This document shows positions 1 through 64,000 of a stretch of 64,000 nucleotides of DNA, in pieces. The position numbers were made by a program, and so were the translations under genes. The notes under the pieces are model-generated. The model did no database searches. It saw nothing but the letters and a program-made list of their open reading frames with translations, and was not told where the DNA came from. Every line of letters starts with the position of its first letter. The first letter of the stretch is position 1. This DNA comes from an uncultured SAR324 cluster bacterium (GTDB lineage: Bacteria > SAR324 > NAC60-12), in NCBI GenBank assembly GCA_905182865.1, contig CAJJCY010000004.1, forward strand, positions 558,001-622,000. The letters run 5' to 3'.

Positions 1-180
1 TGGGTCTTCGTCCATATCAAGATCCGAACCAGATTCGGCAAGTGGGTCTTCGTCCATATCAAGATCCGAACCAGATTCGGCAAGTGGATCTTCTTCCAAA
101 CCAAGGTCTGTATCAGATTCGGCAAGGGGATCTTCTTCCAAACCAAGGTCTGGACCAGATTCAGTAAAGGGATCTTCTTC
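1..180. repeat. 42-bp in-frame tandem repeat (14 aa per unit)
   Basis: Units at 1-42, 43-84, 85-126, 127-168 and a partial unit; the first two are identical. Confidence 0.9.
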
Positions 181-303
181 CAAACTTTCTTGAAAATTCT
201 TATCTGTGTTGTCCTGTGAATATGCAGATGGGACAGAAAAGATGAGGGAGATGAATAACAGGAAAGAAAACAAAAATAGGGACAAGTCCGGTTTTTTGGT
301 CAA
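1..303 (-). CDS. Exported acidic tandem-repeat protein, N-terminal part (runs off the window start)
   Basis: Reverse strand from a TTG at 301-303 reads LTKKPDLSLFLFSFLLFISLIFSVPSAYSQDNTDKNFQESLEEDPFTESGPDLGLEEDPLAESDTDLGLEEDPLAESGSDLDMDEDP..; signal peptide followed by 14-aa acidic repeats. Start codon uncertain. Confidence 0.6.
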   Translation of the reverse strand, partial: MTKKPDLSLFLFSFLLFISLIFSVPSAYSQDNTDKNFQESLEEDPFTESGPDLGLEEDPLAESDTDLGLEEDPLAESGSDLDMDEDPLAESGSDLDMDEDP

Positions 304-346
304 GTAGACAGTAAAAACTCCATCCGTAAAACCAGTTTGAAAAATT

Positions 347-1201
347 TCAGTCTGTGCTGAACAGTGATTCAGGATGCACATTTTTGAGATCAGGATCGGC
401 TGATAAATCGAGATACAATTTCAGCTTTCCATTCTTTTTTTGAATATGAGTCAGGGTTTCAAAAATGAATTTTTTTTCGTTTCCCTGTGTTGTACGGACA
501 CGCATCACTGTTGAAATCCATTTTTCGCCAACCTTGGTATAATATTTAGGAAAAAACCGATAAACTTTTCGAAGGACTTTTTCAGCAAAAAAATTGACCA
601 TGATAGGCACCTCCTTTTTCTTGTCATAATAACTCTGTACCTTGTCATATGCTTTGCCTTTTTCTCCGGATTCAACATTTATTAATGTTTCAATTTTGAA
701 AAATTTTGGATTTTTCATTTTCGAACATTTTATATCCTTCGTGTCTCCTGCAGTAAAGGAAAAATCCGACGAATCAATATTTGTTCCGGGGAAAATAGTA
801 CTCCCATCTGAAGGGAAACTGCGGCAACTTTCGTTGGAAACAATCCCGCAGCTTGAGCAGACAAATTGTCGTCCACCACGCTTGATAACACAACGTGGTG
901 CATTGGGTCCTTTCTCAGCAAATATTCTCCGCTTGTTTCCAAGTTTTTGTATACGGAGTATTTCTTTTTGTGCTGCACGCTTACTTTTTGACCTGCATAC
1001 CTTACCCTCACAAACATCTAAAATTAGTCCCAAACTAACATTCTTCCTTAACAGTGGATTTGATTGATGTGATTCTTTCATGAATGATTTAATCTTTTCC
1101 GGAGTATTCAATTCCTTACAACTGACTGCACTTGTACTTGTTGGCAACCCGCAAAACAAAAAGAAAATAATTAAAATGCAATATTGTTTTATGTTCTTCA
1201 T
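347..1201 (-). CDS. Exported protein of unknown function with a Cys-rich central section
   Basis: Signal peptide MKNIKQYCILIIFFLFCGLPTSTSA; Cys pairs CEGKVC and CSSCG; no family recognised with certainty. Confidence 0.6.
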   Translation of the reverse strand: MKNIKQYCILIIFFLFCGLPTSTSAVSCKELNTPEKIKSFMKESHQSNPLLRKNVSLGLILDVCEGKVCRSKSKRAAQKEILRIQKLGNKRRIFAEKGPNAPRCVIKRGGRQFVCSSCGIVSNESCRSFPSDGSTIFPGTNIDSSDFSFTAGDTKDIKCSKMKNPKFFKIETLINVESGEKGKAYDKVQSYYDKKKEVPIMVNFFAEKVLRKVYRFFPKYYTKVGEKWISTVMRVRTTQGNEKKFIFETLTHIQKKNGKLKLYLDLSADPDLKNVHPESLFSTD

Positions 1202-1467
1202 AGTCATTCTATTCCAAAAAGTAGCTTTACCTGCCTCTTCTAAGAGATTTGTTGATACTAACTGAATCCAATTTTGAGAACAAGTCAAAAAGACAAAATT
1301 TTATATTATGCTGTAAAATTTTAAGGAATTTGTTGCTTCTTTCACAGGCAAACAACTTGACTTAAAGCGTGTAATATTTGAATATAAGCGTTAATTATTT
1401 TTTTTGCATATTTAAAATTTACTGTTACCAAATATTCAGGACAGACGAAAGAGGAAGCTGAGAAAAA

Positions 1468-2946
1468 ATGTTAAAAGACCGCATTGAGGACAGCCTCACT
1501 TTTGATGATGTACTTCTCCTCCCGGGATATTCCAAAGTATTGCCTTCAGAAGTTTCAGTAAAAAGTAGAATCACCCAAACTCTTGAATGCAATATACCGT
1601 TAATCAGTGCAGCAATGGACACGGTTACAGAACACCAGACTGCAATCTGCATGGCTCAGGAAGGTGGAATTGGAATTATTCACAAAAACATGACTGCAGA
1701 AGATCAGGCGACTCAGGTGAGGATGGTCAAGCGTTCTGAAAGCGGTATGATTTCAGATCCTATAACTGTTGAACCAGAAGAGCCGTTGCAAAATGCGCTG
1801 GACTTAATGGAACAATACCGGATTTCCGGAGTTCCTGTCACTAAGGGTCGTGAACTTGTTGGTATTTTGACAAACCGCGATTTACGTTTTGAAACAAATT
1901 TTGAGCAACCAGTCTCAGCTTTGATGACTAAAGGACGAGAACGATTAATAACAGTAGCTGCCGGCATTGAAATGGAGGAAGCAAAACACCTGCTTCATAA
2001 ACATCGTATTGAAAAACTACTGGTTGTTTCAGAAGAATTTGAACTTGTTGGCCTGATTACCATCAAGGATATTGAAAAGGCCCGTAAGTTCCCTGATTCC
2101 AATAAAGATGACCTGGGTCGCCTCAGGGTAGGTGCTGCTTTAGGAACATCTGCAGATTTATTATTCCGTGCAGAAACACTGATTAAAGCTGGTGTTGATG
2201 TAGTTGTGCTTGATACTGCTCATGGCCATTCACAAGGTGTTTTAGACAGTATTTTAAAATTGCGTTCTACTTATCCTGAACTGCAAATAATTGGAGGAAA
2301 TATTGCAACCGGCGAAGCAGCTGATGCTTTGGTAAAGGCTGGTGCAAATGCAGTTAAAGTTGGAATTGGACCGGGATCTATCTGTACAACAAGAATGGTG
2401 GCAGGTATCGGAGTCCCACAAATGACGGCTATCGATAAGGTTTCACATGCACTTCAAAAGTCAAATATTCCTGTTATAGCAGACGGTGGTATCAAATATT
2501 CAGGTGACATCGTTAAAGCAATTTCTGCCGGAGCACACACAGTTATGATCGGCAGCCTATTTGCCGGAACAGCAGAATCTCCTGGACAAGTAGTTCTTTA
2601 TCAAGGCAGGCGCTACAAAATTTACCGTGGTATGGGTTCATTGGGTGCAATGAAAGAGGGTGGCAAAGATCGCTATTTTCAGAGTCACATAGAAGATGAC
2701 GTAAAATTCGTTCCTGAGGGCATCGAGGGTCGTGTGCCGTACAAGGGGCACCTCTCAGAATCTATCTATCAGTTTGTTGGCGGGTTGCGTGCCGGAATGG
2801 GATATACCGGTACTGAGACTATTGATGAATTACGATCAAAGCCCCGGTTTGTAAAAATTACTTCAGCCGGCTTACGGGAAAGCCATGCTCACGATATCTT
2901 CATTACCGAAGAAGCCCCGAATTATCCAATGAGCGTTAAATCATGA
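1468..2946 (+). CDS. guaB: Inosine-5'-monophosphate dehydrogenase
   Basis: Full-length; [23 protein letters not shown] region, catalytic loop [30 protein letters not shown]. Confidence 0.98.
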
Positions 2947-3992
2947 GCTTCTGCCGGTTACCTATCCTAAACAAACTCATCTTGTTTTTTGTTACTGCCT
3001 TCATTTTTGGTTGTTCCTTTCATTATGATCAGGGACTGCAGTTAGAACAGGAGGAACGCTGGGCAGAAGCTGCGATTGAGTACCGTATTGCCTTAGTCGA
3101 AAATCCGGATGACACGGAAATAAGGGAAGCCTTGAAAAGGATGAACATCCATGTTGCACAAGAAAATTTTGAAATGTATCAGCAGTATCTTAAGCAGCGT
3201 GAATATCGTAAAGCTTACCGCAGATTGGAGGCTGCACTGTCTCAAAATCCCAAACTTGTTGAAGCGCGTTCAGAAATTCGGCATTGGTGGCATTTATTGA
3301 TAACAGGTAAAGTTGATTTGGAATTTAACCGCTTTTCTTCCAATCTGCGACTGGCGGAAGAAATGATCCTGCAGGTCCAGATTAATACCTCAAACAGAAA
3401 ATTATTAACCGGAAACATTTCAAGTGAAACTGGAATTTTCTTTCTTGAGGATGTGGTATATCGTACACAGCCAGATCAGCTTGCCGAATACACTATCAAC
3501 TCAATTGGCCTGAAACTTAAACATAAATCTTCTCTTGGCTACATCCGTAATGAATTTAAAAAGTTTATTAATTTTAGGGAACTATTCCCTTTACAAGTCA
3601 GGGGATCAATTAAAAACATAAATTTGAAAACTCCGCAGAATATTCTGGATCACCGGACTTCCTTACTTAATAAAGGGGGAAATTCAACAGCATGGCATCC
3701 TCCCCGTCTGGTCAGTTATGAACTTCAGTTTGACGGTGATGATATTCGGGTGAAATCTGATTTAAATCATAGTGAGTTTGCTCCTTCTATACTTTACCTG
3801 AATAACTCAGACCGACGGGCAAACATTGATTTTGGAGTTTATCAGCTTCAAATGAAAGGTTCTGGACGAAAATGGAGTATCAAACGAAAAACATACCGCA
3901 CCTCAAAAGACGATTATTTTTACGCACTGTCCAGCAATATATCACTCAACCGTTACTTTTATTACGATAGGGTTTTTCGGTTCATTCAATAA
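2943..3992 (+). CDS. Lipoprotein with N-terminal TPR-like repeats
   Basis: Lipobox-like FIFGCS; TPR-like [28 protein letters not shown]; overlaps the guaB stop by 4 nt. Confidence 0.7.
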
Positions 3993-4108
3993 CTGATCAG
4001 AACTAAAAGTAGAAAATAACTGTCACTGAAAATACGAGCATAATACCCGTGAAGCAGCCCATTGGGACCGGAAGTAACGGAAAGGGAATGTGCCGTAGCA
4101 TGGTGATA

Positions 4109-5163
4109 TTAAACAATTTTTGATGGTAGTGGTTCGTGTACAATTTCAGCTGGTTCATCAACTGACAAACTAAGCAGAGTTTTTTCTTTTGCCACTTCAT
4201 GGCGTATCATTGCAATTCCACGGAAGACACTGTCTTTAGAGAAACTACCCAAACTGGTTATTTTTCCAATTTCTTTTCCGGCATGAAAAAGCAGAGCTCC
4301 AGAAGTTGCTTTGGAATTTTCCGGAACACTTAGCCAGACTGAGATCCAGTTTGGATGCCCTCGATGATACATTCTGGCATGAGGCTCCTGTCCTATGTAA
4401 CAACCTTTGTTGAAGGAAATGTGGTCCCCAAGACCTGCTTCTTGAGGAAAATTGTCTCTCCCGTAATCAACTCCTGAACGTGGTACACCCTCTAAACACC
4501 GCATTTCATCAAATGCTTCAAGACCAATCAAGTTACCATCAATATCTGTTCTATAAATTTTTGCAAAACACCTGTGTAGACAAGGTTTATTAAACGTGGC
4601 AGTTTCCCCAAATTAAATTTTGCAGTTAAAACCAACTCTCCTTCAAATGTCCATTTTATTTTATCACTAAAATATCCCAATTTTTCTGCAATTTTTTCTG
4701 CATCCGGACCACTCAAGTCAATTCTCAGCATTTCTCCAGAATTCAGCAGACGCAATTCCAGATCCTCTCGTATGTGAAAATTATCTAAAATCGTTCCTAC
4801 TGCTCGCCCTTCACCAGGATCACAAATTACAATCCATTCATCTTCATCACTGTGAAAAATTTCCAGATGATGAATAATTTTACCCTTGTTGCTGCAAATC
4901 AAACTTGACTGAATTTCTCCAACTTCCAGCTGCAATACATCGCTTGTAACCATTCCCTGTAAAAATGTACCTGCATCAATGCCCTTTAAAGAAATTAGCC
5001 AGCAGGCTTTAAGGTCAAATAATCCACAACCATGCAGGAGCAGGTTGATTTCTTCTGCTAATCTGTCAGAATAACTTGTCGGCAAACCAGCGCCTCCTTC
5101 AAATTCCTGAATGCGGCATCCTAAATTAAGGTGAAGTTCGTCAATTATTTTGTAGATTTCCAT
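4109..5163 (-). pseudogene. ygfZ: YgfZ/GcvT folate-binding family protein, frameshifted
   Basis: N-terminal ORF 4528-5163 and C-terminal ORF 4109-4531 in different frames; C-terminal half has IGLEAFDEMRCLEGVPRSGVDY and the KGCYIGQE signature. Confidence 0.8.
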
Positions 5164-5251
5164 AAATTGTATCAGAATATTTTGGCTTTAATCATACAGG
5201 AATTGTGGAAATTTTGTAACCCCCATTAAACTATAATGAAAAGGAAAATAC

Positions 5252-6142
5252 GTGAGTGAGTTAATTTCTGGAAAAATAATAAGTGCGCAAATCAACGAAG
5301 AATTGTGCCTTGAAGTGAAACAGTTAAAAACAAAAGGTATAGAACCGTGTCTGGCTGTAGTTCTGGTTGGAGAAGATCCTGCTTCAGAAGTCTATGTGCG
5401 TAATAAAAAACGGACTAGCGAAGAAATCGGAATGAAGTCCATTGGACACAACCTTCCGGACACAACTACTCAGCGAGAGTTAGAGACATTAATACAAAGT
5501 CTTAATGCAGATCCTGCAGTTCATGGAATTTTGTGCCAGTTTCCTCTGCCTGAAGGTCTTGATGAAAAAAAGGTTATTCAGACAATTGCTCCGGAAAAAG
5601 ATGTGGATGGTTTACATCCTCTTAATGCAGGACTGATTGCTATGGGCATACCTAAGTTTATTTCCTGTACGCCATACGGTGTCTTGCAAATGCTAAAAAG
5701 GAGTGGAATTTCAACTTCAGGTAAAAATGCTGTTGTGCTTGGCAGAAGCAATCTTGTAGGCCGTCCGATTGCCACTCTTCTTTCCAGTAAGGGTTGGGAC
5801 GCAACAGTGACTGTTTGTCACTCAAGAACCAGTGATTTGGCTGAAGTTACCTCTCAGGCAGATATTTTGATTGCGGCAATCGGAATACCGGAATTTGTTA
5901 AAGCGAATATGGTCAAACCCGGAGCAGTCGTAATTGATGTCGGCATTAACCGCATTGATGACCCAAACAAAGCTAAAGGAACCCGCCTGGTCGGAGATGT
6001 TGCATTTGAAGAAGTTGCAGCAAAAGCCTCATTCATCACACCCGTTCCAGGCGGAGTCGGTCCAATGACTATCGCCATGCTGATGGTAAACACAGTTAAT
6101 GCCGCACGCTGGCAAAACGGATTAACTGAAATGGATTTATAA
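5252..6142 (+). CDS. folD: Bifunctional methylenetetrahydrofolate dehydrogenase/cyclohydrolase
   Basis: EDPASEVYVRNKKR, QFPLPEGLDEKKV, GRSNLVGRPIATLL, TPVPGGVGPMTIAML. Confidence 0.97.
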   Translation: MSELISGKIISAQINEELCLEVKQLKTKGIEPCLAVVLVGEDPASEVYVRNKKRTSEEIGMKSIGHNLPDTTTQRELETLIQSLNADPAVHGILCQFPLPEGLDEKKVIQTIAPEKDVDGLHPLNAGLIAMGIPKFISCTPYGVLQMLKRSGISTSGKNAVVLGRSNLVGRPIATLLSSKGWDATVTVCHSRTSDLAEVTSQADILIAAIGIPEFVKANMVKPGAVVIDVGINRIDDPNKAKGTRLVGDVAFEEVAAKASFITPVPGGVGPMTIAMLMVNTVNAARWQNGLTEMDL

Positions 6143-6426
6143 AAATCAATCTTTGCTGTATTTTTCAGCCATTAGACCTGTTCTACTAATAAAAACAGAA
6201 AATTGAGAGAAGGAACTATTATCCTAAAAAGAAATATATTTGAATATTTTTGCTTTTAACAAAGTTTTCGATTGAATTTTCAAAAAAAACACAATATATA
6301 TGATGTGTCGTACACTATAGTTTAGTGACGTTATGGGGATTGTCCCTCTTCCTCCAGGTTTGTACTGGGAGGATTTTCAATAATCTGATCCGGACAGAGT
6401 TTCGGATTTTACATAAGGAGTATGTT

Positions 6427-7429
6427 ATGAAAAAATTGCTTTCCACCATCCTGCTGGCTGGTGTAGTACTGTGGAGCGCTTCACAGGCAATGGCTTTCAA
6501 GCCGGCTGTGGTTTTTGACATGGGTGGTAAATTTGACAAGTCTTTCAACGAAGGCATTTGGAATGGCCTGGAAAAGTTTCGTAAAGAAACTGGGATCAAG
6601 TACCGTGAATTTGAAGTTCAACAGGAAGCTCAACGTGAGCAGTTCCTCCGTAAACTTGCCCAACGTGGTTCCGACCCGATTCTCGCAGTAGGATTTGGTC
6701 AAGCTTCAGCAGTTGAGAAAGTCGCAAAAGAATTTCCAAACACCAGATTCAGCATCATTGATGTGGACTGGTGAACTTACCGAACGTTCAGGGAATTGCT
6801 TTCAAGGAACAAGAAGGTTCATTCCTGGTAGGTGTTTTGGCTGCATTGAGAAGTGAAACTGGAAAAGTTGGTTTTGTCGGCGGAATGGATATTCCCTTGA
6901 TCCACAAATTTGCTTGTGGATATGTACAGGGTGTCAAGTACATAAACTCCAGGAGCTACTGTTTTTCAGAAAATGACTGGATACAACACCTGCTGCATGG
7001 AATGACCCGGCACGTGGAGCAGAGTTGGCAAAAACAATGTTTGACAGTGGTGCTGATATCGTTTACGCTGCTGCCGGAAGTACAGGACTAGGTGTTTTGC
7101 AGGCTGCTGCTGACAACAAAAAACTTTCTATAGGTGTTGACAGTAACCAGAACTACATTCAACCAGGTTCAGTTTTGACCTCCATGCTCAAGCGTGTCGA
7201 TGTTGCTGCATACGAAGTATTTAAAACTGGACATGACGGTTCCTGGAAATCAGGATTTAAAATTCTTGGCCTAGCGGAAGATGGTGTGGGTTGGGCACTT
7301 GATGAGCACAATGCCAAATTGGTAACCAGTGCTATGGAATCCAAAGTGGAGCAAGTCCGTAAAGGTATCATCTCTGGTTCAATCAAAGTACATGACTACA
7401 TGAGCGACAATAAGTGTCCTGCACAGTAG
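6427..7429 (+). pseudogene. BMP-family nucleoside-binding protein, split by about three indels
   Basis: Signal peptide MKKLLSTILLAGVVLWSASQAMA; fragments 6427-6774, 6771-7091 and 7025-7429 together give PAVVFDMGGKFDKSFNEGIWNGLE..LPNVQGIAFKEQEGSFLVG..PGATVFQKM..TTPAAWNDPARGAELAKTMFDSGADIVYAAAGSTGLGVLQAA. Confidence 0.88.
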
Positions 7430-7466
7430 TCTAGTCAAAGACGGGTGACTAAATTATTTTAGTGTT

Positions 7467-7492
7467 TAGGGTGATGTATTTACATCACCCTA
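7467..7492 (+). terminator. Intercistronic perfect hairpin after the BMP gene
   Basis: TAGGGTGATGTA-TT-TACATCACCCTA: 12-bp perfect inverted repeat. No T-tract follows, so it may be a REP-like or stabilising element rather than a terminator. Confidence 0.6.
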
Positions 7493-7541
7493 CACCCCTC
7501 TACCCATTTCTACTCCTGCTATCCTCAATACTCCTTTTTTC

Positions 7542-8483
7542 ATGCCCTCTCAAAAAATAATCATTGATACAGATCCTGGTCAGGATGATGCTATTGGTAT
7601 CTTGCTGGCACTGGCTTCTCCTGCAGAGCTTGATATTCTCGGAATTGTCACAGTTGCCGGAAACGTTCCTTTAGCATTAACTTCCAGAAATGCGTTGATG
7701 CTCTGTGAGCTCGCAAACAAAACAGAGACTAAAGTATTTGCTGGATGTTCACGACCGCTGGTACGGCCTTTGGTCACAGCAGAGCATGTGCATGGGAAAA
7801 CAGGGTTGGACGGTGCAGAGCTTCCACCACCAACAATGACCCTGCAAAAGCAGCACGGAGTGGACTGGACCATTGAGACCTTACTGGAAGCTGAAGACAA
7901 TTCAATCACGATTTGCTGCTTTGCGCCTTTGACAAATGTAGCAATGGCCATGATTAAAGCTCCACAAATCCTGCCAAAAATTAAAAATATCGTAATGATG
8001 GGAGGAGGATATTTTGAAGGCGGAAATATCACCCCCACTTCCGAATTTAATATCTTCGTAGATCCACATGCTGCCAGTACAGTTTTAAGCTGTGGCCGTC
8101 CACTTGTTATGCTGCCACTGGATGTAACACACAAAGCACTGATGCAGCGTAAATGGCTTGAAGACTTGAAAGCTCTTGGAACTCCAGTCGGTGATGCTGC
8201 TTTCGGTATGATGAGCTTCTATGAGAGATTTGATCTCGAAAAATATGGTTCCGGTGGTGGCCCTCTACATGATCCTACAGTGATTGCATATTTGCTCCAA
8301 CAGGAACTTTTTGAAGGAAAGTTTGTCAATGTTGAAATCGAAATTAGTTCCGAACTCACAATGGGTATGACGGTGGTCGACTGGTGGAAAGTTACTGACC
8401 GTCCGCCAAACGTAACTTATATCAATCAAATTAACGCAGATGGTTTTTTCCAATTGATTTTGAAACGTCTCGCCATACTTTAA
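7542..8483 (+). CDS. Inosine/uridine-preferring nucleoside hydrolase
   Basis: IIIDTDPGQDDAIGILLAL, VFAGCSRPLVRP, EFNIFVDPHAAS, GGGPLHDPTVIAYLL. Confidence 0.96.
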   Translation: MPSQKIIIDTDPGQDDAIGILLALASPAELDILGIVTVAGNVPLALTSRNALMLCELANKTETKVFAGCSRPLVRPLVTAEHVHGKTGLDGAELPPPTMTLQKQHGVDWTIETLLEAEDNSITICCFAPLTNVAMAMIKAPQILPKIKNIVMMGGGYFEGGNITPTSEFNIFVDPHAASTVLSCGRPLVMLPLDVTHKALMQRKWLEDLKALGTPVGDAAFGMMSFYERFDLEKYGSGGGPLHDPTVIAYLLQQELFEGKFVNVEIEISSELTMGMTVVDWWKVTDRPPNVTYINQINADGFFQLILKRLAIL

Positions 8484-8561
8484 AAACAAGTACCCTTGTA
8501 TGTTTCAGGAAACAAGACACGGCACCAATCCTCAATTATAAACAAACTCAGCCACAAAAAA

Positions 8562-10092
8562 ATGTCTCCTGTAGCCATTGAGCTAACTGATATTAATAAA
8601 TATTTTGGCAATGTCTGCGCTAACAAAGACGTTTCGCTCAAGGTTGAGTCCGGAACCATTCACGGTATTATTGGTGAAAATGGTGCAGGAAAATCTACTT
8701 TGATGAGTATACTTTATGGTTTTTATCAAGCAGATTCAGGTGCAATTGCCGTACAGGAAAAATCGACGAGATTCGCAGTGCTCCATGATGCAATTGATGC
8801 AGGAATTGGCATGGTACATCAGCATTTCATGCTGGTAGATACTTTCACTGTACTTGAAAATGTTGTCCTTGGCACTGAAACTGGATTTTCTCTGCAGCAA
8901 TCAATGCAAAAAACTGAACGAGAACTTCAGCGTCTGGAGAAAGATTATCATTTGGAAGTTGATATCAATGCTGTGATTAACACTTTACCAGTTGGACTTC
9001 AACAGCGTGTAGAAATTCTCAAAGCACTCTATCGTGGAGCTGATATTCTAGTTCTCGATGAGCCCACCGGTGTCTTGACACCACAAGAAGCGGATCATTT
9101 ATTTCGCATTCTCAATGAGCTTCGTGAACAGGGGAAAACAGTAATATTAATTACCCACAAACTCCGTGAGATCATGGCCATTACGGATAATGTTTCCGTG
9201 ATGCGTCAAGGTGAAATGGTTGCACACCGCAAAACTTCCGAAACAGACAGAGAAGAATTAGCAGAATTGATGGTAGGGCGAAAAGTCCTCATGCAAGTCG
9301 ATAAAGCACCAGCAAAACCAGGAAGTCCTATGTTGACCGTAAAACACCTGGATTATATAGATGATTTCGGTGTTCCCCGTGTAAAAGATGTCAGCTTTGA
9401 GGTCCATTGTGGTGAAATTGTTGGAATTGCTGGCGTCTCCGGAAATGGTCAGTCAGAACTGATGGAAGTAATCACTGGAATCAAACCATTTCAAAAAGGC
9501 CAAATCCAGATCAGTGGACAAACTATCACTTCAACCGTTAGAGCAGATGCTGCAACAATGAGACGATTTGGAATGGCCCATGTTCCTGAAGACCGTCAGC
9601 GCAGTGGCTTGGTCACTTCATTTTCTGCAAATGAAAATATCATATTGGGCTACCACAAAAATCCTTCCTATAACAATTTTATTGAAATGGATAGAGAATC
9701 CATCATACAGTCCTGCAAAAAACAGATGGATCATTTCGATGTACGCCCGAACAATCCTCTTTTGAGAACTTCTCTCTTTTCCGGAGGCAATCAGCAAAAA
9801 CTTGTGGTTGCAAGAGAATTGGAGCGTGATCCTGCATTTATTGGTGGTCGGTCAACCAACACGTGGGGTTGATATCGGAGCAATTGAATTTATTCATCGC
9901 CAAATAATTGCTATGCGTGATGCCGGAAAAGCTGTTTTACTGGTTTCTGTAGAACTTGATGAAATCCTTTCTTTGAGTGACAGAATTTTAGTCATGTTTG
10001 ACGGACAAATCATGGGAGAAATACTGGCAAAAGATGCTGACGAGCGAGAAATTGGACTGTTGATGGCCGGAGTACGAAAGGAAGCGGCATGA
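8562..10092 (+). CDS. Nucleoside-type sugar ABC transporter ATPase (two ABC domains), frameshift near 9840
   Basis: Walker [66 protein letters not shown] restored by removing one A at 9840. Confidence 0.93.
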
Positions 10093-11157
10093 ACGAACGT
10101 AGGACTGAGACCCTGGTGGTTACGTTAGTTACTGTCACCAACCTTTTAATTGCGTTTTTTATTTCTGGTATTGTGATTTGGGCACTGGGAGAAGACCCCT
10201 GGTTTGCACTAAAAACCCTGCTTTATGGTGCCTTTGGATATGACGAAGGCTTGGGCTATACACTTTATTACACAACCAATTTTATTTTCACTGGTTTGGC
10301 TTTTGCGATAGGATTCCATTGCGGTTTGTTTAATATTGGTGCAGAAGGTCAGTTTATTATGGGTGCTTTATTCAGTGGTGCAATTGGGCTAGCCTTTTAC
10401 CCCTCCGAACACTTGCTTCGCATCATATTGGAGGAATATGGGCGTGCAATTCCCGGCTATCTTAAGGCCAAGCGCGGCAGTCATGAGGTCAGTCACCACC
10501 ATCATGTTCAACTTTATCGCTTCAGTTATCATGGTGAACATCTTGTCACATGTCTTAAGACCTCCCAAAGAGATGTCACCTGAATCCCGTGAATTTGCAG
10601 AGGAGGTTTGGATTCCGCAAATGCATGAAATATTTGACTTGTTTGGAATTAATATTACACAGACTCCACTAAATGGAACTTTCTTCTTTGCGCTAATCTG
10701 TCTGGTGCTGGTTTGGCGATTTATTTGGTATACCCGCTGGGGCTATGAAATTCGGACAGTTGGTACAAATGATACTGCTGCCGTTTACGCGGGAATCAGC
10801 GTTTCCCGTAATATTATTCTGGCTATGGTTGTTTGTGGTGGATTGGCAGGATTTGTGGGTATAAACGAAATTATGGGTTCCAGTCACAGAATCATGCTTA
10901 ATTTCCAGGCCGGTATCGGATTTACCGGAATAGCAGTTTCACTGATTGGACGTAATCATCCATTAGGGATTTTGCTGGCTGCCCTGTTGTTTGGAATTCT
11001 TTATCAGGGTGGTGCAGAGTTGTCATTTGAAGTACAAGCTATTGACCGTCATTTGGTTGTATTAATCCAAGGTTTGGTTATTTTATTTGCCGGAGCGCTG
11101 GAAAACCTTTTCCGGCCTCAAATTGAGTATTTTGTAAAACAGCTGGTACGCCAGTAA
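10089..11157 (+). CDS. Nucleoside ABC transporter permease 1, frameshift near 10489
   Basis: [55 protein letters not shown] restored by removing one base. Confidence 0.92.
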
Positions 11158-11242
11158 ATATATATTTCGGCGGCTGTCGATAGAGCCTCCGCATTCATTT
11201 TGCTAAAGAGCAGTTAACTAACCGTCAACATTTAACCATCAT

Positions 11243-12217
11243 ATGTGGACTGATCTACTATTAATTTTAGATGCCACTCTCAGGATTTCTGTGCCCTTTG
11301 TTTTAGCAGCAATGGGTGGTATTTTTGCAGAACGTTCAGGCGTCATTGATTTTGGACTTGAAGGTAAAATGCTCGGTGGTGCCTTTGTAGCTGCAACTGT
11401 AGCACATTTGACTCAATCTGCCTGGTGGGGACTTCTGGGATCTATCGGTATTGGAATTATATTTTCAATGATCCACGGTTATGCCAGTGTCAGCAAAAGA
11501 GGGAATCAAGTTGTTTCCTGCGTAGCTATAAATATTTTTGCAATGGGTTTGACTGTGGTTCTTGCTAACGCCTGGTTTCACATGGGAGGAAAAACTCCAC
11601 AACTTCCCAAAGAAGCCCGTTTTATGTCCATTGAATTGCCCTTTGCAGAAGAGTTCCGGAACATTCCTATCATAGGAGAAATTTATTATGAACTTATCAG
11701 CGGCCACAATGCTCTGGTTTACATAGCCTTTATAGCAGTACCAATTACCGCATGGGTTGTATTTAAAAGTAGTTTTGGTTTACGTTTAAGAGCTACCGGA
11801 GAAAATCCCTTAGCTGTTGATACTACTGGAATTTCAGTCAACAAAATTCGTTATCAGGCTTTAATCCTGAACGGAATATTAGGGGGAATGTCTGGAGCAT
11901 ATCTTTCTACAGCACATTTGGCTTTTTTCGTTAAAGATATGTCTGCAGGAAAAGGTTATATTGCACTGGCTGCAATGATTGTTGGTAAATGGCGTCCTTA
12001 TCCTGCAATGTTTGCTTGCCTGCTTTTTTCTTTTTTGTTTGCAATCAAAGACAAACCTGAAATTTTTGACCTGCTAAAGGGGATCATACCGGTTAAACTT
12101 CTGAATAGTTTTTTGGATATGTCTCCTTATATTCTCACAATAATTTTTCTGGCAGGATTTGTTGGAAAAGCCATTGCACCAAAAGCAATTGGACAACCTT
12201 TTAGCAAAGAGAAGTAG
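11243..12217 (+). CDS. Nucleoside ABC transporter permease 2
   Basis: ATLRISVPFVLAAMGGIFAERSGVIDFGLEGKMLGGAF; TGENPLAVDTTGISV. Confidence 0.95.
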   Translation: MWTDLLLILDATLRISVPFVLAAMGGIFAERSGVIDFGLEGKMLGGAFVAATVAHLTQSAWWGLLGSIGIGIIFSMIHGYASVSKRGNQVVSCVAINIFAMGLTVVLANAWFHMGGKTPQLPKEARFMSIELPFAEEFRNIPIIGEIYYELISGHNALVYIAFIAVPITAWVVFKSSFGLRLRATGENPLAVDTTGISVNKIRYQALILNGILGGMSGAYLSTAHLAFFVKDMSAGKGYIALAAMIVGKWRPYPAMFACLLFSFLFAIKDKPEIFDLLKGIIPVKLLNSFLDMSPYILTIIFLAGFVGKAIAPKAIGQPFSKEK

Positions 12218-12222
12218 CAGTT

Positions 12223-13152
12223 ATGATAGGCATCAAGGCAATTGGGACCTATTTGCCGGAAAAAAGGATATCAAATTTTGACCGTATAGAGAAGTTCGAC
12301 ATGACCGAATCTTTTATACGGGAAAAAATCGGCTTCACCGAAGTAGCTCTTAAAGCTCCGGAGCAGAAAACTTCGGATCTGTGTGTCAAATCCTGGGAAA
12401 ATCTCCTTCAGCAACATCCTGTTTCGCCAAACGAAATTGATTGTCTTATCGTTTGTACTCAAAATCCGGATGGTCATGGTCTCCCTCATACTTCAGCAAT
12501 TATTCACGACAAGCTGGACTTACCATTAAATTGTGCTGTTTTCGATATCTCTCTTGGATGTTCCGGATATGTTTACGGACTTTCCGTGATCAAATCTTTC
12601 ATGGAGGCCAACAATTTTCGAAGAGGACTGCTCTTCACTGCAGATCCTTATTCAAAAGTAATGAATCAGGAAGATAAGAAAACGGCAACACTCTTTGGAG
12701 ATGGTGCCACTGTTACTTTGCTGACAGATGAACCTGTCTTTGAATTCGGGCAATTTGTTTTTGGCTCTGACGGCAGCAAAAAGGAAGGTATCGTTGTTCG
12801 TGAAGACGGTTACGTTCATATGAACGGACGCGCAGTTTTCACTTTTACAGTACGCATAATTCCGGACAGTATCCGGGAGATGCTGGAGAAAAACTCTTTT
12901 GTTATTGAAAATGTAAACCGGTTCCTTCTCCATCAGGGAAGTCTTCACATAGTAAATTCCATCGCCGACAATCTGGGTGTACCACGAGAGCGCTGCCCTT
13001 TTCATTCTGGAGCCTATGGAAACACAGTATCCTCATCTGTACCGATGCTTATCGCCCAGGAATATGCCAATCAAGAAATGCAGGTTGCAGTTTTGGCCGG
13101 CTTTGGTGTAGGGCTATCTTGGGCCAGTACTTTGATTTTCAGAAAGAATTAA
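12223..13152 (+). CDS. 3-oxoacyl-ACP synthase III-like (KAS III family)
   Basis: IKAIGTYLPEKRISN; active-site region DISLGCSGYVYGL; HQGSLHI in place of the usual HQAN; YGNTVSSSVPM. Confidence 0.85.
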   Translation: MIGIKAIGTYLPEKRISNFDRIEKFDMTESFIREKIGFTEVALKAPEQKTSDLCVKSWENLLQQHPVSPNEIDCLIVCTQNPDGHGLPHTSAIIHDKLDLPLNCAVFDISLGCSGYVYGLSVIKSFMEANNFRRGLLFTADPYSKVMNQEDKKTATLFGDGATVTLLTDEPVFEFGQFVFGSDGSKKEGIVVREDGYVHMNGRAVFTFTVRIIPDSIREMLEKNSFVIENVNRFLLHQGSLHIVNSIADNLGVPRERCPFHSGAYGNTVSSSVPMLIAQEYANQEMQVAVLAGFGVGLSWASTLIFRKN

Positions 13153-13165
13153 ATCAGGATGTTCC

Positions 13166-14206
13166 TCAATTCAAATTGGCAAATGCATCCAGAGTAAGAT
13201 CATCAAAAAGTTCTGCCTCATAACGATGAGCGGCCAGACAGGTTACCATTGCCGCATTATCTGTACAGAGATTTGGCGGCGGATAAAAAAGATTAACTCC
13301 TTTCCTGGCTGATTCAGCTTCAAAAGCCAAACGTAATTTTCTACTTGCAGCCAGACCACCTGAAACAGAAATATTGTTAAGCCCGTAAGCTTCAGCTGCA
13401 TTGAAAGTTTTGTGAATTAACACATCAATTACACTTTGAAAAAAGGAAGCGAGGATGGGACCATCTTCTTGAAGACGTTCTGGAGAATCAAAACTTGAAG
13501 ACGAAGTTGATTGAGACTTCTCTTTAAATCGCAGCATGGCTGTTTTTAAACCACTGAAAGAAAAATTATGAGTTTTTTTGTGCAGCATTGGACGTGGAAA
13601 ATCATATACATCCCCTGTAAATTCCATAGCAGCTCGATCAACCACCGGTCCTCCAGGCATTGAATGTCCAAACATTTTTGCTACCTTATCAACGCATTCT
13701 CCAGCCGCGTCGTCAACACTTCGACCAATTATTTTATAATCAAAATGTCCTCTTGCATGAATCAACAATGTATGCCCTCCTGCAACTACCAGATGCAGAA
13801 TGGGGAACTGCATTTCTCCATGCTCGAGAACATTTGCATAAGGATGAGCTTCGACGTGATTGACTCCAATTAACGGACATTGTAAGGTGTACGCTAAGCT
13901 TTTTGCGACAGTCAGGCCAACCAGCAGAGAACCTAACAAGCCTGGATAATTGGAAACCGCAATGTAATCAATTCCGGAAAAATCAAGATCTGCCTCTTTC
14001 AATGCTCCGGCGATTATGTGATGTATAACTTCCAGGTGTTTGCGCGAAGCTCTTTCAGGAACAACGCCGCCAAATTCTTCGTGTTCCTTATATTGAGAAA
14101 GAGTAAGGTTTGACAGTATTTCTCGTTTTCCCCGTAAGATGGCAACTGAGGTATCATCAAAGGTGGTATCCAGTCCAAGACCGATTGCTGACATGTGTTT
14201 TAACAT
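13166..14206 (-). CDS. tsaD: tRNA N6-adenosine threonylcarbamoyltransferase
   Basis: GLGLDTTFDDTSVAIL, NHVEAHPYANVL, VDDAAGECVDKVAKMFG, SVSGGLAASRKLR, CTDNAAMV. Confidence 0.95.
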   Translation of the reverse strand: MLKHMSAIGLGLDTTFDDTSVAILRGKREILSNLTLSQYKEHEEFGGVVPERASRKHLEVIHHIIAGALKEADLDFSGIDYIAVSNYPGLLGSLLVGLTVAKSLAYTLQCPLIGVNHVEAHPYANVLEHGEMQFPILHLVVAGGHTLLIHARGHFDYKIIGRSVDDAAGECVDKVAKMFGHSMPGGPVVDRAAMEFTGDVYDFPRPMLHKKTHNFSFSGLKTAMLRFKEKSQSTSSSSFDSPERLQEDGPILASFFQSVIDVLIHKTFNAAEAYGLNNISVSGGLAASRKLRLAFEAESARKGVNLFYPPPNLCTDNAAMVTCLAAHRYEAELFDDLTLDAFANLN

Positions 14207-14274
14207 TTAATGTGTGAATAATGGATATCATCTATGTTCTATGATTGTCCCTCAATCCTCAATATGAAAAGTAT

Positions 14275-15279
14275 ATGAAAGTCCTGTATCGTGTCTTTCT
14301 GATAATTGTCTGCGCATGCATAATAGTCACTAGCGTAGCTGCCTTTAAAATTTACCGACTGCAGCAGCCTTTTAAAGCAGCAGACGTTCCTGAATGGAAA
14401 GTGAAGGAGTTGTCTTCCCAAAAATGGGAACTGAAATCAATCACAGATCCAGAACGCTCAACAACCGCATGGATAGAGAGACCAGAAGGTCAGAAATGTG
14501 ACACTCTTATTATTGTTGGAGGAGTGGAAGAGGGAGAAAATTTATTGGCAGGCGGCGGAAATTGGAAATACACTGGAAACACAATTTTGATGAAACAACC
14601 TGTTCATTCTTTTCTCTTGAGACATCATTGGAAAGACTGGAGTCTTCTTGACTGGTGGCAAATTCCAGAGAAAATTCGTTTAGAAACTCGTCATACTCTG
14701 GGTGCACTTAATGCCCTGCTTAATTATGTCCACGGGGGAACTCGTTCTGACCCACGTTTTACAGACAAGGTGGTACTGGCCGGAGGTAGTGTTGGTGCAG
14801 CATTTCCGGCTATACTTACCAGTTTTGCGCCGGAAAAAGTTGCAGGATTGATGGTTGTCTATGGATTCACAAATTTTCAGCATGTAATTCAACCACTATT
14901 GTTTAGTCAAGGATTAATACATTTTGATTTAACTGAAGATTCAGCAGATTTTAGCATAAAAATATCTGGAGTACGTCTGCTTTCATATATCTTGTCATTT
15001 GTCATGGGGAATATCTTGAAATATGGAGAAATGGAGTCATATTTACCTGATATTTACAAGACACCAATCCATTTTATCAATGGCACAAATGATCCTTTAG
15101 TTCCGACTGAAGCGTATCTCCCTATGTGGGAAAGTGCTCCTGAACCTAAAAGTGAAAAATGGGTTGAAGGAGGCCATTTTAATCCAAGATCCAACAAGGA
15201 CATGCTCAATATCGGCAAGTTGATGTACGAATGGGCTGAAGCACAAGGAATTCGCTCTTGTTATTCTCAAATCCAATAG
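14275..15279 (+). CDS. Membrane-anchored alpha/beta-hydrolase-like protein
   Basis: N-terminal TM segment; nucleophile-elbow-like AGGSVGAAF; NGTNDPLVP and late EGGHFNP. Confidence 0.6.
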   Translation: MKVLYRVFLIIVCACIIVTSVAAFKIYRLQQPFKAADVPEWKVKELSSQKWELKSITDPERSTTAWIERPEGQKCDTLIIVGGVEEGENLLAGGGNWKYTGNTILMKQPVHSFLLRHHWKDWSLLDWWQIPEKIRLETRHTLGALNALLNYVHGGTRSDPRFTDKVVLAGGSVGAAFPAILTSFAPEKVAGLMVVYGFTNFQHVIQPLLFSQGLIHFDLTEDSADFSIKISGVRLLSYILSFVMGNILKYGEMESYLPDIYKTPIHFINGTNDPLVPTEAYLPMWESAPEPKSEKWVEGGHFNPRSNKDMLNIGKLMYEWAEAQGIRSCYSQIQ

Positions 15280-15535
15280 TGCGTCACCATCTACTTAATT
15301 ACATCATTTACTGTAAAAATTTAAAACATCATTTACCAGTATAGCTGGTACACTGTGTTTGTTGTTTGCAACATTGTTTTATTTAAAACCTGCGATCACT
15401 ATCGTTCATGCTCATATTCCTTGTTGTTTTGGGCTAATAATTATAGAATCTAATTAATGAAATATCGTTTGAAAAAAAGACAACCCTGCGATTCTATACC
15501 AAAGACTGAAAAGTGGCTCACAGTTGGAGAGACAT

Positions 15536-16192
15536 ATGACAAAAAACTCAGGAATCATTGTCACTCTCAAAGCAGCAGCCACACTTGATGGTAAAATAGC
15601 CACTGCAACCGGTTGCTCAAAATGGATTACAGGTGAAGCAGCACGGCAAAAAGGTCACGAATTAAGGAATGAAAACGATGCTATTTTGGTAGGCATCAAC
15701 ACCGTGCTTACTGATGATCCTGAATTGACAGTTCGTGGCATTCAGGAGGGTAGTTCACCGGTCCGGATTGTTTTGGATTCAAAAGCACGCATTCCTGAAC
15801 AAAGCCGTGTTTTTAAACAGGACGGAGTACCTGTTGTAATTGTTACTGGAAGTCATGCACCTTTGCGCATCTGGCCGGAACTAGCTGATTTAACAATTTT
15901 AACTGCTCCCACTAGAACTCCTGATATATTGTGGGTACTTTCGGAAATAAGTAAACTTGGTTTGAAGAGTTTACTGGTTGAGGGTGGCAGCCTGATTCAC
16001 GCCAGCTTTATAAAAAGCAATACAGTAGATCAGCTTGTATTATTTCTTGCACCCAAAGTAATCGGTGGGCAGAAAGCTTTGTCATGGTGCGGAAATTTGG
16101 GTGTCGATTCCGTAGATGATGCTCCTCAAATGGAAATCAGCTCAGTGACTGCTTTGGGAGAGGACTGGATGATTTCAGCAATAATAAAATAA
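15536..16192 (+). CDS. RibD C-terminal-type reductase (no deaminase domain)
   Basis: VTLKAAATLDGKIATATGCSKWITGEAAR; NDAILVGINTVLTDDPELTVR; LLVEGGSLIHASFI. Confidence 0.88.
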   Translation: MTKNSGIIVTLKAAATLDGKIATATGCSKWITGEAARQKGHELRNENDAILVGINTVLTDDPELTVRGIQEGSSPVRIVLDSKARIPEQSRVFKQDGVPVVIVTGSHAPLRIWPELADLTILTAPTRTPDILWVLSEISKLGLKSLLVEGGSLIHASFIKSNTVDQLVLFLAPKVIGGQKALSWCGNLGVDSVDDAPQMEISSVTALGEDWMISAIIK

Positions 16193-16364
16193 CGTGTCTT
16201 TCCGTTCCTTTAATCTGTTATTTGTTTATGCTGTGCTGAGTGGTTCAAAAATAAAACCACCTGAATTTTCATCTAATGTCACATTTAGTTAGCATCTGTA
16301 CTTGGCATTAAACATATGTTATTACAAATCATATTTTATCTTAGTTTGTATAATTTAAGCTAAA

Positions 16365-17583
16365 ATGACAACTAAAGACGATTTTTTTAATTCTATTGAG
16401 GACGCGATTAAAGCCATTGCTCGTGGTGAAATAATTGTGGTAGTAGACGATGAGGACCGTGAAAACGAAGGTGATCTGATTTGTGCTGCTGAAGCAGCTA
16501 CTCCGGAAATAATTAATTTCATGGCAAAATATGGACGCGGACTTATCTGCCTCCCCCTTGATGCTGAAACTGTAGAACGACTGAATCTGCCATTAATGGT
16601 CGAAAATAATACAGACCCGATGGAAACAGGGTTTACGGTCTCTGTAGATCTTCGTGGAAAAGGTGTTACAACAGGAATTTCTGCTGCAGACCGTGCCCGG
16701 ACAATTAAAACTGCAATAAACCCTGAGTCTACATTTCACGACATTCACAGTCCTGGGCATATCTTCCCTTTGAAGGCGCGAGAAGGAGGTGTTTTGAGAA
16801 GAGCAGGACATACTGAAGCTGCTGTTGATTTAGCTCGTCTTGCCAAAATGCAGCCTGGTGGAGTGATTTGTGAAATCATGAATGAAGACGGAACAATGTC
16901 CCGTGTTCCAGAACTAAAAAGATTTGCAGATCATCATGGATTACTGATCATTACAATTAAAGACCTGATTGAATTCAGAAAGCGTAATGAAACACTGGTT
17001 ATTAAAAAAGCAGAAGCCTTGCTGCCATCTAAATTTGGAGATTTTAAAGTGATTGGTTTTCAAAGTGTACTTGATGACAGCGATTATGTCGCCCTTGTCA
17101 AGGGTGAATGGGAAGAGGATGAACCAGTACTGGTACGTGTTCATTCTGAATGTTTGACTGGTGATGTATTTGGTTCATTCCGATGCGACTGCGGACCTCA
17201 ACTTCATGCTGCAATGGAGATGGTGGAAAGTGAGGGCAAAGGAGTTATCCTTTATTTACCGCAGGAAGGACGAGGAATTGGATTGATCAACAAACTTCAG
17301 GCATATAAACTCCAGGAAGAAGGAGCAGATACCGTTGAAGCAAATAATAAACTAGGTTTTAAAGACGATTTGCGTGATTATGGTATGGGTGCACAAATGC
17401 TGTTTATGCTGGGTGTTCGCCAGATGCGGCTGATGACCAATAATCCGCGCAAAATAGTTGGCATTCAGGGGCATGGTCTTGAAAGTAGTGGAAAGGGTAC
17501 CACTTGAAATGGAGACCAATCCTGGAAATAAAAAATACATGCATACAAAAAAACATAAATTGGGTCACATTCTGAATATTTGA
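16365..17583 (+). CDS. ribBA: Bifunctional DHBP synthase / GTP cyclohydrolase II, one-base insertion near 17481
   Basis: [53 protein letters not shown]. Removing one A in GAAAGTAGTG restores [35 protein letters not shown] ending at 17583. Confidence 0.95.
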
Positions 17584-17775
17584 ATTTATCTGATAATTCA
17601 TTTATCGCAATTGTCGATTATTTGTTTCCCACCTAAATACTGTAACATGACTACATATTTATGCATGATTTGTGAATGTGAGTTGAGTGACTATGTTGAC
17701 AATTTTATTAAATTATTTCTTTGTTATTCTTCACGGAAAATTTCTGTGAAAGTAATATTAATTAGAGAATAAACA

Positions 17776-18780
17776 ATGACTGTAACACAACCAGAATGGG
17801 TTGAGGCCCTCAAAAAACCGGCTGCATATCTGCTGAAAAGCCCGAAAAGAATAAAACTTCTGGAAACTACAACATCATATTTGTTTCGGGCAGATGAATG
17901 GCTTTACAAGATTAAAAAAACGGGTAATGAGTACTCGACATTACCGGTCAAAGAAGCTTTTTGTCGTGAAGAATGTGCTCTTAGCCAACGTTTTAATTCA
18001 AACTGGTCAGTGGAAGTCCTTCCGGTCACTGAAAATAATGGCGTCATTAAATTTGGAGGAACAGGAGGAACAACAATCGAGTATGCTTTAAAAATGGAAG
18101 CACTCCCGGATCAGTTGCAACTTGACAAACTACTGGACAAGAATAAAATTTCAACAAATGATATGGTTGGTATTGCAACCAAAATTGCAGATATTCATGC
18201 AATTTCTCATGCAAATGACAAAGAAGCAGAAACTGGAAAACCTGAGCCTTTTCGAGCCCAGTGTAACGATTTGCTTTTTCAGTTGAAACGCTATTTTGAG
18301 GCATCCATGACACAGCCGATTTTAGATATGATCAGACATCCTCTAGAAAAGTTTATAGACGACAACAAGCGTCTTTTCTCTAAGCGTATGCGCAATGGCA
18401 GGATTGTGCTGGGGCATGGAGCTTTTTTACCAGAACACATTTTCTTGAACGGAGATGTGGTTCGTTTAATAAGTCCACAGGAAATAAATAAAAAATTGGT
18501 AGTTCTAGACGTGGCAAATGACGTTTCGTCCTTAACAGTTGAACTTACCAGATTGGGGAAGACTGAGCTGTTAGATTCTTTTGTAAAGCAGTATCTTGAA
18601 ATCTCAAAAGATAAAGATTTACTAAAAATGCTTCCAGTTTTTCAAACCTATTGTGCACTAAAACAGGGTGTAAAAACTTGTGAACTGAAAGTAGCCCAAA
18701 AAGATGAAAGTCTTGGTGCCTTAGCCATGGATTATTTCAATCTTGCTGTCAGGTTTTCAAGAGAAATACCAAGAAATTAA
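17776..18780 (+). CDS. COG2187-like aminoglycoside phosphotransferase-family protein, possible pseudokinase
   Basis: SPKRIKLLETTTSYLFRADEWLYKIKK; positional equivalent of HGDLHxxN is HGAFLPEHIF; LDVANDVSSLTVELTRLG. Confidence 0.65.
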   Translation: MTVTQPEWVEALKKPAAYLLKSPKRIKLLETTTSYLFRADEWLYKIKKTGNEYSTLPVKEAFCREECALSQRFNSNWSVEVLPVTENNGVIKFGGTGGTTIEYALKMEALPDQLQLDKLLDKNKISTNDMVGIATKIADIHAISHANDKEAETGKPEPFRAQCNDLLFQLKRYFEASMTQPILDMIRHPLEKFIDDNKRLFSKRMRNGRIVLGHGAFLPEHIFLNGDVVRLISPQEINKKLVVLDVANDVSSLTVELTRLGKTELLDSFVKQYLEISKDKDLLKMLPVFQTYCALKQGVKTCELKVAQKDESLGALAMDYFNLAVRFSREIPRN

Positions 18781-18858
18781 CTCTTGTTTTACTTTTTTGT
18801 TTAGATTAAGACGCCCACCGAAATTTATAAGACAATCCAGCTACATTTTATCAAAAAA

Positions 18859-21800
18859 ATGAAAGAGGTTTCCAACAAACACAGCTTTGCGCAGATGGAA
18901 GAAGAAATTCTAAATTTCTGGCGCCAAAATGATATTTTTCAAAAATCAATCGATGAGCGTCCAAAAGACAAGTCGTTCAGTTTTTACGACGGACCTCCTT
19001 TTGCAACCGGACTTCCACATTATGGGCACCTCTTAGCAGGAACCATCAAGGATGTTATTCCACGTTACAAAACCATGAAAGGATTCCAAGTTGAACGTCG
19101 TTTTGGTTGGGATACACATGGTTTACCTGTGGAATTCGAAGTGGAGCAGAGTCTCGGTTTAAATGGTCGGCATGAAATTGAAAATTTTGGGGAAGGAAAC
19201 TTTAATGAGGAGTGCCGTTCTATTGTTTTACGTTACACTGCTGAATGGCGAGAAACTGTGGAACGCATGGCGCGCTGGGTTGATTTTGACAATGATTACA
19301 AAACCATGGACATTGATTTCATGGAGTCAGTCTGGTGGGTTTTTAAGCGACTTTGGGAAAAGGGTCTGATTTACGAAGGAGTTAAGGTGGTACCTTATTC
19401 CTGGAGAGTTTCCACTCCACTTTCAAATTTTGAAGCAAACCTGAATTACAAAGAAATTCAGGATCCTTCCGTCACTTTACGCTTTAAAATCAATGGGGAA
19501 GAAAATTTTTATTTTCTTGCATGGACGACAACTCCCTGGACATTACCTGCCAATATGGGCCTCTGCGTAGGGTCTAAACTAACTTATTGTAAAATAAGAG
19601 ATAAAAAAAGCAAGGATTGTTATCTCCTTACTAAGAATCGAATCGAATCATATTTTGATGATGGAAGCTATGAAGTTCTGACTGAAATGAAAGGTTCTGA
19701 ATTAAAGGGAATGACTTATGAACCACTCTTTCGATTTTGCAAAATCCAAAGTGGATACTACAAATGCCTGGACTGTGCAGTTGGATGATTATGTAACTGA
19801 CGAAAGCGGGACAGGTATAGTACATTTAGCCTGTTTTGGAGAAGACGATGTACGGATTTTTCAGCGAGAAAATATATCTATTTTTGATCCAGTGGATGAA
19901 GAAGGCAATTTTATGGATTACATGGAATTTATCGCAGGAATGAATATCAAAGATGCCGATAAATCTATTGTTAAGCGCCTGAAAGAAGAACATAAAATGT
20001 TCCGCCATGAGACAGCACAACACAGCTATCCATTTTGCTGGCGTACAGATACACCCTTGATTTATAAACCGATTTCTACATGGTTTGTAAATGTTGAGGC
20101 AATAAAAGACAGAATGGTTACTCATAACAAAACTGTACACTGGGTGCCAGGTCACATTCGTGACGGACGTTTCGGAAAATGGCTGGAAAATGCGCGTGAC
20201 TGGGCCATCAGTCGAAACCGTTTCTGGGGTACTCCGCTTCCAGTTTGGAAGAGTGAAGACGGGGATGTCTGGTGCTTCGGTAGTGTTTCTGAACTGGAAG
20301 AAGCCACCGGAGAAAAAATTACTGACCTACACAAACATTTTGTGGATCCATTGATTATTGAAAAAAATGGAAAAACATATAGACGTGTTACGGAAGTAAT
20401 AGATGTTTGGTTTGATTCAGGATCAATGCCCTATGCTCAGGAACACTATCCATTTGAAAATAAAGAACGCTTTGAAGCAAACTTTCCTGCAGATTTTATT
20501 TGTGAGGGATTAGACCAGACACGTGGCTGGTTTTACACACTTGCTGTTTTAGGAACTGCATTATTTGACACACCGGCTTTCAACAATTGTGTAGTGAACG
20601 GTCTTATTCTGGCTGAAGATGGAAAGAAAATGAGCAAAAGGCTGAAAAACTATCCGGATCCTAACGAAATGCTGAACAAATATGGTGCAGATGCTGTCCG
20701 TCTTTACATGCTCAACAGCCCGGCAGTCCGTGGAGAAGATTTGCGTTTTACTGAAAAAGGATTAGTTGAAACAACAAGACAGCAACTCCTGCCACTTTGG
20801 AATGCACTCGTTTTTTTCAGTACCTATGCCAAAATCGACGGTTGGGATCCGAGTCCGGAAAATCTCTCGGTAAAAAACAGTAATCCCTTGGATCGCTGGA
20901 TTCTTTCACGATTACATAAACTGATTGCAGAGGTACAGAAAGAAATGGACTGTTATGATCTGAACCGTTCCGTTGCACCATTTGTAGGTTTCATCGACTT
21001 GTTGACCAATTGGTACATCCGCCGCAGCAGGAGACGATTCTGGAAAGCAGGTCAGGGTAACGACAAGCAGGAAGCTTATGCTACACTTTACACTGTGCTC
21101 TTTGAGTTCAGTAAATTAATTGCTCCTTTCATTCCATATATTGCCGACGGTATTTTCCGTACACTGCGCCTTGACACAGATCACCAAAGTGTCCATTTGG
21201 CTTTTTTCCCTGAAGCGAATTCTGCAAAAAGGGACCTTGATCTGGAAAAACGAATGGATTTAGTTTTGTCTACAGTTACTATGGGACGGGCGCTACGTGC
21301 CAAACATCAGTTAAAAATTCGCCAGCCCCTGCCAAAAATTTTCCTTGTCACACGTGATCCGGAAGCAAAAAATGTTTTGGAGGAGCTTTCAGAACTCATT
21401 TCGGATGAACTTAACATCAAAGAAGTCGTTATAACTCAGGATGAAGAGCAACTGGTTAATTTGAGCGCCAAGGCTAATTTCAAGACTTTGGGGAGAAAAC
21501 TTGGTAAGAAAATGAAAATTGCAGCACAACTCATTTCTGGATTGGATTTTGAAAACATCCGTAGACTGCAAAATGGTAAAAGTATTATTTTGAAAATGGG
21601 AGAAGAAACATTGGAATTGACTCCGGAAGATATTTTGATTCAACGTCAGGAAAAAGAAGGATTACTGGTGGAAACTGATAACCTCTTGACGGTTGCCCTG
21701 GACACAGAATTGAGTGAAAATTTAATTCAGGAAGGCTTTGCGAGAGAGTTTATCAACAAAGTACAGAACATGCGCAAGGATATGGATTTGGAAGTAATGG

Positions 21801-21979
21801 ACAGGATCCTCATCAGTTATCAAAGTTCAGCAAAACTAAACACGGCACTGGATGCTTTTTCAGACTTTATATGCAAAGAAACTCTTGCTAACCGACTGCA
21901 ACCCCAGGGAACACTTGATGGCACAGAGTGGGATTTAAATGGTGAGTCCTGTAAGATCAAAGTAGAACTTAATTTATGA
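18859..21979 (+). CDS. ileS: Isoleucyl-tRNA synthetase, single frameshift near 19730
   Basis: FYDGPPFATGLPHYGHLLAGTIKD, WDTHGLPVEFEVE, TTTPWTLPANM; second ORF DDYVTDESGTGIVHLACFGEDD, GKKMSKRLKNYPDPNE. Confidence 0.97.
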
Positions 21980-22106
21980 ATCCTCTCATTCCCTGCTTAC
22001 GCAGCTCATTTACACAAACTTCTCAACAGTTAATGCAACAGACCTGATAATTCATATTATATTTAATTGAACATTTGTCCGGAGTGTAATTCAGCCATTT
22101 TTCAAA

Positions 22107-22790
22107 TCAAGCATTCGATTCTTCTGTAATCTGTTTTGAAAGATTCTGTTTTAGCAGTTGTTTCATTGTATTATAAGTTTTAAGATCTTTCTGAGACAAC
22201 TCTTCTGCAATTTCAAGTGCTCTCGGCATTAACATTTCCGGCAAATGGGCTTCATCCACCACTCCCAGCTTTTGCGCATCTGCACCTCCAACTCTACGAC
22301 CTGTCAGTAAAAGTTCACGTACAGCCTGTTTATTGGGCAATAAATCCGCCATCTCGTATAGGATTGGAGACAATGGAATTTTAACGTCAATTTCAGTAAA
22401 TGCAAACCAGCCTCTGTCTGAACGCATCAGCCGGAAATCCAGTACTGAAGCAAAAATAGCACCACCAGCCAAGCAGTGCCCTGTGATACAGCCAACAGTA
22501 GGTAATGCTAACAAGGCCCAGCGGCCAAAGACCTCCTCCAGTTCTCTGAATGTCCCTGCAAACTCCTCTGCAGACTGCCCTTTTAACCACTCAAAATCCA
22601 AGCCGACACACCATGATTTTGGATCACTGCTTGTAACTATGACAGCAGAATTTTCAGAAACTGCTTCCAGTTCCGCCAGTACTTCCCGATGTGCAGACAG
22701 AGCCTCTGGATTTAATGCATTTCCAGTTGCAGGATTGTTGAGGGTAACAATGAAAATATTGCCCTTTTTTTCAAATTCTAATACTGCCAT
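22107..22790 (-). CDS. Enoyl-CoA hydratase/isomerase family protein
   Basis: IFIVTLNNPATGNALNPEAL; GCITGHCLAGGAIFASVLDFRLM. Confidence 0.9.
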   Translation of the reverse strand: MAVLEFEKKGNIFIVTLNNPATGNALNPEALSAHREVLAELEAVSENSAVIVTSSDPKSWCVGLDFEWLKGQSAEEFAGTFRELEEVFGRWALLALPTVGCITGHCLAGGAIFASVLDFRLMRSDRGWFAFTEIDVKIPLSPILYEMADLLPNKQAVRELLLTGRRVGGADAQKLGVVDEAHLPEMLMPRALEIAEELSQKDLKTYNTMKQLLKQNLSKQITEESNA

Positions 22791-22853
22791 TTTTCACTTT
22801 ATTTTATAATGTCCCGGAGTTTAATTTTCTTTGGTTGAAGATAATAATCTAGC

Positions 22854-23795
22854 TTATTGTTGGAAATATGCAAGAAGAACAGAGATAGAAAAAATAGAAA
22901 AAACAGTGGAAATGAAAGCTGTTCCACTTGATACTGACTGCCCCACATTATAGCGACTGGCAAATAAAAAAGGGTTAACTCCCGTCGGCATGGCCGCTAA
23001 CATCACCAGTACCTGAACCCAGGTAGTGTTTCTTATATCAAAAACCTGGGTCGCCAGTACCCCTACAATCAGAGGATGTATAATAGTCTTCATTATTACA
23101 AACAGAGGTACTTCCTGCCATGGTATATTTTTTCGAAAACTTACTAACGTTGCCCCGAGTGCAAACAAAGCGCAGGGAGTAACAGAGCTTCCCAGAAGCC
23201 TTACCATTTCATCCAAGGGTTTCCAAAAAGTTATTTCAAAAAAATTGCACACTAAACCGGAAAGTAAACCAATGATGAGAGGATTGGTGAACAATCCATA
23301 CGAAGCTTTAGTAACAACTGTTTTAATAGGTGCTCTTCCACTTTTTCCAATTTCAAGCATGATTGTGAAAAGTGGCACCATAATGATGCCATGTGTACCA
23401 ATAATAATGAACAAAGGTAAAACAGCCTGATCACCAAAGGCAAGCAAAATGATTGGAATTCCAAGAAGAACTGTGTTGGAAAAACTTCCGGAAAAAGCAT
23501 TGATCACCTGCTGGGAAAAAGTCCGTTGCCAGAGTAAACGCGTTAACCCTAGCCCTGAAAATAATATAATGAACGTCCCCAAATAATATGCAGCCAGATA
23601 ATTCCATGGTATTACCTCAGGAAGACTCGTAGTAGCAAGAGTACGCAGCAAAAGCATTGGTACAGCAAAATCAAAGACATACCGTGTTAGTCCTCTTACT
23701 GCAGTTTGATCAAACCATCCAAAGCTGGCAGTAGTATATCCAATCAATAAAATACCGAAAATTGGTAAAATTATATCAAAAACAGGTCCGTACAT
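22854..23795 (-). CDS. AEC-family (auxin efflux carrier-like) transporter
   Basis: ILPIFGILLIGY start; about 10 TM segments; late AAMPTGVNPFLFASRY. Confidence 0.88.
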   Translation of the reverse strand: MYGPVFDIILPIFGILLIGYTTASFGWFDQTAVRGLTRYVFDFAVPMLLLRTLATTSLPEVIPWNYLAAYYLGTFIILFSGLGLTRLLWQRTFSQQVINAFSGSFSNTVLLGIPIILLAFGDQAVLPLFIIIGTHGIIMVPLFTIMLEIGKSGRAPIKTVVTKASYGLFTNPLIIGLLSGLVCNFFEITFWKPLDEMVRLLGSSVTPCALFALGATLVSFRKNIPWQEVPLFVIMKTIIHPLIVGVLATQVFDIRNTTWVQVLVMLAAMPTGVNPFLFASRYNVGQSVSSGTAFISTVFSIFSISVLLAYFQQ

Positions 23796-23912
23796 TTTTA
23801 TAATCTTTGTAAGATGGAGCCGGATTAAGTATCCAATGAATTGAATTCATCAAAGCAACTGTCCGGTAATGGCGAGCAGTAAAATTATTGAACAGTTCTT
23901 TGAATGATTATG

Positions 23913-26426
23913 CTAAACTTCTTGCTTTTCTGTACCCAAAGGTTTTAAGAAGATCAGCAGTTGGGGCAAAAGCGTCAAGGCAGTCATAAGGGCAATCAGC
24001 ATCGCCAGTCCTGTCAACAAACCAAAGTAGATGCTGGGAATAAACTCTGAGAACACAAGAATCGAAAAGCCGATGATAATCGTGATTGAAGTGTAATACA
24101 TAGCATAACCGATACTTTCATGAGAACGATGCATGGCGGCAAGATAGTTGTGGTCTATAGCAAATTCATGCCTGAAGCGGTGGATATAGTGAATGGTGTT
24201 ATCAACTGCAATACCAACGCTAATTGCCGCGATTGTAATAGTCATCATATCCAATGGAATTCCAATCCAGCCCATGAATCCCAACACCACTCCAATTGAA
24301 AGCACATTTGGGAAAATCGCTATCAGTGCAATTGTAAATGAGCGGAACAGAAAAATGAACATGATTAAGAATGAAATAATGACTGCACCCAAAGTGATAA
24401 TTTGTGATTTGAAAAGGCTTTGCAGCATATTGTTATAGAGCACAAGTAAATTTGAGAGATGCCCTTTTTCTTCTGGAATATCCAGTTTGGTTTTCAAATC
24501 ATGCTGAATTTGTAGTAAAAGCTCATTGCGGCGTAGATTTGGTTCAGAATCACGAATACGGACAGAAAACCGAGCCTCATTATTTTCGACGGAAACGTAA
24601 GGATCTAGAATTATTTTTCTGAAGCGTTCCGGAAGTTCATTGTAGAGCAGAGCAAGTAAGAAATTATCAAGAGATTTTCCTGAATTAAGCGTTCTTCCAA
24701 TTTTGAGCATAGTACCCAGAGAAAGCACTTTACCTGTTTGTTCCAGGCCATTCAGGTAATCGTGAATTCTTTCTATCTTCTCCATTTTTTCTGCAGTGAA
24801 CCAATATTGTGCTTCACTGGCAGTTTCCTCAAACTCTTCCTCAAAGGAATCAAACTCTTCCTCATCTTCCAGTTTAGCTTCTGGTTTAGTATCTTTCTTG
24901 ACCGGCAATGTTTCTTCCAAACTCTCATCAAGTTCCACCACTAAATCAAGTGTTGTTGTACCGCCAAGTTGCTGGTCAATCACCTTCATTCCTTGGTATA
25001 TTTCTGTGGACTCCTTGAAATAGTCAATGAAGCTGTTTTCTACATTCAGTTTGGATGCACCGACAATACTCAGCATTAATGCAGCAACACTGAGGAACAT
25101 TATTGTCTTACCGTGACGTTCTGTGATATCAGCAAAGATTTTTGTCAAGGCAAAGCGGGATTCAAACGAAGTATTAGGCATTGCCTTTGGCATAAGTATC
25201 AGCAGTACCGGAAATATAAGAAATGTCAGAAAGAGCGACACACCTATTCCGGCACTCATCATCCAACCAAAATTCATGACTGGTAAAATTCCGCTCAGAA
25301 CCAGTGAGCCAAAACCTACCACAGTGGTCAGTACTGCAAAGGTGCAGGGTCTGGCCATAAAAATTGTAGAGTCCAAAACCAACTGGCGTTGATCCATGTT
25401 TGGATTTAGTCCTGCCAATTCACGATAACGGACGATTAAATGAATAGTAATCGCCATTGTAATTATTAGCTGTATAGAAATAAAATTTGAAGAGATAACT
25501 GTCACTTCCCAGCCAAAAAGCCCCAAAAATCCACTGGTCGTGACTACAGAAAAACTGCAGGTAATAACCGGAAGTAAAATCCAGCGAAACTGCCTGAAAA
25601 TAACCCAGAGTGTGAGAATCAAGAAAACAAATACCGCACTGCCAAAAACCTGCAGGTCACTTCTGATGAAGGTTATTAAATCATCTGCAACCATGCTTGC
25701 ACCACCCAGAAATATCTTAGCATCTCCACGGTATTTCTCTGCAATCTCACGTACTTGAGATATATTATTGTGCTCAACCAACCGCATTTTGTCACGGTGA
25801 TTTTTGAAATCCAACAGCACTTTATCCAATTCTATCTGCTCCGGAACACTCAGTGTTGCCTCTTTTTCTTTTTTTCGTAAACTATTCCTCTGCATCAGTA
25901 ATTCACGATACAAATGATCGTCATGCAGATTTATAAGTAATGCAGTAGTTTTAAAATCCGGACTTACTAGATTATCACTGTAGATTGGACTGTTAAGAAA
26001 TTCTTTTTTGGCAAGAGCTTTATCTATTCCCGGCGATTCCAGAGTAGGAACATTTTTTATCAGTTCCTTAATTGGCTTTGGAGGACTTTCCAACAGTGGA
26101 ACATTCAGGATGGACATTACTGATTCAACTCTTTCCAACTCAAGCAGTTCTGCACTTAGTTTTCTCAATGAGTCAAGTGTTGAATCTGCCAGTAAATCTG
26201 CATACGGAGAGTAAGTTAAAACAAGAAAATCACTGCTACCGTAGCGCTCATTTACTTTACGTGTAAAGGCTAAATCCTTGTCATCTTCAAGCAACAGAGT
26301 TTCTGCAGACGCGTCAATTTCTAAATACTGCGCTTGATACCCCAATGACGAGACACAAATAAGCAATAATAATAAAATACTTTTAGGATAACTAAGAATA
26401 ACTTTGTCGTAAAATTGTCTCAACAT
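23913..26426 (-). CDS. RND/MMPL-family exporter
   Basis: 837 aa; two TM blocks; GIAVDNTIHYIHRFRHEF; acidic periplasmic insert EDEEEFDSFEEEFEE. Confidence 0.92.
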   Translation of the reverse strand: MLRQFYDKVILSYPKSILLLLLICVSSLGYQAQYLEIDASAETLLLEDDKDLAFTRKVNERYGSSDFLVLTYSPYADLLADSTLDSLRKLSAELLELERVESVMSILNVPLLESPPKPIKELIKNVPTLESPGIDKALAKKEFLNSPIYSDNLVSPDFKTTALLINLHDDHLYRELLMQRNSLRKKEKEATLSVPEQIELDKVLLDFKNHRDKMRLVEHNNISQVREIAEKYRGDAKIFLGGASMVADDLITFIRSDLQVFGSAVFVFLILTLWVIFRQFRWILLPVITCSFSVVTTSGFLGLFGWEVTVISSNFISIQLIITMAITIHLIVRYRELAGLNPNMDQRQLVLDSTIFMARPCTFAVLTTVVGFGSLVLSGILPVMNFGWMMSAGIGVSLFLTFLIFPVLLILMPKAMPNTSFESRFALTKIFADITERHGKTIMFLSVAALMLSIVGASKLNVENSFIDYFKESTEIYQGMKVIDQQLGGTTTLDLVVELDESLEETLPVKKDTKPEAKLEDEEEFDSFEEEFEETASEAQYWFTAEKMEKIERIHDYLNGLEQTGKVLSLGTMLKIGRTLNSGKSLDNFLLALLYNELPERFRKIILDPYVSVENNEARFSVRIRDSEPNLRRNELLLQIQHDLKTKLDIPEEKGHLSNLLVLYNNMLQSLFKSQIITLGAVIISFLIMFIFLFRSFTIALIAIFPNVLSIGVVLGFMGWIGIPLDMMTITIAAISVGIAVDNTIHYIHRFRHEFAIDHNYLAAMHRSHESIGYAMYYTSITIIIGFSILVFSEFIPSIYFGLLTGLAMLIALMTALTLLPQLLIFLKPLGTEKQEV

Positions 26427-27043
26427 TAAGACCCCAACTCAGTTGAAGAACGAAGGCGTTCAATTAATTTTTCCAATGACTCTTTTTTTAAAATTCCAGA
26501 AAACTGCGAGCGGTAAGTCTGTACAATACTGACACCAAGTATAACAGCATCATAAACCATCCAACCTTTATTCTTTGACTTGTAGAATTTAAACACCATT
26601 TCAAGTTTTGTGTCTATGCCAACAATATTTGTCAGTATTTCCACTCTATTTTTTCCAGTCTTTCTAGCTTCTACTACTTCAACTTCTTCATCTGTATAAA
26701 GGTCTAATTTGTCCAGATAAGATTGTTTGAGTCTCTCTACTAATAATTGAGCAAATTCCACCCTGCCTTCTTTACTTAATCTTTTCCAGTGTTTTTTACC
26801 TAGACACAATTTAGCCATCAAATTAAAATCAATTAAAGACTCAAGACCATAAATAACGGCATCCCCTACATTTCCTCTTTCTGACTTTACATTACCGTCC
26901 TGAAATAACTTTTGAACAAATCTTACACTTGTCATTTCCTTGATCTCACTTGCTTCATCCGCAAATAGATCATTTGAACCGTAAAAGAATGATAAAATTG
27001 AGAGGAGAAAAACGTTGATTATAATTTTTTTTGCAGTTTGCAT
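26426..27043 (-). CDS. MlaC/Ttg2D family phospholipid-binding protein
   Basis: Signal peptide; FAQLLVERLKQSYLDKLDLYTDEEV; YDAVILGVSIVQTYRSQFSGIL. Confidence 0.88.
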   Translation of the reverse strand: MQTAKKIIINVFLLSILSFFYGSNDLFADEASEIKEMTSVRFVQKLFQDGNVKSERGNVGDAVIYGLESLIDFNLMAKLCLGKKHWKRLSKEGRVEFAQLLVERLKQSYLDKLDLYTDEEVEVVEARKTGKNRVEILTNIVGIDTKLEMVFKFYKSKNKGWMVYDAVILGVSIVQTYRSQFSGILKKESLEKLIERLRSSTELGS

Positions 27044-27045
27044 GG

Positions 27046-27909
27046 TTATTCCCTGATTAATTTAGCTCGATTCTGCTCATAGACATCTCTCAAAAAAGGA
27101 TAGAGTTCAATAGCATCTTTTTTAAGATTTTCGTATTGTCCAATACGCAGAGATTCGCGGTTAATAGTTTTTAAAAGTGTTAATTCCGTTTGCTGAAGTG
27201 TCTGTCTGGATACGCCCAGAGATTCTCCTTCTTGTTTGGGAAAATTATAAGGCCGAGTTTCAACATAGTTCACAGGATCCATTTGCATATCCGGATACAG
27301 GCTGAACATGTCCCGTACATTCGAGGGACCCAAAAATGGTAAAACCACATGGAATCCGCCTCCAACACCGTAAAATCCAAGTGTTTGTCCAAAATCTTCT
27401 TCATGTGCTTCTAAACCAAACCACTCCTTGGCCGGATCCCAAATACCTAAAATTCCAATGGTGCTGTTAATGCTGAATCTAAGAAATTCGTCACCGGCAT
27501 TTTTTACTTTAAGTTGGAGAGCATTGTTGACAAAGCGCAAAGGAAAAAGTAAATTATGAAAAAAACTTTTCACACCTCTACGTGCTGTATCCGGAAGTAC
27601 CCAGCGATATCCACGAGCAACCGGATCTAAAACATAAATATAAAAACCGTCGTTAAAACCCGTCATTACACTGTTGTATCCACTCAGAGGATCAAAAACT
27701 TCTTTTTCAGCATCTCCAAACTCGTCCTCAAATTCAGCATCAAACCCATCCTCTTCTTCATCTGTGTCTGTTTCAGACGATGTATCCAGAACTGTTTCGC
27801 TTGAAACCGGATTGTTTGCCTGAGCTAAAGCCCGGAATTCCATAAAGGGCATTAACGAAATAGACAGAATCATTAAAAATGTTAAAAATACAAAATTATT
27901 TTTTGGCAT
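27046..27909 (-). CDS. mlaA: MlaA/VacJ-family protein
   Basis: NSVMTGFNDGFYIYVLDPVARGYRWVLPDTARRGVKSFFHNLLFPLRFVNNALQ; EDFGQTLGFYGVGGGFHVVLPFLGPSNVRD. Confidence 0.93.
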   Translation of the reverse strand: MPKNNFVFLTFLMILSISLMPFMEFRALAQANNPVSSETVLDTSSETDTDEEEDGFDAEFEDEFGDAEKEVFDPLSGYNSVMTGFNDGFYIYVLDPVARGYRWVLPDTARRGVKSFFHNLLFPLRFVNNALQLKVKNAGDEFLRFSINSTIGILGIWDPAKEWFGLEAHEEDFGQTLGFYGVGGGFHVVLPFLGPSNVRDMFSLYPDMQMDPVNYVETRPYNFPKQEGESLGVSRQTLQQTELTLLKTINRESLRIGQYENLKKDAIELYPFLRDVYEQNRAKLIRE

Positions 27910-28125
27910 TGGATGGTGTTTATAATTTTCTTTTCCACTAAATAGAATTTACTTTTTTCTAGCCAAGTGCAAGATTATTACCTACGGACTGAATATCGAA
28001 TAAAATCAATTCCAGATTATGAACCATTACTGAGAATGAATTTAAAAAAAAGAACCGTATTAGATCAAAATGGTGATGAAAGAGTCAGTCCCTCTTACTT
28101 ATCATTGAAGGATTCAACCTCCATT

Positions 28126-28170
28126 CATCTCCTGTGAGTAAGCCCACTAATTCTTCACAGTCAGACACCT
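28126..28170 (+). repeat. Dispersed hairpin repeat, copy A
   Basis: CATCTCCTGTGAGTAAGCCCACTAATTCTTCACAGTCAGACACC. Confidence 0.85.
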
Positions 28171-28273
28171 TTAACAAAAAAATTTAATTTAATTATTTTT
28201 TTGTTATAATTAAAATACTAGAATTTTGTAGAATTGATCTAATTTTTGTTTTTTAATTATCTTAAAAAATTAA

Positions 28274-28637
28274 ATGTTAATAAAATTTCCTGCTAAGACA
28301 AGATATTTATTCAACATCGTATTGCCGTTTGTCCTATTATTTCAAGGGACTTTGTCAACGATTGAGAATCAAATATATATTCAAACTAATTTTGAAGAGT
28401 GGAATTTACCATGGATATTATTAGAGGTTTTACTAATTTTAACTTTACCAAAGAGAAACATCAAACGACCCCGACAAATTTGTTAATCCAGATTTAAATA
28501 ATTCTTTTTTTATTAACAAACCCCCTAAGTTTTTTAAAATTTCTGGTGAAAATAAATTTAAAATATTTACCCCTTTACCAGAATTATTATCAGCACAATT
28601 CCCACCAGCAAGAGGACCTCCCTATTTTGAAGTTTAA
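28274..28637 (+). pseudogene. Small membrane-protein ORF upstream of zrgA, probably frameshifted
   Basis: 28274-28486 encodes an N-terminal TM segment; another frame continues ETSNDPDKFVNPDLNNSFFINKPPKFFKISGENKFKIFTPLPELLSAQFPPARGPPYFEV*. Confidence 0.4.
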
Positions 28638-28678
28638 TTTCTTTTAATAATTTTATAACTTCAAATAATTAGTGAAAT

Positions 28679-29284
28679 ATGAAAAATATATCTATTGTAT
28701 TAGTGTGTCTTTTTGTGTCGTTTGATATTTTTGCTCAAGTTGTTCGTCAGAAAGATTCTCATGAGCATGGTGCGGCTATAATAAAGATGGTCATGGAAGA
28801 AGAAAAACTTCAGGTAGAATTTGAAGTGCCTTCCGAAAGTTTGATAGGTTTTGAGCATTATCCAAAATCACAAAGCAAGAGGGAGAATTTTAATAAAGCC
28901 ATAAAAATCCTCTCCGACCCCTCCAAACTTTTCTCGAAAACTACTAAGGCTGAATGTATTTTAGTAGGCATGAATGTTTCCCAAAGCCTATTCTCCCACG
29001 AGGAAGAACATGGTGATGAAGCTGAAGAGGAACATGGTCATGATGAGTCAGAAAAAGAAGAAGAACATGGTCATGATGAGTCAGAAAAATCTGAAATTCA
29101 TTCCGAATTCAAATCAAACTATTCCTGGAATTGTCAACATTTAGATGAGATTGATTCTATAGGAACTCAACTAATGACCTTTTTTCCCCAGATTGAGGAA
29201 ATTCGGGTTAATTGGATTTCTAATAATGGTCAGGGTTCACTTGAGTTAGAGTCTAAGGATGATCGAATAAAAGGATGGAAATAA
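28679..29284 (+). CDS. zrgA: ZrgA-like (DUF2796) zinc-binding exported protein
   Basis: Signal peptide; HEHGAAIIKMVMEEEKLQVEFEVPSESLIGFEH; His/Glu-rich HGDEAEEEHGHDESEKEEEHGHDESE. Confidence 0.82.
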   Translation: MKNISIVLVCLFVSFDIFAQVVRQKDSHEHGAAIIKMVMEEEKLQVEFEVPSESLIGFEHYPKSQSKRENFNKAIKILSDPSKLFSKTTKAECILVGMNVSQSLFSHEEEHGDEAEEEHGHDESEKEEEHGHDESEKSEIHSEFKSNYSWNCQHLDEIDSIGTQLMTFFPQIEEIRVNWISNNGQGSLELESKDDRIKGWK

Positions 29285-29287
29285 TTC

Positions 29288-29989
29288 ATGGCTGAGACAA
29301 TTTTAGATTTTAAAAATGTTTGTTTCAGTTGGAAAAATTCTGGCAGAGAGTTATTGAATCTGCCAGAATTGCTCGTGAAACAACATGATCATGTTTTTTT
29401 GCAAGGACCAAGTGGAAGTGGTAAGTCAACCTTACTTGCTCTTGTTGGTGGAATTTTAGTTTCAGAATCAGGAACCCTTAAGGTGCTTGGAACAGAAATA
29501 AAGAGTCTTTCTAGTTCCGCAAGGGATTCTTTTAGAGTCGATCATATTGGCTTCATCTTCCAGCTTTTCAATCTTCTGCCGTACCTCTCGATTGAAGAAA
29601 ATGTAATACTACCGCTAAGTTTCTCAAAAATTCGTTCCAAGAGGGCTGGTAGGACAAAAATTGATCAAGTCAAAGAAGCCCACAGGCTTTTAAAAGCATT
29701 AGGACTAGGGGAGCAGCTAGCAGAGAAAAGTCCAGTAACTGAGCTAAGCGTAGGTCAGCAGCAAAGAGTCGCAGCAGCAAGGGCTTTAATTGGGAATCCT
29801 GAATTGATTATTGCGGATGAACCCACTTCTGCTTTAGATGCAGACCTTCGTCATTCCTTTCTTGATCTACTCTTCAGTGAATGCAAAAAAGCAGGAAGCA
29901 CCTTACTCTTTGTAAGTCATGATTCTTCACTAAGCGAGCTTTTCAAGAGGAAAATTTCAATGGATGAGATAAACAATAAAGTAAATTAG
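29288..29989 (+). CDS. ABC transporter ATP-binding protein (LolD/MacB type)
   Basis: GPSGSGKSTLLALVGGIL; ELSVGQQQRVAAARALIGNPELIIADEPTSALD. Confidence 0.93.
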   Translation: MAETILDFKNVCFSWKNSGRELLNLPELLVKQHDHVFLQGPSGSGKSTLLALVGGILVSESGTLKVLGTEIKSLSSSARDSFRVDHIGFIFQLFNLLPYLSIEENVILPLSFSKIRSKRAGRTKIDQVKEAHRLLKALGLGEQLAEKSPVTELSVGQQQRVAAARALIGNPELIIADEPTSALDADLRHSFLDLLFSECKKAGSTLLFVSHDSSLSELFKRKISMDEINNKVN

Positions 29990-29996
29990 AGGTTTA

Positions 29997-31253
29997 ATGG
30001 TTAATCTTTTTATTAGGAGTTTGTGGAATAGAAGGGGAACAGCATTACTGACAATATTTTCTATTTCTGTAAGCGTTACATTGTTACTTGGTGTAGAAAA
30101 CATCCGTAAGGGAGTAAGAACAAGTTTCAGCAGTGCCGTATCTGGGACAGATATTATAGTTGGAGCTAGGGGAGGCTCATTACAACTTCTTCTATATTCA
30201 ATTTTTCGTATAGGTAACGCTCCTAATAATCTTAGTTGGGAAAGTTATATTGAATTTAACAATGATAAAAGAGTGAAATGGACGATACCTATATCCTTAG
30301 GAGATTCCCATAGGGGGTTTAGGGTACTAGGTACCAACCAAAACTATTTTAAGTATTTTCGTTATGGGAGTAAAAAGAAATTAGGATTTTCCAAGGGGAA
30401 ATCATTTTCAAAACTTTTTGATGCAGTGATTGGAAGTGAAGTAGCTAGAAATCTCAATTATCAGCTGAATGAAGATATAATAATTGCTCACGGAACTGGG
30501 AATAAATCCTTTCTTAAGCATGATGATAGACCTTTTAAAGTGGTAGGTATTCTACGCCCTACAGGAACTCCAGTCGATCAAACTGTTCACGTCAGTTTAG
30601 AAGGAATTACTGCTATGCACATTGACTGGGAAAGTGGAGCTCCCCCCATGGAAGGAGAAAGCCTTAGTTCAGAAGATATTTTGAAAAGAGACCTAAAATC
30701 TGAGGAAATAACCTCATTTCTTATTGGCTTGAAATCCAAGATACATGTATTTGGCTTACAGCGTGAAATAAATACTTATAAAGAAGAACCACTTAGTGCA
30801 ATTATGCCTGGAGTTGCTCTTCAAGAGCTTTGGAATATACTAAGGACAGCAGAAACAGGATTAAGAGTAATCTCCTGGTTCGTTCTTTTTACCGGACTTC
30901 TAGGGATGTTAACTGCTTTGTTGTCGGGACTTAATGAGCGCAGAAGAGAAATGGCAATACTTCGATCGGTTGGAGCTGGACCAAGTACAATATCCTTTTT
31001 ACTTATTTTTGAAGCTGTGTTTTTAACTTTCACAGGTATTCTTTTTGGCCTGTGTTTTTTATATATCACATTATTTGTTTCAAGGCCGCTATTAGAAACA
31101 TACTTCGGTTTATTCCTTCCTATTAATCCCCCAAGTTTCAAGGATTTATTTTTACTAGGAGGAATTATACTGGCCGCAATGTTTATGGGAATAATTCCAG
31201 CATTTAAGGCTTATCGTCAATCACTTGTAGACGGTATGACAATACGTTTATAA
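29997..31253 (+). CDS. FtsX-like ABC permease
   Basis: N-terminal TM/MacB-like periplasmic region; LSGLNERRREMAILRSVGAGPSTISFLLIFEAVFL. Confidence 0.92.
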   Translation: MVNLFIRSLWNRRGTALLTIFSISVSVTLLLGVENIRKGVRTSFSSAVSGTDIIVGARGGSLQLLLYSIFRIGNAPNNLSWESYIEFNNDKRVKWTIPISLGDSHRGFRVLGTNQNYFKYFRYGSKKKLGFSKGKSFSKLFDAVIGSEVARNLNYQLNEDIIIAHGTGNKSFLKHDDRPFKVVGILRPTGTPVDQTVHVSLEGITAMHIDWESGAPPMEGESLSSEDILKRDLKSEEITSFLIGLKSKIHVFGLQREINTYKEEPLSAIMPGVALQELWNILRTAETGLRVISWFVLFTGLLGMLTALLSGLNERRREMAILRSVGAGPSTISFLLIFEAVFLTFTGILFGLCFLYITLFVSRPLLETYFGLFLPINPPSFKDLFLLGGIILAAMFMGIIPAFKAYRQSLVDGMTIRL

Positions 31254-31269
31254 ACATAAAGGAAAAAAT

Positions 31270-31743
31270 ATGGTAAAAATTATTAAAAGTTTTGTTCTAC
31301 TTCTATTTGTAGTTCTTCCATCTCTTGTTTCAAGTTCAAATTTTGAGACAAAATTGGTTACCTGGTCAGATTTGAGAAAACTAAACTACAAAACAGGAGA
31401 GATGCCTGAAAGCATAAGGAAATTAATGGGCAAACCGATAAAAATACCAGGATTTGCTGTCCCTTTGGAGGGTGATGATGGTTTTGAATATGTTAAAGAG
31501 TTCCTGCTTGTTCCGACTTTTGGGGCGTGTATCCATGTCCCACCACCACCACCAAATCAAGTAATTCACGTAATATTGGATAAGCCGGTACATTTTGAGA
31601 AGCTTATGTACGCTGTTTGGGTTAGTGGTATCGTTGAAATAGGAGAATACTTTATAGAAGGTTCGAATGATTTTGGCCAGCAGACTTATGATACTGAAAC
31701 TACTTATTTAATTAGAGGTCAGAAGGTTGAGGAGTTTGACTAA
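31270..31743 (+). CDS. DUF3299-family exported protein
   Basis: KPIKIPGFAVPLEGDD..VKEFLLVPTFGACIHVPPPPPNQVIHV. Confidence 0.85.
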   Translation: MVKIIKSFVLLLFVVLPSLVSSSNFETKLVTWSDLRKLNYKTGEMPESIRKLMGKPIKIPGFAVPLEGDDGFEYVKEFLLVPTFGACIHVPPPPPNQVIHVILDKPVHFEKLMYAVWVSGIVEIGEYFIEGSNDFGQQTYDTETTYLIRGQKVEEFD

Positions 31744-31824
31744 GCATTATGAGCAAACCTGACAAATAAATTTATTTTGTTTAAATATCTAAAATGAAAA
31801 TACTTTTTTTAAAAAAATAAAATT

Positions 31825-32924
31825 ATGAATAAAAATTTTTTAATCATATTAATTTTTCTTTTTTTCCTAGCTTCATGTTCTCAGTTTGGAGAAAATCCTA
31901 GTGGGGATCATCTCGATAAAATAAAAATATCACCTAATTACGATATTGAAAAAGAAAGATTCAAAAATCGGAAAGAGAATATTATTATTGAAATGAATGA
32001 AAAAATATCATTTTGGGATATGACCAAAGCTTTTTTGTTTAATACAGCAGAAATTGTTCCAGAAACTAAGTTACCAGAAGTTACCGCCTAATTTCAATGC
32101 AACTTTGGACACGATAAAATTTGCGTGGTTAGGGCATTCGACAATTTTGTTATCGATGCAAGGCAAGACCATCCTGATTGATCCTGTTTTTCAGTCATCA
32201 GCAGCCCCAGTTGACTGGATGATCAAACGCTTTCAGCCACCAGTTCTAAATATTAATGCTTTGCCAAAAATAGACTATGTTTTGATTTCACATGATCATT
32301 ATGATCATCTGGAGATGGAGACAATTCAGCATTTTCGCGATGATAAAATTACATTTATCGTCCCGCTTGGGGTAACTTCTCATCTTGAAAAGTTGGGGTA
32401 TAAATGAATCAAAATTGTTTGAAACAGATTGGTGGGGGAAATTTGATTTTGAAGGAATAACTTTTATTTGTACTCCAGCACAACACTTTTCTGGCAGATT
32501 AGGAACCATTAAGGCTTCTAAAACTCTTTGGGCTTCGTGGGTAGTTAAAACTGAATCTAACAGTTTTTACTTCAATGGTGATTCCGGTTATGATATTCAT
32601 TACAAAAAAATTGGAGACGAATATGGGCCATTTGATTTAGCTTTTATTGACAGTGGTCAATACAATGAACGATGGCGTGAAGTTCATAATATGCCTGAAG
32701 AAGCAGCACAGGCTGTTCTGGACCTAAAGGGCAAAGCTATGGTCCCAATTCATTGGGGAATGTTCAGTCTATCTTTACATGATTGGTTTGAGCCAGTTGA
32801 AGAAAGTGAAAAATATGCAAAAAAATATGGAATAAAACTAATAACTCCAAAACTTGGTCAATTAGTATCAACGGAAAGTCAAAATGTCTTTGAAAAATGG
32901 TGGAAGGTTTTAATTGATAAATAG
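31825..32924 (+). pseudogene. MBL-fold (UlaG/NAPE-PLD-like) lipoprotein, two frameshifts
   Basis: Lipobox FFLASCS; ORFs 31825-32091, 32054-32407 and 32385-32924; WLGHSTILL, LISHDHYDHL, FNGDSGYDIHYKKIG, VPIHWGMFSL. Confidence 0.8.
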
Positions 32925-32970
32925 ACAAGTTAAATGGTGAAATAAATATATTAACCTCCAGAACCACCAC

Positions 32971-33030
32971 ATCATCTCCTGTGAGTAACCCCCACTAATT
33001 CTTCACAGTCAGACACCCTCCAGTAAAATC
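32971..33030 (+). repeat. Dispersed hairpin repeat, copy B
   Basis: ATCATCTCCTGTGAGTAACCCCCACTAATTCTTCACAGTCAGACACCCTCCAGTAAAATC. Confidence 0.9.
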
Positions 33031-33239
33031 CCACAATTCTTCTAAATTTTACTTCTACACCAAAAGTATATAAGTGTTCCTGAAGATGTTGTTAATAAAA
33101 AGCTTCTCTGATCGATGGCACATCAATTTTCGAAGATCAAAGTTTCATCTCAAATACACATAATTTTTAAAAAAGGACTAATCATGCTTATTTAAAGGAT
33201 CCTTTTACACATAATGTTTCTTTATACAATAGATTTAGT

Positions 33240-33983
33240 TTGAAATACGTATTTTTGCTACTTACTTTAATCATTTTAAGTGGAAGTTTTGGATTCTCTT
33301 TGGCCAAAGGTAAGGGATACGAAGGAGGGTTCCCAGAGAGTAGTGGGCTGAGTAAATATCGAATGGGAAACATGGGCGAAAAAAGGGAACCTGAGCCAGA
33401 AATACAGTATGAGCCGAGTGAAGAAAAACCTCCCTTCAAGATAAATCAAGGAACACAAATTGATCAGAGGAGAGAAAAACCTTCCAACAATCAAAGATCC
33501 AGTAAAGATTCAGAATCTTCAAAGATTAGATTCAGGGGTTTATCAGGTACATATACTTCAGATTTTCAAGAAGTTACCAGTTCAACTGGTACAATAATCT
33601 GGGATAAATTGGGCATTGGTCAATCTATTTTTAAACTTAAGACGAGCATCTCTGGTGACACATATGATGTAGAAAATACATTGATAGAAATTTCATATAC
33701 CTTCGGAGATGAGTTCACACTTACTTTAGGTGGTAGATCAGTTACCACTGGTAAATTAACCATAACTTCAAGTGATAGTGAAATATTCAATTCATCGAAT
33801 GTAGAGGGATCCGGATATTTTAGTGTTTTAGGAATCGAGTTTGGAATTTTTGAAATATTGGCGGGCTTTCAATATACCAGCTATGTATTTACAGAGGTCG
33901 AAACTGAATCAACTTCTGCTTATTGGGGCAGCTTCGAGGATTCAGGGGGTCTGTATGTAACAGGAATTGGTTTTGCTTTTTGA
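33240..33983 (+). CDS. Exported beta-rich protein, probable outer-membrane type
   Basis: Signal peptide; disordered linker; alternating hydrophobic C-terminal half ending in F. Confidence 0.55.
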   Translation: MKYVFLLLTLIILSGSFGFSLAKGKGYEGGFPESSGLSKYRMGNMGEKREPEPEIQYEPSEEKPPFKINQGTQIDQRREKPSNNQRSSKDSESSKIRFRGLSGTYTSDFQEVTSSTGTIIWDKLGIGQSIFKLKTSISGDTYDVENTLIEISYTFGDEFTLTLGGRSVTTGKLTITSSDSEIFNSSNVEGSGYFSVLGIEFGIFEILAGFQYTSYVFTEVETESTSAYWGSFEDSGGLYVTGIGFAF

Positions 33984-34114
33984 TTAATAATGATACGTAG
34001 CTTATTAATGATGAATAACTGTTCTATATTGTTTCTTCAAGCACACTCTCAGATTTTAAGACGTGAATATGTGACTTATGAAACAAACTCTGAGACTTAA
34101 GGTAGTTTAGACTA

Positions 34115-35225
34115 ATGAAAAATAATCTAATTTATTATCTATTGATAACTTTAAGCATCATCGTCAATTCCTGCTCCGAAGGTTTTAAAGAAGAATACTC
34201 AAAACTTTTTATAGCCCTTACAGAAGTGACCGCAATCACAACCCCGACCACTGACACCACACCAGATTATACCTTCAGTTCCACCTTGTCAGGAGCCCTC
34301 ACTTACGGCGGTTCATGCTCTTCAAGTACTACCATTGCAACCACTGGCAACAATACCATCACTTTAAATACTTTAAGTGTTGGACCATATGCGGATTGTA
34401 CTATTACCGTTTCTAAAACAATTGCTACTAATAAATCAGAAACAACTTTAAGTGGTTCCCTTACAATCACTTCTTTTACTGTTTCTTCCTCTGATAACAC
34501 AACCACCCTCTCGGCTCCAGACAATTTATCTGCCAGTGGTGCAAACAATACTATTACACTGACATGGAACTCTGTCAGCGGTGCGACTAGTTATACTTTG
34601 TATTGGGACAACGTTTCTGGAATTGACAACAGTGACACGGCTATTACTTCCATCACCAATGATAACTACACCCACAGCAGTTTGGCTAACGGGTCAATTT
34701 ATTATTACAAGGTTGCTGCAGTAGATTCATCTGGAACAGGAACTCTCTCCTCTGTTGCAAGTGCTATCCTTGCTTCAAATATACAAGCTTCGAAAACCTT
34801 TAATGATCACACTTATGCTTTAACAAGTGACTCCAATGAATTGGAATGATGCTAAAACGGCTGCTACTGCTTTAGGAGGATACCTTACAACGGTAAACAC
34901 TAAAGCTGAGAACGACTGGTTGACAGCTATATTTAACAATCCATATGGTCAATCATGGATTGGAGCTAATGACATAGCCACTACTAACACATGGGTATGG
35001 GACAATGGTACGACAGATAATGACAATGGATTAACAGATAACATTTGTGGTTCTAATGGTTGTCCAAATAGTAATGCAACATGGGCCGATAATATTACGA
35101 GTAAATGGGCGAGTGATGAACCCAATCGTAACGGTGCTTCTTGTGGTTATATCTGGACAACTTCTGGCACTTGGGATGATATACTGTATGGTAGTAAGTA
35201 TGCCATCATTGAATTTGATTTATGA
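34115..35225 (+). CDS. Lipoprotein with fibronectin III-like and C-type-lectin-like domains, one frameshift near 34835
   Basis: Lipobox IVNSCS; APDNLSASGANNTITLTWNSVSGATSYTLYWDN; MNWNDAKTAATALGGYLTTVNTKAENDWLTAIF..WIGANDIATTNTWVW..SDEPN..C..TWDDILYGSKYAIIEFDL. Confidence 0.78.
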
Positions 35226-35386
35226 GGTTTGAGAATTTACGAGCGTAACCAAATGGAAACATCGATCAGAACTGGACAATAACATCAGCTCTGGGAGTGT
35301 TGAAATCAGTCTGGTTTAATTACAGATCGGACAGTTACAAATAATAACCACTTCAGACACTAATACTCTTGACAGTGGCATCCCCA

Positions 35387-35433
35387 TCATCACCTGTGAG
35401 TATCCCCCCACTAATTCTTCACAGTCAGACAAA
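35387..35433 (+). repeat. Dispersed hairpin repeat, copy C
   Basis: ATCACCTGTGAGTATCCCCCCACTAATTCTTCACAGTCAGAC. Confidence 0.85.
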
Positions 35434-35460
35434 CCTCCACAATCCTCACCACATTCTTGT

Positions 35461-35780
35461 ATAAGGTTTTCATACTGTAAATTCAATTTGCTAACCATCA
35501 GGAGCAAAGCATTACTTGTCATTAAGTGTTGATACAAGAACGAGTAGGACAAATATTGATAATAAGGTTTTCATACTGTAAATTCAATTCGGCAACTAGC
35601 AGGAGGAAGGCATATTCTTTCAGCAAGGATTGATACAGGAACGAGTAGGTTGAATATTGATAATAAGATTTTCATAATACAAATTCAATTCGTCAACCAT
35701 CAGGAGCGAAGCATATTCTTTCGGTAAAGTTTGATACAGGAACGAGTAGATTAAAAATTAATAATAAGAATTTCATATCT
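35461..35780. repeat. 101-bp noncoding tandem repeat, three full units plus a partial unit
   Basis: Units start at 35461, 35562, 35663 and 35764 (ATAAGGTTTTCATACTGTAAATTCAATT..GATACAGGAACGAGTAG..AATATTGATA); period not divisible by 3. Confidence 0.85.
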
Positions 35781-35840
35781 TCCCACTTAATTCTTCACAG
35801 TCAGACACTCTCAAAGTAATATCCACATCTCTCCTGTAAA
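35781..35840 (+). repeat. Dispersed hairpin repeat, copy D (left arm missing)
   Basis: CCCACTTAATTCTTCACAGTCAGACACTCTCAAAGTAATATCCACAT. Confidence 0.8.
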
Positions 35841-35887
35841 ACACTCCTAAACGCCCTTTCCGTCTCAGTACTACGTATTTTCTCAGC

Positions 35888-35916
35888 TTGACTTCAAAAT
35901 GAAAATTATATAGAAT
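35888..35916 (+). promoter_or_regulatory. Candidate sigma70-type promoter of the lipoprotein 5' module, copy 1
   Basis: TTGACT-17 bp-TAGAAT; same sequence at 39557-39585 and 41287-side (41264-41292), and a variant at 43831-43859. Confidence 0.55.
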
Positions 35917-36011
35917 ATTCACTTTTCAAATATGTTATATCTACAGAATTAAGTAGTATGTTCATTCATTTTGAGTGGATTATTATTTGCCCAGTGCATA
36001 CTTATGGTTTT

Positions 36012-38594
36012 ATGAAAAAACTAAAGTTCCTTTTCTTCCCAACTATCTTGGTATTGGCCTTTGGTTTGATGCTTTCCTGTGCCAAAAGTTCAGAAGATAA
36101 TATTAATAGTGGAGTGGCAAAATTTGGAGATACTCTTGGTGGTGGAGGTTCAGGTGGAAGTGGTGGAGATGCAAGCTACTCCTGCTCATTTAAAAATACA
36201 AAGGCTTTTTAGTTGGCCTGCCGTTCAGCAAATTAGAACTTATGATTAAAACATCCAAAATCAAAAATTGTTGTTTTAGAAAAAGGAGAGGGGGCTTACT
36301 TATGGGATATAGATGGAGCATTTTATAATAATTCAATTTACATAGCAGATGATGCAGGATTTTACTGGATTGTTGGAGCAGGTGATAAAATTGAAAAGAA
36401 AAAAATAAATTATACATCTGGATTTAAACCTTCAGAAATTACTGGTATTTGATTTAACTCCGTCGGACATGTTATAAATGTCGTAAAAAATAAAAAAACA
36501 TCTACTTCTTATTGGAAAAACGGTGAACTGGTAAAAACTTTTAGAGAAAATGCAGATTGGTCTTCTGAGAAACATGTAGCAGCAGATTCCAAAGGGAACG
36601 TATATATACCTGGTTGGAGAATGAAAAGCCATGAGGATACATATTCAGCTCTTTGGATAAACGGTACCAGAAAAAATCTTTCAACTGTACATGATGGTGA
36701 GGCAACTGACGCGGTTATTGGTTCTGAGACTGCCTCTGGATCAAATGTATGGATTTCTGGGGCACATGGTCCTTATACTCGTGGAGGAACGCTGGCTGCA
36801 TATTGGCGAAGAAATCCCAATGGTCAGACAAATCAAACAAAGGTCACCAAAGTCAAAACTTATGGCCTGCCAAAAAATTCGGTTTACAGCAGTAGAGCTA
36901 CATCAATCTTTGTTTCTGGTTCAACAGTTTACATGGCAGGAGCAGTTAATGTCATTAACGCTGGTGATGTACCTGTTTACTGGAAAAATAAAGTTCAGCA
37001 TGAGCTTCCTTTAGAATTCGATCTTAAAACCTGTGATTACTGTACGGTAGCTCCAACTGATATTTCACTTCTGGACAGTAAGGCCCTCGTAGTAGGTGAT
37101 TATTACAATGAAAAAGATTTTGTAGATAGGAACCGTACCAATGGAGAATATAAAGCGGTCTACTGGGTGAATAACAAACTGCATAAACTCTGTGAGTGTT
37201 GTAGTTCGTCAGATGCTGTTGCAATCGTGGCCAATGAATGTGTCGACACGTCTTGTGAGCAAGCTGAATGGAAGGACCAAACATGTTCAACTTCATCTGA
37301 AACAGAAGATAAAAAAGCTTTCACAAAACAGTTAGGATCTACTCGTGAAGACATAGCAAAAGGAGTGGCGGTTGACTCATCCGGAAACAGCTACGTGACT
37401 GGATACACCGATGGAGGACTAGACGGGAACAGACATTGGGGGAGGCAAGACTTCTTTCTGATAAAGTATAATTCAAGTGGAACAAAAGAATGGACGAAAC
37501 AGGAGGGTTCCTCTGGAAATGAGTATGCGTATGGAGTAGCGGTGGACTCTTCGGACAATATCTATGTGACTGGTTATACGGATAATAAATTCCACGGCAA
37601 CAATAAATCAGGAAGATTTGACATCTTTCTTGTGAAGTACAACTCAAGCGGGGCCAGACAATGGACCAAACAGTTAGGTACGTCTAATAATGAATATGCT
37701 TCTGCAATTGCAACGGACTCTTCGGATAACATCTACGTAACGGGAAATACCTGGGGAGGACTCGACGGGAGCACCAAACCATCTTATTGCATGGGTTACG
37801 GCACCGTAAAGGCCAGCAAAGAATGTACTGACATCTTTCTTGTGAAGTACAACTCAAGCGGGACAAAACAATGGGTCAAACAGTTGGAAGGTTCATCAAA
37901 ATCATATGATAATGCTCAGGGGGTAGCGGTAGACTCTTCGGATAACATATATTTGGCTGGATTCACCAATGGAGGACTCGACGGGAACACCAGTTCGGGG
38001 AAACATGACATCTTACTAGTGAAATACAACTCCGATGGGTCAAAACAGTGGCTTCAACAGTTCGGATCTTCAAGTAATGACATGGGGCTTCATGTGGATG
38101 TGGACTCCAAAGGTAATATCTATGTGACGGGATACACCGAAGGTGGACTAGACGGGAACACCAACTCTGGAAATAGAGACATCTTTCTAGTCAAGTACAA
38201 TTCAAGCGGCACAAAACAGTGGACACAACAGTTGGGGACCCCCACAACTGAAGAGGGTAATGGGGTGGCGGTAGACTCCTCGGATAATATTTATGTGACC
38301 GGATGGACCGGAGGAAAACTAGAGACTTACTCGGGTGGTAATGACACTATTCTTGTTAAGTACAACTCCAGTGGAACTAAACAGTGGACCCGACAGTTTG
38401 GTGCACCAAGTTTTCTTAAAAGAGACGATGAATATCAAACTAGCCAGATGACCACTTCGGCAGACATAGGTGCTGGAGTGGCGGTGGACTCCTCGGGCAA
38501 CATCTTCGTGACGGGAAGCACCGAGGGTGGAATGGACGGAAACACTAACTCTGGGAAGAGTGACATCTTTCTTGTGAAGTACAACTCGATGTGA
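36012..38594 (+). pseudogene. Lipoprotein with SBBP-type beta-propeller repeats; frameshift near 36210-36260 and in-frame TGA at 36450
   Basis: MKKLKFLFFPTILVLAFGLMLSCAKSSEDNIN; then repeats FTKQLGSTREDIAKGVAVDSSGNSYVTGYTDGGLDGN..FFLIKYNSSGTKEW about 7 times. Confidence 0.8.
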
Positions 38595-38644
38595 TGTGAG
38601 ACAATAAACTCTTCAAATAAAAATATTCCTCTCAATGCCAATCA

Positions 38645-38690
38645 CATCACCTACTGTGACTGCCCCCACTAATTCTTCACTGTCAAACTA
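38645..38690 (+). repeat. Dispersed hairpin repeat, copy E (diverged)
   Basis: CATCACCTACTGTGACTGCCCCCACTAATTCTTCACTGTCAAAC. Confidence 0.65.
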
Positions 38691-38838
38691 CCTACAAAAA
38701 CATTATTCAGGATTGGACATCTGTCAAGTTGCGTTCATATTTCTTTTATTTTAGTGTATTTTTGTTATTGATTGTGAAATCATTATAAAATGAAATCTAT
38801 TTAAATACTAAATTAAAACATTTTTCTAATTCACAAAA

Positions 38839-39390
38839 ATGAAAAAAATTTTAACATCCATCATTCTGCTCCTTTTCCTGGCCTCTCCATTGTTTGGTCA
38901 ATCATCTGAAGAAAAGAAGTTTGCAGTCAGAACTTCTATCTTTGCACAAGCGTTGACATATAATTTAGACAAACAAAATGGAGTTGGAATTTTTTTTGGA
39001 CAACTGACTACTGAAATAAAAAAAGATAATATTAAAAAAGCAGTAAATAGTTTTTATGGAGTAAATCATGCGTATGCATTTAATTGTATAAATTGTGATT
39101 CATTTTTTATCATAACTCTATTGGGACCGTATGGTGCAGTTTATACGACTGCTGATGGTTCAACTTATACTTATTCTGGATGGGCACTAAATGTTGTTGG
39201 TGGTTACGGTTGGTATTTTGAAAATGATATAAGTGTTATTTTGGGTAGTGGTCCATCATTTACGACTTGGAGCAAAGAAAGTGAGAATTTAAAAAGTGAC
39301 AAGGGTTATGGGAAAGTTGTAGAGGACCGTGTAAAGATGCTCAGTTTCCAGCCAATCACTCCATTCTTAGCTATAGGTTACTCATTTTAG
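38839..39390 (+). CDS. Small exported, outer-membrane-like protein
   Basis: Signal peptide MKKILTSIILLLFLASPLFGQ; beta-rich; ends PFLAIGYSF. Confidence 0.6.
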   Translation: MKKILTSIILLLFLASPLFGQSSEEKKFAVRTSIFAQALTYNLDKQNGVGIFFGQLTTEIKKDNIKKAVNSFYGVNHAYAFNCINCDSFFIITLLGPYGAVYTTADGSTYTYSGWALNVVGGYGWYFENDISVILGSGPSFTTWSKESENLKSDKGYGKVVEDRVKMLSFQPITPFLAIGYSF

Positions 39391-39430
39391 TCGTTTAAAG
39401 TCGTTAATTCTCTAACTTCATCGACACTCC

Positions 39431-39480
39431 ATCATTCCCATGTAAGCAACCCTCACTAATTCTTCACAGTCAGACACTCT
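39431..39480 (+). repeat. Dispersed hairpin repeat, copy F
   Basis: ATCATTCCCATGTAAGCAACCCTCACTAATTCTTCACAGTCAGACACTCT. Confidence 0.75.
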
Positions 39481-39556
39481 CAAAGTAATATCCACATCTC
39501 TCCTGTAAAACACTCCTAAACGCCCTTTCCGTCTCAGTACTACGTATTTTCTCAGC

Positions 39557-39585
39557 TTGACTTCAAAATGAAAATTATATAGAAT
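39557..39585 (+). promoter_or_regulatory. Candidate promoter of the lipoprotein 5' module, copy 2
   Basis: TTGACT-17-TAGAAT, identical core to copy 1. Confidence 0.55.
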
Positions 39586-39681
39586 ATGTAAGTTTTCAAA
39601 TATGTTATATCTACAGAATTATGTAGTAAATTCATTCATTTTGAGTGGATTATTATTTGCCCAGTGCATACTTATGGTTCT

Positions 39682-41110
39682 ATGAAAAAACTAAAGTTCC
39701 TTTTCTTCCCAACTATCTTGGTATTGGCCTTTGGCTTGATGCTTTCATGTGCCAAAAGTTCAGAAGATAATATTAATGGTGGAGTGGCAAACACAAACGA
39801 AAATTTAGCAGACACTTTAGAAGATAATAATGACACAGCCGTAGATTTGGAAAATACTCTTAATGGTGGTGGAGGAGGTTCAAGCAACTCGTCCTCATGC
39901 AGTAATAAAGGATCTTTTCAAATTCTTCCGGAAAAAGACGCAGTTGTATGGGAGGTTGTAAAAAATAAAAAAGACTGTGGTTATGCTCTTGTAGGTGGAA
40001 AAAATAGAAAACCGTGGATCAAATTCGTAGACGAAAATGGGAATCAATTGATTAGCAAAACTTATGATGCTGATTTTAAAGATTATACAAGCAACTTTGG
40101 AAACGGTTTACCAACAGAAGGTCAACTTGATGGTAGTGCGATATCACAAACAATGGATGGCGGATATATTGTTGGTACATATGTCAATCCCCGTCATCCA
40201 AGCTACGGAAACACCCACATTTTCAAAACTGATTCAAAGGGAGAAATCGAGTGGAAGAGAGAACAGAAATACAAATCCGGGAATGCAAGTGTGATTCACT
40301 TTGTCCAAGATATCATCCAAACAAACGACGGTCATTATGTGGCAGTAGGTTATACCTCCGGAGATAGCGGTAATAAAATCAAAGGCCAGGGGTTTATGAC
40401 GAAAATTGATAAAGATGATGGGACTGAAAAATGGATGAAAAGATTTGGTTCTAACGCTTGTGTATTCGATACCCTGGAGTCGGTTTTAGAGGATAATGAA
40501 AATAATTTAATTGCAGTTGGAAAATATGAAAAACCATGCCCAGGGTACGCATGTCATCATGGATATGCTTGTGGGGATGTCCTTTTTCTAAAAATAAGTT
40601 CTGATACAGGTGAAACTTTAATTTCAAAGAGACACGGAAATAAATGGTTGGCGGCTGGACACAGTTTACTTCAGCTTGATGATGGAAGTTTTATTGTAGG
40701 GGGAAGGGTAAAGGGTAACAAAAACGTTCCTGTTAATTCTGCCGTTTGGCGAATTAATAAGAATGGAGAACTGGCATGGTCACAACCTTGGACTGGAACC
40801 GCAAGAAAAGTAAATAATGATTGGCACAATGAAACTGTCAATGCGCTCGCTCTTAGTCCTCAAGGAGATGACTCTACTCGCAGCAGGTTGGACAGGTTTG
40901 GCTGGTTTTAAAAAAAATAGGGCATTTGACATGATGGTTTGGTCCATGGATTTAAATGGTGAACAGAAATGGATAAAAAGATATGAAGTGTCTGGGCCGC
41001 AGACTGCAGAAAGTATTACCCTCATCAAAAATAATCATTTCCTAGTATCTGGAGGGAAATCATTCTTTGAAATTGATTCAGATGGGATATTTATAAAAAA
41101 TCATAAATAA
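39682..41110 (+). CDS. Lipoprotein with propeller-like repeats, frameshift near 40870
   Basis: Shared N-terminus MKKLKFLFFPTILVLAFGLMLSCAKSSEDNINGGVANTNENLADTLEDNNDTAVDLENTLNGGGG; repeats of the DGGYIVG..KTDSKGEIEW type; ORFs 39664-40911 and 40817-41110. Confidence 0.75.
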
Positions 41111-41135
41111 CTTTGAAAAACTAAAAAAACAACCC

Positions 41136-41200
41136 CATCATCCCCTGTGAATAACTCCCACTAATTCTTCACAGTCAGACACCCTCCAAGTAAAATTTCC
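41136..41200 (+). repeat. Dispersed hairpin repeat, copy G
   Basis: ATCATCCCCTGTGAATAACTCCCACTAATTCTTCACAGTCAGACACCCTCCAAGTAAAATTTCCACAT. Confidence 0.88.
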
Positions 41201-41263
41201 ACATCTCTCCTGTAAAACACTCCTAAACGCCCTTTCCGTCTCAGTACTACGTATTTTCTCAGC

Positions 41264-41292
41264 TTGACTTCAAAATGAAAATTATATAGAAT
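41264..41292 (+). promoter_or_regulatory. Candidate promoter of the lipoprotein 5' module, copy 3
   Basis: TTGACT-17-TAGAAT. Confidence 0.55.
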
Positions 41293-41387
41293 ATTCACTT
41301 TTCAAATATGTTATATCTACAGAATTAAGTAGTATGTTCATTCATTTTGAGTGGATTATTATTTGCCCAGTGCATACTTATGGTTTT

Positions 41388-42732
41388 ATGAAAAAACTGA
41401 AGTTCCTTTTCTTCCCAACTATCTTGGTATTGGCCTTTGGTTTGATGCTTTCCTGTGCCAAAAGTTCAGAAGATAATATTAATGGTGGAGTGGCAAACAC
41501 AAACAAAAATTTAGCAGACACTTTAGAAGATAATAATGACACAGCCGTAGATTTGGAAAATACTCTTAATGGTGGAGGTGGAGGTTCAAGCAACTCGTCC
41601 TCTGATGAAGCTCCCAAAAATGTTGTGTTCGGTAAAACTATTCTGGATCCAGATGCAACTCAAAGTAAGGATTATGAGGAGTCGGCAAGTGATGTAATTA
41701 AAACTTCAGGGGGTGACTATGTTGTTGTAGGAACATCAATTAGCTGGGAATGGCCAATGCCAGATAATATGGATGATATCTTAATAGTCAAACTAGATGG
41801 AGAATACTAGAAACGTTATCTGGAATAAAAAAATTCATCTGAGAAACTTTGATAGAGCTACCTCTGTTGTTGAAGACAAAGATGGTAATTATGTCCTTAC
41901 TGGATTCACTTCAAGTGATGACGCAAATAAATCAGATGTTTTCTTTGGAAAAGTAGATCCGCAAGGTAACGTCCTTACTAAAAAAGCCATTAAGATTACA
42001 AAAAACTATGATGGAGGATATTCTATTTCTAAGACAGCTGATGGTGGATTCATTATTGGCGGTGAAGCCGGGTCTTCTCACAATGAAGATTTTATGATGT
42101 TGAAAGTTGATCAAAATGGGAATAAACAATGGTGGAAAAAGTTTTCTGATCATCCGGATAATTCTGCTTATGATGCAATTGAGGCTTCTGATGGAAACTT
42201 CTATTTAGTTGGAAAAAAAAGGATCGTCGACAGATATGAAGACATCAGAATCATCAAAACAAATTCTAAAGGCAAAAAAATCTGGGATAAAACTTATGGT
42301 GGTGACAAAGATGATATTGGCGAGGGCATCATTGAATCAGAAAACAACACATTTGTGGTAGTAGCGGGAACTTTTTCTTATGGTAAGGGTGGAGATGTAA
42401 TGCTCATGAAAATAAACAGCGATGGTGAATTAATCTGGCAGAATAACTATGGAGGAGACAAATTTGAGGGACTTCGCGTGTATGATGGGAATTCTGTCAG
42501 TGGACGCCATTTGACTAAAACTCCAAATGGAGGTTTTCTAGTCAGCGGTTCTAAAGGTGGTGGGATGTGGGTTTTCAAAACTAATAGTTCAGGTTCGCTT
42601 TTATGGGATTATAGCGGTAATGTTTGGGGGGGAGCATTCGCTGCAAGGCAAGCAGTTGACGGATCGGTAATCATTGCAGGACCAGGCCTTTCAGGAGACA
42701 CAGTAGATTTATATGTCGTCAAAATCAAATAA
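41388..42732 (+). CDS. Lipoprotein with propeller-like repeats, frameshift near 41800
   Basis: Same N-terminal module; ORFs 41334-41810 and 41797-42732; DGGFIIGGEAGSSHNEDFMMLKVDQNGNKQWWK. Confidence 0.78.
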
Positions 42733-42885
42733 GAACAGAGTTGATTAAGGTTTTTATGGTAAATGTCTTCTTCAGAGATAGTTCCTCTTGATCTTTTTCG
42801 AGTTTACTATTAGGCTTGGTTCTGGTTCAGGTTCTGGTTTTGCATATCGAAAGCACGAATTAATAACATTCTACACAACATCATT

Positions 42886-43701
42886 ATGAAACGATTTACA
42901 ACCACTATATCATGTATCTTGATGGCCATGGCCCTCCTTACATCTTGTGGAGAAAATGCTGTAAAAGAAATTTCAGGATCGGAAACACTTACAGAAAGTG
43001 AATTTTCTAGCGAAGAATTGGATTCTGCAGTAGAAACGCTTGAAATCAGTTATTCCATCACTGTGATTTCAGACGATAATTCAGAAGTCGAAATCAACAG
43101 TGACGCAGATTTGACTTCGTACAGCAAAAGATACGGGAAAGCTAAAATTAAATTTCCTATTGAAATCACGGTAGACGGTGAAACGATACTCATTCAAGAC
43201 CACAAAGAATTGAAAGCCTTGATTGGTAGAAAAAAGAAAGGCCAAAGACCCCCTCCTTTTAAATTGGTGTACCCTATATCCGTAAACACCGCTGAAGGGG
43301 TTTTGGAAATCGCTGATCGCGAGGCAATGAAAAACTACAAACAATCCCTAGAAAAAGGTGTGCGTCTCGAATTTGTATTCCCTATTTCAGTTAAAGTGGG
43401 CGAGGATGAAATTGAAGTCAACAGTAAAGAAGCTTTAAAAAAACTTCTTCAAAAAAGAAAAAGAAGAGGACACAAGCATCGTAAGTTGGTGTACCCTATA
43501 TCCGTAAACACTGCTGAAGGGGTTTTGGAAATCGCTGATCGCAAGGCTATGAAAGTCTACAAACAATCCCTAGAAAAAGGTGTGCGTCTCGAATTTGTAT
43601 TCCCTATTTCAGTTAAAGTGGGCGAGGATGAAATTGAAGTCAACAGTAAAGAAGCTTTAAAAAAACTTCTTCAAAAAAGAAAAAGAAGAGGACACAAATA
43701 G
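42886..43701 (+). CDS. Lipoprotein with duplicated C-terminal domain
   Basis: Lipobox ALLTSCG; (K)LVYPISVNTAEGVLEIADRxAMKxYKQSLEKGVRLEFVFPISVKVGEDEIEVNSKEALKKLLQKRKRRGHK occurs twice. Confidence 0.75.
   Translation: MKRFTTTISCILMAMALLTSCGENAVKEISGSETLTESEFSSEELDSAVETLEISYSITVISDDNSEVEINSDADLTSYSKRYGKAKIKFPIEITVDGETILIQDHKELKALIGRKKKGQRPPPFKLVYPISVNTAEGVLEIADREAMKNYKQSLEKGVRLEFVFPISVKVGEDEIEVNSKEALKKLLQKRKRRGHKHRKLVYPISVNTAEGVLEIADRKAMKVYKQSLEKGVRLEFVFPISVKVGEDEIEVNSKEALKKLLQKRKRRGHK
43264..43701 (+). repeat. 222-bp in-frame near-identical duplication
   Basis: Second copy starts near 43486; only a few differences visible. Confidence 0.9.
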
Positions 43702-43720
43702 TACTTAACCACGATGCGAG

Positions 43721-43770
43721 GAACCCACACTAATTCTTCACAGTCAGTCACTCTCAAAGTAATATCCACA
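43721..43770 (+). repeat. Dispersed hairpin repeat, copy H (left arm degenerate)
   Basis: GAACCCACACTAATTCTTCACAGTCAGTCACTCTCAAAGTAATATCCACA. Confidence 0.8.
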
Positions 43771-43954
43771 TCTCTCCTGTAAAACACTCCTAAACGCCCT
43801 TTCCGTCTCAGTACTACGTACTTTTACAGCTTGACTTCAAAATGAAAATTATATAGATATGTAAGTTTTAAAATATGTTATATCTACAGAAATATGTAGT
43901 ATATTCATTCAATTTGAGTATATTATTATTTTCCCGGCGCATACTTGAGGTTCT

Positions 43955-45118
43955 ATGAAAAAGCTGAAGTTTCTCTTCTTCCCAACTATCTTGGCATTGG
44001 CCTTTGGCTTGATGCTTTCATGTTCCAAAAGTTCAGAAGATAATATTAATGAAGGAGTGGCAAACACAAACGAAAATTTAGCAGACACTTTAGAAGATAA
44101 TAATGACACAGCCTTAGATTTGGAAGATGTAATTACTGGTGGTGGAGATTCAAGTGATACCGCCACTGAAGATATCTCTTTCGATCCGAGCTCAGTTCCT
44201 GATAATGCAACTACTGTAGCTTTTGGCCAGAGCTATCAGTACCAGGTGGGCACCAGCGGTACTTATTCAGGGACGATCACATATTCTCTGAGTAATGAGC
44301 CTGATAATATGACCATCTCCTCTTCAGGCCTTGTAGAATGGACTCCTACCAAAGCTTCTGATATTAAAACGCATTCAAATATTACAATTACACTCACAAC
44401 AGCAAGCGGGTATGTCAGAACTCTGACTTATGATCTTACTGTCACTGGAACATGCACTTCAGGTAATGTACTGTCAATTTGGTCTGGAGACCAGCGCACT
44501 TCAACTGATAGCTCAAATTTACTTGGTAACGTTACTGCCTATACTGATAATGCATCCGATATTTGCGGAAGCAGCGATAACAAAGATTGTACTGCATCAA
44601 ATAACTATTATTTTCATTCTTCTTCGGTGGACCTAACCTGGGGACCAACACCTACTGCAACCACAGGTAATGTATTCTTCTACAATCAATACGACAACAC
44701 CACTCATCTTTACTTCTTTTATATGTTTGGGGTTAAGGGTAACAGTGTCGCTGACACTATAAAGATAGATATCTTCACAGATAATAATTCATCTACAGAT
44801 GCTGTTGTTGTTGCTGACGATACTTCTGGAGAAATAGGTAAACAAGGCAGTGGTTGTGGTTCTAGCGCTGCTTGCTATAAAGGACGACATGCTTACAATT
44901 CTGCAAATTCAGATGGAGGTGTTATAGGTCCATTTTCAGGTACTAATTATAGAATATTTGTAGATCTAGCTGGAACTTCAACTATAAATTCTGACACCCT
45001 GACACTAGGTAATCTAAACTCATTTAAATACTATTCCAAAGACGGTAGTTCATTCGCTCTTGGAGCAGTGGATAATTTCACCGTTGGTTACAATACAACT
45101 CTTGACTGCAGTAATTGA
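43955..45118 (+). CDS. Lipoprotein with shared 5' module and Ig-like (He_PIG-type) domain
   Basis: MKKLKFLFFPTILALAFGLMLSCSKSSEDNINEGVANTNENLADTLEDNNDTALDLED; TITYSLSNEPDNMTISSSGLVEWTPTKAS. Confidence 0.78.
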   Translation: MKKLKFLFFPTILALAFGLMLSCSKSSEDNINEGVANTNENLADTLEDNNDTALDLEDVITGGGDSSDTATEDISFDPSSVPDNATTVAFGQSYQYQVGTSGTYSGTITYSLSNEPDNMTISSSGLVEWTPTKASDIKTHSNITITLTTASGYVRTLTYDLTVTGTCTSGNVLSIWSGDQRTSTDSSNLLGNVTAYTDNASDICGSSDNKDCTASNNYYFHSSSVDLTWGPTPTATTGNVFFYNQYDNTTHLYFFYMFGVKGNSVADTIKIDIFTDNNSSTDAVVVADDTSGEIGKQGSGCGSSAACYKGRHAYNSANSDGGVIGPFSGTNYRIFVDLAGTSTINSDTLTLGNLNSFKYYSKDGSSFALGAVDNFTVGYNTTLDCSN

Positions 45119-45337
45119 TCCTGCAGACTAAACATTAACCTCAGGGACTGATATAATTTTTTTGCTTCTGAAAGGACTTATTAGCACCTGTTATTTCATA
45201 GTATTAGTTGTTATTGTTATGACATATCATAATTAAAGAAAATTTATGGAAGATACCAAACCAAAAATCATTATAGGCAACAAGGGGCCTTTAGTGATCG
45301 AATGTGGAGTGCAGTCACTTTTAATTTAGCAACACGT

Positions 45338-47222
45338 TTAAGGACTCAACCATCGGTTTTGAGTCAGTAGCAGGTAAGTCAGATGATCAAAAGCTACCGC
45401 CTTTGATGCCAACTTAGTTTTAGTAAATTCATCTGACAGGGCATCCACAGGTTGGAATTCAAGAACACTTTTAAGATTGTGCACCAAAAACCCCTCCTTG
45501 GAAAAAATTCCTAAAAGTGCCCCATCCTTGACAACTGCAAAACTTTTTTCAGTATCTAAAATATTTTTCCCGATGGCACTGTACTTTCCCTCCAAATCAA
45601 GCAGTTTTATTATAGTAGGGAACAAATCAATCTGTGAGGCAAACATTTTGGATCTACCAGGGCTAATGTTTTTTGGACTGTAGATAATCAAGGGAATCCG
45701 GAACTTACCATAAGGCTCTGCCCCCTGAAAATGTGGAAGAGCATGGTCTGCTGTGATGATGAATATCGTTTCCTCAAAATCTTTACGTTTTTTGTATTCA
45801 TTTATGAACTCTCCCAGAGCCCAGTCCGTGTAGTGCAGCATGTTGAGGTAACCTCCTTCAGTATCTGTTCCATGCTCGTATTTATTGAAGGGTTCTTGCA
45901 TTCTTGCAAATGGAGTATGGTCTGAACTGGCATTGACGAAAGCAACATAGTTTGACTTTTCCCCTTCAAGCTGTTTTAGCAAATACATGAAGGCTTCATA
46001 ATCCCAACCCAAAGGACGATCTGCGGCATCAATGTAATTCAGTAATAACGGATAATCTTCCAAACCATGGTAATCATCAAATCCAGCAGCTCCTGCAATA
46101 AGATCCATTGAGAACGACTCCCTCAGGGTGGTGGTCAAGAATATTGTACGGTAATGGTTATCACTAGCCAATTGGCCCAGACTAGAATAATTCACAGATA
46201 AAGCAGTGATGTCAGGCATGCCGGGAAGAGGTGGAATTCCAGTGAGAATAGATTGGGCCCCGTCCACACTTCTCTGTCCATTTGCAAAAAAATTTTCAAA
46301 CACCAATCCATTGCTGGCAAATCTGTCAATGTTTGGAGTCACCCCATAGTTCTGTCCTGAAAGATAATCAATATATTTAAAAGAAAGACTTTCAATCATG
46401 ATCATGACTACGTTTTTTTTTGGACTCATGCCGGTCTTAACATTGGTTCTTTCAAGAGGGTAATCAGGGGTTTGTTGATACCGGTAAGTTCAGAGTATCA
46501 AGATATAATTTTTCTTCTCCTGCTGTCCGTTCAATGAACTTACTGGAGATGCTGAAGTGGGATGCTGTGAAAATGCCGTTAAGAATCAGATGACCCTGGC
46601 TGGCAGAGCCATACTGGTATGCGTCTATAACAGCAATTGGTTTTCTCTGGAATCCCCCGCGGCCAACAACAATGAGTACCAGTAAAATCAGAACGAAACT
46701 CAAAATTGAGCGTTGAACTTCCGGTTTTTTTGGACATGTCACTTTGAGAAACAGAGGATAAAATAAAATAGTTAAAACTATTAGGAAAATGATAGGCAAA
46801 AGCTTGACAGACACTTCGGTCATCAAATACTCTGAATCATTGAGCAAAAATAGTAGTTCATTCGTGATATGCCTTTTGACAAAGCTGAAATACATGTAGT
46901 CAGAAGTCAGGAAGATGATCATTGCGACCAACTCCAAGTAAATCACGCTTGCCACAAACCTGCGGAAAAACAGATGTCCCGTTATCCGGAGTGGAAAAAT
47001 CAGAAGAACAATGGGTATGAAAAGCAGGATAGAAGTTGAGGACAGATCAAAACGTAATCCAAGAAAAAGGCTCTCGGTTAATTTCAAGAAATCCAGATTA
47101 TTAAATAAATCACGATATGAATAATATATGGCGATCCTGAATATTTGAAAAACTAAGACAAAGATCAGGAATAATCTTAGGACTTCCTGAAAAACTAATT
47201 TAATTTTTTTTAATTGATTCAA
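45338..47222 (-). CDS. LTA-synthase-like membrane sulfatase-fold protein, frameshift near 46465
   Basis: N-terminal TM domain ORF 46464-47222; catalytic ORF 45338-46429 KNVVMIMIESLSFKYID, FFANGQRSVDGAQSILTGIPPLP, FIITADHALPHF. Confidence 0.82.
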
Positions 47223-47238
47223 TTTAATTGCATTGTTA

Positions 47239-48231
47239 ATGAGTTCTTACCAATACAGGTGTTCGGATGAGTCTATCCTGCTCCCCTTCTTAAAGAAAAA
47301 TGTTTTTTCGGTTCTTCATCGCTTCATACCTTATGGTGTTCCGGCCAACTACTTAACTTTAGTCTCAATCTTTGTAATTTGGTCTTGTTTCTTATATTTC
47401 ATAAACATCGAAACTGCGGATGAAGGGGATATCATTATCGCTTTTTTTGCAATAATCATCTATGTTATTTTTGATCATTTTGATGGACTACAGGCAAAAA
47501 TAACAGAAACTGGATCTCCTCTTGGCGAAATTTTAGACCATTACAGTGATGTCTTCAACGGATCCATTATCCTTTATCTGTTTTTTCGAATTCTCCAAAT
47601 CGAACTTGACTGGATTTTTTATTTAGCCATCTGGCTCAACCTTGTTGCATTTACCTTGACCTATTTGGAGCAGAGTATCCAAAAGGAATTGCATTTTGGA
47701 AAAATAGGATCACTGGAAGGTGTTGTCCTCATTCTCCTGATCATCTGCAGTTTTATGACATCTCAAGGAAAAACATTTTGGTTGGAATACACCATGCTGG
47801 ACATGCCAGTCTATGTCTTCTTGGTATTAGGTTTGATTTTGGGTGTGATTTATACAGTTGTAGGAAGTATAAGGCGTTTGCAACACATACCTAAGTCTTT
47901 CATCCATTACCTCTTGACTGGTTCTATACTCTACTTTCTCTGCATCTATTATCAAATCAACTGGTATATTGCCTTTCTGGTGATCAATGTCTATTCGGCC
48001 GATCTCATCCTGAAATCCATGAAATCTCATCTTCTTGATGCAGAGAGTCCTAAACCGGACTTTATCGTTTACATACTCTTTCTGTTTCTCATCTATCTGT
48101 CATTTTTCGAATATGAGCAACAGATCGGTTTTCTGGTCTATGGATTGGTAGTCACTGCTAAAATCATATGGAACATGGTACAAATCTTTTCCAAATTCAG
48201 AAATTACTGGGTTTGGTGGAATCTACATTGA
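47239..48231 (+). CDS. CDP-alcohol phosphotransferase resembling eukaryotic choline/ethanolaminephosphotransferases
   Basis: Motif DGLQAKITETGSPLGEILDHYSD (DGxxA[R/K]x8Gx3Dx3D); N-terminal ILLPFLKKNVFSVLHRFIPYGVPANYLTLVSIF; about 8-10 TM segments. Confidence 0.8.
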   Translation: MSSYQYRCSDESILLPFLKKNVFSVLHRFIPYGVPANYLTLVSIFVIWSCFLYFINIETADEGDIIIAFFAIIIYVIFDHFDGLQAKITETGSPLGEILDHYSDVFNGSIILYLFFRILQIELDWIFYLAIWLNLVAFTLTYLEQSIQKELHFGKIGSLEGVVLILLIICSFMTSQGKTFWLEYTMLDMPVYVFLVLGLILGVIYTVVGSIRRLQHIPKSFIHYLLTGSILYFLCIYYQINWYIAFLVINVYSADLILKSMKSHLLDAESPKPDFIVYILFLFLIYLSFFEYEQQIGFLVYGLVVTAKIIWNMVQIFSKFRNYWVWWNLH

Positions 48232-48493
48232 AACGTAGTTCAGAATTAGTGACAAGTGAGAGCATGATTTTGATTTAGATGGAAGTAACCAAGGATTATG
48301 AGTTTGTCACTTCTGTTTCTTAATTTGTCGGTTTCAGAAGGAGCCAATCCAAATCAAACTTTGGAGTGTTTTACATCAATCAGGAAGAGTATATTTAATT
48401 GGAAGAACATGCCAACCGTGATCTCCAGAGATGCAACGATCTTCAGGCAGCAGAGTAAGCTTCCTCACTGCGAGGGGTCTCTGGTTGTTACAT

Positions 48494-48524
48494 AAGTATT
48501 TATACAAAAATGGTATAAATACTT
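48494..48524. terminator. AT-rich 12-bp inverted repeat
   Basis: AAGTATTTATAC-AAAAATG-GTATAAATACTT, followed by TTAAATTTG. Confidence 0.5.
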
Positions 48525-48632
48525 TTAAATTTGTTAGTGACTATTTTTGGAGTTTTTGTGATATCATCTTCACCTGAATTGCAGAATCAGGCAGCAGACA
48601 TTCAAGTCACTCATACTGACTATTATTGTAAT

Positions 48633-49496
48633 TATGGAAGAACTAAAAGTTAAACCAATCCCTACCAGAAATTGGAAAGATAAGAATGTTGACTTGGTGA
48701 CTGAGAGGGATAAGGACAGCAAAAATTACAGGAAAGTGCAGATAAGAGGATTTATTATATGTGGTTCAATTACCTCAAGTTGTGTCTTAATTTGGAGGAA
48801 ATAAATTACTCTGTTGAGAAGAATGGTGCAAAGGGGAAGTTCTTGGTGAGACAGGAGTGAAGGTCAATAGAAAGATATACAAAGATTGGGATTTAAACGA
48901 CCTCTACACTATGAATTTTAAAAAATGGTATAAAGACCCTAAACATAAAAACTATTTACTGAAGGAGGGTTTAAACCACAGAGTGGTGCAAGATACATTC
49001 ATTAGTGAAACGGTATAATGTCTTTATTGAATACTACAATAGAATGGAAAGTGATTATTGTGATGATAGAGAAGAGGAAGGTATTCTAAGGAAATGTAGT
49101 TTGTTCAGACATTTTTCAGAAATACCAAAAGAAAAAATTTGACCAACTTAAAAAGAAATACCCACAAATAATGTAAAAGATTTGATGCAGGATAAGCGAG
49201 TGGGAAAATATCAGTATAAAAATGAAGTAAATACTTTAATTAAAAAGGATGTGAAAATTTGTGGGAGAGAGATATTATCTTGTTGTCAGGGTGAGTTTCC
49301 TAAATCGGTTTAAATGGACAATTTCAATGTAGGTAATTTTGACAACCAACCAATCAAATCCATCAAGTTAAAATAATCACTCCAAAGTTAAGGTTTGTCC
49401 TTAATTGTGGTCATTCATCTCAGACTGTATTTGTTCACGGTCACGAACAATGTGTCTTTTGTAAAACGAATGTAGATCCTTGTTGTCAGAGTTAGG
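48633..49496 (+). pseudogene. Decayed coding region
   Basis: Broken frames MEELKVKPIPTRNWKDKNVDLVTERDKDSKNYRKVQIRG.. / MWFNYLKLCLNLEEINYSVEKNGAKGKFLVRQE / VKVNRKIYKDWDLNDLYTMNFKKWYKDPKHKNYLLKEGL..; terminal LNCGHSSQTVFVHGHEQCVFCKTNVDPCCQS*. Confidence 0.45.
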
Positions 49497-49619
49497 TTTT
49501 AAAGAGTAGTAGGGAGTGATTATTCTTCCATGAAACAAGGTTACAATTCCTTTTATCTCAAACTCCCTTCCTAATTCTTATTTTCCTAATAATTCTGGAT
49601 GTCCTTCTATAGATTAGTT

Positions 49620-49931
49620 TTAACCTATAAATTTCATCATAAAATTATCTAAGAATTCAGAATCAGAAGATTCAATAAATTTATCCGAAAAACTCTTATC
49701 CTTATCTCCAAGTATTCCAGTTGATACAATCAATTTGATAAACTCACGAATACCTTCGTTCTTTATCTGAAGAACATCCTCGACTGTCAAATCAAAATCC
49801 TGACCCATTTTTTCTAAGGTTGTTTTGGGTTTCCCACCCAATCCAAAATACATCCTAAGAACATTCTCTTGTATCTTAGAGAGTCCTCCGAATAATGTCA
49901 GAATAGATTCTTCTTTTTGTGAAATATCCAT
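49620..49931 (-). CDS. 103-aa protein with sigma70 region 4-like helix-turn-helix
   Basis: KIQENVLRMYFGLGGKPKTTLEKMGQDFDLTVEDVLQIKNEGIREFIKL aligns by eye with region 4 REREVLRLRFGLG..RTLEEIGxxFxVTRERVRQIExxALRKL. Confidence 0.65.
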   Translation of the reverse strand: MDISQKEESILTLFGGLSKIQENVLRMYFGLGGKPKTTLEKMGQDFDLTVEDVLQIKNEGIREFIKLIVSTGILGDKDKSFSDKFIESSDSEFLDNFMMKFIG

Positions 49932-49962
49932 TTCCTTTTATTTCTAATTCCCTTCCTAATCT

Positions 49963-50065
49963 TTATGAAAAAAAGACCTCTGTTAAAAAATATATACCTT
50001 CAAGTATTAATATGATGATCAGAAAGAGTTTCCATTTTATATTAAATCAAACTCTACAGAAAACT
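49963..50065 (-). pseudogene. Remnant of the 'RRSLRT' gene 3' end plus its hydrophobic peptide
   Basis: Reads DGEFSVEFDLI* then (ATA)KWKLFLIIILILEGIYFLTEVFFS*; same length as the intact 25-aa peptide at 51109-51186 but start is ATA. Confidence 0.6.
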
Positions 50066-50175
50066 CACCATCCAGAACTGAAGTGGCCCCCAAGTCAAGG
50101 ACACCTCAAACTGCTCAAAACAAAAATGACACGTTATTCCTTTTTATCTCATTTTATATTTTCAATCCATTCTAA

Positions 50176-50484
50176 TTATTTCCATGCTCCAAATTTAAAG
50201 GTAATTTGGTAGGGAGGAGAACTCGTTTCGATACAATAATTTGACTGATTTTGTATTAACCATTCTTCAACAAGTTCTCGAAGGCAACCGTCTAACAGCT
50301 CTTTATCTTCATCCGTCATCTTCAACATGTTGATTTGCGTTCTAAAGTCACCAACGAAACCGTCTTGAATTTTTTCAAAGAGTTTCTCAATTTCCTCATC
50401 AATATTCTTTTTTCCAATGGAATTATTGATACTCCAGTTCTTTCCAAATTGATTTACATAATTCCGAAAATCATCTCTTAGCAT
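50176..50484 (-). CDS. Hypothetical 102-aa protein
   Basis: Uninterrupted ORF MLRDDFRNYVNQFGKNW..; no family recognised. Confidence 0.45.
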   Translation of the reverse strand: MLRDDFRNYVNQFGKNWSINNSIGKKNIDEEIEKLFEKIQDGFVGDFRTQINMLKMTDEDKELLDGCLRELVEEWLIQNQSNYCIETSSPPYQITFKFGAWK

Positions 50485-50926
50485 GTTCTCTCCGTTTATA
50501 TTTACAATTAATTCCTTAATAATTCATTTTTGATATTTTTCCCACTCTATTTTTGCAGATTATTCATTCGTAGTATCCACTTTTATGAATATCAAATATA
50601 AAACAAACTAACATTTTATAAAGCAAACAAGATTATTACATTTCGTAATCTCGAACCTAATTGTACAAAATATGAGTCTAATTGTTACTGCCGAAATATT
50701 TTCTGTAAATCAGACCAGATATTGTCGCAAGAAGGGTTGAAGCAGGAACGGTTGTTATTTTAGGTGGTGCTGTTGATAGATTGATTATTCTATTAGATTA
50801 AGTTGAAATTATTTTTAGTAGAAGAGAGTGAATATTCTTCCAATGAAACGAGGGGACAATTCCTTTTATCTCTCAAATCCGGACAATGATAACCACTGAC
50901 TAATAGACTGGCGCATGTCTTTTTCA

Positions 50927-51103
50927 TCATCTATTATCACAATTTTTATGATACATTAACTTTTTTAAAGGAATTATCATAATTACTATTATCCATTCCC
51001 AATAATTTATTTCTCTAAAAGTTCTATGGAATAAAAGTCTATTTGTTAAATAATATATCCCCTCAAGAATAAATATAATGATTAAAACTAGTCTCCAATT
51101 CAT
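50927..51103 (-). CDS. 58-aa small membrane protein
   Basis: MNWRLVLIIIFILEGIYYLTNRLLFHRTFREINYWEWIIVIMIIPLKKLMYHKNCDNR*; N-terminus homologous to the 25-aa peptide 5 nt upstream. Confidence 0.55.
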   Translation of the reverse strand: MNWRLVLIIIFILEGIYYLTNRLLFHRTFREINYWEWIIVIMIIPLKKLMYHKNCDNR

Positions 51104-51108
51104 AATCT

Positions 51109-51186
51109 TTATGAAAATAAGAACTCTGTTAAAAAATATATTCCTTCAAGTATTAATATAATGATTAGAAAAAGTTTCCATTTCAT
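51109..51186 (-). CDS. 25-aa hydrophobic peptide
   Basis: MKWKLFLIIILILEGIYFLTEFLFS*; starts 1 nt after the stop of 51188-51499. Confidence 0.6.
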   Translation of the reverse strand: MKWKLFLIIILILEGIYFLTEFLFS

Positions 51187-51187
51187 A

Positions 51188-51499
51188 TTAATTATCAAAC
51201 TTTACAGAAACCTCACCATCTATTACATTCGTTGAAATGAAACTTGGTTGAGAAATTGACTCTTTATTTTGGACAATCCATCTGCCTTCAAGTAGTCCAG
51301 ATTTAGTCTCATATACCTTCTTCAACATTTCTTTTTCATCGTCAAATGCTTCTTCCTTTGGAGGACTCTCAGATTCTACTTTACCGTTGATTACACCTTC
51401 AAAGGTTCTGAGTATAAAGACCTCCTTAACTTGTCCGTATTCAATTCTGACGGTGCGCAAAGACCTTCTATAAGGTGATGTGAAGTAGAGTTCTCTCAT
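51188..51499 (-). CDS. 103-aa 'RRSLRT' family protein, copy 1
   Basis: MRELYFTSPYRRSLRTVRIEYGQVKEVFILRTFEGVING..; paralog of 61589-61909; overlaps upstream ORF by 4 nt. Confidence 0.7.
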   Translation of the reverse strand: MRELYFTSPYRRSLRTVRIEYGQVKEVFILRTFEGVINGKVESESPPKEEAFDDEKEMLKKVYETKSGLLEGRWIVQNKESISQPSFISTNVIDGEVSVKFDN

Positions 51500-51798
51500 C
51501 CAATAACCAATTTCAAATCTACTTTAAGTTCATTCCAGTTAATTGGGTATTTAATAACCTTAGAACAATGTTTGTGTAATAAACTTGCTTCAAATGGTTT
51601 CCCATTTTTAATTTCTCCTACATATGTCCAATTTATTTTATCATTAGCATTCTCAAACCATCCAAATCTACCATTAACTTTTTTAAAATATAAATCACCT
51701 GACTCCTGAGCTACCAGTGGGAAAGTCAGAAAAAGGAGGGAGAGAAGTATGAGTATATGTTTCACATGATTTACTTTTTGGGGTTTATGGCAATCCAT
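51496..51798 (-). CDS. Exported MORN-family-related protein (short)
   Basis: HVKHILILLSLLFLTFPLVAQESGDLYFKKVNGRFGWFENANDKINWTYVGEIKNGKPFE; same leader and first domain as the 56870 gene. Confidence 0.7.
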   Translation of the reverse strand: MDCHKPQKVNHVKHILILLSLLFLTFPLVAQESGDLYFKKVNGRFGWFENANDKINWTYVGEIKNGKPFEASLLHKHCSKVIKYPINWNELKVDLKLVIG

Positions 51799-51805
51799 AA
51801 TACTT

Positions 51806-51859
51806 ACATCAATTGGTTTGTTTTACAAGAATTGGAGATATTACGGAGGTTGTCAGACT
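51806..51859 (-). repeat. Dispersed repeat/promoter unit, minus-strand copy
   Basis: Reverse strand AGTCTGACAACCTCCGTAATATCTCCAATTCTTGTAAAACAAACCAATTGATGT, upstream of the minus-strand 51798 gene. Confidence 0.7.
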
Positions 51860-51970
51860 GGTGGACAATCTGATTTAGCATATAGGCATAAATGAGTCTA
51901 ACTACTTTATGTATCGATGGGTGGGACTGTCATACAAAGCTATTCATGGTGGTTTTTGAACCAGGTTCTT

Positions 51971-53098
51971 CTATTCCTTGATCTCTGAGGGTTCGCTCGC
52001 CGGTTCTAATTTCCAGAGATAGCGGCGATAGTAGATCAGGCCAAGGCAGGTGAGCGGCAGGGCCAGAATTAGACCGAGAAAGCCAAGCAGCTTGCCCCAG
52101 ACCGAAATGGACAACAAGATGATGGCCGGAGAAAGCCCCATGGCTTCGCCCTGTAAACGTGACACCAGCACGGTTTCCTGAATGAGTTGCACCACGCCGA
52201 AAACGAGCAGGACAAGACCCAGCGCCCCGAAAAAGTTGTCTCCCTGTTCCAGCGCCTTCAGACCAGCCAGAAGTAGGCATGGGATGGTGCCCACGATCTG
52301 AAGATAGGGGACCATATTTAGCAGGCCGATGAATATACCCATGAGAATGGCAAGCGGCAGGCTGATGATGGAAAAGCCTATCGCGAAGAGCACAGCCACA
52401 CAACAGGCCACCAGTGCCTGTGAACGGAAATAACGGTTGGTCGCCTGAATGAATTCCTCCACGAATCTGGACACGTCATCACGCATGCTAGGCGGAAGGT
52501 AGTCACGCCAGCGTGCTGCCATGTTATGGTAATCGATGAGCAGGAAGACCACATAGAGCATGATGACCAGAAGGCCGGTGATAAACGTGAGCACATTGGC
52601 TGCTCCCGAAAGCACCCCCCAGACGCCGGGCAAGAGCTTTTTGGCCGTGTCCTTGGCCATCTGCACTGCCCCGTCACTGGTCAGGTATCGTTTGACATCA
52701 TCGTGTTTGAGAATCTCATTCACCTCTTCCCATACATTTTCGGGAAGATGCTCTTTGGCAGCTTGCGCCAGCTCGGTATTGGCTGCCATTTTGGATACGG
52801 TGCGGCCCATGTCGGCCAGTTCATTCCCGACCATTGGGACCATGAACCAGACAACGAGAGAGACAGCCAGTGTAATGGAGACCATCGTAAAGAGCGCGGC
52901 TAGAACGCGCTGCTTGATGACATGCTGAACTCGATTGGTGACCGGATCGAGGAAGTAGGCCACAAGCAGTCCGACGAAAAACGGCAGGAGCACGTCGGAG
53001 AGGTAATCCAGAAGGAGCACCAGGCCCCAGACGAGTCCGGCAAACAGAGCCAGTTGGATCACTCGGTCAAAAGTTAAGGTACGGTCGTTCGGAATCAT
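51971..53098 (-). CDS. AI-2E family (PerM-like) transporter on a GC-rich island
   Basis: 375 aa; TM architecture; FIGLLNMVPYLQIVGTIPCLLLA; QLIQETVLVSRLQGEAMGLSPAIILLSISVWGKLLGFLGLILALPLTC. Confidence 0.92.
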   Translation of the reverse strand: MIPNDRTLTFDRVIQLALFAGLVWGLVLLLDYLSDVLLPFFVGLLVAYFLDPVTNRVQHVIKQRVLAALFTMVSITLAVSLVVWFMVPMVGNELADMGRTVSKMAANTELAQAAKEHLPENVWEEVNEILKHDDVKRYLTSDGAVQMAKDTAKKLLPGVWGVLSGAANVLTFITGLLVIMLYVVFLLIDYHNMAARWRDYLPPSMRDDVSRFVEEFIQATNRYFRSQALVACCVAVLFAIGFSIISLPLAILMGIFIGLLNMVPYLQIVGTIPCLLLAGLKALEQGDNFFGALGLVLLVFGVVQLIQETVLVSRLQGEAMGLSPAIILLSISVWGKLLGFLGLILALPLTCLGLIYYRRYLWKLEPASEPSEIKE

Positions 53099-53593
53099 GA
53101 TTCCTCCTTGGGTCTACAAATTATGTAGTGGGTGAAGTTGGAATTCTTATATGCATTATTTATGTTATTCCATTAGGTTTTATTAAAACATAAAGCCCAC
53201 GTCCGTCAAAAATCTTATACGGCTTCTCTTTTGGCTTAGTAGCCTGAATTTTTCTGAATGTTAGTTTGTAGATCGACATTATCTGTTGGACAAATTTGGG
53301 GTTATCTGTTGGTTAAACCTAAATAATAGTCCCAATTAAACCCTCACATTTAACAAGATTCAAGTGGAATAATATGGATGTGTATAGGAACTATTAGTTG
53401 CTTATAGCACTGATATACTGATAAAAAAGGATTGTAATGGAAGGCGCTGGAAAGAAGTATGGCGAAGACGTATATGAATCTCCATTGTTGACAAATACAC
53501 CATCTGTAATTTCCACAACTAATCCATTGGAAAATCTGACAGTGTGGAGATTTCCAACATACCTTTGAGGCAGTATTCCAGAGGTATGTATTC

Positions 53594-53947
53594 TTGATCT
53601 CTGGTTATGATTACGATCCAAGAGAGTTGTACCAGATACCTGAGGTGGTCAGCTTCATAAAAGACCTGAACAGCAAACTACCTTTCTGGCTGTATTTTGT
53701 TAACACAGGAGACAAGAGATTTTTCTCATGGATGATTGCCTGCCTCTGCCGAGCAATGAGTCTGGATCAGGATGATGAAACAATCTATGCAGACTTCGAT
53801 GCTGATGCCTACAATGATCTTATTGAATACCAGTTCAGCAATATTGTGAAATTGATGTCTGGCTTGGGAATGGGAGAGTCAGTACAGGAGAAGGTGCTAA
53901 AGGAGTTATCTGCTAACTTGGCCTCACTGATGGTTGTGGAGAATTGA
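53594..53947 (+). CDS. Hypothetical protein, possibly a fragment
   Basis: MISGYDYDPRELYQIPEVVSFIKDLNSKLPFWLYFVNTGDKRFFSWMIACLCRAMS..; clean ORF. Confidence 0.5.
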   Translation: MISGYDYDPRELYQIPEVVSFIKDLNSKLPFWLYFVNTGDKRFFSWMIACLCRAMSLDQDDETIYADFDADAYNDLIEYQFSNIVKLMSGLGMGESVQEKVLKELSANLASLMVVEN

Positions 53948-53980
53948 GGTATTAATGATAGTGATGGTAACAGTCCTACA

Positions 53981-54040
53981 TTTTCTTAACAGAGTCAGAC
54001 ACACTCTAAGTGAAATCCCCAATACTTGTAAATTAAACCT
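53981..54040 (+). repeat. Dispersed repeat/promoter unit, copy J (hairpin degenerate)
   Basis: TTTTCTTAACAGAGTCAGACACACTCTAAGTGAAATCCCCAATACTTGTAAATTAAAC. Confidence 0.65.
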
Positions 54041-54142
54041 CTACACAAAGAGTATATAATTGTTGACAATTTATAAAATACGAGTAATATATGCATCAAA
54101 AGTGTTTGAATCGACAATCTCAACAATTATTAAGGAGTTTAT

Positions 54143-54523
54143 ATGCCATATAAAATAATGATGTCTATAGCAGCAACAGTTCCGCTAATTTTTTTGATTG
54201 CTTTTGTTGCTGTTCCAGAGTTTTTTGTTTTACAGTCATACCCTAGTGCCGAAGGGTTAGCTTTGGAAATAGGAATAACTCATCGGTACGTTATGTCTGG
54301 TATGTTATTTATCATTGTGTGTATTGCATTTCAATCCAGAAACGTTGAGAAGGTGGATAACCAAAAAGCAATTCTTTTGGGTGCTGCTATCGGTTTCTCT
54401 GCGATGTGTGCTGTCATAATTTCTATGTCAGTATTTCGTGGTCTCCCGTTGAGTATACCTCCAATGATTGCCACAGGAACAATCGCAGTACTTAGTTTCT
54501 GGTCACGTTTGAAGCTCAGCTAA
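54143..54523 (+). CDS. Small four-TM membrane protein
   Basis: 126 aa with four hydrophobic segments; MPYKIMMSIAATVPLIFLIAFVAVPEF. Confidence 0.65.
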   Translation: MPYKIMMSIAATVPLIFLIAFVAVPEFFVLQSYPSAEGLALEIGITHRYVMSGMLFIIVCIAFQSRNVEKVDNQKAILLGAAIGFSAMCAVIISMSVFRGLPLSIPPMIATGTIAVLSFWSRLKLS

Positions 54524-54568
54524 TATAGCTCTGTACTGTCGGAAGATTTTGCCCAAAGACCAACACCG

Positions 54569-54608
54569 TTTCCTGTGAGTAACCCCCACTAATTCTTCTC
54601 AGTCAGAG
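54569..54608 (+). repeat. Dispersed hairpin repeat, copy I
   Basis: TTTCCTGTGAGTAACCCCCACTAATTCTTCTCAGTCAGAG. Confidence 0.85.
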
Positions 54609-54633
54609 AACTTACATGTAAATGGGGTCAGAG

Positions 54634-54884
54634 TTAATTAATTACCTCTTCCCAGCCACATAAAAAATAGCTCGGATGCCCATTATGAATAGTTGCAATT
54701 TCAAATGCTCCTATTATTTCATCAGGAGTTATCGAATATGCCTGTCCGTTGGATCAATCATGAGATTGTTTAAATGGTTATCTAGGATGTTCTGTGGTTG
54801 GTAAAGTAGACCTTCTAATTTGTTCCCAAGATTGAAAGCCATTTTGTGCATTAATATTTTAATTTGCTTTGGATCGAATTCCAT
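54634..54884 (-). pseudogene. Frameshifted small gene
   Basis: MEFDPKQIKILMHKMAFNLGNKLEGLLYQPQNILDNHLNNLMIDPT.. then another frame ITPDEIIGAFEIATIHNGHPSYFLCGWEEVIN*; 251 nt. Confidence 0.45.
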
Positions 54885-54943
54885 AATTACCTTTTTATAA
54901 TTTTATAATTATGTTTTTTTTGATTATTTGAACTAACTGGTTT

Positions 54944-55969
54944 TTACCCGCCAAAAATAAATTCAATTTTAACTGTTATTACGTTTGTTTGTTTAAAATT
55001 CTCATTTGGTTTTTCTCGAGACCAGACTGCCATAGGAGTGATTTCTGAGAAGATCCAATTATTATACATCATCTGTCGGTAACCAACACCAAGATTATAG
55101 CCTGATGTGTGGATTTTAGGTTTATGGATTCCACTGATATTCGTGAAATATACTAATGCCTTGTTAGATGTTAATTGATGATAGAGAGAGTAACCGTGAC
55201 CAAAACTGAATAGCTGGGTTTTTTTTTGCCAGGAAATCCCATTATTGATTCGGAAGAGTAATTGCTTATTAATCGTTTTATCAAAGACTAAACCTGTAGA
55301 TTCTTCCCAGTCACGTATATAAGACCATCTTACAAGTTGTGTAAAACGTGATTCCCACTCATTCTCTAAATAGAAAGATCTTCTGACTCTTAATCTTGCA
55401 TAAGGGTCCAGAGGCGCTGAAATAATAACACCTGTCTTTGTATCAATAGTCCAGGTTTTAGAATCGAAAATAACATACTGAAGTGCTGCGGTAAGAGTTG
55501 ATTCAGTTACAGTATCTGTAACTTTATTTTGTTTTTGACTGCCTCCAGTGTCGCTTTGATCGTCATCGGTAAGATTTTCCTTTACGTCTTCTACAATCAG
55601 ATTCATTTTCTTCTGGGTTCTTGGAAGAATCAGGGAAACAGAAATATTTGTTTTATAAGTTGCTTTTCCCTTGTCATCAAAAGTTGTGATGAAATTTAAT
55701 CTGATTTTACTTTTATTGAAATCTCCATCCATTCTTTCCTCGCCAAAAAAAGAATCCAATTCATCAGAAACAGAACTGATTTGTTCTGATAAGAGATGAT
55801 GAGTATCATCAACAAGTTCAGTAGTCTTTTTAATTAAACTCTGATTATCAGAGTCATTTTCATTACCTTCTCTAGCAATTATTAAAGAATGCATTGCTAC
55901 TAATAGAAAGCAGTTTATAAATATACAACGTAAAAAAATATTCATAAACGGAATAGAGGATGATTTCAT
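54944..55969 (-). CDS. Exported protein, probable outer-membrane beta-structure
   Basis: N-terminal hydrophobic leader; alternating pattern; ends TNVITVKIEFIFGG. Confidence 0.55.
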   Translation of the reverse strand: MKSSSIPFMNIFLRCIFINCFLLVAMHSLIIAREGNENDSDNQSLIKKTTELVDDTHHLLSEQISSVSDELDSFFGEERMDGDFNKSKIRLNFITTFDDKGKATYKTNISVSLILPRTQKKMNLIVEDVKENLTDDDQSDTGGSQKQNKVTDTVTESTLTAALQYVIFDSKTWTIDTKTGVIISAPLDPYARLRVRRSFYLENEWESRFTQLVRWSYIRDWEESTGLVFDKTINKQLLFRINNGISWQKKTQLFSFGHGYSLYHQLTSNKALVYFTNISGIHKPKIHTSGYNLGVGYRQMMYNNWIFSEITPMAVWSREKPNENFKQTNVITVKIEFIFGG

Positions 55970-56102
55970 AAAATCAATTAATGATTGTTATTGAAATGCT
56001 AGTAGGAATTATTACCAAGGCATTTTCGCTTTCACCCATATGGAAAGGGGGCTAAAATAATTTCAAAAGGCTTTTGAATTAATTGAAGAGTGCATAGAAG
56101 AA

Positions 56103-56318
56103 TTGCCAAATGACGGTTCTTATAAAGGTTTTAAGGCTTCTGTAATGGGTCATCTGAACAAAGGAGATGAAGCAAAAAAGGCTCTTAACGAGTACTTGGA
56201 ATTACGACCTAATTTAAAGACAAAAGATGATTACAAAAAGATTTTTGTTCCTAATTCCAGTTTAGCCGACATTCTCATTGAGGGGCTTTGTATGGCAGAC
56301 TGGAAACCAGAAGATTAA
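56103..56318 (+). pseudogene. C-terminal remnant resembling TPR-containing cyclase-like proteins
   Basis: LPNDGSYKGFKASVMGHLNKGDEAKKALNEYLELRPNLKTKDDYKKIFVPNSSLADILIEGLCMADWKPED; no N-terminal partner upstream. Confidence 0.45.
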
Positions 56319-56337
56319 AACATTTACAGAATACACA

Positions 56338-56390
56338 ATCATCTCCTATGAGTAACTCCCACTAATTCTTCACAGTCAGACACCCTACAG
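56338..56390 (+). repeat. Dispersed hairpin repeat, copy K
   Basis: ATCATCTCCTATGAGTAACTCCCACTAATTCTTCACAGTCAGACACCCTAC. Confidence 0.85.
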
Positions 56391-56805
56391 ACGTTGCTCC
56401 AGTCAGATCCCCTAACTAAAATACCCGCTTCTTGTAAAATACACCTTGACACCTACCCAGAACATCGTCGAATATTTGGTAGCAGATTGGTAGCAAAACT
56501 TCCGATTCAAAAGGAATCGAGAGGAGTTGAGAGAAGTTGAAAGGAATTTCAGACTGACACCCTGCGAAGGTTAAATGTTTGATATTCTTAGAAAACGTTG
56601 CAAACACACAGTTTCCGAGAATACCCGTTTTTAATACTGATCCACCCTTTAGGAGTGGTTTAAAAAGAAAAATTACACCCCACCATCATACCCCATTTGA
56701 AAATCATTCCCAAACTTTAACAATCATACAAGTTTGACAAGTTCCAGAAACTACTTTACACCCATCAATTCTTGTGAATATTCCTTCCACAATCTTCAGA
56801 CATTC

Positions 56806-56834
56806 TTGTAAAACAAACCGATTGATGTTATATA
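56806..56834 (+). promoter_or_regulatory. Candidate promoter of MORN gene 1
   Basis: TTGTAA-17-TATATA in CTTGTAAAACAAACCGATTGATGTTATATAT. Confidence 0.5.
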
Positions 56835-56869
56835 TTAGGCTCTCCTAAACCAACCAATTAGGAAATCAA

Positions 56870-58117
56870 ATGAAACATCTACTCATCGTTCTCTCAATCC
56901 TTATTCTTTCTTCTCCTGTGATGGCAGATGAAACTGGTGTTTTGTTTTTTCGTGAAGTGAATGATAAATGGGGATGGTTTGAGGATGGTAATAAGGATAG
57001 AGATGTAAAATATATAGGAGAATTAAAGGATGGAATTTTTGAAGATAGACAACCAAATGGTCAAGGAACAATCACTTACCCAAATGGGAAAAAATATGTT
57101 GGGGAATGGAAGAATACAAAAAAACATGGTCAAGGAACAAAAACATGGTCTAATGGAGACAAGTATGTTGGGGAATACAAGAATGGGGAATATCATGGTC
57201 AAGGAACATTCACTTGGAATGATGGTCACAAGTATGTAGGTGATTACAAGGATGGAAAGAAAAATGGACAAGGAACAGTAACTTACCCTGATGGAAGGAA
57301 GTATGTTGGGAAATACAAGGATAGACTTCCTAATGGTCAAGGAGCCCTTACTTCACCTGATGGCAGAAAATATGTAGGAGAATTCAAAGATGGTAAACCA
57401 AATGGTCAAGGAATCCTGACTTTCCCAGATGGAGAAAAGTTTGTTGGGGAATACAAGGATGGAGAAAGGAATGGTCAAGGAACATACACTTGGTCTGATG
57501 GAAGAAAGTATCTTGGGGAATGGAAGGATGGGAAATATCATGGTAAGTGGCTGCAATTAATTATGAAGTAAGTATGTTGGGGAATGTATATATGGATTCA
57601 ATGACTACAACCACTGTTTAAAGCTGATGAATGGTCAATAAGTATGTCGGGGAATACAAGGATGGACTTCCAAATGGTCAAGGAACAATCACTTACCCAA
57701 ATGGGAGAAAGTATGTAGGTGAATACAAGGATGGAGAAAGGAATGGTCAAGGAACATTAACTTGGTCTAATGGGAAAAAATATGTTGGGGAATGGAAGGA
57801 TGGGGAAATGAGTGAACAAGGAACAAAATCTTGGACTAATGGAGACATGTATGAAGGAAATTTTAAGGATGGGAGATATGATGGTCAAGGTACATACACT
57901 TGGTCTGATGGAAGAAAATATGTTGGGGAATGGAAGAATGGGGAAACAAAACGGTCATGGTACTGTCACTTCACCCTATGGAAAGTATGTCGGGGAATGG
58001 AAGGGGAATGATTTTCACTGTCAAGGAACCATGATTTCTACTGATGGGACAAAATTGGTAGGTGAGTTAATGGAAAACAAACGGTGGAAGAGCATCAGGG
58101 AATATGACAACAACTGA
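56870..58117 (+). pseudogene. Exported MORN-repeat protein(s), interrupted near 57550-57630 and 57950
   Basis: Leader MKHLLIVLSILILSSPVMA; about 23-aa MORN units YVGEWKDGKxHGQGTxTWxDG; ORFs 56870-57571, 57631-58011, 57812-58117. Confidence 0.8.
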
Positions 58118-58190
58118 ACAATCCACAGGTAAATATGTGAATGGAGAACTAATAAAACAATAAACCATCCCTAAAACAAACCAATAAATT

Positions 58191-58730
58191 ATGAAACACC
58201 TTCTCATCATCCTCATTTCAATCCTTCTTCTTTCTTCTCCTGTGATTGGAGATAATCATAAAGGTGAAACTCTTTATGGATGGATTACTTCTTCTTCTAC
58301 TTTAGAGTGGAAAACTTTTGGAGAAAAAGGAACTCACCCAATTTATAAAGGGGATGTTGAGAATGGGAAACCAAATGGTCTTGGTGTTATTACATTCCCT
58401 GATGGAAGTAAGTTTGTAGGAGAACACAAGGATGGGGAAAAGAATGGTCAAGGAATATTTACTTTTTCTTGCACCTTTTTTTGCAGGCGGGTTGGAACAA
58501 AAAAACATGGTCAAGGAACAGAAACTTACCCTAGTGGAAGTAAGTATGTAGGAGAATGGAAGAATGGGAAAAAGAATGGTCAAGGAACATTCACTCAATA
58601 TAGTTCTCTCCTTTACCCTGATGGAAGAAAGTATGTGGGGGAATACAAGAATGGGAAAGAGTGGAACGGAACATATTACGACAATTACGGAAAAAAAGAA
58701 TACAAGTTGGTGAATGGAGAAATAGAATAA
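58191..58730 (+). CDS. Exported MORN-repeat protein
   Basis: Leader MKHLLIILISILLLSSPVIG; MORN units. Confidence 0.82.
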   Translation: MKHLLIILISILLLSSPVIGDNHKGETLYGWITSSSTLEWKTFGEKGTHPIYKGDVENGKPNGLGVITFPDGSKFVGEHKDGEKNGQGIFTFSCTFFCRRVGTKKHGQGTETYPSGSKYVGEWKNGKKNGQGTFTQYSSLLYPDGRKYVGEYKNGKEWNGTYYDNYGKKEYKLVNGEIE

Positions 58731-58863
58731 AATAATACCCCTACCTAAAACCAACCAATAAACTATGAAACACCTACTCATCCTGCTCTCAATCATTCTT
58801 CTTTTTAATTCTCCTCTGTTTCGACATTACCATTTTGACTCACCAAATATGTAAAGGAATCAA

Positions 58864-59051
58864 ATGAATAGTATTAAAGGTGTTTTATTTTTGAAGAATG
58901 TAGATGGAGAAATGAAATGGGTTAATGGAGATTTAGGTAATAAAGGGAAATATGAAGGAGAAATTGAAAATTGGGAACCAAATGGAATGGTACAGTATAT
59001 GACAATGACGGAATTAAGAAATCGAAGTATGTAAATGGAGTAAAACCGTAA
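58864..59051 (+). pseudogene. Short MORN-family fragment
   Basis: MNSIKGVLFLKNVDGEMKWVNGDLGNKGKYEGEIENWEPNG.. then frame change to WNGTVYDNDGIKKSKYVNGVKP*. Confidence 0.5.
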
Positions 59052-59563
59052 TGAAACACCTACTCATCCTCATCTCAATATTTCTTCTTTCTTCTCCTGT
59101 GATTAGTCAGGAAACTGGTGTTCTTTATCTGTATAAAACATCTTCTGGGAATAAATGGGAAACTTTTGGAGATGGTAAAGTTCAACCAAAATACAAGGGA
59201 GAAATAAAGAATGGGAAACCTAATGGATTTGGTTTTCAAACTTACAAAAATGGAAACAAGTATTTTGGGGAACACAAAAATGGATTACCAAACGGTCAAG
59301 GGAAATCCATTTACCCTGATGGGAGTATGTATTTAGGAAAATATAAGGATGGTAAATTCCATGGACAAGGAACTTTCATTTGGAATGATGGATATTATCA
59401 TGAAGGGGAATTTATGGATGGAACACCAAATGGTCAGGGAACTGAGACTTTACCTAATGGACAGTTGGTAGGGGAATATAAGGATGGTAAACCTTTGAAC
59501 GTTAAAGGGTACGACAAAGAAGGAAACATCATTGGAAAGTGGGTGAATGGAGTAAAACAGTAA
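59051..59563 (+). CDS. Exported MORN-repeat protein
   Basis: Leader MKHLLILISIFLLSSPVISQETGVLYLYKTSSGNKWETFGDGKVQPKYKGEIKNGKPNGFG; MORN units. Confidence 0.85.
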   Translation: MKHLLILISIFLLSSPVISQETGVLYLYKTSSGNKWETFGDGKVQPKYKGEIKNGKPNGFGFQTYKNGNKYFGEHKNGLPNGQGKSIYPDGSMYLGKYKDGKFHGQGTFIWNDGYYHEGEFMDGTPNGQGTETLPNGQLVGEYKDGKPLNVKGYDKEGNIIGKWVNGVKQ

Positions 59564-59588
59564 TGACCCCTACAAAGAATAAACCTAA

Positions 59589-59634
59589 TCATCTCCTGTG
59601 AGTAACCACCCACTTAGTTCTTACAAGTCAGACA
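59589..59634 (+). repeat. Dispersed hairpin repeat, copy L
   Basis: CATCTCCTGTGAGTAACCACCCACTTAGTTCTTACAAGTCAGACA, then CATGTAAAACAAACCGATTGATG at about 59654. Confidence 0.75.
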
Positions 59635-60111
59635 ATCAACACAAACCTCCCCTGTTCATGTAAAACAAACCGATTGATGAAACATTTTGTACTAAAATGT
59701 GGAATTATTGGGAATAAATGACCAAAAGGCAAATTTGGTCTTTAAGGTATGAAACAATACTCAAAGGGATGATGAATGAAAGTTGATACTTTAATCATCA
59801 TCCCTAAGAACTAACCAAATTAAGGAAGGATTTAATCAGTCGTGAGGATGTTCATATCAGCATCCTCAAACAACTTTCCTTACCAGAAAATGGAAATTAA
59901 TGACTAATGGCAACAGAGCCGGTACAGGAGATCTGTATAACATGTTAGACAAACTCAACAAATTAATTGAAGAGTGGGACAACTAATTATTAAAACCCCC
60001 TTATAGACTTATACTATTCCTTAAAAAACTTCCAAGTAAAATCTGAACTTCTTGAAAAACAAAACGATTTATGTTATAAAATTAGTACTTTTAATCAACT
60101 AAAGTAAACCT

Positions 60112-60438
60112 ATGAAACATATACTAATCATCCTCTCTCTCATTCTTCTTTCTTCCCCTCTGTTTGGGCAGTCTGATGCTAATGATAAAGTAATTCGATA
60201 TAAGATAACTTCTGGTTTATTGTGGAAAAGCATTAGCAAAGGAGAAATACAATCAAAAAATATGGGTTATGTTGGTTCATATAAATCTGGAGTACCTCAT
60301 GGTAAAGGAACAATGACTTATTATGATGGCAGGAAAATAGTAGGCGAATTCAAGCGTTATGCATGGAATTCTAAATTTTATGATAAAAACGGGAAAATAC
60401 TTGGAAATTTTGTGAAAGGGAAATACATAAAAGAATAG
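60112..60438 (+). CDS. Exported short MORN-family protein
   Basis: MKHILIILSLILLSSPLFGQ; YVGSYKSGVPHGKGTMTYYDGRKIVGEFK. Confidence 0.75.
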   Translation: MKHILIILSLILLSSPLFGQSDANDKVIRYKITSGLLWKSISKGEIQSKNMGYVGSYKSGVPHGKGTMTYYDGRKIVGEFKRYAWNSKFYDKNGKILGNFVKGKYIKE

Positions 60439-60643
60439 ATTATTACAAAATAAAACTTCAAAATAAGCAATAATGAGTCTTTGCTATTATTTTAAATATA
60501 ACATGCCCATTACCGTCACGTGTTTTTTAAAATAGCATAAAAGGAGATGAAAACAATTTCATATTTAAAATATCAAATACGGGAACATATATAACTAGGA
60601 CCAAACTATCTCCTATTTACTGGGGATCTTAAAACAAACTCCA

Positions 60644-60672
60644 TAATCTCCTGTGAGTAACTCCCACTAACT
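60644..60672 (+). repeat. Dispersed hairpin repeat, copy M (right arm lost)
   Basis: AATCTCCTGTGAGTAACTCCCACTAAC. Confidence 0.6.
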
Positions 60673-60794
60673 TTTTCCTCCACATTACCACCCCTTCCTT
60701 TCAAAAGTTACACAGTCTAGTAAAACTAATCCTTTGATGTTATACTTCGGATTAACCGATGATTTAATTTAAACCAAAACTAAGGGAGTTAATT

Positions 60795-61059
60795 ATGTTG
60801 TTTCATATTCAATCAACTCACTCATATAAGACTTGTGGTGCAAACGACCCAGAGAAAAAGAAAATCATGAGAAGTGCTTTTCTTAGTGCTGAGGAAAAAG
60901 GTATTAAAATTCATTCTCTGGTAGTGAATAGACCATCTCATACTGTTTACATGGTTGCTGAGTCAGAAACATTTGAGGAACATTGACAAAATGTTTGAAC
61001 CAATACTGACAATGACTGATGCTATAATTACTCCAGTTATGCCTATGACTTTAGATTGA
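60795..61059 (+). CDS. Small cytosolic protein (about 87 aa), one frameshift near 60983
   Basis: MLFHIQSTHSYKTCGANDPEKKKIMRSAFLSAEEKGIKIHSLVVNRPSHTVYMVAESETFEE-IDKMFEPILTMTDAIITPVMPMTLD* after removal of one C. Confidence 0.65.
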
Positions 61060-61103
61060 GAAGGTGTTTACTTCTACCGAACACTTCATTGAAGAAGAAC
61101 CAA

Positions 61104-61493
61104 ATGTCTAAAATAAAAGGTGTTCTATATCATATTGGTGGAAGATTGCGGGACGATAAAGGTTGGTCTGAAAAAGAATCTGACAATCCACCAGATAAGT
61201 TTTGGGAAGGTGAGATTGAAAATAAACTACCCAATGGTTTTGGAACATACACTCATAGGAGTGGTTCAAACTATGTCGGACAATACAAAGATGGTCTAAG
61301 AGAAGGTCAAGGGACTTGGACTCTATACGATGGGAGTAAATTTGTTGGTATTTGGAAAAATAATAGAAAATGGAAAGGAAAGTCATTTGATGAAGAAGGT
61401 AAGGAAATTGGAAAATATTTAAATGGAGAACTTGAAGATAATGATGAACCACTAACTTTAATTAATGCACAAAGTAAAGGACACTTTTCATAA
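61104..61493 (+). CDS. MORN-repeat protein without signal peptide
   Basis: MSKIKGVLYHIGGRLRDDKGW..NGFGTYTHRSGSNYVGQYKDGLREGQGTWTLYDGSKFVGIWK. Confidence 0.8.
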   Translation: MSKIKGVLYHIGGRLRDDKGWSEKESDNPPDKFWEGEIENKLPNGFGTYTHRSGSNYVGQYKDGLREGQGTWTLYDGSKFVGIWKNNRKWKGKSFDEEGKEIGKYLNGELEDNDEPLTLINAQSKGHFS

Positions 61494-61588
61494 ACAATAA
61501 TTACCCTTCCGCATTTTCTTCCGACACTATCACCACATTGCGGAAACCAATTAGACATTTTATACAAAAATCCCATCACAAATGAATA

Positions 61589-61909
61589 ATGAATCAGATT
61601 TATTTTGTCTCATCTTACAGGAGAAGTTTAAGAACAATTCATTTCCAATATGGTAGTTTTGGTAAAAGGTTCATTCTCAAAATAACTTCTGGTGAAATAA
61701 ATGGAAGAGGAACAATTGAAGGGAATACTGAAGAAGTGGTATTTGAAGGGGAGCAGGAACTTCTAAAAGGGGTCTATGAGAGAAAGAAGGAATTACTTGA
61801 TACAAAGAGATGGGAAATAACTGAAAAACAATCAGCAACCCAACCATCATTTATTTGTAATGATTTGATTGATGGTAAAATAACAAATGATACTTGGTGG
61901 GAAAATTGA
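61589..61909 (+). CDS. 106-aa 'RRSLRT' family protein, copy 2
   Basis: MNQIYFVSSYRRSLRTIHFQYGSFGKRFILKITSGEINGRG..; paralog of 51188-51499 along its length. Confidence 0.7.
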   Translation: MNQIYFVSSYRRSLRTIHFQYGSFGKRFILKITSGEINGRGTIEGNTEEVVFEGEQELLKGVYERKKELLDTKRWEITEKQSATQPSFICNDLIDGKITNDTWWEN

Positions 61910-61911
61910 AA

Positions 61912-61995
61912 ATGAGAAATAGAAGAACCATCATAATCATAGGTTCTATACTTGTAATAATGTATTTACTTTCACATCTACAAGAGTTTCTATAA
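61912..61995 (+). CDS. 27-aa hydrophobic peptide
   Basis: MRNRRTIIIIGSILVIMYLLSHLQEFL*; begins 2 nt after the 61909 stop, syntenic with 51109-51186. Confidence 0.5.
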   Translation: MRNRRTIIIIGSILVIMYLLSHLQEFL

Positions 61996-62208
61996 TGGAT
62001 TAACGAATAATTAACTATATTATCCGCAAACATCCTCCGTATTATTTTAGTATTTCCTCAAAGTCTCCGTATATGCGGAAACTATATCAGTAAGAAGTAT
62101 AATATTCCGCATATTTGGTGTTCTCTGCGTAAACCTTCCTATATTCTTGTAAAATCCTGCAAGTTCTGGTATATATTGGGTTCTACTAATCCACCAAAAG
62201 GAAACCAA

Positions 62209-63484
62209 GTGAAACATCTACTCATCGTTCTCTCAATCCTTCTTCTTTCTTCTCCTGTGATGGGAGAGAAAACTGGTGTTCTCTATCAATATAAAACTTC
62301 TTCTGGTTTAGTATGGAAAAGTGTTGGAAGTGAAAAACTACAACCAAAATATGAGGGACAAGTTGAAAATGGAACACCTAATGGACAAGGGACAGTCACT
62401 TCGTCTGATGGAAGTAAGTATGTTGGGGAATGCAGGAATGGGAATTGGAATGGTCAAGGAACATACACTTTCAATGATGAAAGAAAATATGTTGGGAATT
62501 GGATAGATGGAGGACAAAATGGTCAAGGAACACTTACTTCACCAAATGGAGATAAGTATGAAGGAGAATGGAAGGATGGATTACCAAATGGGAAAGGGGT
62601 GTTCACTTTTGGAAAAGTGAAATGGGAAGGAGACAAGTATATAAGAGAACACAAGAATGGGGAAAAACATGGTCAAGGGACTCTAACTTCACCTGATGGA
62701 GACATGTATGAAGGAAAATTTAAGGATGGTAAATATGATGGTCAAGGAACATACACTTGGTCTGATGGTAGAAAATATGTTGGGGAATGGTTAGAAGGGA
62801 AACAAAACGGTCATGGTACTGTCACTTCACCCGATGGGAAATATGTCGGGGAATGGAAGGGGAATGATTTTCACGGTCAAGGAACCTTGATTTCTACTAA
62901 TGGGACAAAATGGGTAGGTGAGTTCAGTAAAAACAAACGGTGGAACATCAGGGAATATAACAACAACGGAAACTTCACTACTGAGTGGGTGAATGGAGTA
63001 GAACAGACTGGAATAAAATGGAAAACTTTTGGAAATGAGAAAGTCGTACCAAAATATGAAGTTGAAAAAAAGAATGGCAAGGAGTGGAACACCAAACATA
63101 ACAAAAAAAGATGGAAAACTTTTAGGGAAGTTTGAGAATGGAGACTGGATAGTAAGTTGGGGAGTATTAGATTATTTTGATGAAAGTTATAAATTTTACC
63201 TTAAAGATTCAGATTTGATCGAGCCAAATATGACTTACACTGATGGAGTGAAGTATGTAGGGGACTACAAGGATGGGAAAAGACATGGTCAAGGAACATA
63301 CACTTTTCCTGATGGGAAAAAGTATGTTGGAGGATGGAAGGATAGTAAATATCATGGTCAAGGGACATTAATTTCGTCTGATGGAAAATTTTTTGTTGGG
63401 GAATTCAAAGATAGTAAACCTTGGAACATTACTGGATACGACAAAAATGGAAACATCAAAAGAAAGTGGCTGAGTGGTAAATAG
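62209..63484 (+). pseudogene. Exported MORN-repeat protein, frameshift near 63100
   Basis: Leader VKHLLIVLSILLLSSPVMGEKTGVLYQYKTSSGLVWKSVGSEKLQPKYEGQVENG; ORFs 62176-63135 and 63029-63484 both with MORN units. Confidence 0.82.
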
Positions 63485-63540
63485 ATAAAACAATAACCTC
63501 CTTAAAACACCCCAATTCATCAAATGTTATTTACCCTCAA

Positions 63541-63600
63541 CTTAATTCTTCACAAGTCAGACACTCCTCCAAGTAAAATCTCCACATTCTTGTAAAACAA
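63541..63600 (+). repeat. Dispersed repeat/promoter unit, copy N (left arm missing)
   Basis: CTTAATTCTTCACAAGTCAGACACTCCTCCAAGTAAAATCTCCACATTCTTGTAAAACAA. Confidence 0.8.
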
Positions 63601-63618
63601 ACCGATTGATGTTATATT
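63590..63618 (+). promoter_or_regulatory. Candidate promoter of the last MORN gene
   Basis: TTGTAA-17-TATATT. Confidence 0.5.
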
Positions 63619-63653
63619 CGTGGTTCTCCTAAAACCACCAAAAAGAATCAAAA

Positions 63654-64000
63654 TGAAACATATTCTCATACTAATTTCTATCTTTCTTCTTTCTTCTCCT
63701 CTGTTTGGACAGTCCAAGAAATCAGGTCTTTTATACATTTGGGAAAATGGATCGAGGTATGTTGGTGAATGGAAAGATGGTAAAAAACATGGTCAAGGAA
63801 CATACACTTCTGGAAAAGGGGAAGGGGAAGGAGACAAGTATGTAGGAGAATTCAAGGGTGGATTTAAAAATGGTCATGGAAAATATATTTGGTCTAATGG
63901 AGACGAGTATGTAGGGGAATTCAAAGATGATAAACCAAATGGTCAAGGAACATACACTTGGTCTGATGGAAGAAAGTATGAAGGGCAATTTGAGGATGGA
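63654..64000 (+). CDS. Exported MORN-repeat protein, runs off the window end
   Basis: MKHILILISIFLLSSPLFGQSKKSGLLYIWENGSRYVGEWKDGKKHGQGTYTSG... Confidence 0.82.

Follow-up and report, generated by a model that had tools for sequence, protein, structure and literature searches.

The window analysed here is a stretch of 64,000 nt from an uncultured SAR324 cluster bacterium (NAC60-12; GCA_905182865.1, contig CAJJCY010000004.1, positions 558,001-622,000, forward strand), a member of an uncultured group that is widespread in the deep ocean. It contains four lipoprotein genes, A, B, C and D, and each of them begins with a 5' module made up, in this order, of a core repeat, a promoter, a leader and a lipoprotein signal. 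Module A occupies 35785..36117 on the + strand, with its core at the left edge (35785..35807), a predicted sigma70-type promoter (TTGACT-17-TAGAAT, read from sequence and alignment) at 35888..35916, and the lipoprotein signal MKKLKFLFFPTILVLAFGLMLSCAKSSEDNIN from the gene start at 36012. Module B (39454..39873, core 39454..39476, gene start 39682) includes an Asp/Asn linker and a Gly/Ser stretch. Module C spans 41159..41580 (core 41159..41181, gene start 41388) and module D spans 43728..44130 (core 43728..43750, gene start 43955), all on the + strand.

A preliminary description of this DNA had reported four segments that are almost identical, noncoding parts included, with the predicted promoter and a protein start of the form MKKLKFLFFPTILVLAFGLMLSC[AS]KSSEDNIN, and all of them are present as described. 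The modules are 91-99% identical in DNA across ~312 nt counted from the core (A-C 98.7, A-B 97.4, B-C 96.1, B-D 93.2, A-D 91.3 and C-D 90.6%). The predicted promoter is the same in A, B and C and near-identical in D, and a family of 300-nt repeats that we found coincides with the four segments. Identity plotted in 50-nt steps stays at 80-100% up to +300 (A against the others) or about +400 (B, C and D) and then falls to background; it is also at background 5' of the core. The left edge of the module coincides with the boundary of the TTCACAGTCAGACA repeat. A fifth and older copy (E) lies elsewhere in the same genome (G000:C2:341031-341266, 80% identity), and a sixth is found in the congeneric genome CTD7B (G001:C92:6811-7095, 89% identity). 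As the module, passenger B and the core are all present in CTD7B, which was assembled independently, it is unlikely that copies A-D are an artefact of assembly.

Gene A (36012..38594, +) joins the lipoprotein signal to an SBBP beta-propeller passenger and contains frame breaks or stop codons in the assembly; the passenger matches Pfam SBBP on 36621-38594 in seven stretches (E 9.7e-67, 221 bits, above cut-off). Genes B (39682..41110, +) and C (41388..42732, +) encode lipoproteins with propeller-like passengers and have frame breaks near 40.9 and 41.8 kb, respectively. Gene D (43955..45118, +) encodes an intact lipoprotein of 387 aa, whose passenger matches no Pfam family at E values up to 1; a single-sequence structure model of it was unusable (pLDDT 33). 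There is no DNA similarity among passengers A, B and C. At the protein level these three are remote relatives in one propeller family, with 23-26% amino acid identity (A-C 26%, E 8e-15; B-C 25%, E 2e-8; A-B 26%, E 0.002), and no relation of passenger D to any of them was found. The Ig-like label proposed for D is unconfirmed, since Pfam gives no match. The C-termini, previously taken to be unrelated throughout, are unrelated in the case of D only.

Two further genes lie among the four: a 183-aa secreted-protein cassette (38839-39390) between cassette A and module B, and a second lipoprotein gene of cassette C (42886..43701, +), which contains two in-frame tandem units of 222 nt that are 97% identical (43260-43697). 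The window has a further frame break that splits ileS (18859-19788 / 19718-21979), and sequencing indels are therefore likely to be behind part of the breaks in A, B and C. Passenger B of CTD7B carries a frame break of its own.

The TTCACAGTCAGACA element forms part of a core of ~24 nt (CCCACTAATTCTTCACAGTCAGACA) and is interspersed genome-wide, with 68 matches in the genome of the window against one for the reversed control. We counted 69 cores in this genome (G000), 30 in CTD7B, 16 in G010 and 0-4 in the remaining congeners searched; none was present in six genomes from other genera of the order. Public matches to the core are mainly SAR324 metagenome-assembled genomes, together with short contigs binned to other marine groups. 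Core-bearing contigs binned as Euryarchaeota, Marinimicrobia, Pelagibacterales and Chloroflexi (e.g. L083, L085, L092 and L113) are either mis-binned SAR324 DNA or products of transfer. Core arrays are dispersed over all contigs of the genome, and cores also adjoin genes for cytosolic enzymes.

All ten cores of the window are on the + strand. Besides those of the four modules, they comprise the first array core (28145..28167), cores at 32993..33015 and 35409..35431, a diverged core that separates cassette A from the 183-aa secreted-protein cassette (38667..38689), a second diverged core (54587..54609) and a core 5' of a MORN-repeat gene cluster (56360..56382). The core at 35409 is followed by the next one 376 nt further, and most of that interval is taken up by a 3.1 x 101-nt tandem repeat (35461-35777). 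The interval has no ORF of its own listed on the + strand and may be a cassette that is empty or has decayed. Tandem cores only 39-40 nt apart, like cassettes without content, occur at L060:11232/11271, L070:2380/2420, L098:132/171 and L122:957/996. A perfect or near-perfect hairpin of the GGTCATTCACAC...GTGTGAATGACC type lies directly left of the core at G000:C2:495570, C4:861942 and C5:42773. The G+C content of the window rises to 47% at 52001-54000, compared with 32-38% in the surroundings.

We took 174 copies of the core, from this genome and others, and compared the flanks of each with those of every other. A homologous flank was found in 89 pairs, which are not independent and in part come from repetitive MORN families; homology was confined to one side in 80 of them (51 downstream only, 29 upstream only). 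The nine two-sided pairs are trivial: either the DNA is one and the same, or the two cores are 39-40 nt from each other. The edges of homology lie at -6 and +18 relative to the core. A RidA-like cassette of 662 nt is duplicated from core to core on two contigs (C2:347731 and C4:857210), with 99.4% identity from -3 to +692, just beyond the next core, and with flanks that are unlike.

Comparison with CTD7B points the same way. There, the order is module, passenger B, core and then a cassette that in the genome of the window is found at C4:540385, 57 kb away, whereas passenger B of the window next meets the core of module C (41159..41181). In this comparison of strains, of the kind that the preliminary description had proposed, the CTD7B copy of passenger B differs from that of the window both in its linker and in the cassette that comes next. 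At C1:241533, the left neighbour of the core is conserved in CTD7B and the cassette beyond the core differs. The sequences show that the ~24-nt core bounds cassettes, that the core is where the breaks fall when whole cassettes are copied or moved, and that promoter, leader and signal peptide travel at the cassette front. Neither an empty insertion site nor a circular form was seen.

A second family of fronts behaves like the first, with a shared front and differing passengers. In many cassettes the gene begins with MKHLLIILSILLLSSPLFGQ or a similar sequence (MKHLLIILS...), and its start lies at a constant 103-110 nt past the core, with the predicted promoter TTGTAA-17-TATATA in between. The passengers are MORN proteins, a DUF6242-type protein (L090) and proteins that fall in no Pfam family, for example a lipoprotein of 624 aa (L094). 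In the window, MORN-repeat proteins that carry the MKHLLI-type signal module are clustered at 56360-64000, and MORN genes are numerous in the genome. The downstream gene is on the same strand at 22 of 26 cores with a promoter, against 14 of 26 without one. The upstream gene is on the same strand at 38 of 50 cores, yet homology in the promoter and core also goes along with the downstream gene. These counts fit arrays of core-promoter-gene units that end in a promoterless core.

The fronts and the passengers seem to have separate histories. Passenger B is 86.5% identical in DNA to its CTD7B ortholog, while module B is 90.4% identical to the CTD7B module and 96-97% identical to modules A and C of its own genome; in the module tree, A-D group apart from CTD7B and E with a local support of 0.985. 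The Asp/Asn linker is common to B, C and D and absent in the CTD7B ortholog, which retains the passenger beyond it. Fronts are also found before other genes: front E leads into a truncated lipoprotein followed by a SUI1-family gene, and in L120 the promoter and leader are kept, the signal peptide is gone and an Fe-S oxidoreductase-like gene comes next. Since module B groups with A, C and D and not with the module of its ortholog, the sequences support homogenisation or exchange of the 5' modules independently of the passengers, on the basis of four copies from this genome, one diverged copy and one ortholog.

Taking all the above together, we believe that one SAR324 genus has a dispersed system of gene cassettes bounded by repeats and that the four segments form the 5' ends of such cassettes; we put the probability of this reading at roughly 0.7. 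The four genes would have one front in common because each belongs to a series of repeat-bounded cassettes, which are copied and change their order from one genome to another. The preliminary description, which proposed passenger exchange or shuffling of a 5' module, was right in outline: there is a fixed 5' module with exchangeable parts downstream, but the unit is the whole core-bounded cassette, and the four lipoprotein genes are one family in the system. Exchange would take place at two joints, the core and the linker past the signal peptide. At the core, a cassette might be inserted, deleted or swapped in an integron-like manner, through recombination that is either site-specific or based on short homology. 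At the linker, shared fronts would recombine or undergo gene conversion with one another, which would homogenise them and could provide a new domain with a standard promoter and export signal. The likely effect would be the immediate expression and lipoprotein export of newly arrived or diverging exported proteins.

What drives the exchange is a separate matter. Recombinases of the tyrosine, serine and Y1 types show no consistent linkage to the cores, so the driver would be either a site-specific recombinase or RecA recombination in short repeats. No Phage_integrase or Resolvase match falls inside the window's span of its contig. A Y1/RAYT transposase was rejected as the driver, being present as a single copy, away from the cores, in both this genome and CTD7B; no serine recombinase is consistently close to cores either. 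A gene for a 189-aa tyrosine recombinase (G000:C2:196960-197526) lies ~200 nt upstream of the core C2:197740, and it is judged to be cargo because it is present in this genome alone.

The strongest competitor, to which we give slightly less than an even chance, is homologous recombination only: cores and promoters would be REP-like dispersed repeats undergoing RecA exchange and gene conversion, with no dedicated site. It concerns the mechanism and would leave the cassette anatomy unchanged. That no recombinase was found, that the fronts show concerted evolution and that passages of a report on SAR324 bins describe them as repeat-rich and dynamic (PMC4782131) all agree with it, and the junction at L154:8434 may fall 3' of the core, in sequence common to both parents. 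Crossovers cannot be placed inside an identical core, which leaves room for RecA recombination in short repeats. Against it, the homology edges are sharp at the ~24-nt core despite the longer flanking promoter homology, and the RidA-like cassette is duplicated exactly from core to core within unrelated flanks. A more ambitious view, that of a cassette system of its own kind, strikes us as doubtful. Here promoter-bearing SAR324 cassettes would be moved by a putative recombinase whose 24-nt core site is related to neither attC nor dif, and the fronts of the cassettes would make any captured domain expressed and exported at once.

A degenerate integron, with the cores as attC sites of a SAR324 integron integrase, seems very unlikely, although the genus does possess the enzyme. 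IntI is intact in three congeners (G004:C8, G005:C161 and G012:C136). Of the three core-rich genomes, two have integron-integrase remnants only (in the genome of the window, 84 residues at G000:C3:317341-317592; the other in CTD7B) and the third gave no match. In CTD7B the intI remnant has two cores at a distance of 2.5-3 kb, and the genes there point away from it. GTTRRRY occurs near the core in only 1 of 72 copies on the + strand and in none on the - strand, and the front seems to keep with the gene on its right, contrary to attC behaviour. The integrons of the genus come with attI-like and attC-like sites (e.g. L104, L165 and L166, read by eye) that differ from the core, the IntI-locus neighbourhoods retrieved from six relatives hold no cores, and 27-64 kb of the window gave no Rfam match to a known RNA family. 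The integron integrase adjoins the same radical-SAM-like gene in this genome, CTD7B and G004. We found no paper on a SAR324 chromosomal integron in the literature searched. Folding of the core has a mean z of -0.86 against -0.16 in the control, with values below -2 in 24% on the + strand, 8% on the - strand and 7% of the control. A dif site (11-6-11) was also considered and rejected: the best match to the generic consensus is 11, the shuffle mean is 10.4 and 43% of shuffles reach 11.

That one lipoprotein gene was duplicated in tandem and the mature domains then diverged fast is about as improbable. The genes are near-adjacent and in one orientation, and passengers A, B and C are remotely related, as such a history would have it; yet noncoding DNA is 96-99% identical where A, B and C have no DNA similarity and D is unrelated, the breaks are abrupt, and unrelated DNA lies directly 5' of every core. 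The preliminary description had opposed shuffling to simple duplication at equal divergence, and the divergences are indeed far from equal, with the modules at 91-99% in DNA, passengers A, B and C at 23-26% in protein and D unrelated. A phase-variable surface lipoprotein locus of the Vpma/Vsp type, suggested by a conserved 5' region before lipoprotein genes as in mycoplasma loci (PMC2268961), is similarly improbable, with a predicted promoter in each of the four copies, all window cores on one strand, no adjacent recombinase, no inversion seen and the same cores serving cytosolic enzymes.

If the cassette reading is true, bacteria would have, beside integrons, a second route of gene assembly and re-ordering in genus-wide cassettes that bring their own promoters and export signals, and fronts exchanging separately from passengers would be a simple route to new lipoproteins. 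It bears on how SAR324 varies its exported proteins, and the A-D lipoproteins may serve surface diversification, as was first suggested. Since core sites can be screened in public metagenomes, the idea is testable at once.

SAR324 genomic bins that include CTD7B were described in 2016, and repeats and genome dynamism were noted (PMC4782131); the passages concerned describe no core, cassette structure or shared export fronts. Mycoplasma vpma, vsp and vsa loci likewise have a conserved 5' region before lipoprotein genes with divergent mature domains, and recombination sites in mycoplasma lipoprotein loci lie within 5' untranslated regions (PMC2268961). However, vpma has a single active promoter, Xer1-dependent inversions and a recombinase gene beside the locus (PMC2268961), whereas each SAR324 copy has its own predicted promoter on one strand, with no inversion seen. 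Xer/dif (pdif) gene modules of Acinetobacter plasmids, too, have short sites (~28 nt) at their boundaries and are shuffled as units. The SAR324 core, in contrast, has no dif resemblance beyond shuffles, lies on long chromosomal contigs instead of plasmids and keeps one orientation in the window. Chromosomal integrons and CALINs are mostly single-gene arrays in one orientation, with a conserved repeat in between at which cassettes are exchanged between strains, and in this the SAR324 arrays are like them. Unlike an integron, the SAR324 core has no GTTRRRY box, the cassette itself includes the promoter and signal peptide, the promoter side of the repeat seems to stay with the downstream gene, and the arrays are dispersed over all contigs. 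The cassette system thus resembles an integron but uses neither integron nor dif recombination sites, and the repeat-bounded system is a variant of known cassette systems.

What the first reader, a model, noticed from the sequence alone, without database searches (positions are those of the whole stretch)
50927..51798. Candidate novel module: MORN-type protein + 103-aa 'RRSLRT' protein + 25-aa hydrophobic peptide
Minus strand: exported MORN-like ORF (51496-51798) overlaps the 103-aa ORF (51188-51499) by 4 nt; 1 nt after its stop starts MKWKLFLIIILILEGIYFLTEFLFS (51109-51186), then 5 nt later a related 58-aa membrane ORF (50927-51103). The tiny ORFs are below the supplied ORF cutoff. Tight coupling and recurrence (see the 61 kb copy) suggest a functional unit, for example a small-membrane-peptide effector with a cytosolic partner. 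The function is unknown.
Basis: partly seen in the sequence, partly recalled or inferred. Interest (0 to 1): 0.72.

Follow-up and report, generated by a model that had tools for sequence, protein, structure and literature searches.

The report
Remnant of tyrosine-recombinase mobile element
The three-gene "module" is the worn tail end of a mobile DNA element: a piece of its DNA-integrating enzyme fused by accident to an exported-protein gene, followed by a small partner gene of unknown family and tiny membrane peptides that recur in shuffled order behind such enzymes in related bacteria.

Summary
The ORFs and spacings are as described, but the "MORN-type" gene is a chimera. Its front is a MORN-family promoter and signal peptide. 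Its last 36 codons are the 3' end of a tyrosine-recombinase gene (60% identity over 54 aa to a nearly complete recombinase in a sister species). In relatives the 103-aa gene lies directly behind tyrosine recombinases (7 copies, an eighth likely), often translationally coupled, and three of these elements sit beside tRNA genes (SeC, Ala, Leu). So the window copy is the 3' remnant of a tRNA-type integrative element.

The 103-aa family is genuine (dN/dS 0.12 in the best pair), matches no known family and has a beta-rich predicted fold. The hydrophobic peptides show codon-level constraint, but are several unrelated types, follow only 6 of 12 complete 103-aa copies, and also sit behind recombinases without the 103-aa gene. 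An obligate toxin/antidote pair is therefore unlikely.

Most likely role (inferred): the 103-aa protein is a recombinase-coupled accessory, working like GinD/Srap/TnpC but with no homology shown; the peptides are cargo. A folded ~67-nt repeat on the stop codons of unrelated genes in these arrays is undescribed and is the most interesting loose end.

The parts
51496..51798 (-). Chimeric 100-aa ORF: MORN-family signal-peptide front (family-like start is GTG at 51765) fused in frame to a tyrosine-recombinase C-terminus
   Evidence: no Pfam match
51496..51605 (-). 3' end of a tyrosine-recombinase gene (remnant; ends ...KPFEASLLHKHCSKVIKYPINWNELKVDLKLVIG)
   Evidence: 82% DNA identity to G001; tblastn E 3e-12, 60% identity over 54 aa
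51188..51499 (-). 103-aa 'RRSLRT' protein gene, starts at the ATGA overlap with the recombinase-tail stop codon
   Evidence: purifying selection in the family
51109..51186 (-). 25-aa hydrophobic peptide (pepB type)
   Evidence: third-position excess of differences between copies
50927..51103 (-). 58-aa ORF; its start is a tandem duplicate of the pepB peptide
50812..50894 (-). Folded repeat 'RepA', left arm eroded
50176..50484 (-). 102-aa ORF; a close homologue lies behind a RepA copy in G010 contig 84
49953..50078 (-). Decayed second copy: 3' end of the 103-aa gene plus pepB (start codon lost)
   Evidence: 90% DNA identity to 51099-51220
49894..49967 (-). Partial RepA
   Evidence: Weak model match E 0.006
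49620..49931 (-). 103-aa orphan sigma-70 region-4-like ORF between two RepA copies
49500..49582 (-). RepA
61589..61909 (+). Second 103-aa-family gene (106 aa)
61912..61995 (+). Hydrophobic peptide of another type (pepA, MRNRRTIIIIGSILVIMYLLSHLQEFL), homologous to one that overlaps recombinase genes in G001 and G014

Best explanation
The unit is the 3' remnant of an integrative mobile element of the tRNA-targeting, single-tyrosine-recombinase kind. The intact order seen in relatives is: tRNA gene, recombinase gene, then (often overlapping the recombinase stop codon by ATGA) a 103-aa gene and/or small membrane-peptide genes, then a folded repeat. In the window the recombinase is lost except for its last 36 codons, which a short-homology recombination (near GGGAAACCA) joined in frame to the front of a MORN-family exported-protein gene. 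Shown: the chimera, the recombinase linkage, tRNA adjacency in three relatives, mosaic exchange at the recombinase/103-aa junction, and coding constraint. Inferred: the 103-aa protein is made in fixed ratio with the recombinase by translational coupling and acts with it in integration or excision; the membrane peptides are exchangeable cargo.
For: Recombinase tail fused in the window ORF. Nearly complete Phage_integrase protein (PF00589, E 1.9e-9) followed by pepA, the 103-aa gene and the start of pepB in G001. Intact or broken recombinases or their tails directly before the 103-aa gene in c4, c5, c6, c7 and G015. tRNA-SeC, tRNA-Ala and tRNA-Leu just upstream in G001, C3:155 kb and G015. Modules exchanged at the ATG: c4 is 92% identical to c7 upstream but 64% downstream, and 62% to c1 upstream but 84% downstream; G001 and G014 share pepA but not the recombinase tail (59%). 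The same ATGA coupling point is used by the 103-aa gene, pepA, a pepB-like peptide and another TM peptide. Relative G005 shows the AI-2E gene without this unit behind it; homology stops at 51853. 103-aa dN/dS 0.12-0.39. An 83%-identical copy on a contig labelled Flavobacteriales suggests horizontal movement.
Against: No repeat of a tRNA 3' end was found at a far boundary in the DNA held, so no element has been delimited. Several related recombinases have no 103-aa gene behind them, so it is not required by all. Four 103-aa copies (c2, c3, G007, G019) have no recombinase tail directly upstream. The accessory role rests on position and analogy only. The Flavobacteriales-labelled contig could be a binning or assembly chimera, since the gene lies at its end.
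Confidence: 0.72

Rival explanations
1. The 103-aa gene is ordinary cargo, not a recombination partner: one of several small genes (HAD phosphatase, 102-aa, sigma-4-like, membrane peptides) that happen to be captured behind the recombinase.
For: Gene content behind the recombinase is mixed and shuffled; some recombinases lack the gene; 103-aa copies also occur without a recombinase (c2, c3, G007, G019).
Against: It is the commonest first gene behind this recombinase type in the window's genome (c1, c4, c5, c6, c7), with start-stop overlap in c1 and c5, and is under purifying selection.
Confidence: 0.45
2. Toxin-antitoxin or addiction unit: the hydrophobic peptide is a type I-like membrane toxin and the 103-aa protein (or an antisense RNA) restrains it, stabilising the element.
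For: Peptide lengths (25-47 aa), a basic N-terminus and one hydrophobic stretch match membrane-associated type I toxins (usually under 60 aa, PMC8309996); tandem duplication of pepB; codon constraint; presence on mobile elements.
Against: The pairing is not obligate: 6 of 12 complete 103-aa copies have no peptide behind them, peptides are unrelated families, and they occur without the 103-aa gene. No antisense RNA was identified here; the window locus itself was not scanned against Rfam.
Confidence: 0.12
3. One reading: MORN-type protein, cytosolic partner and membrane peptide acting together.
For: Tight spacing in the window copy.
Against: The MORN front and the recombinase tail meet at 51605-51607 and the recombinase tail continues to the stop codon. 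No other 103-aa copy has a MORN-leader/103-aa overlap.
Confidence: 0.03

Closest known systems
tRNA-targeting integrative elements / genomic islands with one tyrosine recombinase
   Same: Phage_integrase-type recombinase starting just downstream of a tRNA gene (SeC, Ala, Leu) and reading away from it, with variable cargo behind it
   Different: Far ends not located; unknown 103-aa gene and tiny membrane peptides coupled to the recombinase stop codon; many copies are remnants
GInt islands (ginABCD; PMC5385486) and strand-biased circularizing elements (intA-tfp-intB-srap; PMC10214605)
   Same: A small uncharacterised gene follows the last recombinase gene, with likely translational coupling in SEs, and in GInts cargo starts right at its stop codon; [quoted passage not shown]
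   Different: Those have three recombinase-fold genes, here one. GinD is modelled with a helix-loop-helix end; the 103-aa model is beta-rich with one long helix. Tfp-Srap blocks are reported only from Gammaproteobacteria
Tn554 TnpC
   Same: Small accessory protein behind tyrosine recombinases; TnpC stimulates integration and sets orientation (as cited in PMC5385486)
   Different: No sequence match of the 103-aa protein to any Pfam, NCBIfam or PHROG family; single recombinase here
Membrane-associated type I toxins (Ibs, ShoB, ZorO, Fst; PMC8309996)
   Same: Length, hydrophobicity, tandem copies
   Different: No antisense RNA identified; tightly spaced behind a recombinase or 103-aa gene instead of being a free-standing gene
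Integron gene cassettes with attC
   Same: Small genes in one orientation, many followed by a folded repeat at the stop codon
   Different: Repeat lacks the RYYYAAC...GTTRRRY boxes as read by eye; recombinases lie at tRNA genes; cassette excision not shown

Membership tests
tRNA-targeting tyrosine-recombinase integrative element | Tyrosine recombinase gene | tested here: met
   PF00589 in G001 and C2:748 kb proteins; in the window only the C-terminal 36 codons remain
tRNA-targeting tyrosine-recombinase integrative element | Recombinase beside a tRNA gene | tested here: met
   tRNA-SeC (G001), tRNA-Ala (C3:155 kb), tRNA-Leu (G015); no tRNA in the window itself
tRNA-targeting tyrosine-recombinase integrative element | Direct repeat of the tRNA 3' end at the far boundary | tested here: inconclusive
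   None found within the stretches held; contigs too short or decayed
GInt / SE element | Three adjacent recombinase-fold genes before the small gene | tested here: not met
   Only one recombinase ORF before the 103-aa gene in G001, C2:748 kb and C3:155 kb
GinD / Srap / TnpC protein family | Sequence homology of the small protein | tested here: inconclusive
   No significant Pfam, PHROGs or NCBIfam match; no direct comparison with GinD, Srap or TnpC sequences was made
WGR-domain protein | Sequence profile match to PF05406 | tested here: not met
   No Pfam hit; profile comparison score 11.3, below column-shuffled controls up to 21.7
WGR-domain protein | WGR fold | tested here: inconclusive
   Model pLDDT 73.6; PARP2 gives TM 0.42 and a phage WGR protein TM 0.57 at E 0.049; no hit at E <= 0.001
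Type I toxin-antitoxin system | Small hydrophobic single-TM peptide | tested here: met
   Hydropathy 2.0-2.5 over 17 residues, 25-58 aa
Type I toxin-antitoxin system | Antisense RNA antitoxin and toxicity | not testable with these tools
   Needs transcriptome and expression tests
Protein toxin-antitoxin pair (103-aa + peptide) | Conserved pairing of the two genes | tested here: not met
   6 of 12 complete copies lack a downstream peptide; peptides occur without the 103-aa gene
MORN-repeat protein (51496-51798) | MORN repeat (PF02493) | tested here: not met
   No Pfam match; the 61056-61493 ORF does match
Integron cassette array | attC with RYYYAAC/GTTRRRY boxes | tested here: inconclusive
   Boxes not seen by eye in the RepA copies; no formal attC model was run

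The most novel reading that the evidence does not exclude
A non-integron gene-cassette system: tRNA-resident tyrosine recombinases, together with the 103-aa accessory protein, shuffle tiny cassettes (membrane peptides, HAD phosphatase, sigma-4-like protein, glycosylase) whose 3' ends carry a folded ~67-nt recombination site (RepA) placed on the stop codon.
Probability: 0.12. Interest if true: 0.85.

Novelty: new variant of a known kind. Interest (0 to 1): 0.47.

Why it matters
It shows that an apparent three-gene module arose by accidental fusion, and gives a way of recognising such remnants. It identifies an undescribed small protein family coupled to tyrosine recombinases, comparable in position to GinD, Srap and TnpC, with microproteins exchanged at the same coupling point. 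If the folded repeat proves to be a recombination site, it would be a cassette-shuffling system outside the known integrons.

Tried and rejected
Toxin-antitoxin pair: demoted because pairing is not conserved. MORN-module: rejected because of the chimera. WGR-domain membership: suggested by predicted secondary structure and weak fold hits, but the profile comparison was below shuffled controls. Integron attC: boxes absent by eye. Rfam on six loci carrying the repeat: no match near threshold. Viral, phage and plasmid collections: no relative of the 103-aa protein. 16S for naming the host: none in this assembly; the phylum has only 52 held genomes in what looks like one class, compatible with SAR324, untested. 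PADLOC: one weak Cas9 hit (E 0.0014) in one member, taken as chance. tRNA 3'-end repeats to delimit an element: none found. The first script counting hydrophobic ORFs used too high a threshold and was redone.

Full report
NAMES. c1 = window 51188-51499; c2 = window 61589-61909; c3, c5, c6 = contig C2 at 746, 748 and 745 kb; c4, c7 = contig C3 at 131 and 155 kb; G-numbers are other genomes (G001-G016 same genus, G019 same family).

OBSERVATION. All four minus-strand ORFs are present with the stated spacings. The 58-aa ORF begins with a tandem duplicate of the 25-aa peptide. Short hydrophobic ORFs by themselves are not surprising in this AT-rich DNA: two observed, 0.84 expected from shuffled sequence, 0.62 per kb across the window. 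The weight therefore falls on comparison with relatives.

THE MORN GENE IS A CHIMERA. DNA homology to the window's MORN genes covers 51607-51832 and stops; homology to a sister species' recombinase gene covers 51494-51605. The protein tail KPFEASLLHKHCSKVIKYPINWNELKVDLKLVIG matches ...KPFEPSILQKHCSNNISYPINWKNLKVDWKLIIG, the C-terminus of a tyrosine recombinase in G001 (tblastn E 3e-12). That protein matches Phage_integrase. The join lies in a short shared sequence (GGGAAACCA in the window ORF; a near-identical stretch in the recombinase), so an illegitimate or short-homology exchange is likely (inference). In relative G005 the DNA downstream of the AI-2E gene matches the window up to 51853 and then differs, so the whole unit is most simply an insertion behind that gene.

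WHERE THE 103-AA GENE LIVES. The window's genome holds seven copies plus fragments, several with stop codons. The family occurs in 8 of 52 held genomes of the phylum. No relative was found in IMG/VR, phages or plasmids. One 83%-identical copy lies at the end of a contig labelled Flavobacteriales that also carries RecF, DciA and NDK genes: either horizontal transfer or a chimeric contig. A tyrosine recombinase or its tail precedes the gene in c1, c4, c5, c6, c7, G001 (with pepA between) and G015; the Flavobacteriales-labelled contig shows only 11 bases, which fit. It does not in c2, c3, G007 and G019. In G001, at c7 and in G015 the recombinase or its remnant starts shortly downstream of tRNA-SeC, tRNA-Ala and tRNA-Leu. 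This is the layout of tRNA-targeting integrative elements. No far boundary was found.

MODULARITY. Recombinases of the '...IIG' tail type end in TTGGATGA (ATAGGATGA in c5), and the next ORF starts at that ATG: the 103-aa gene (c1, c5), pepA (G001, G014), a pepB-like peptide (C3:150 kb) or another TM peptide (G001 contig 131). Identity jumps at this junction: c4/c7 92% upstream and 64% downstream; c4/c1 62% and 84%; c5/G001 contig 131 84% and 53%; G001/G014 share pepA but only 59% upstream. In c2 pepA follows the 103-aa gene; in G001 it precedes it. So genes behind the recombinase are exchanged as modules.

ARE THE SMALL GENES REAL? The 103-aa gene: dN/dS 0.12 (c6 v G007, P 1e-7) to 0.39. Peptides: 42 of 78 differences at third codon positions in a chosen set of pairs (P 1.5e-4); pepB pairs 28 of 48 (P 3e-4). 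Some pairs share sequences, so these P values are optimistic. Individual peptide pairs are often not significant.

PAIRING. Of 12 complete or near-complete 103-aa copies, a hydrophobic ORF follows in c1, c2, c4, c5, c7 and (cut by the contig end) G001; none follows in c3, c6, G007, G015, the Flavobacteriales-labelled contig and G019. Peptide types differ, and peptides occur behind recombinases with no 103-aa gene. This argues against an obligate effector/antidote pair.

FOLD OF THE 103-AA PROTEIN. AlphaFold with three sequences: residues 1-80 are fairly confident, beta strands followed by one long helix; the last 22 are of low confidence. No significant fold hit; PARP2 WGR (TM 0.42) and a phage WGR protein (TM 0.57) are among weak hits. 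A profile comparison with 18 WGR domains was below shuffled controls. A DNA-binding WGR-like fold is a lead only.

MECHANISM. Most likely the 103-aa protein is made together with the recombinase and assists it. Analogous small genes behind recombinases are ginD in GInts (PMC5385486), srap in SEs (PMC10214605; [quoted passage not shown] Shown: linkage, coupling geometry, selection. Inferred: function. I give the element-remnant reading about 0.9 and the accessory role about 0.4; plain cargo is about as likely.

THE FOLDED REPEAT. A ~67-nt repeat (RepA) with a 9-13 bp outer stem, an inner GAGG/CCTC hairpin and a conserved UUUCAU-GGAAGAAUA strand occurs 11 times in the genome at E <= 0.01, all in four clusters that also hold 103-aa or recombinase remnants. 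It is found in 10 of 17 genomes of the genus and in none of the other 35 phylum genomes searched. Of 23 copies, 15 begin near the stop codon (-37 to +7 nt) of a same-strand ORF of at least 60 aa, none of an opposite-strand one. Seven of those 15 follow one conserved 105-aa gene, so the 15 are not independent; the others follow a 103-aa-family gene (G007), the sigma-4-like gene, and unrelated ORFs of 65, 123/124, 127, 159 and 167 aa. Outer-stem bases co-vary (GTT/AAC with GAT/ATC). No Rfam match. In the window three such repeats (one weak) alternate with small genes at 49.5-50.9 kb. It may be a recombination site, a terminator-like signal or a passive repeat.

Noticed in passing
window 49500-49582, 49894-49967, 50812-50894 (-); L073-L101 in relatives: Undescribed folded ~67-nt repeat (RepA) starting at the stop codons of unrelated same-strand genes, genus-restricted, clustered with recombinase remnants; some copies look like left-only or right-only halves.
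   Followed up: partly
L080, L082, L083, L089, L093, just right of RepA: A second conserved stretch AAGGACTTGCAG-GGGTGTGTATA...TATTCACACC (imperfect inverted repeat) follows RepA in several loci.
   Followed up: no
window 56870-63999 (+) and C3:151-155 kb, C2:326-329 kb: Expanded family of exported MORN-repeat proteins with a shared promoter-like leader (TTGTAAAACAAACCGATTGATGTTATATA) and signal peptide MKHLLI..LSSPV, at the same islands as the recombinase remnants.
   Followed up: partly
window 28130, 32970, 35390, 39440, 41140, 43715, 54571, 56344, 60649: Dispersed ~46-nt intergenic repeat TCCTGTGAGTAACYCCCACTAATTCTTC..CAGTCAGA seen many times across the window and in L015.
   Followed up: no
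L025:1-1438 (CATMIT010000071.1): 103-aa gene 83% identical to the window copy, 5 nt before a 369-aa ORF whose C-terminal part is a low-molecular-weight phosphotyrosine phosphatase, on a contig labelled Flavobacteriales.
   Followed up: partly
L028:4755-5572 (G015): tRNA-Leu followed by an apparently internally deleted recombinase whose tail leads into a 103-aa gene that lacks one continuous frame; its 3' part reads on into RepA.
   Followed up: partly
window 49620-49931 (-): Orphan sigma-70 region-4-like protein (103 aa) sitting between RepA copies.
   Followed up: no
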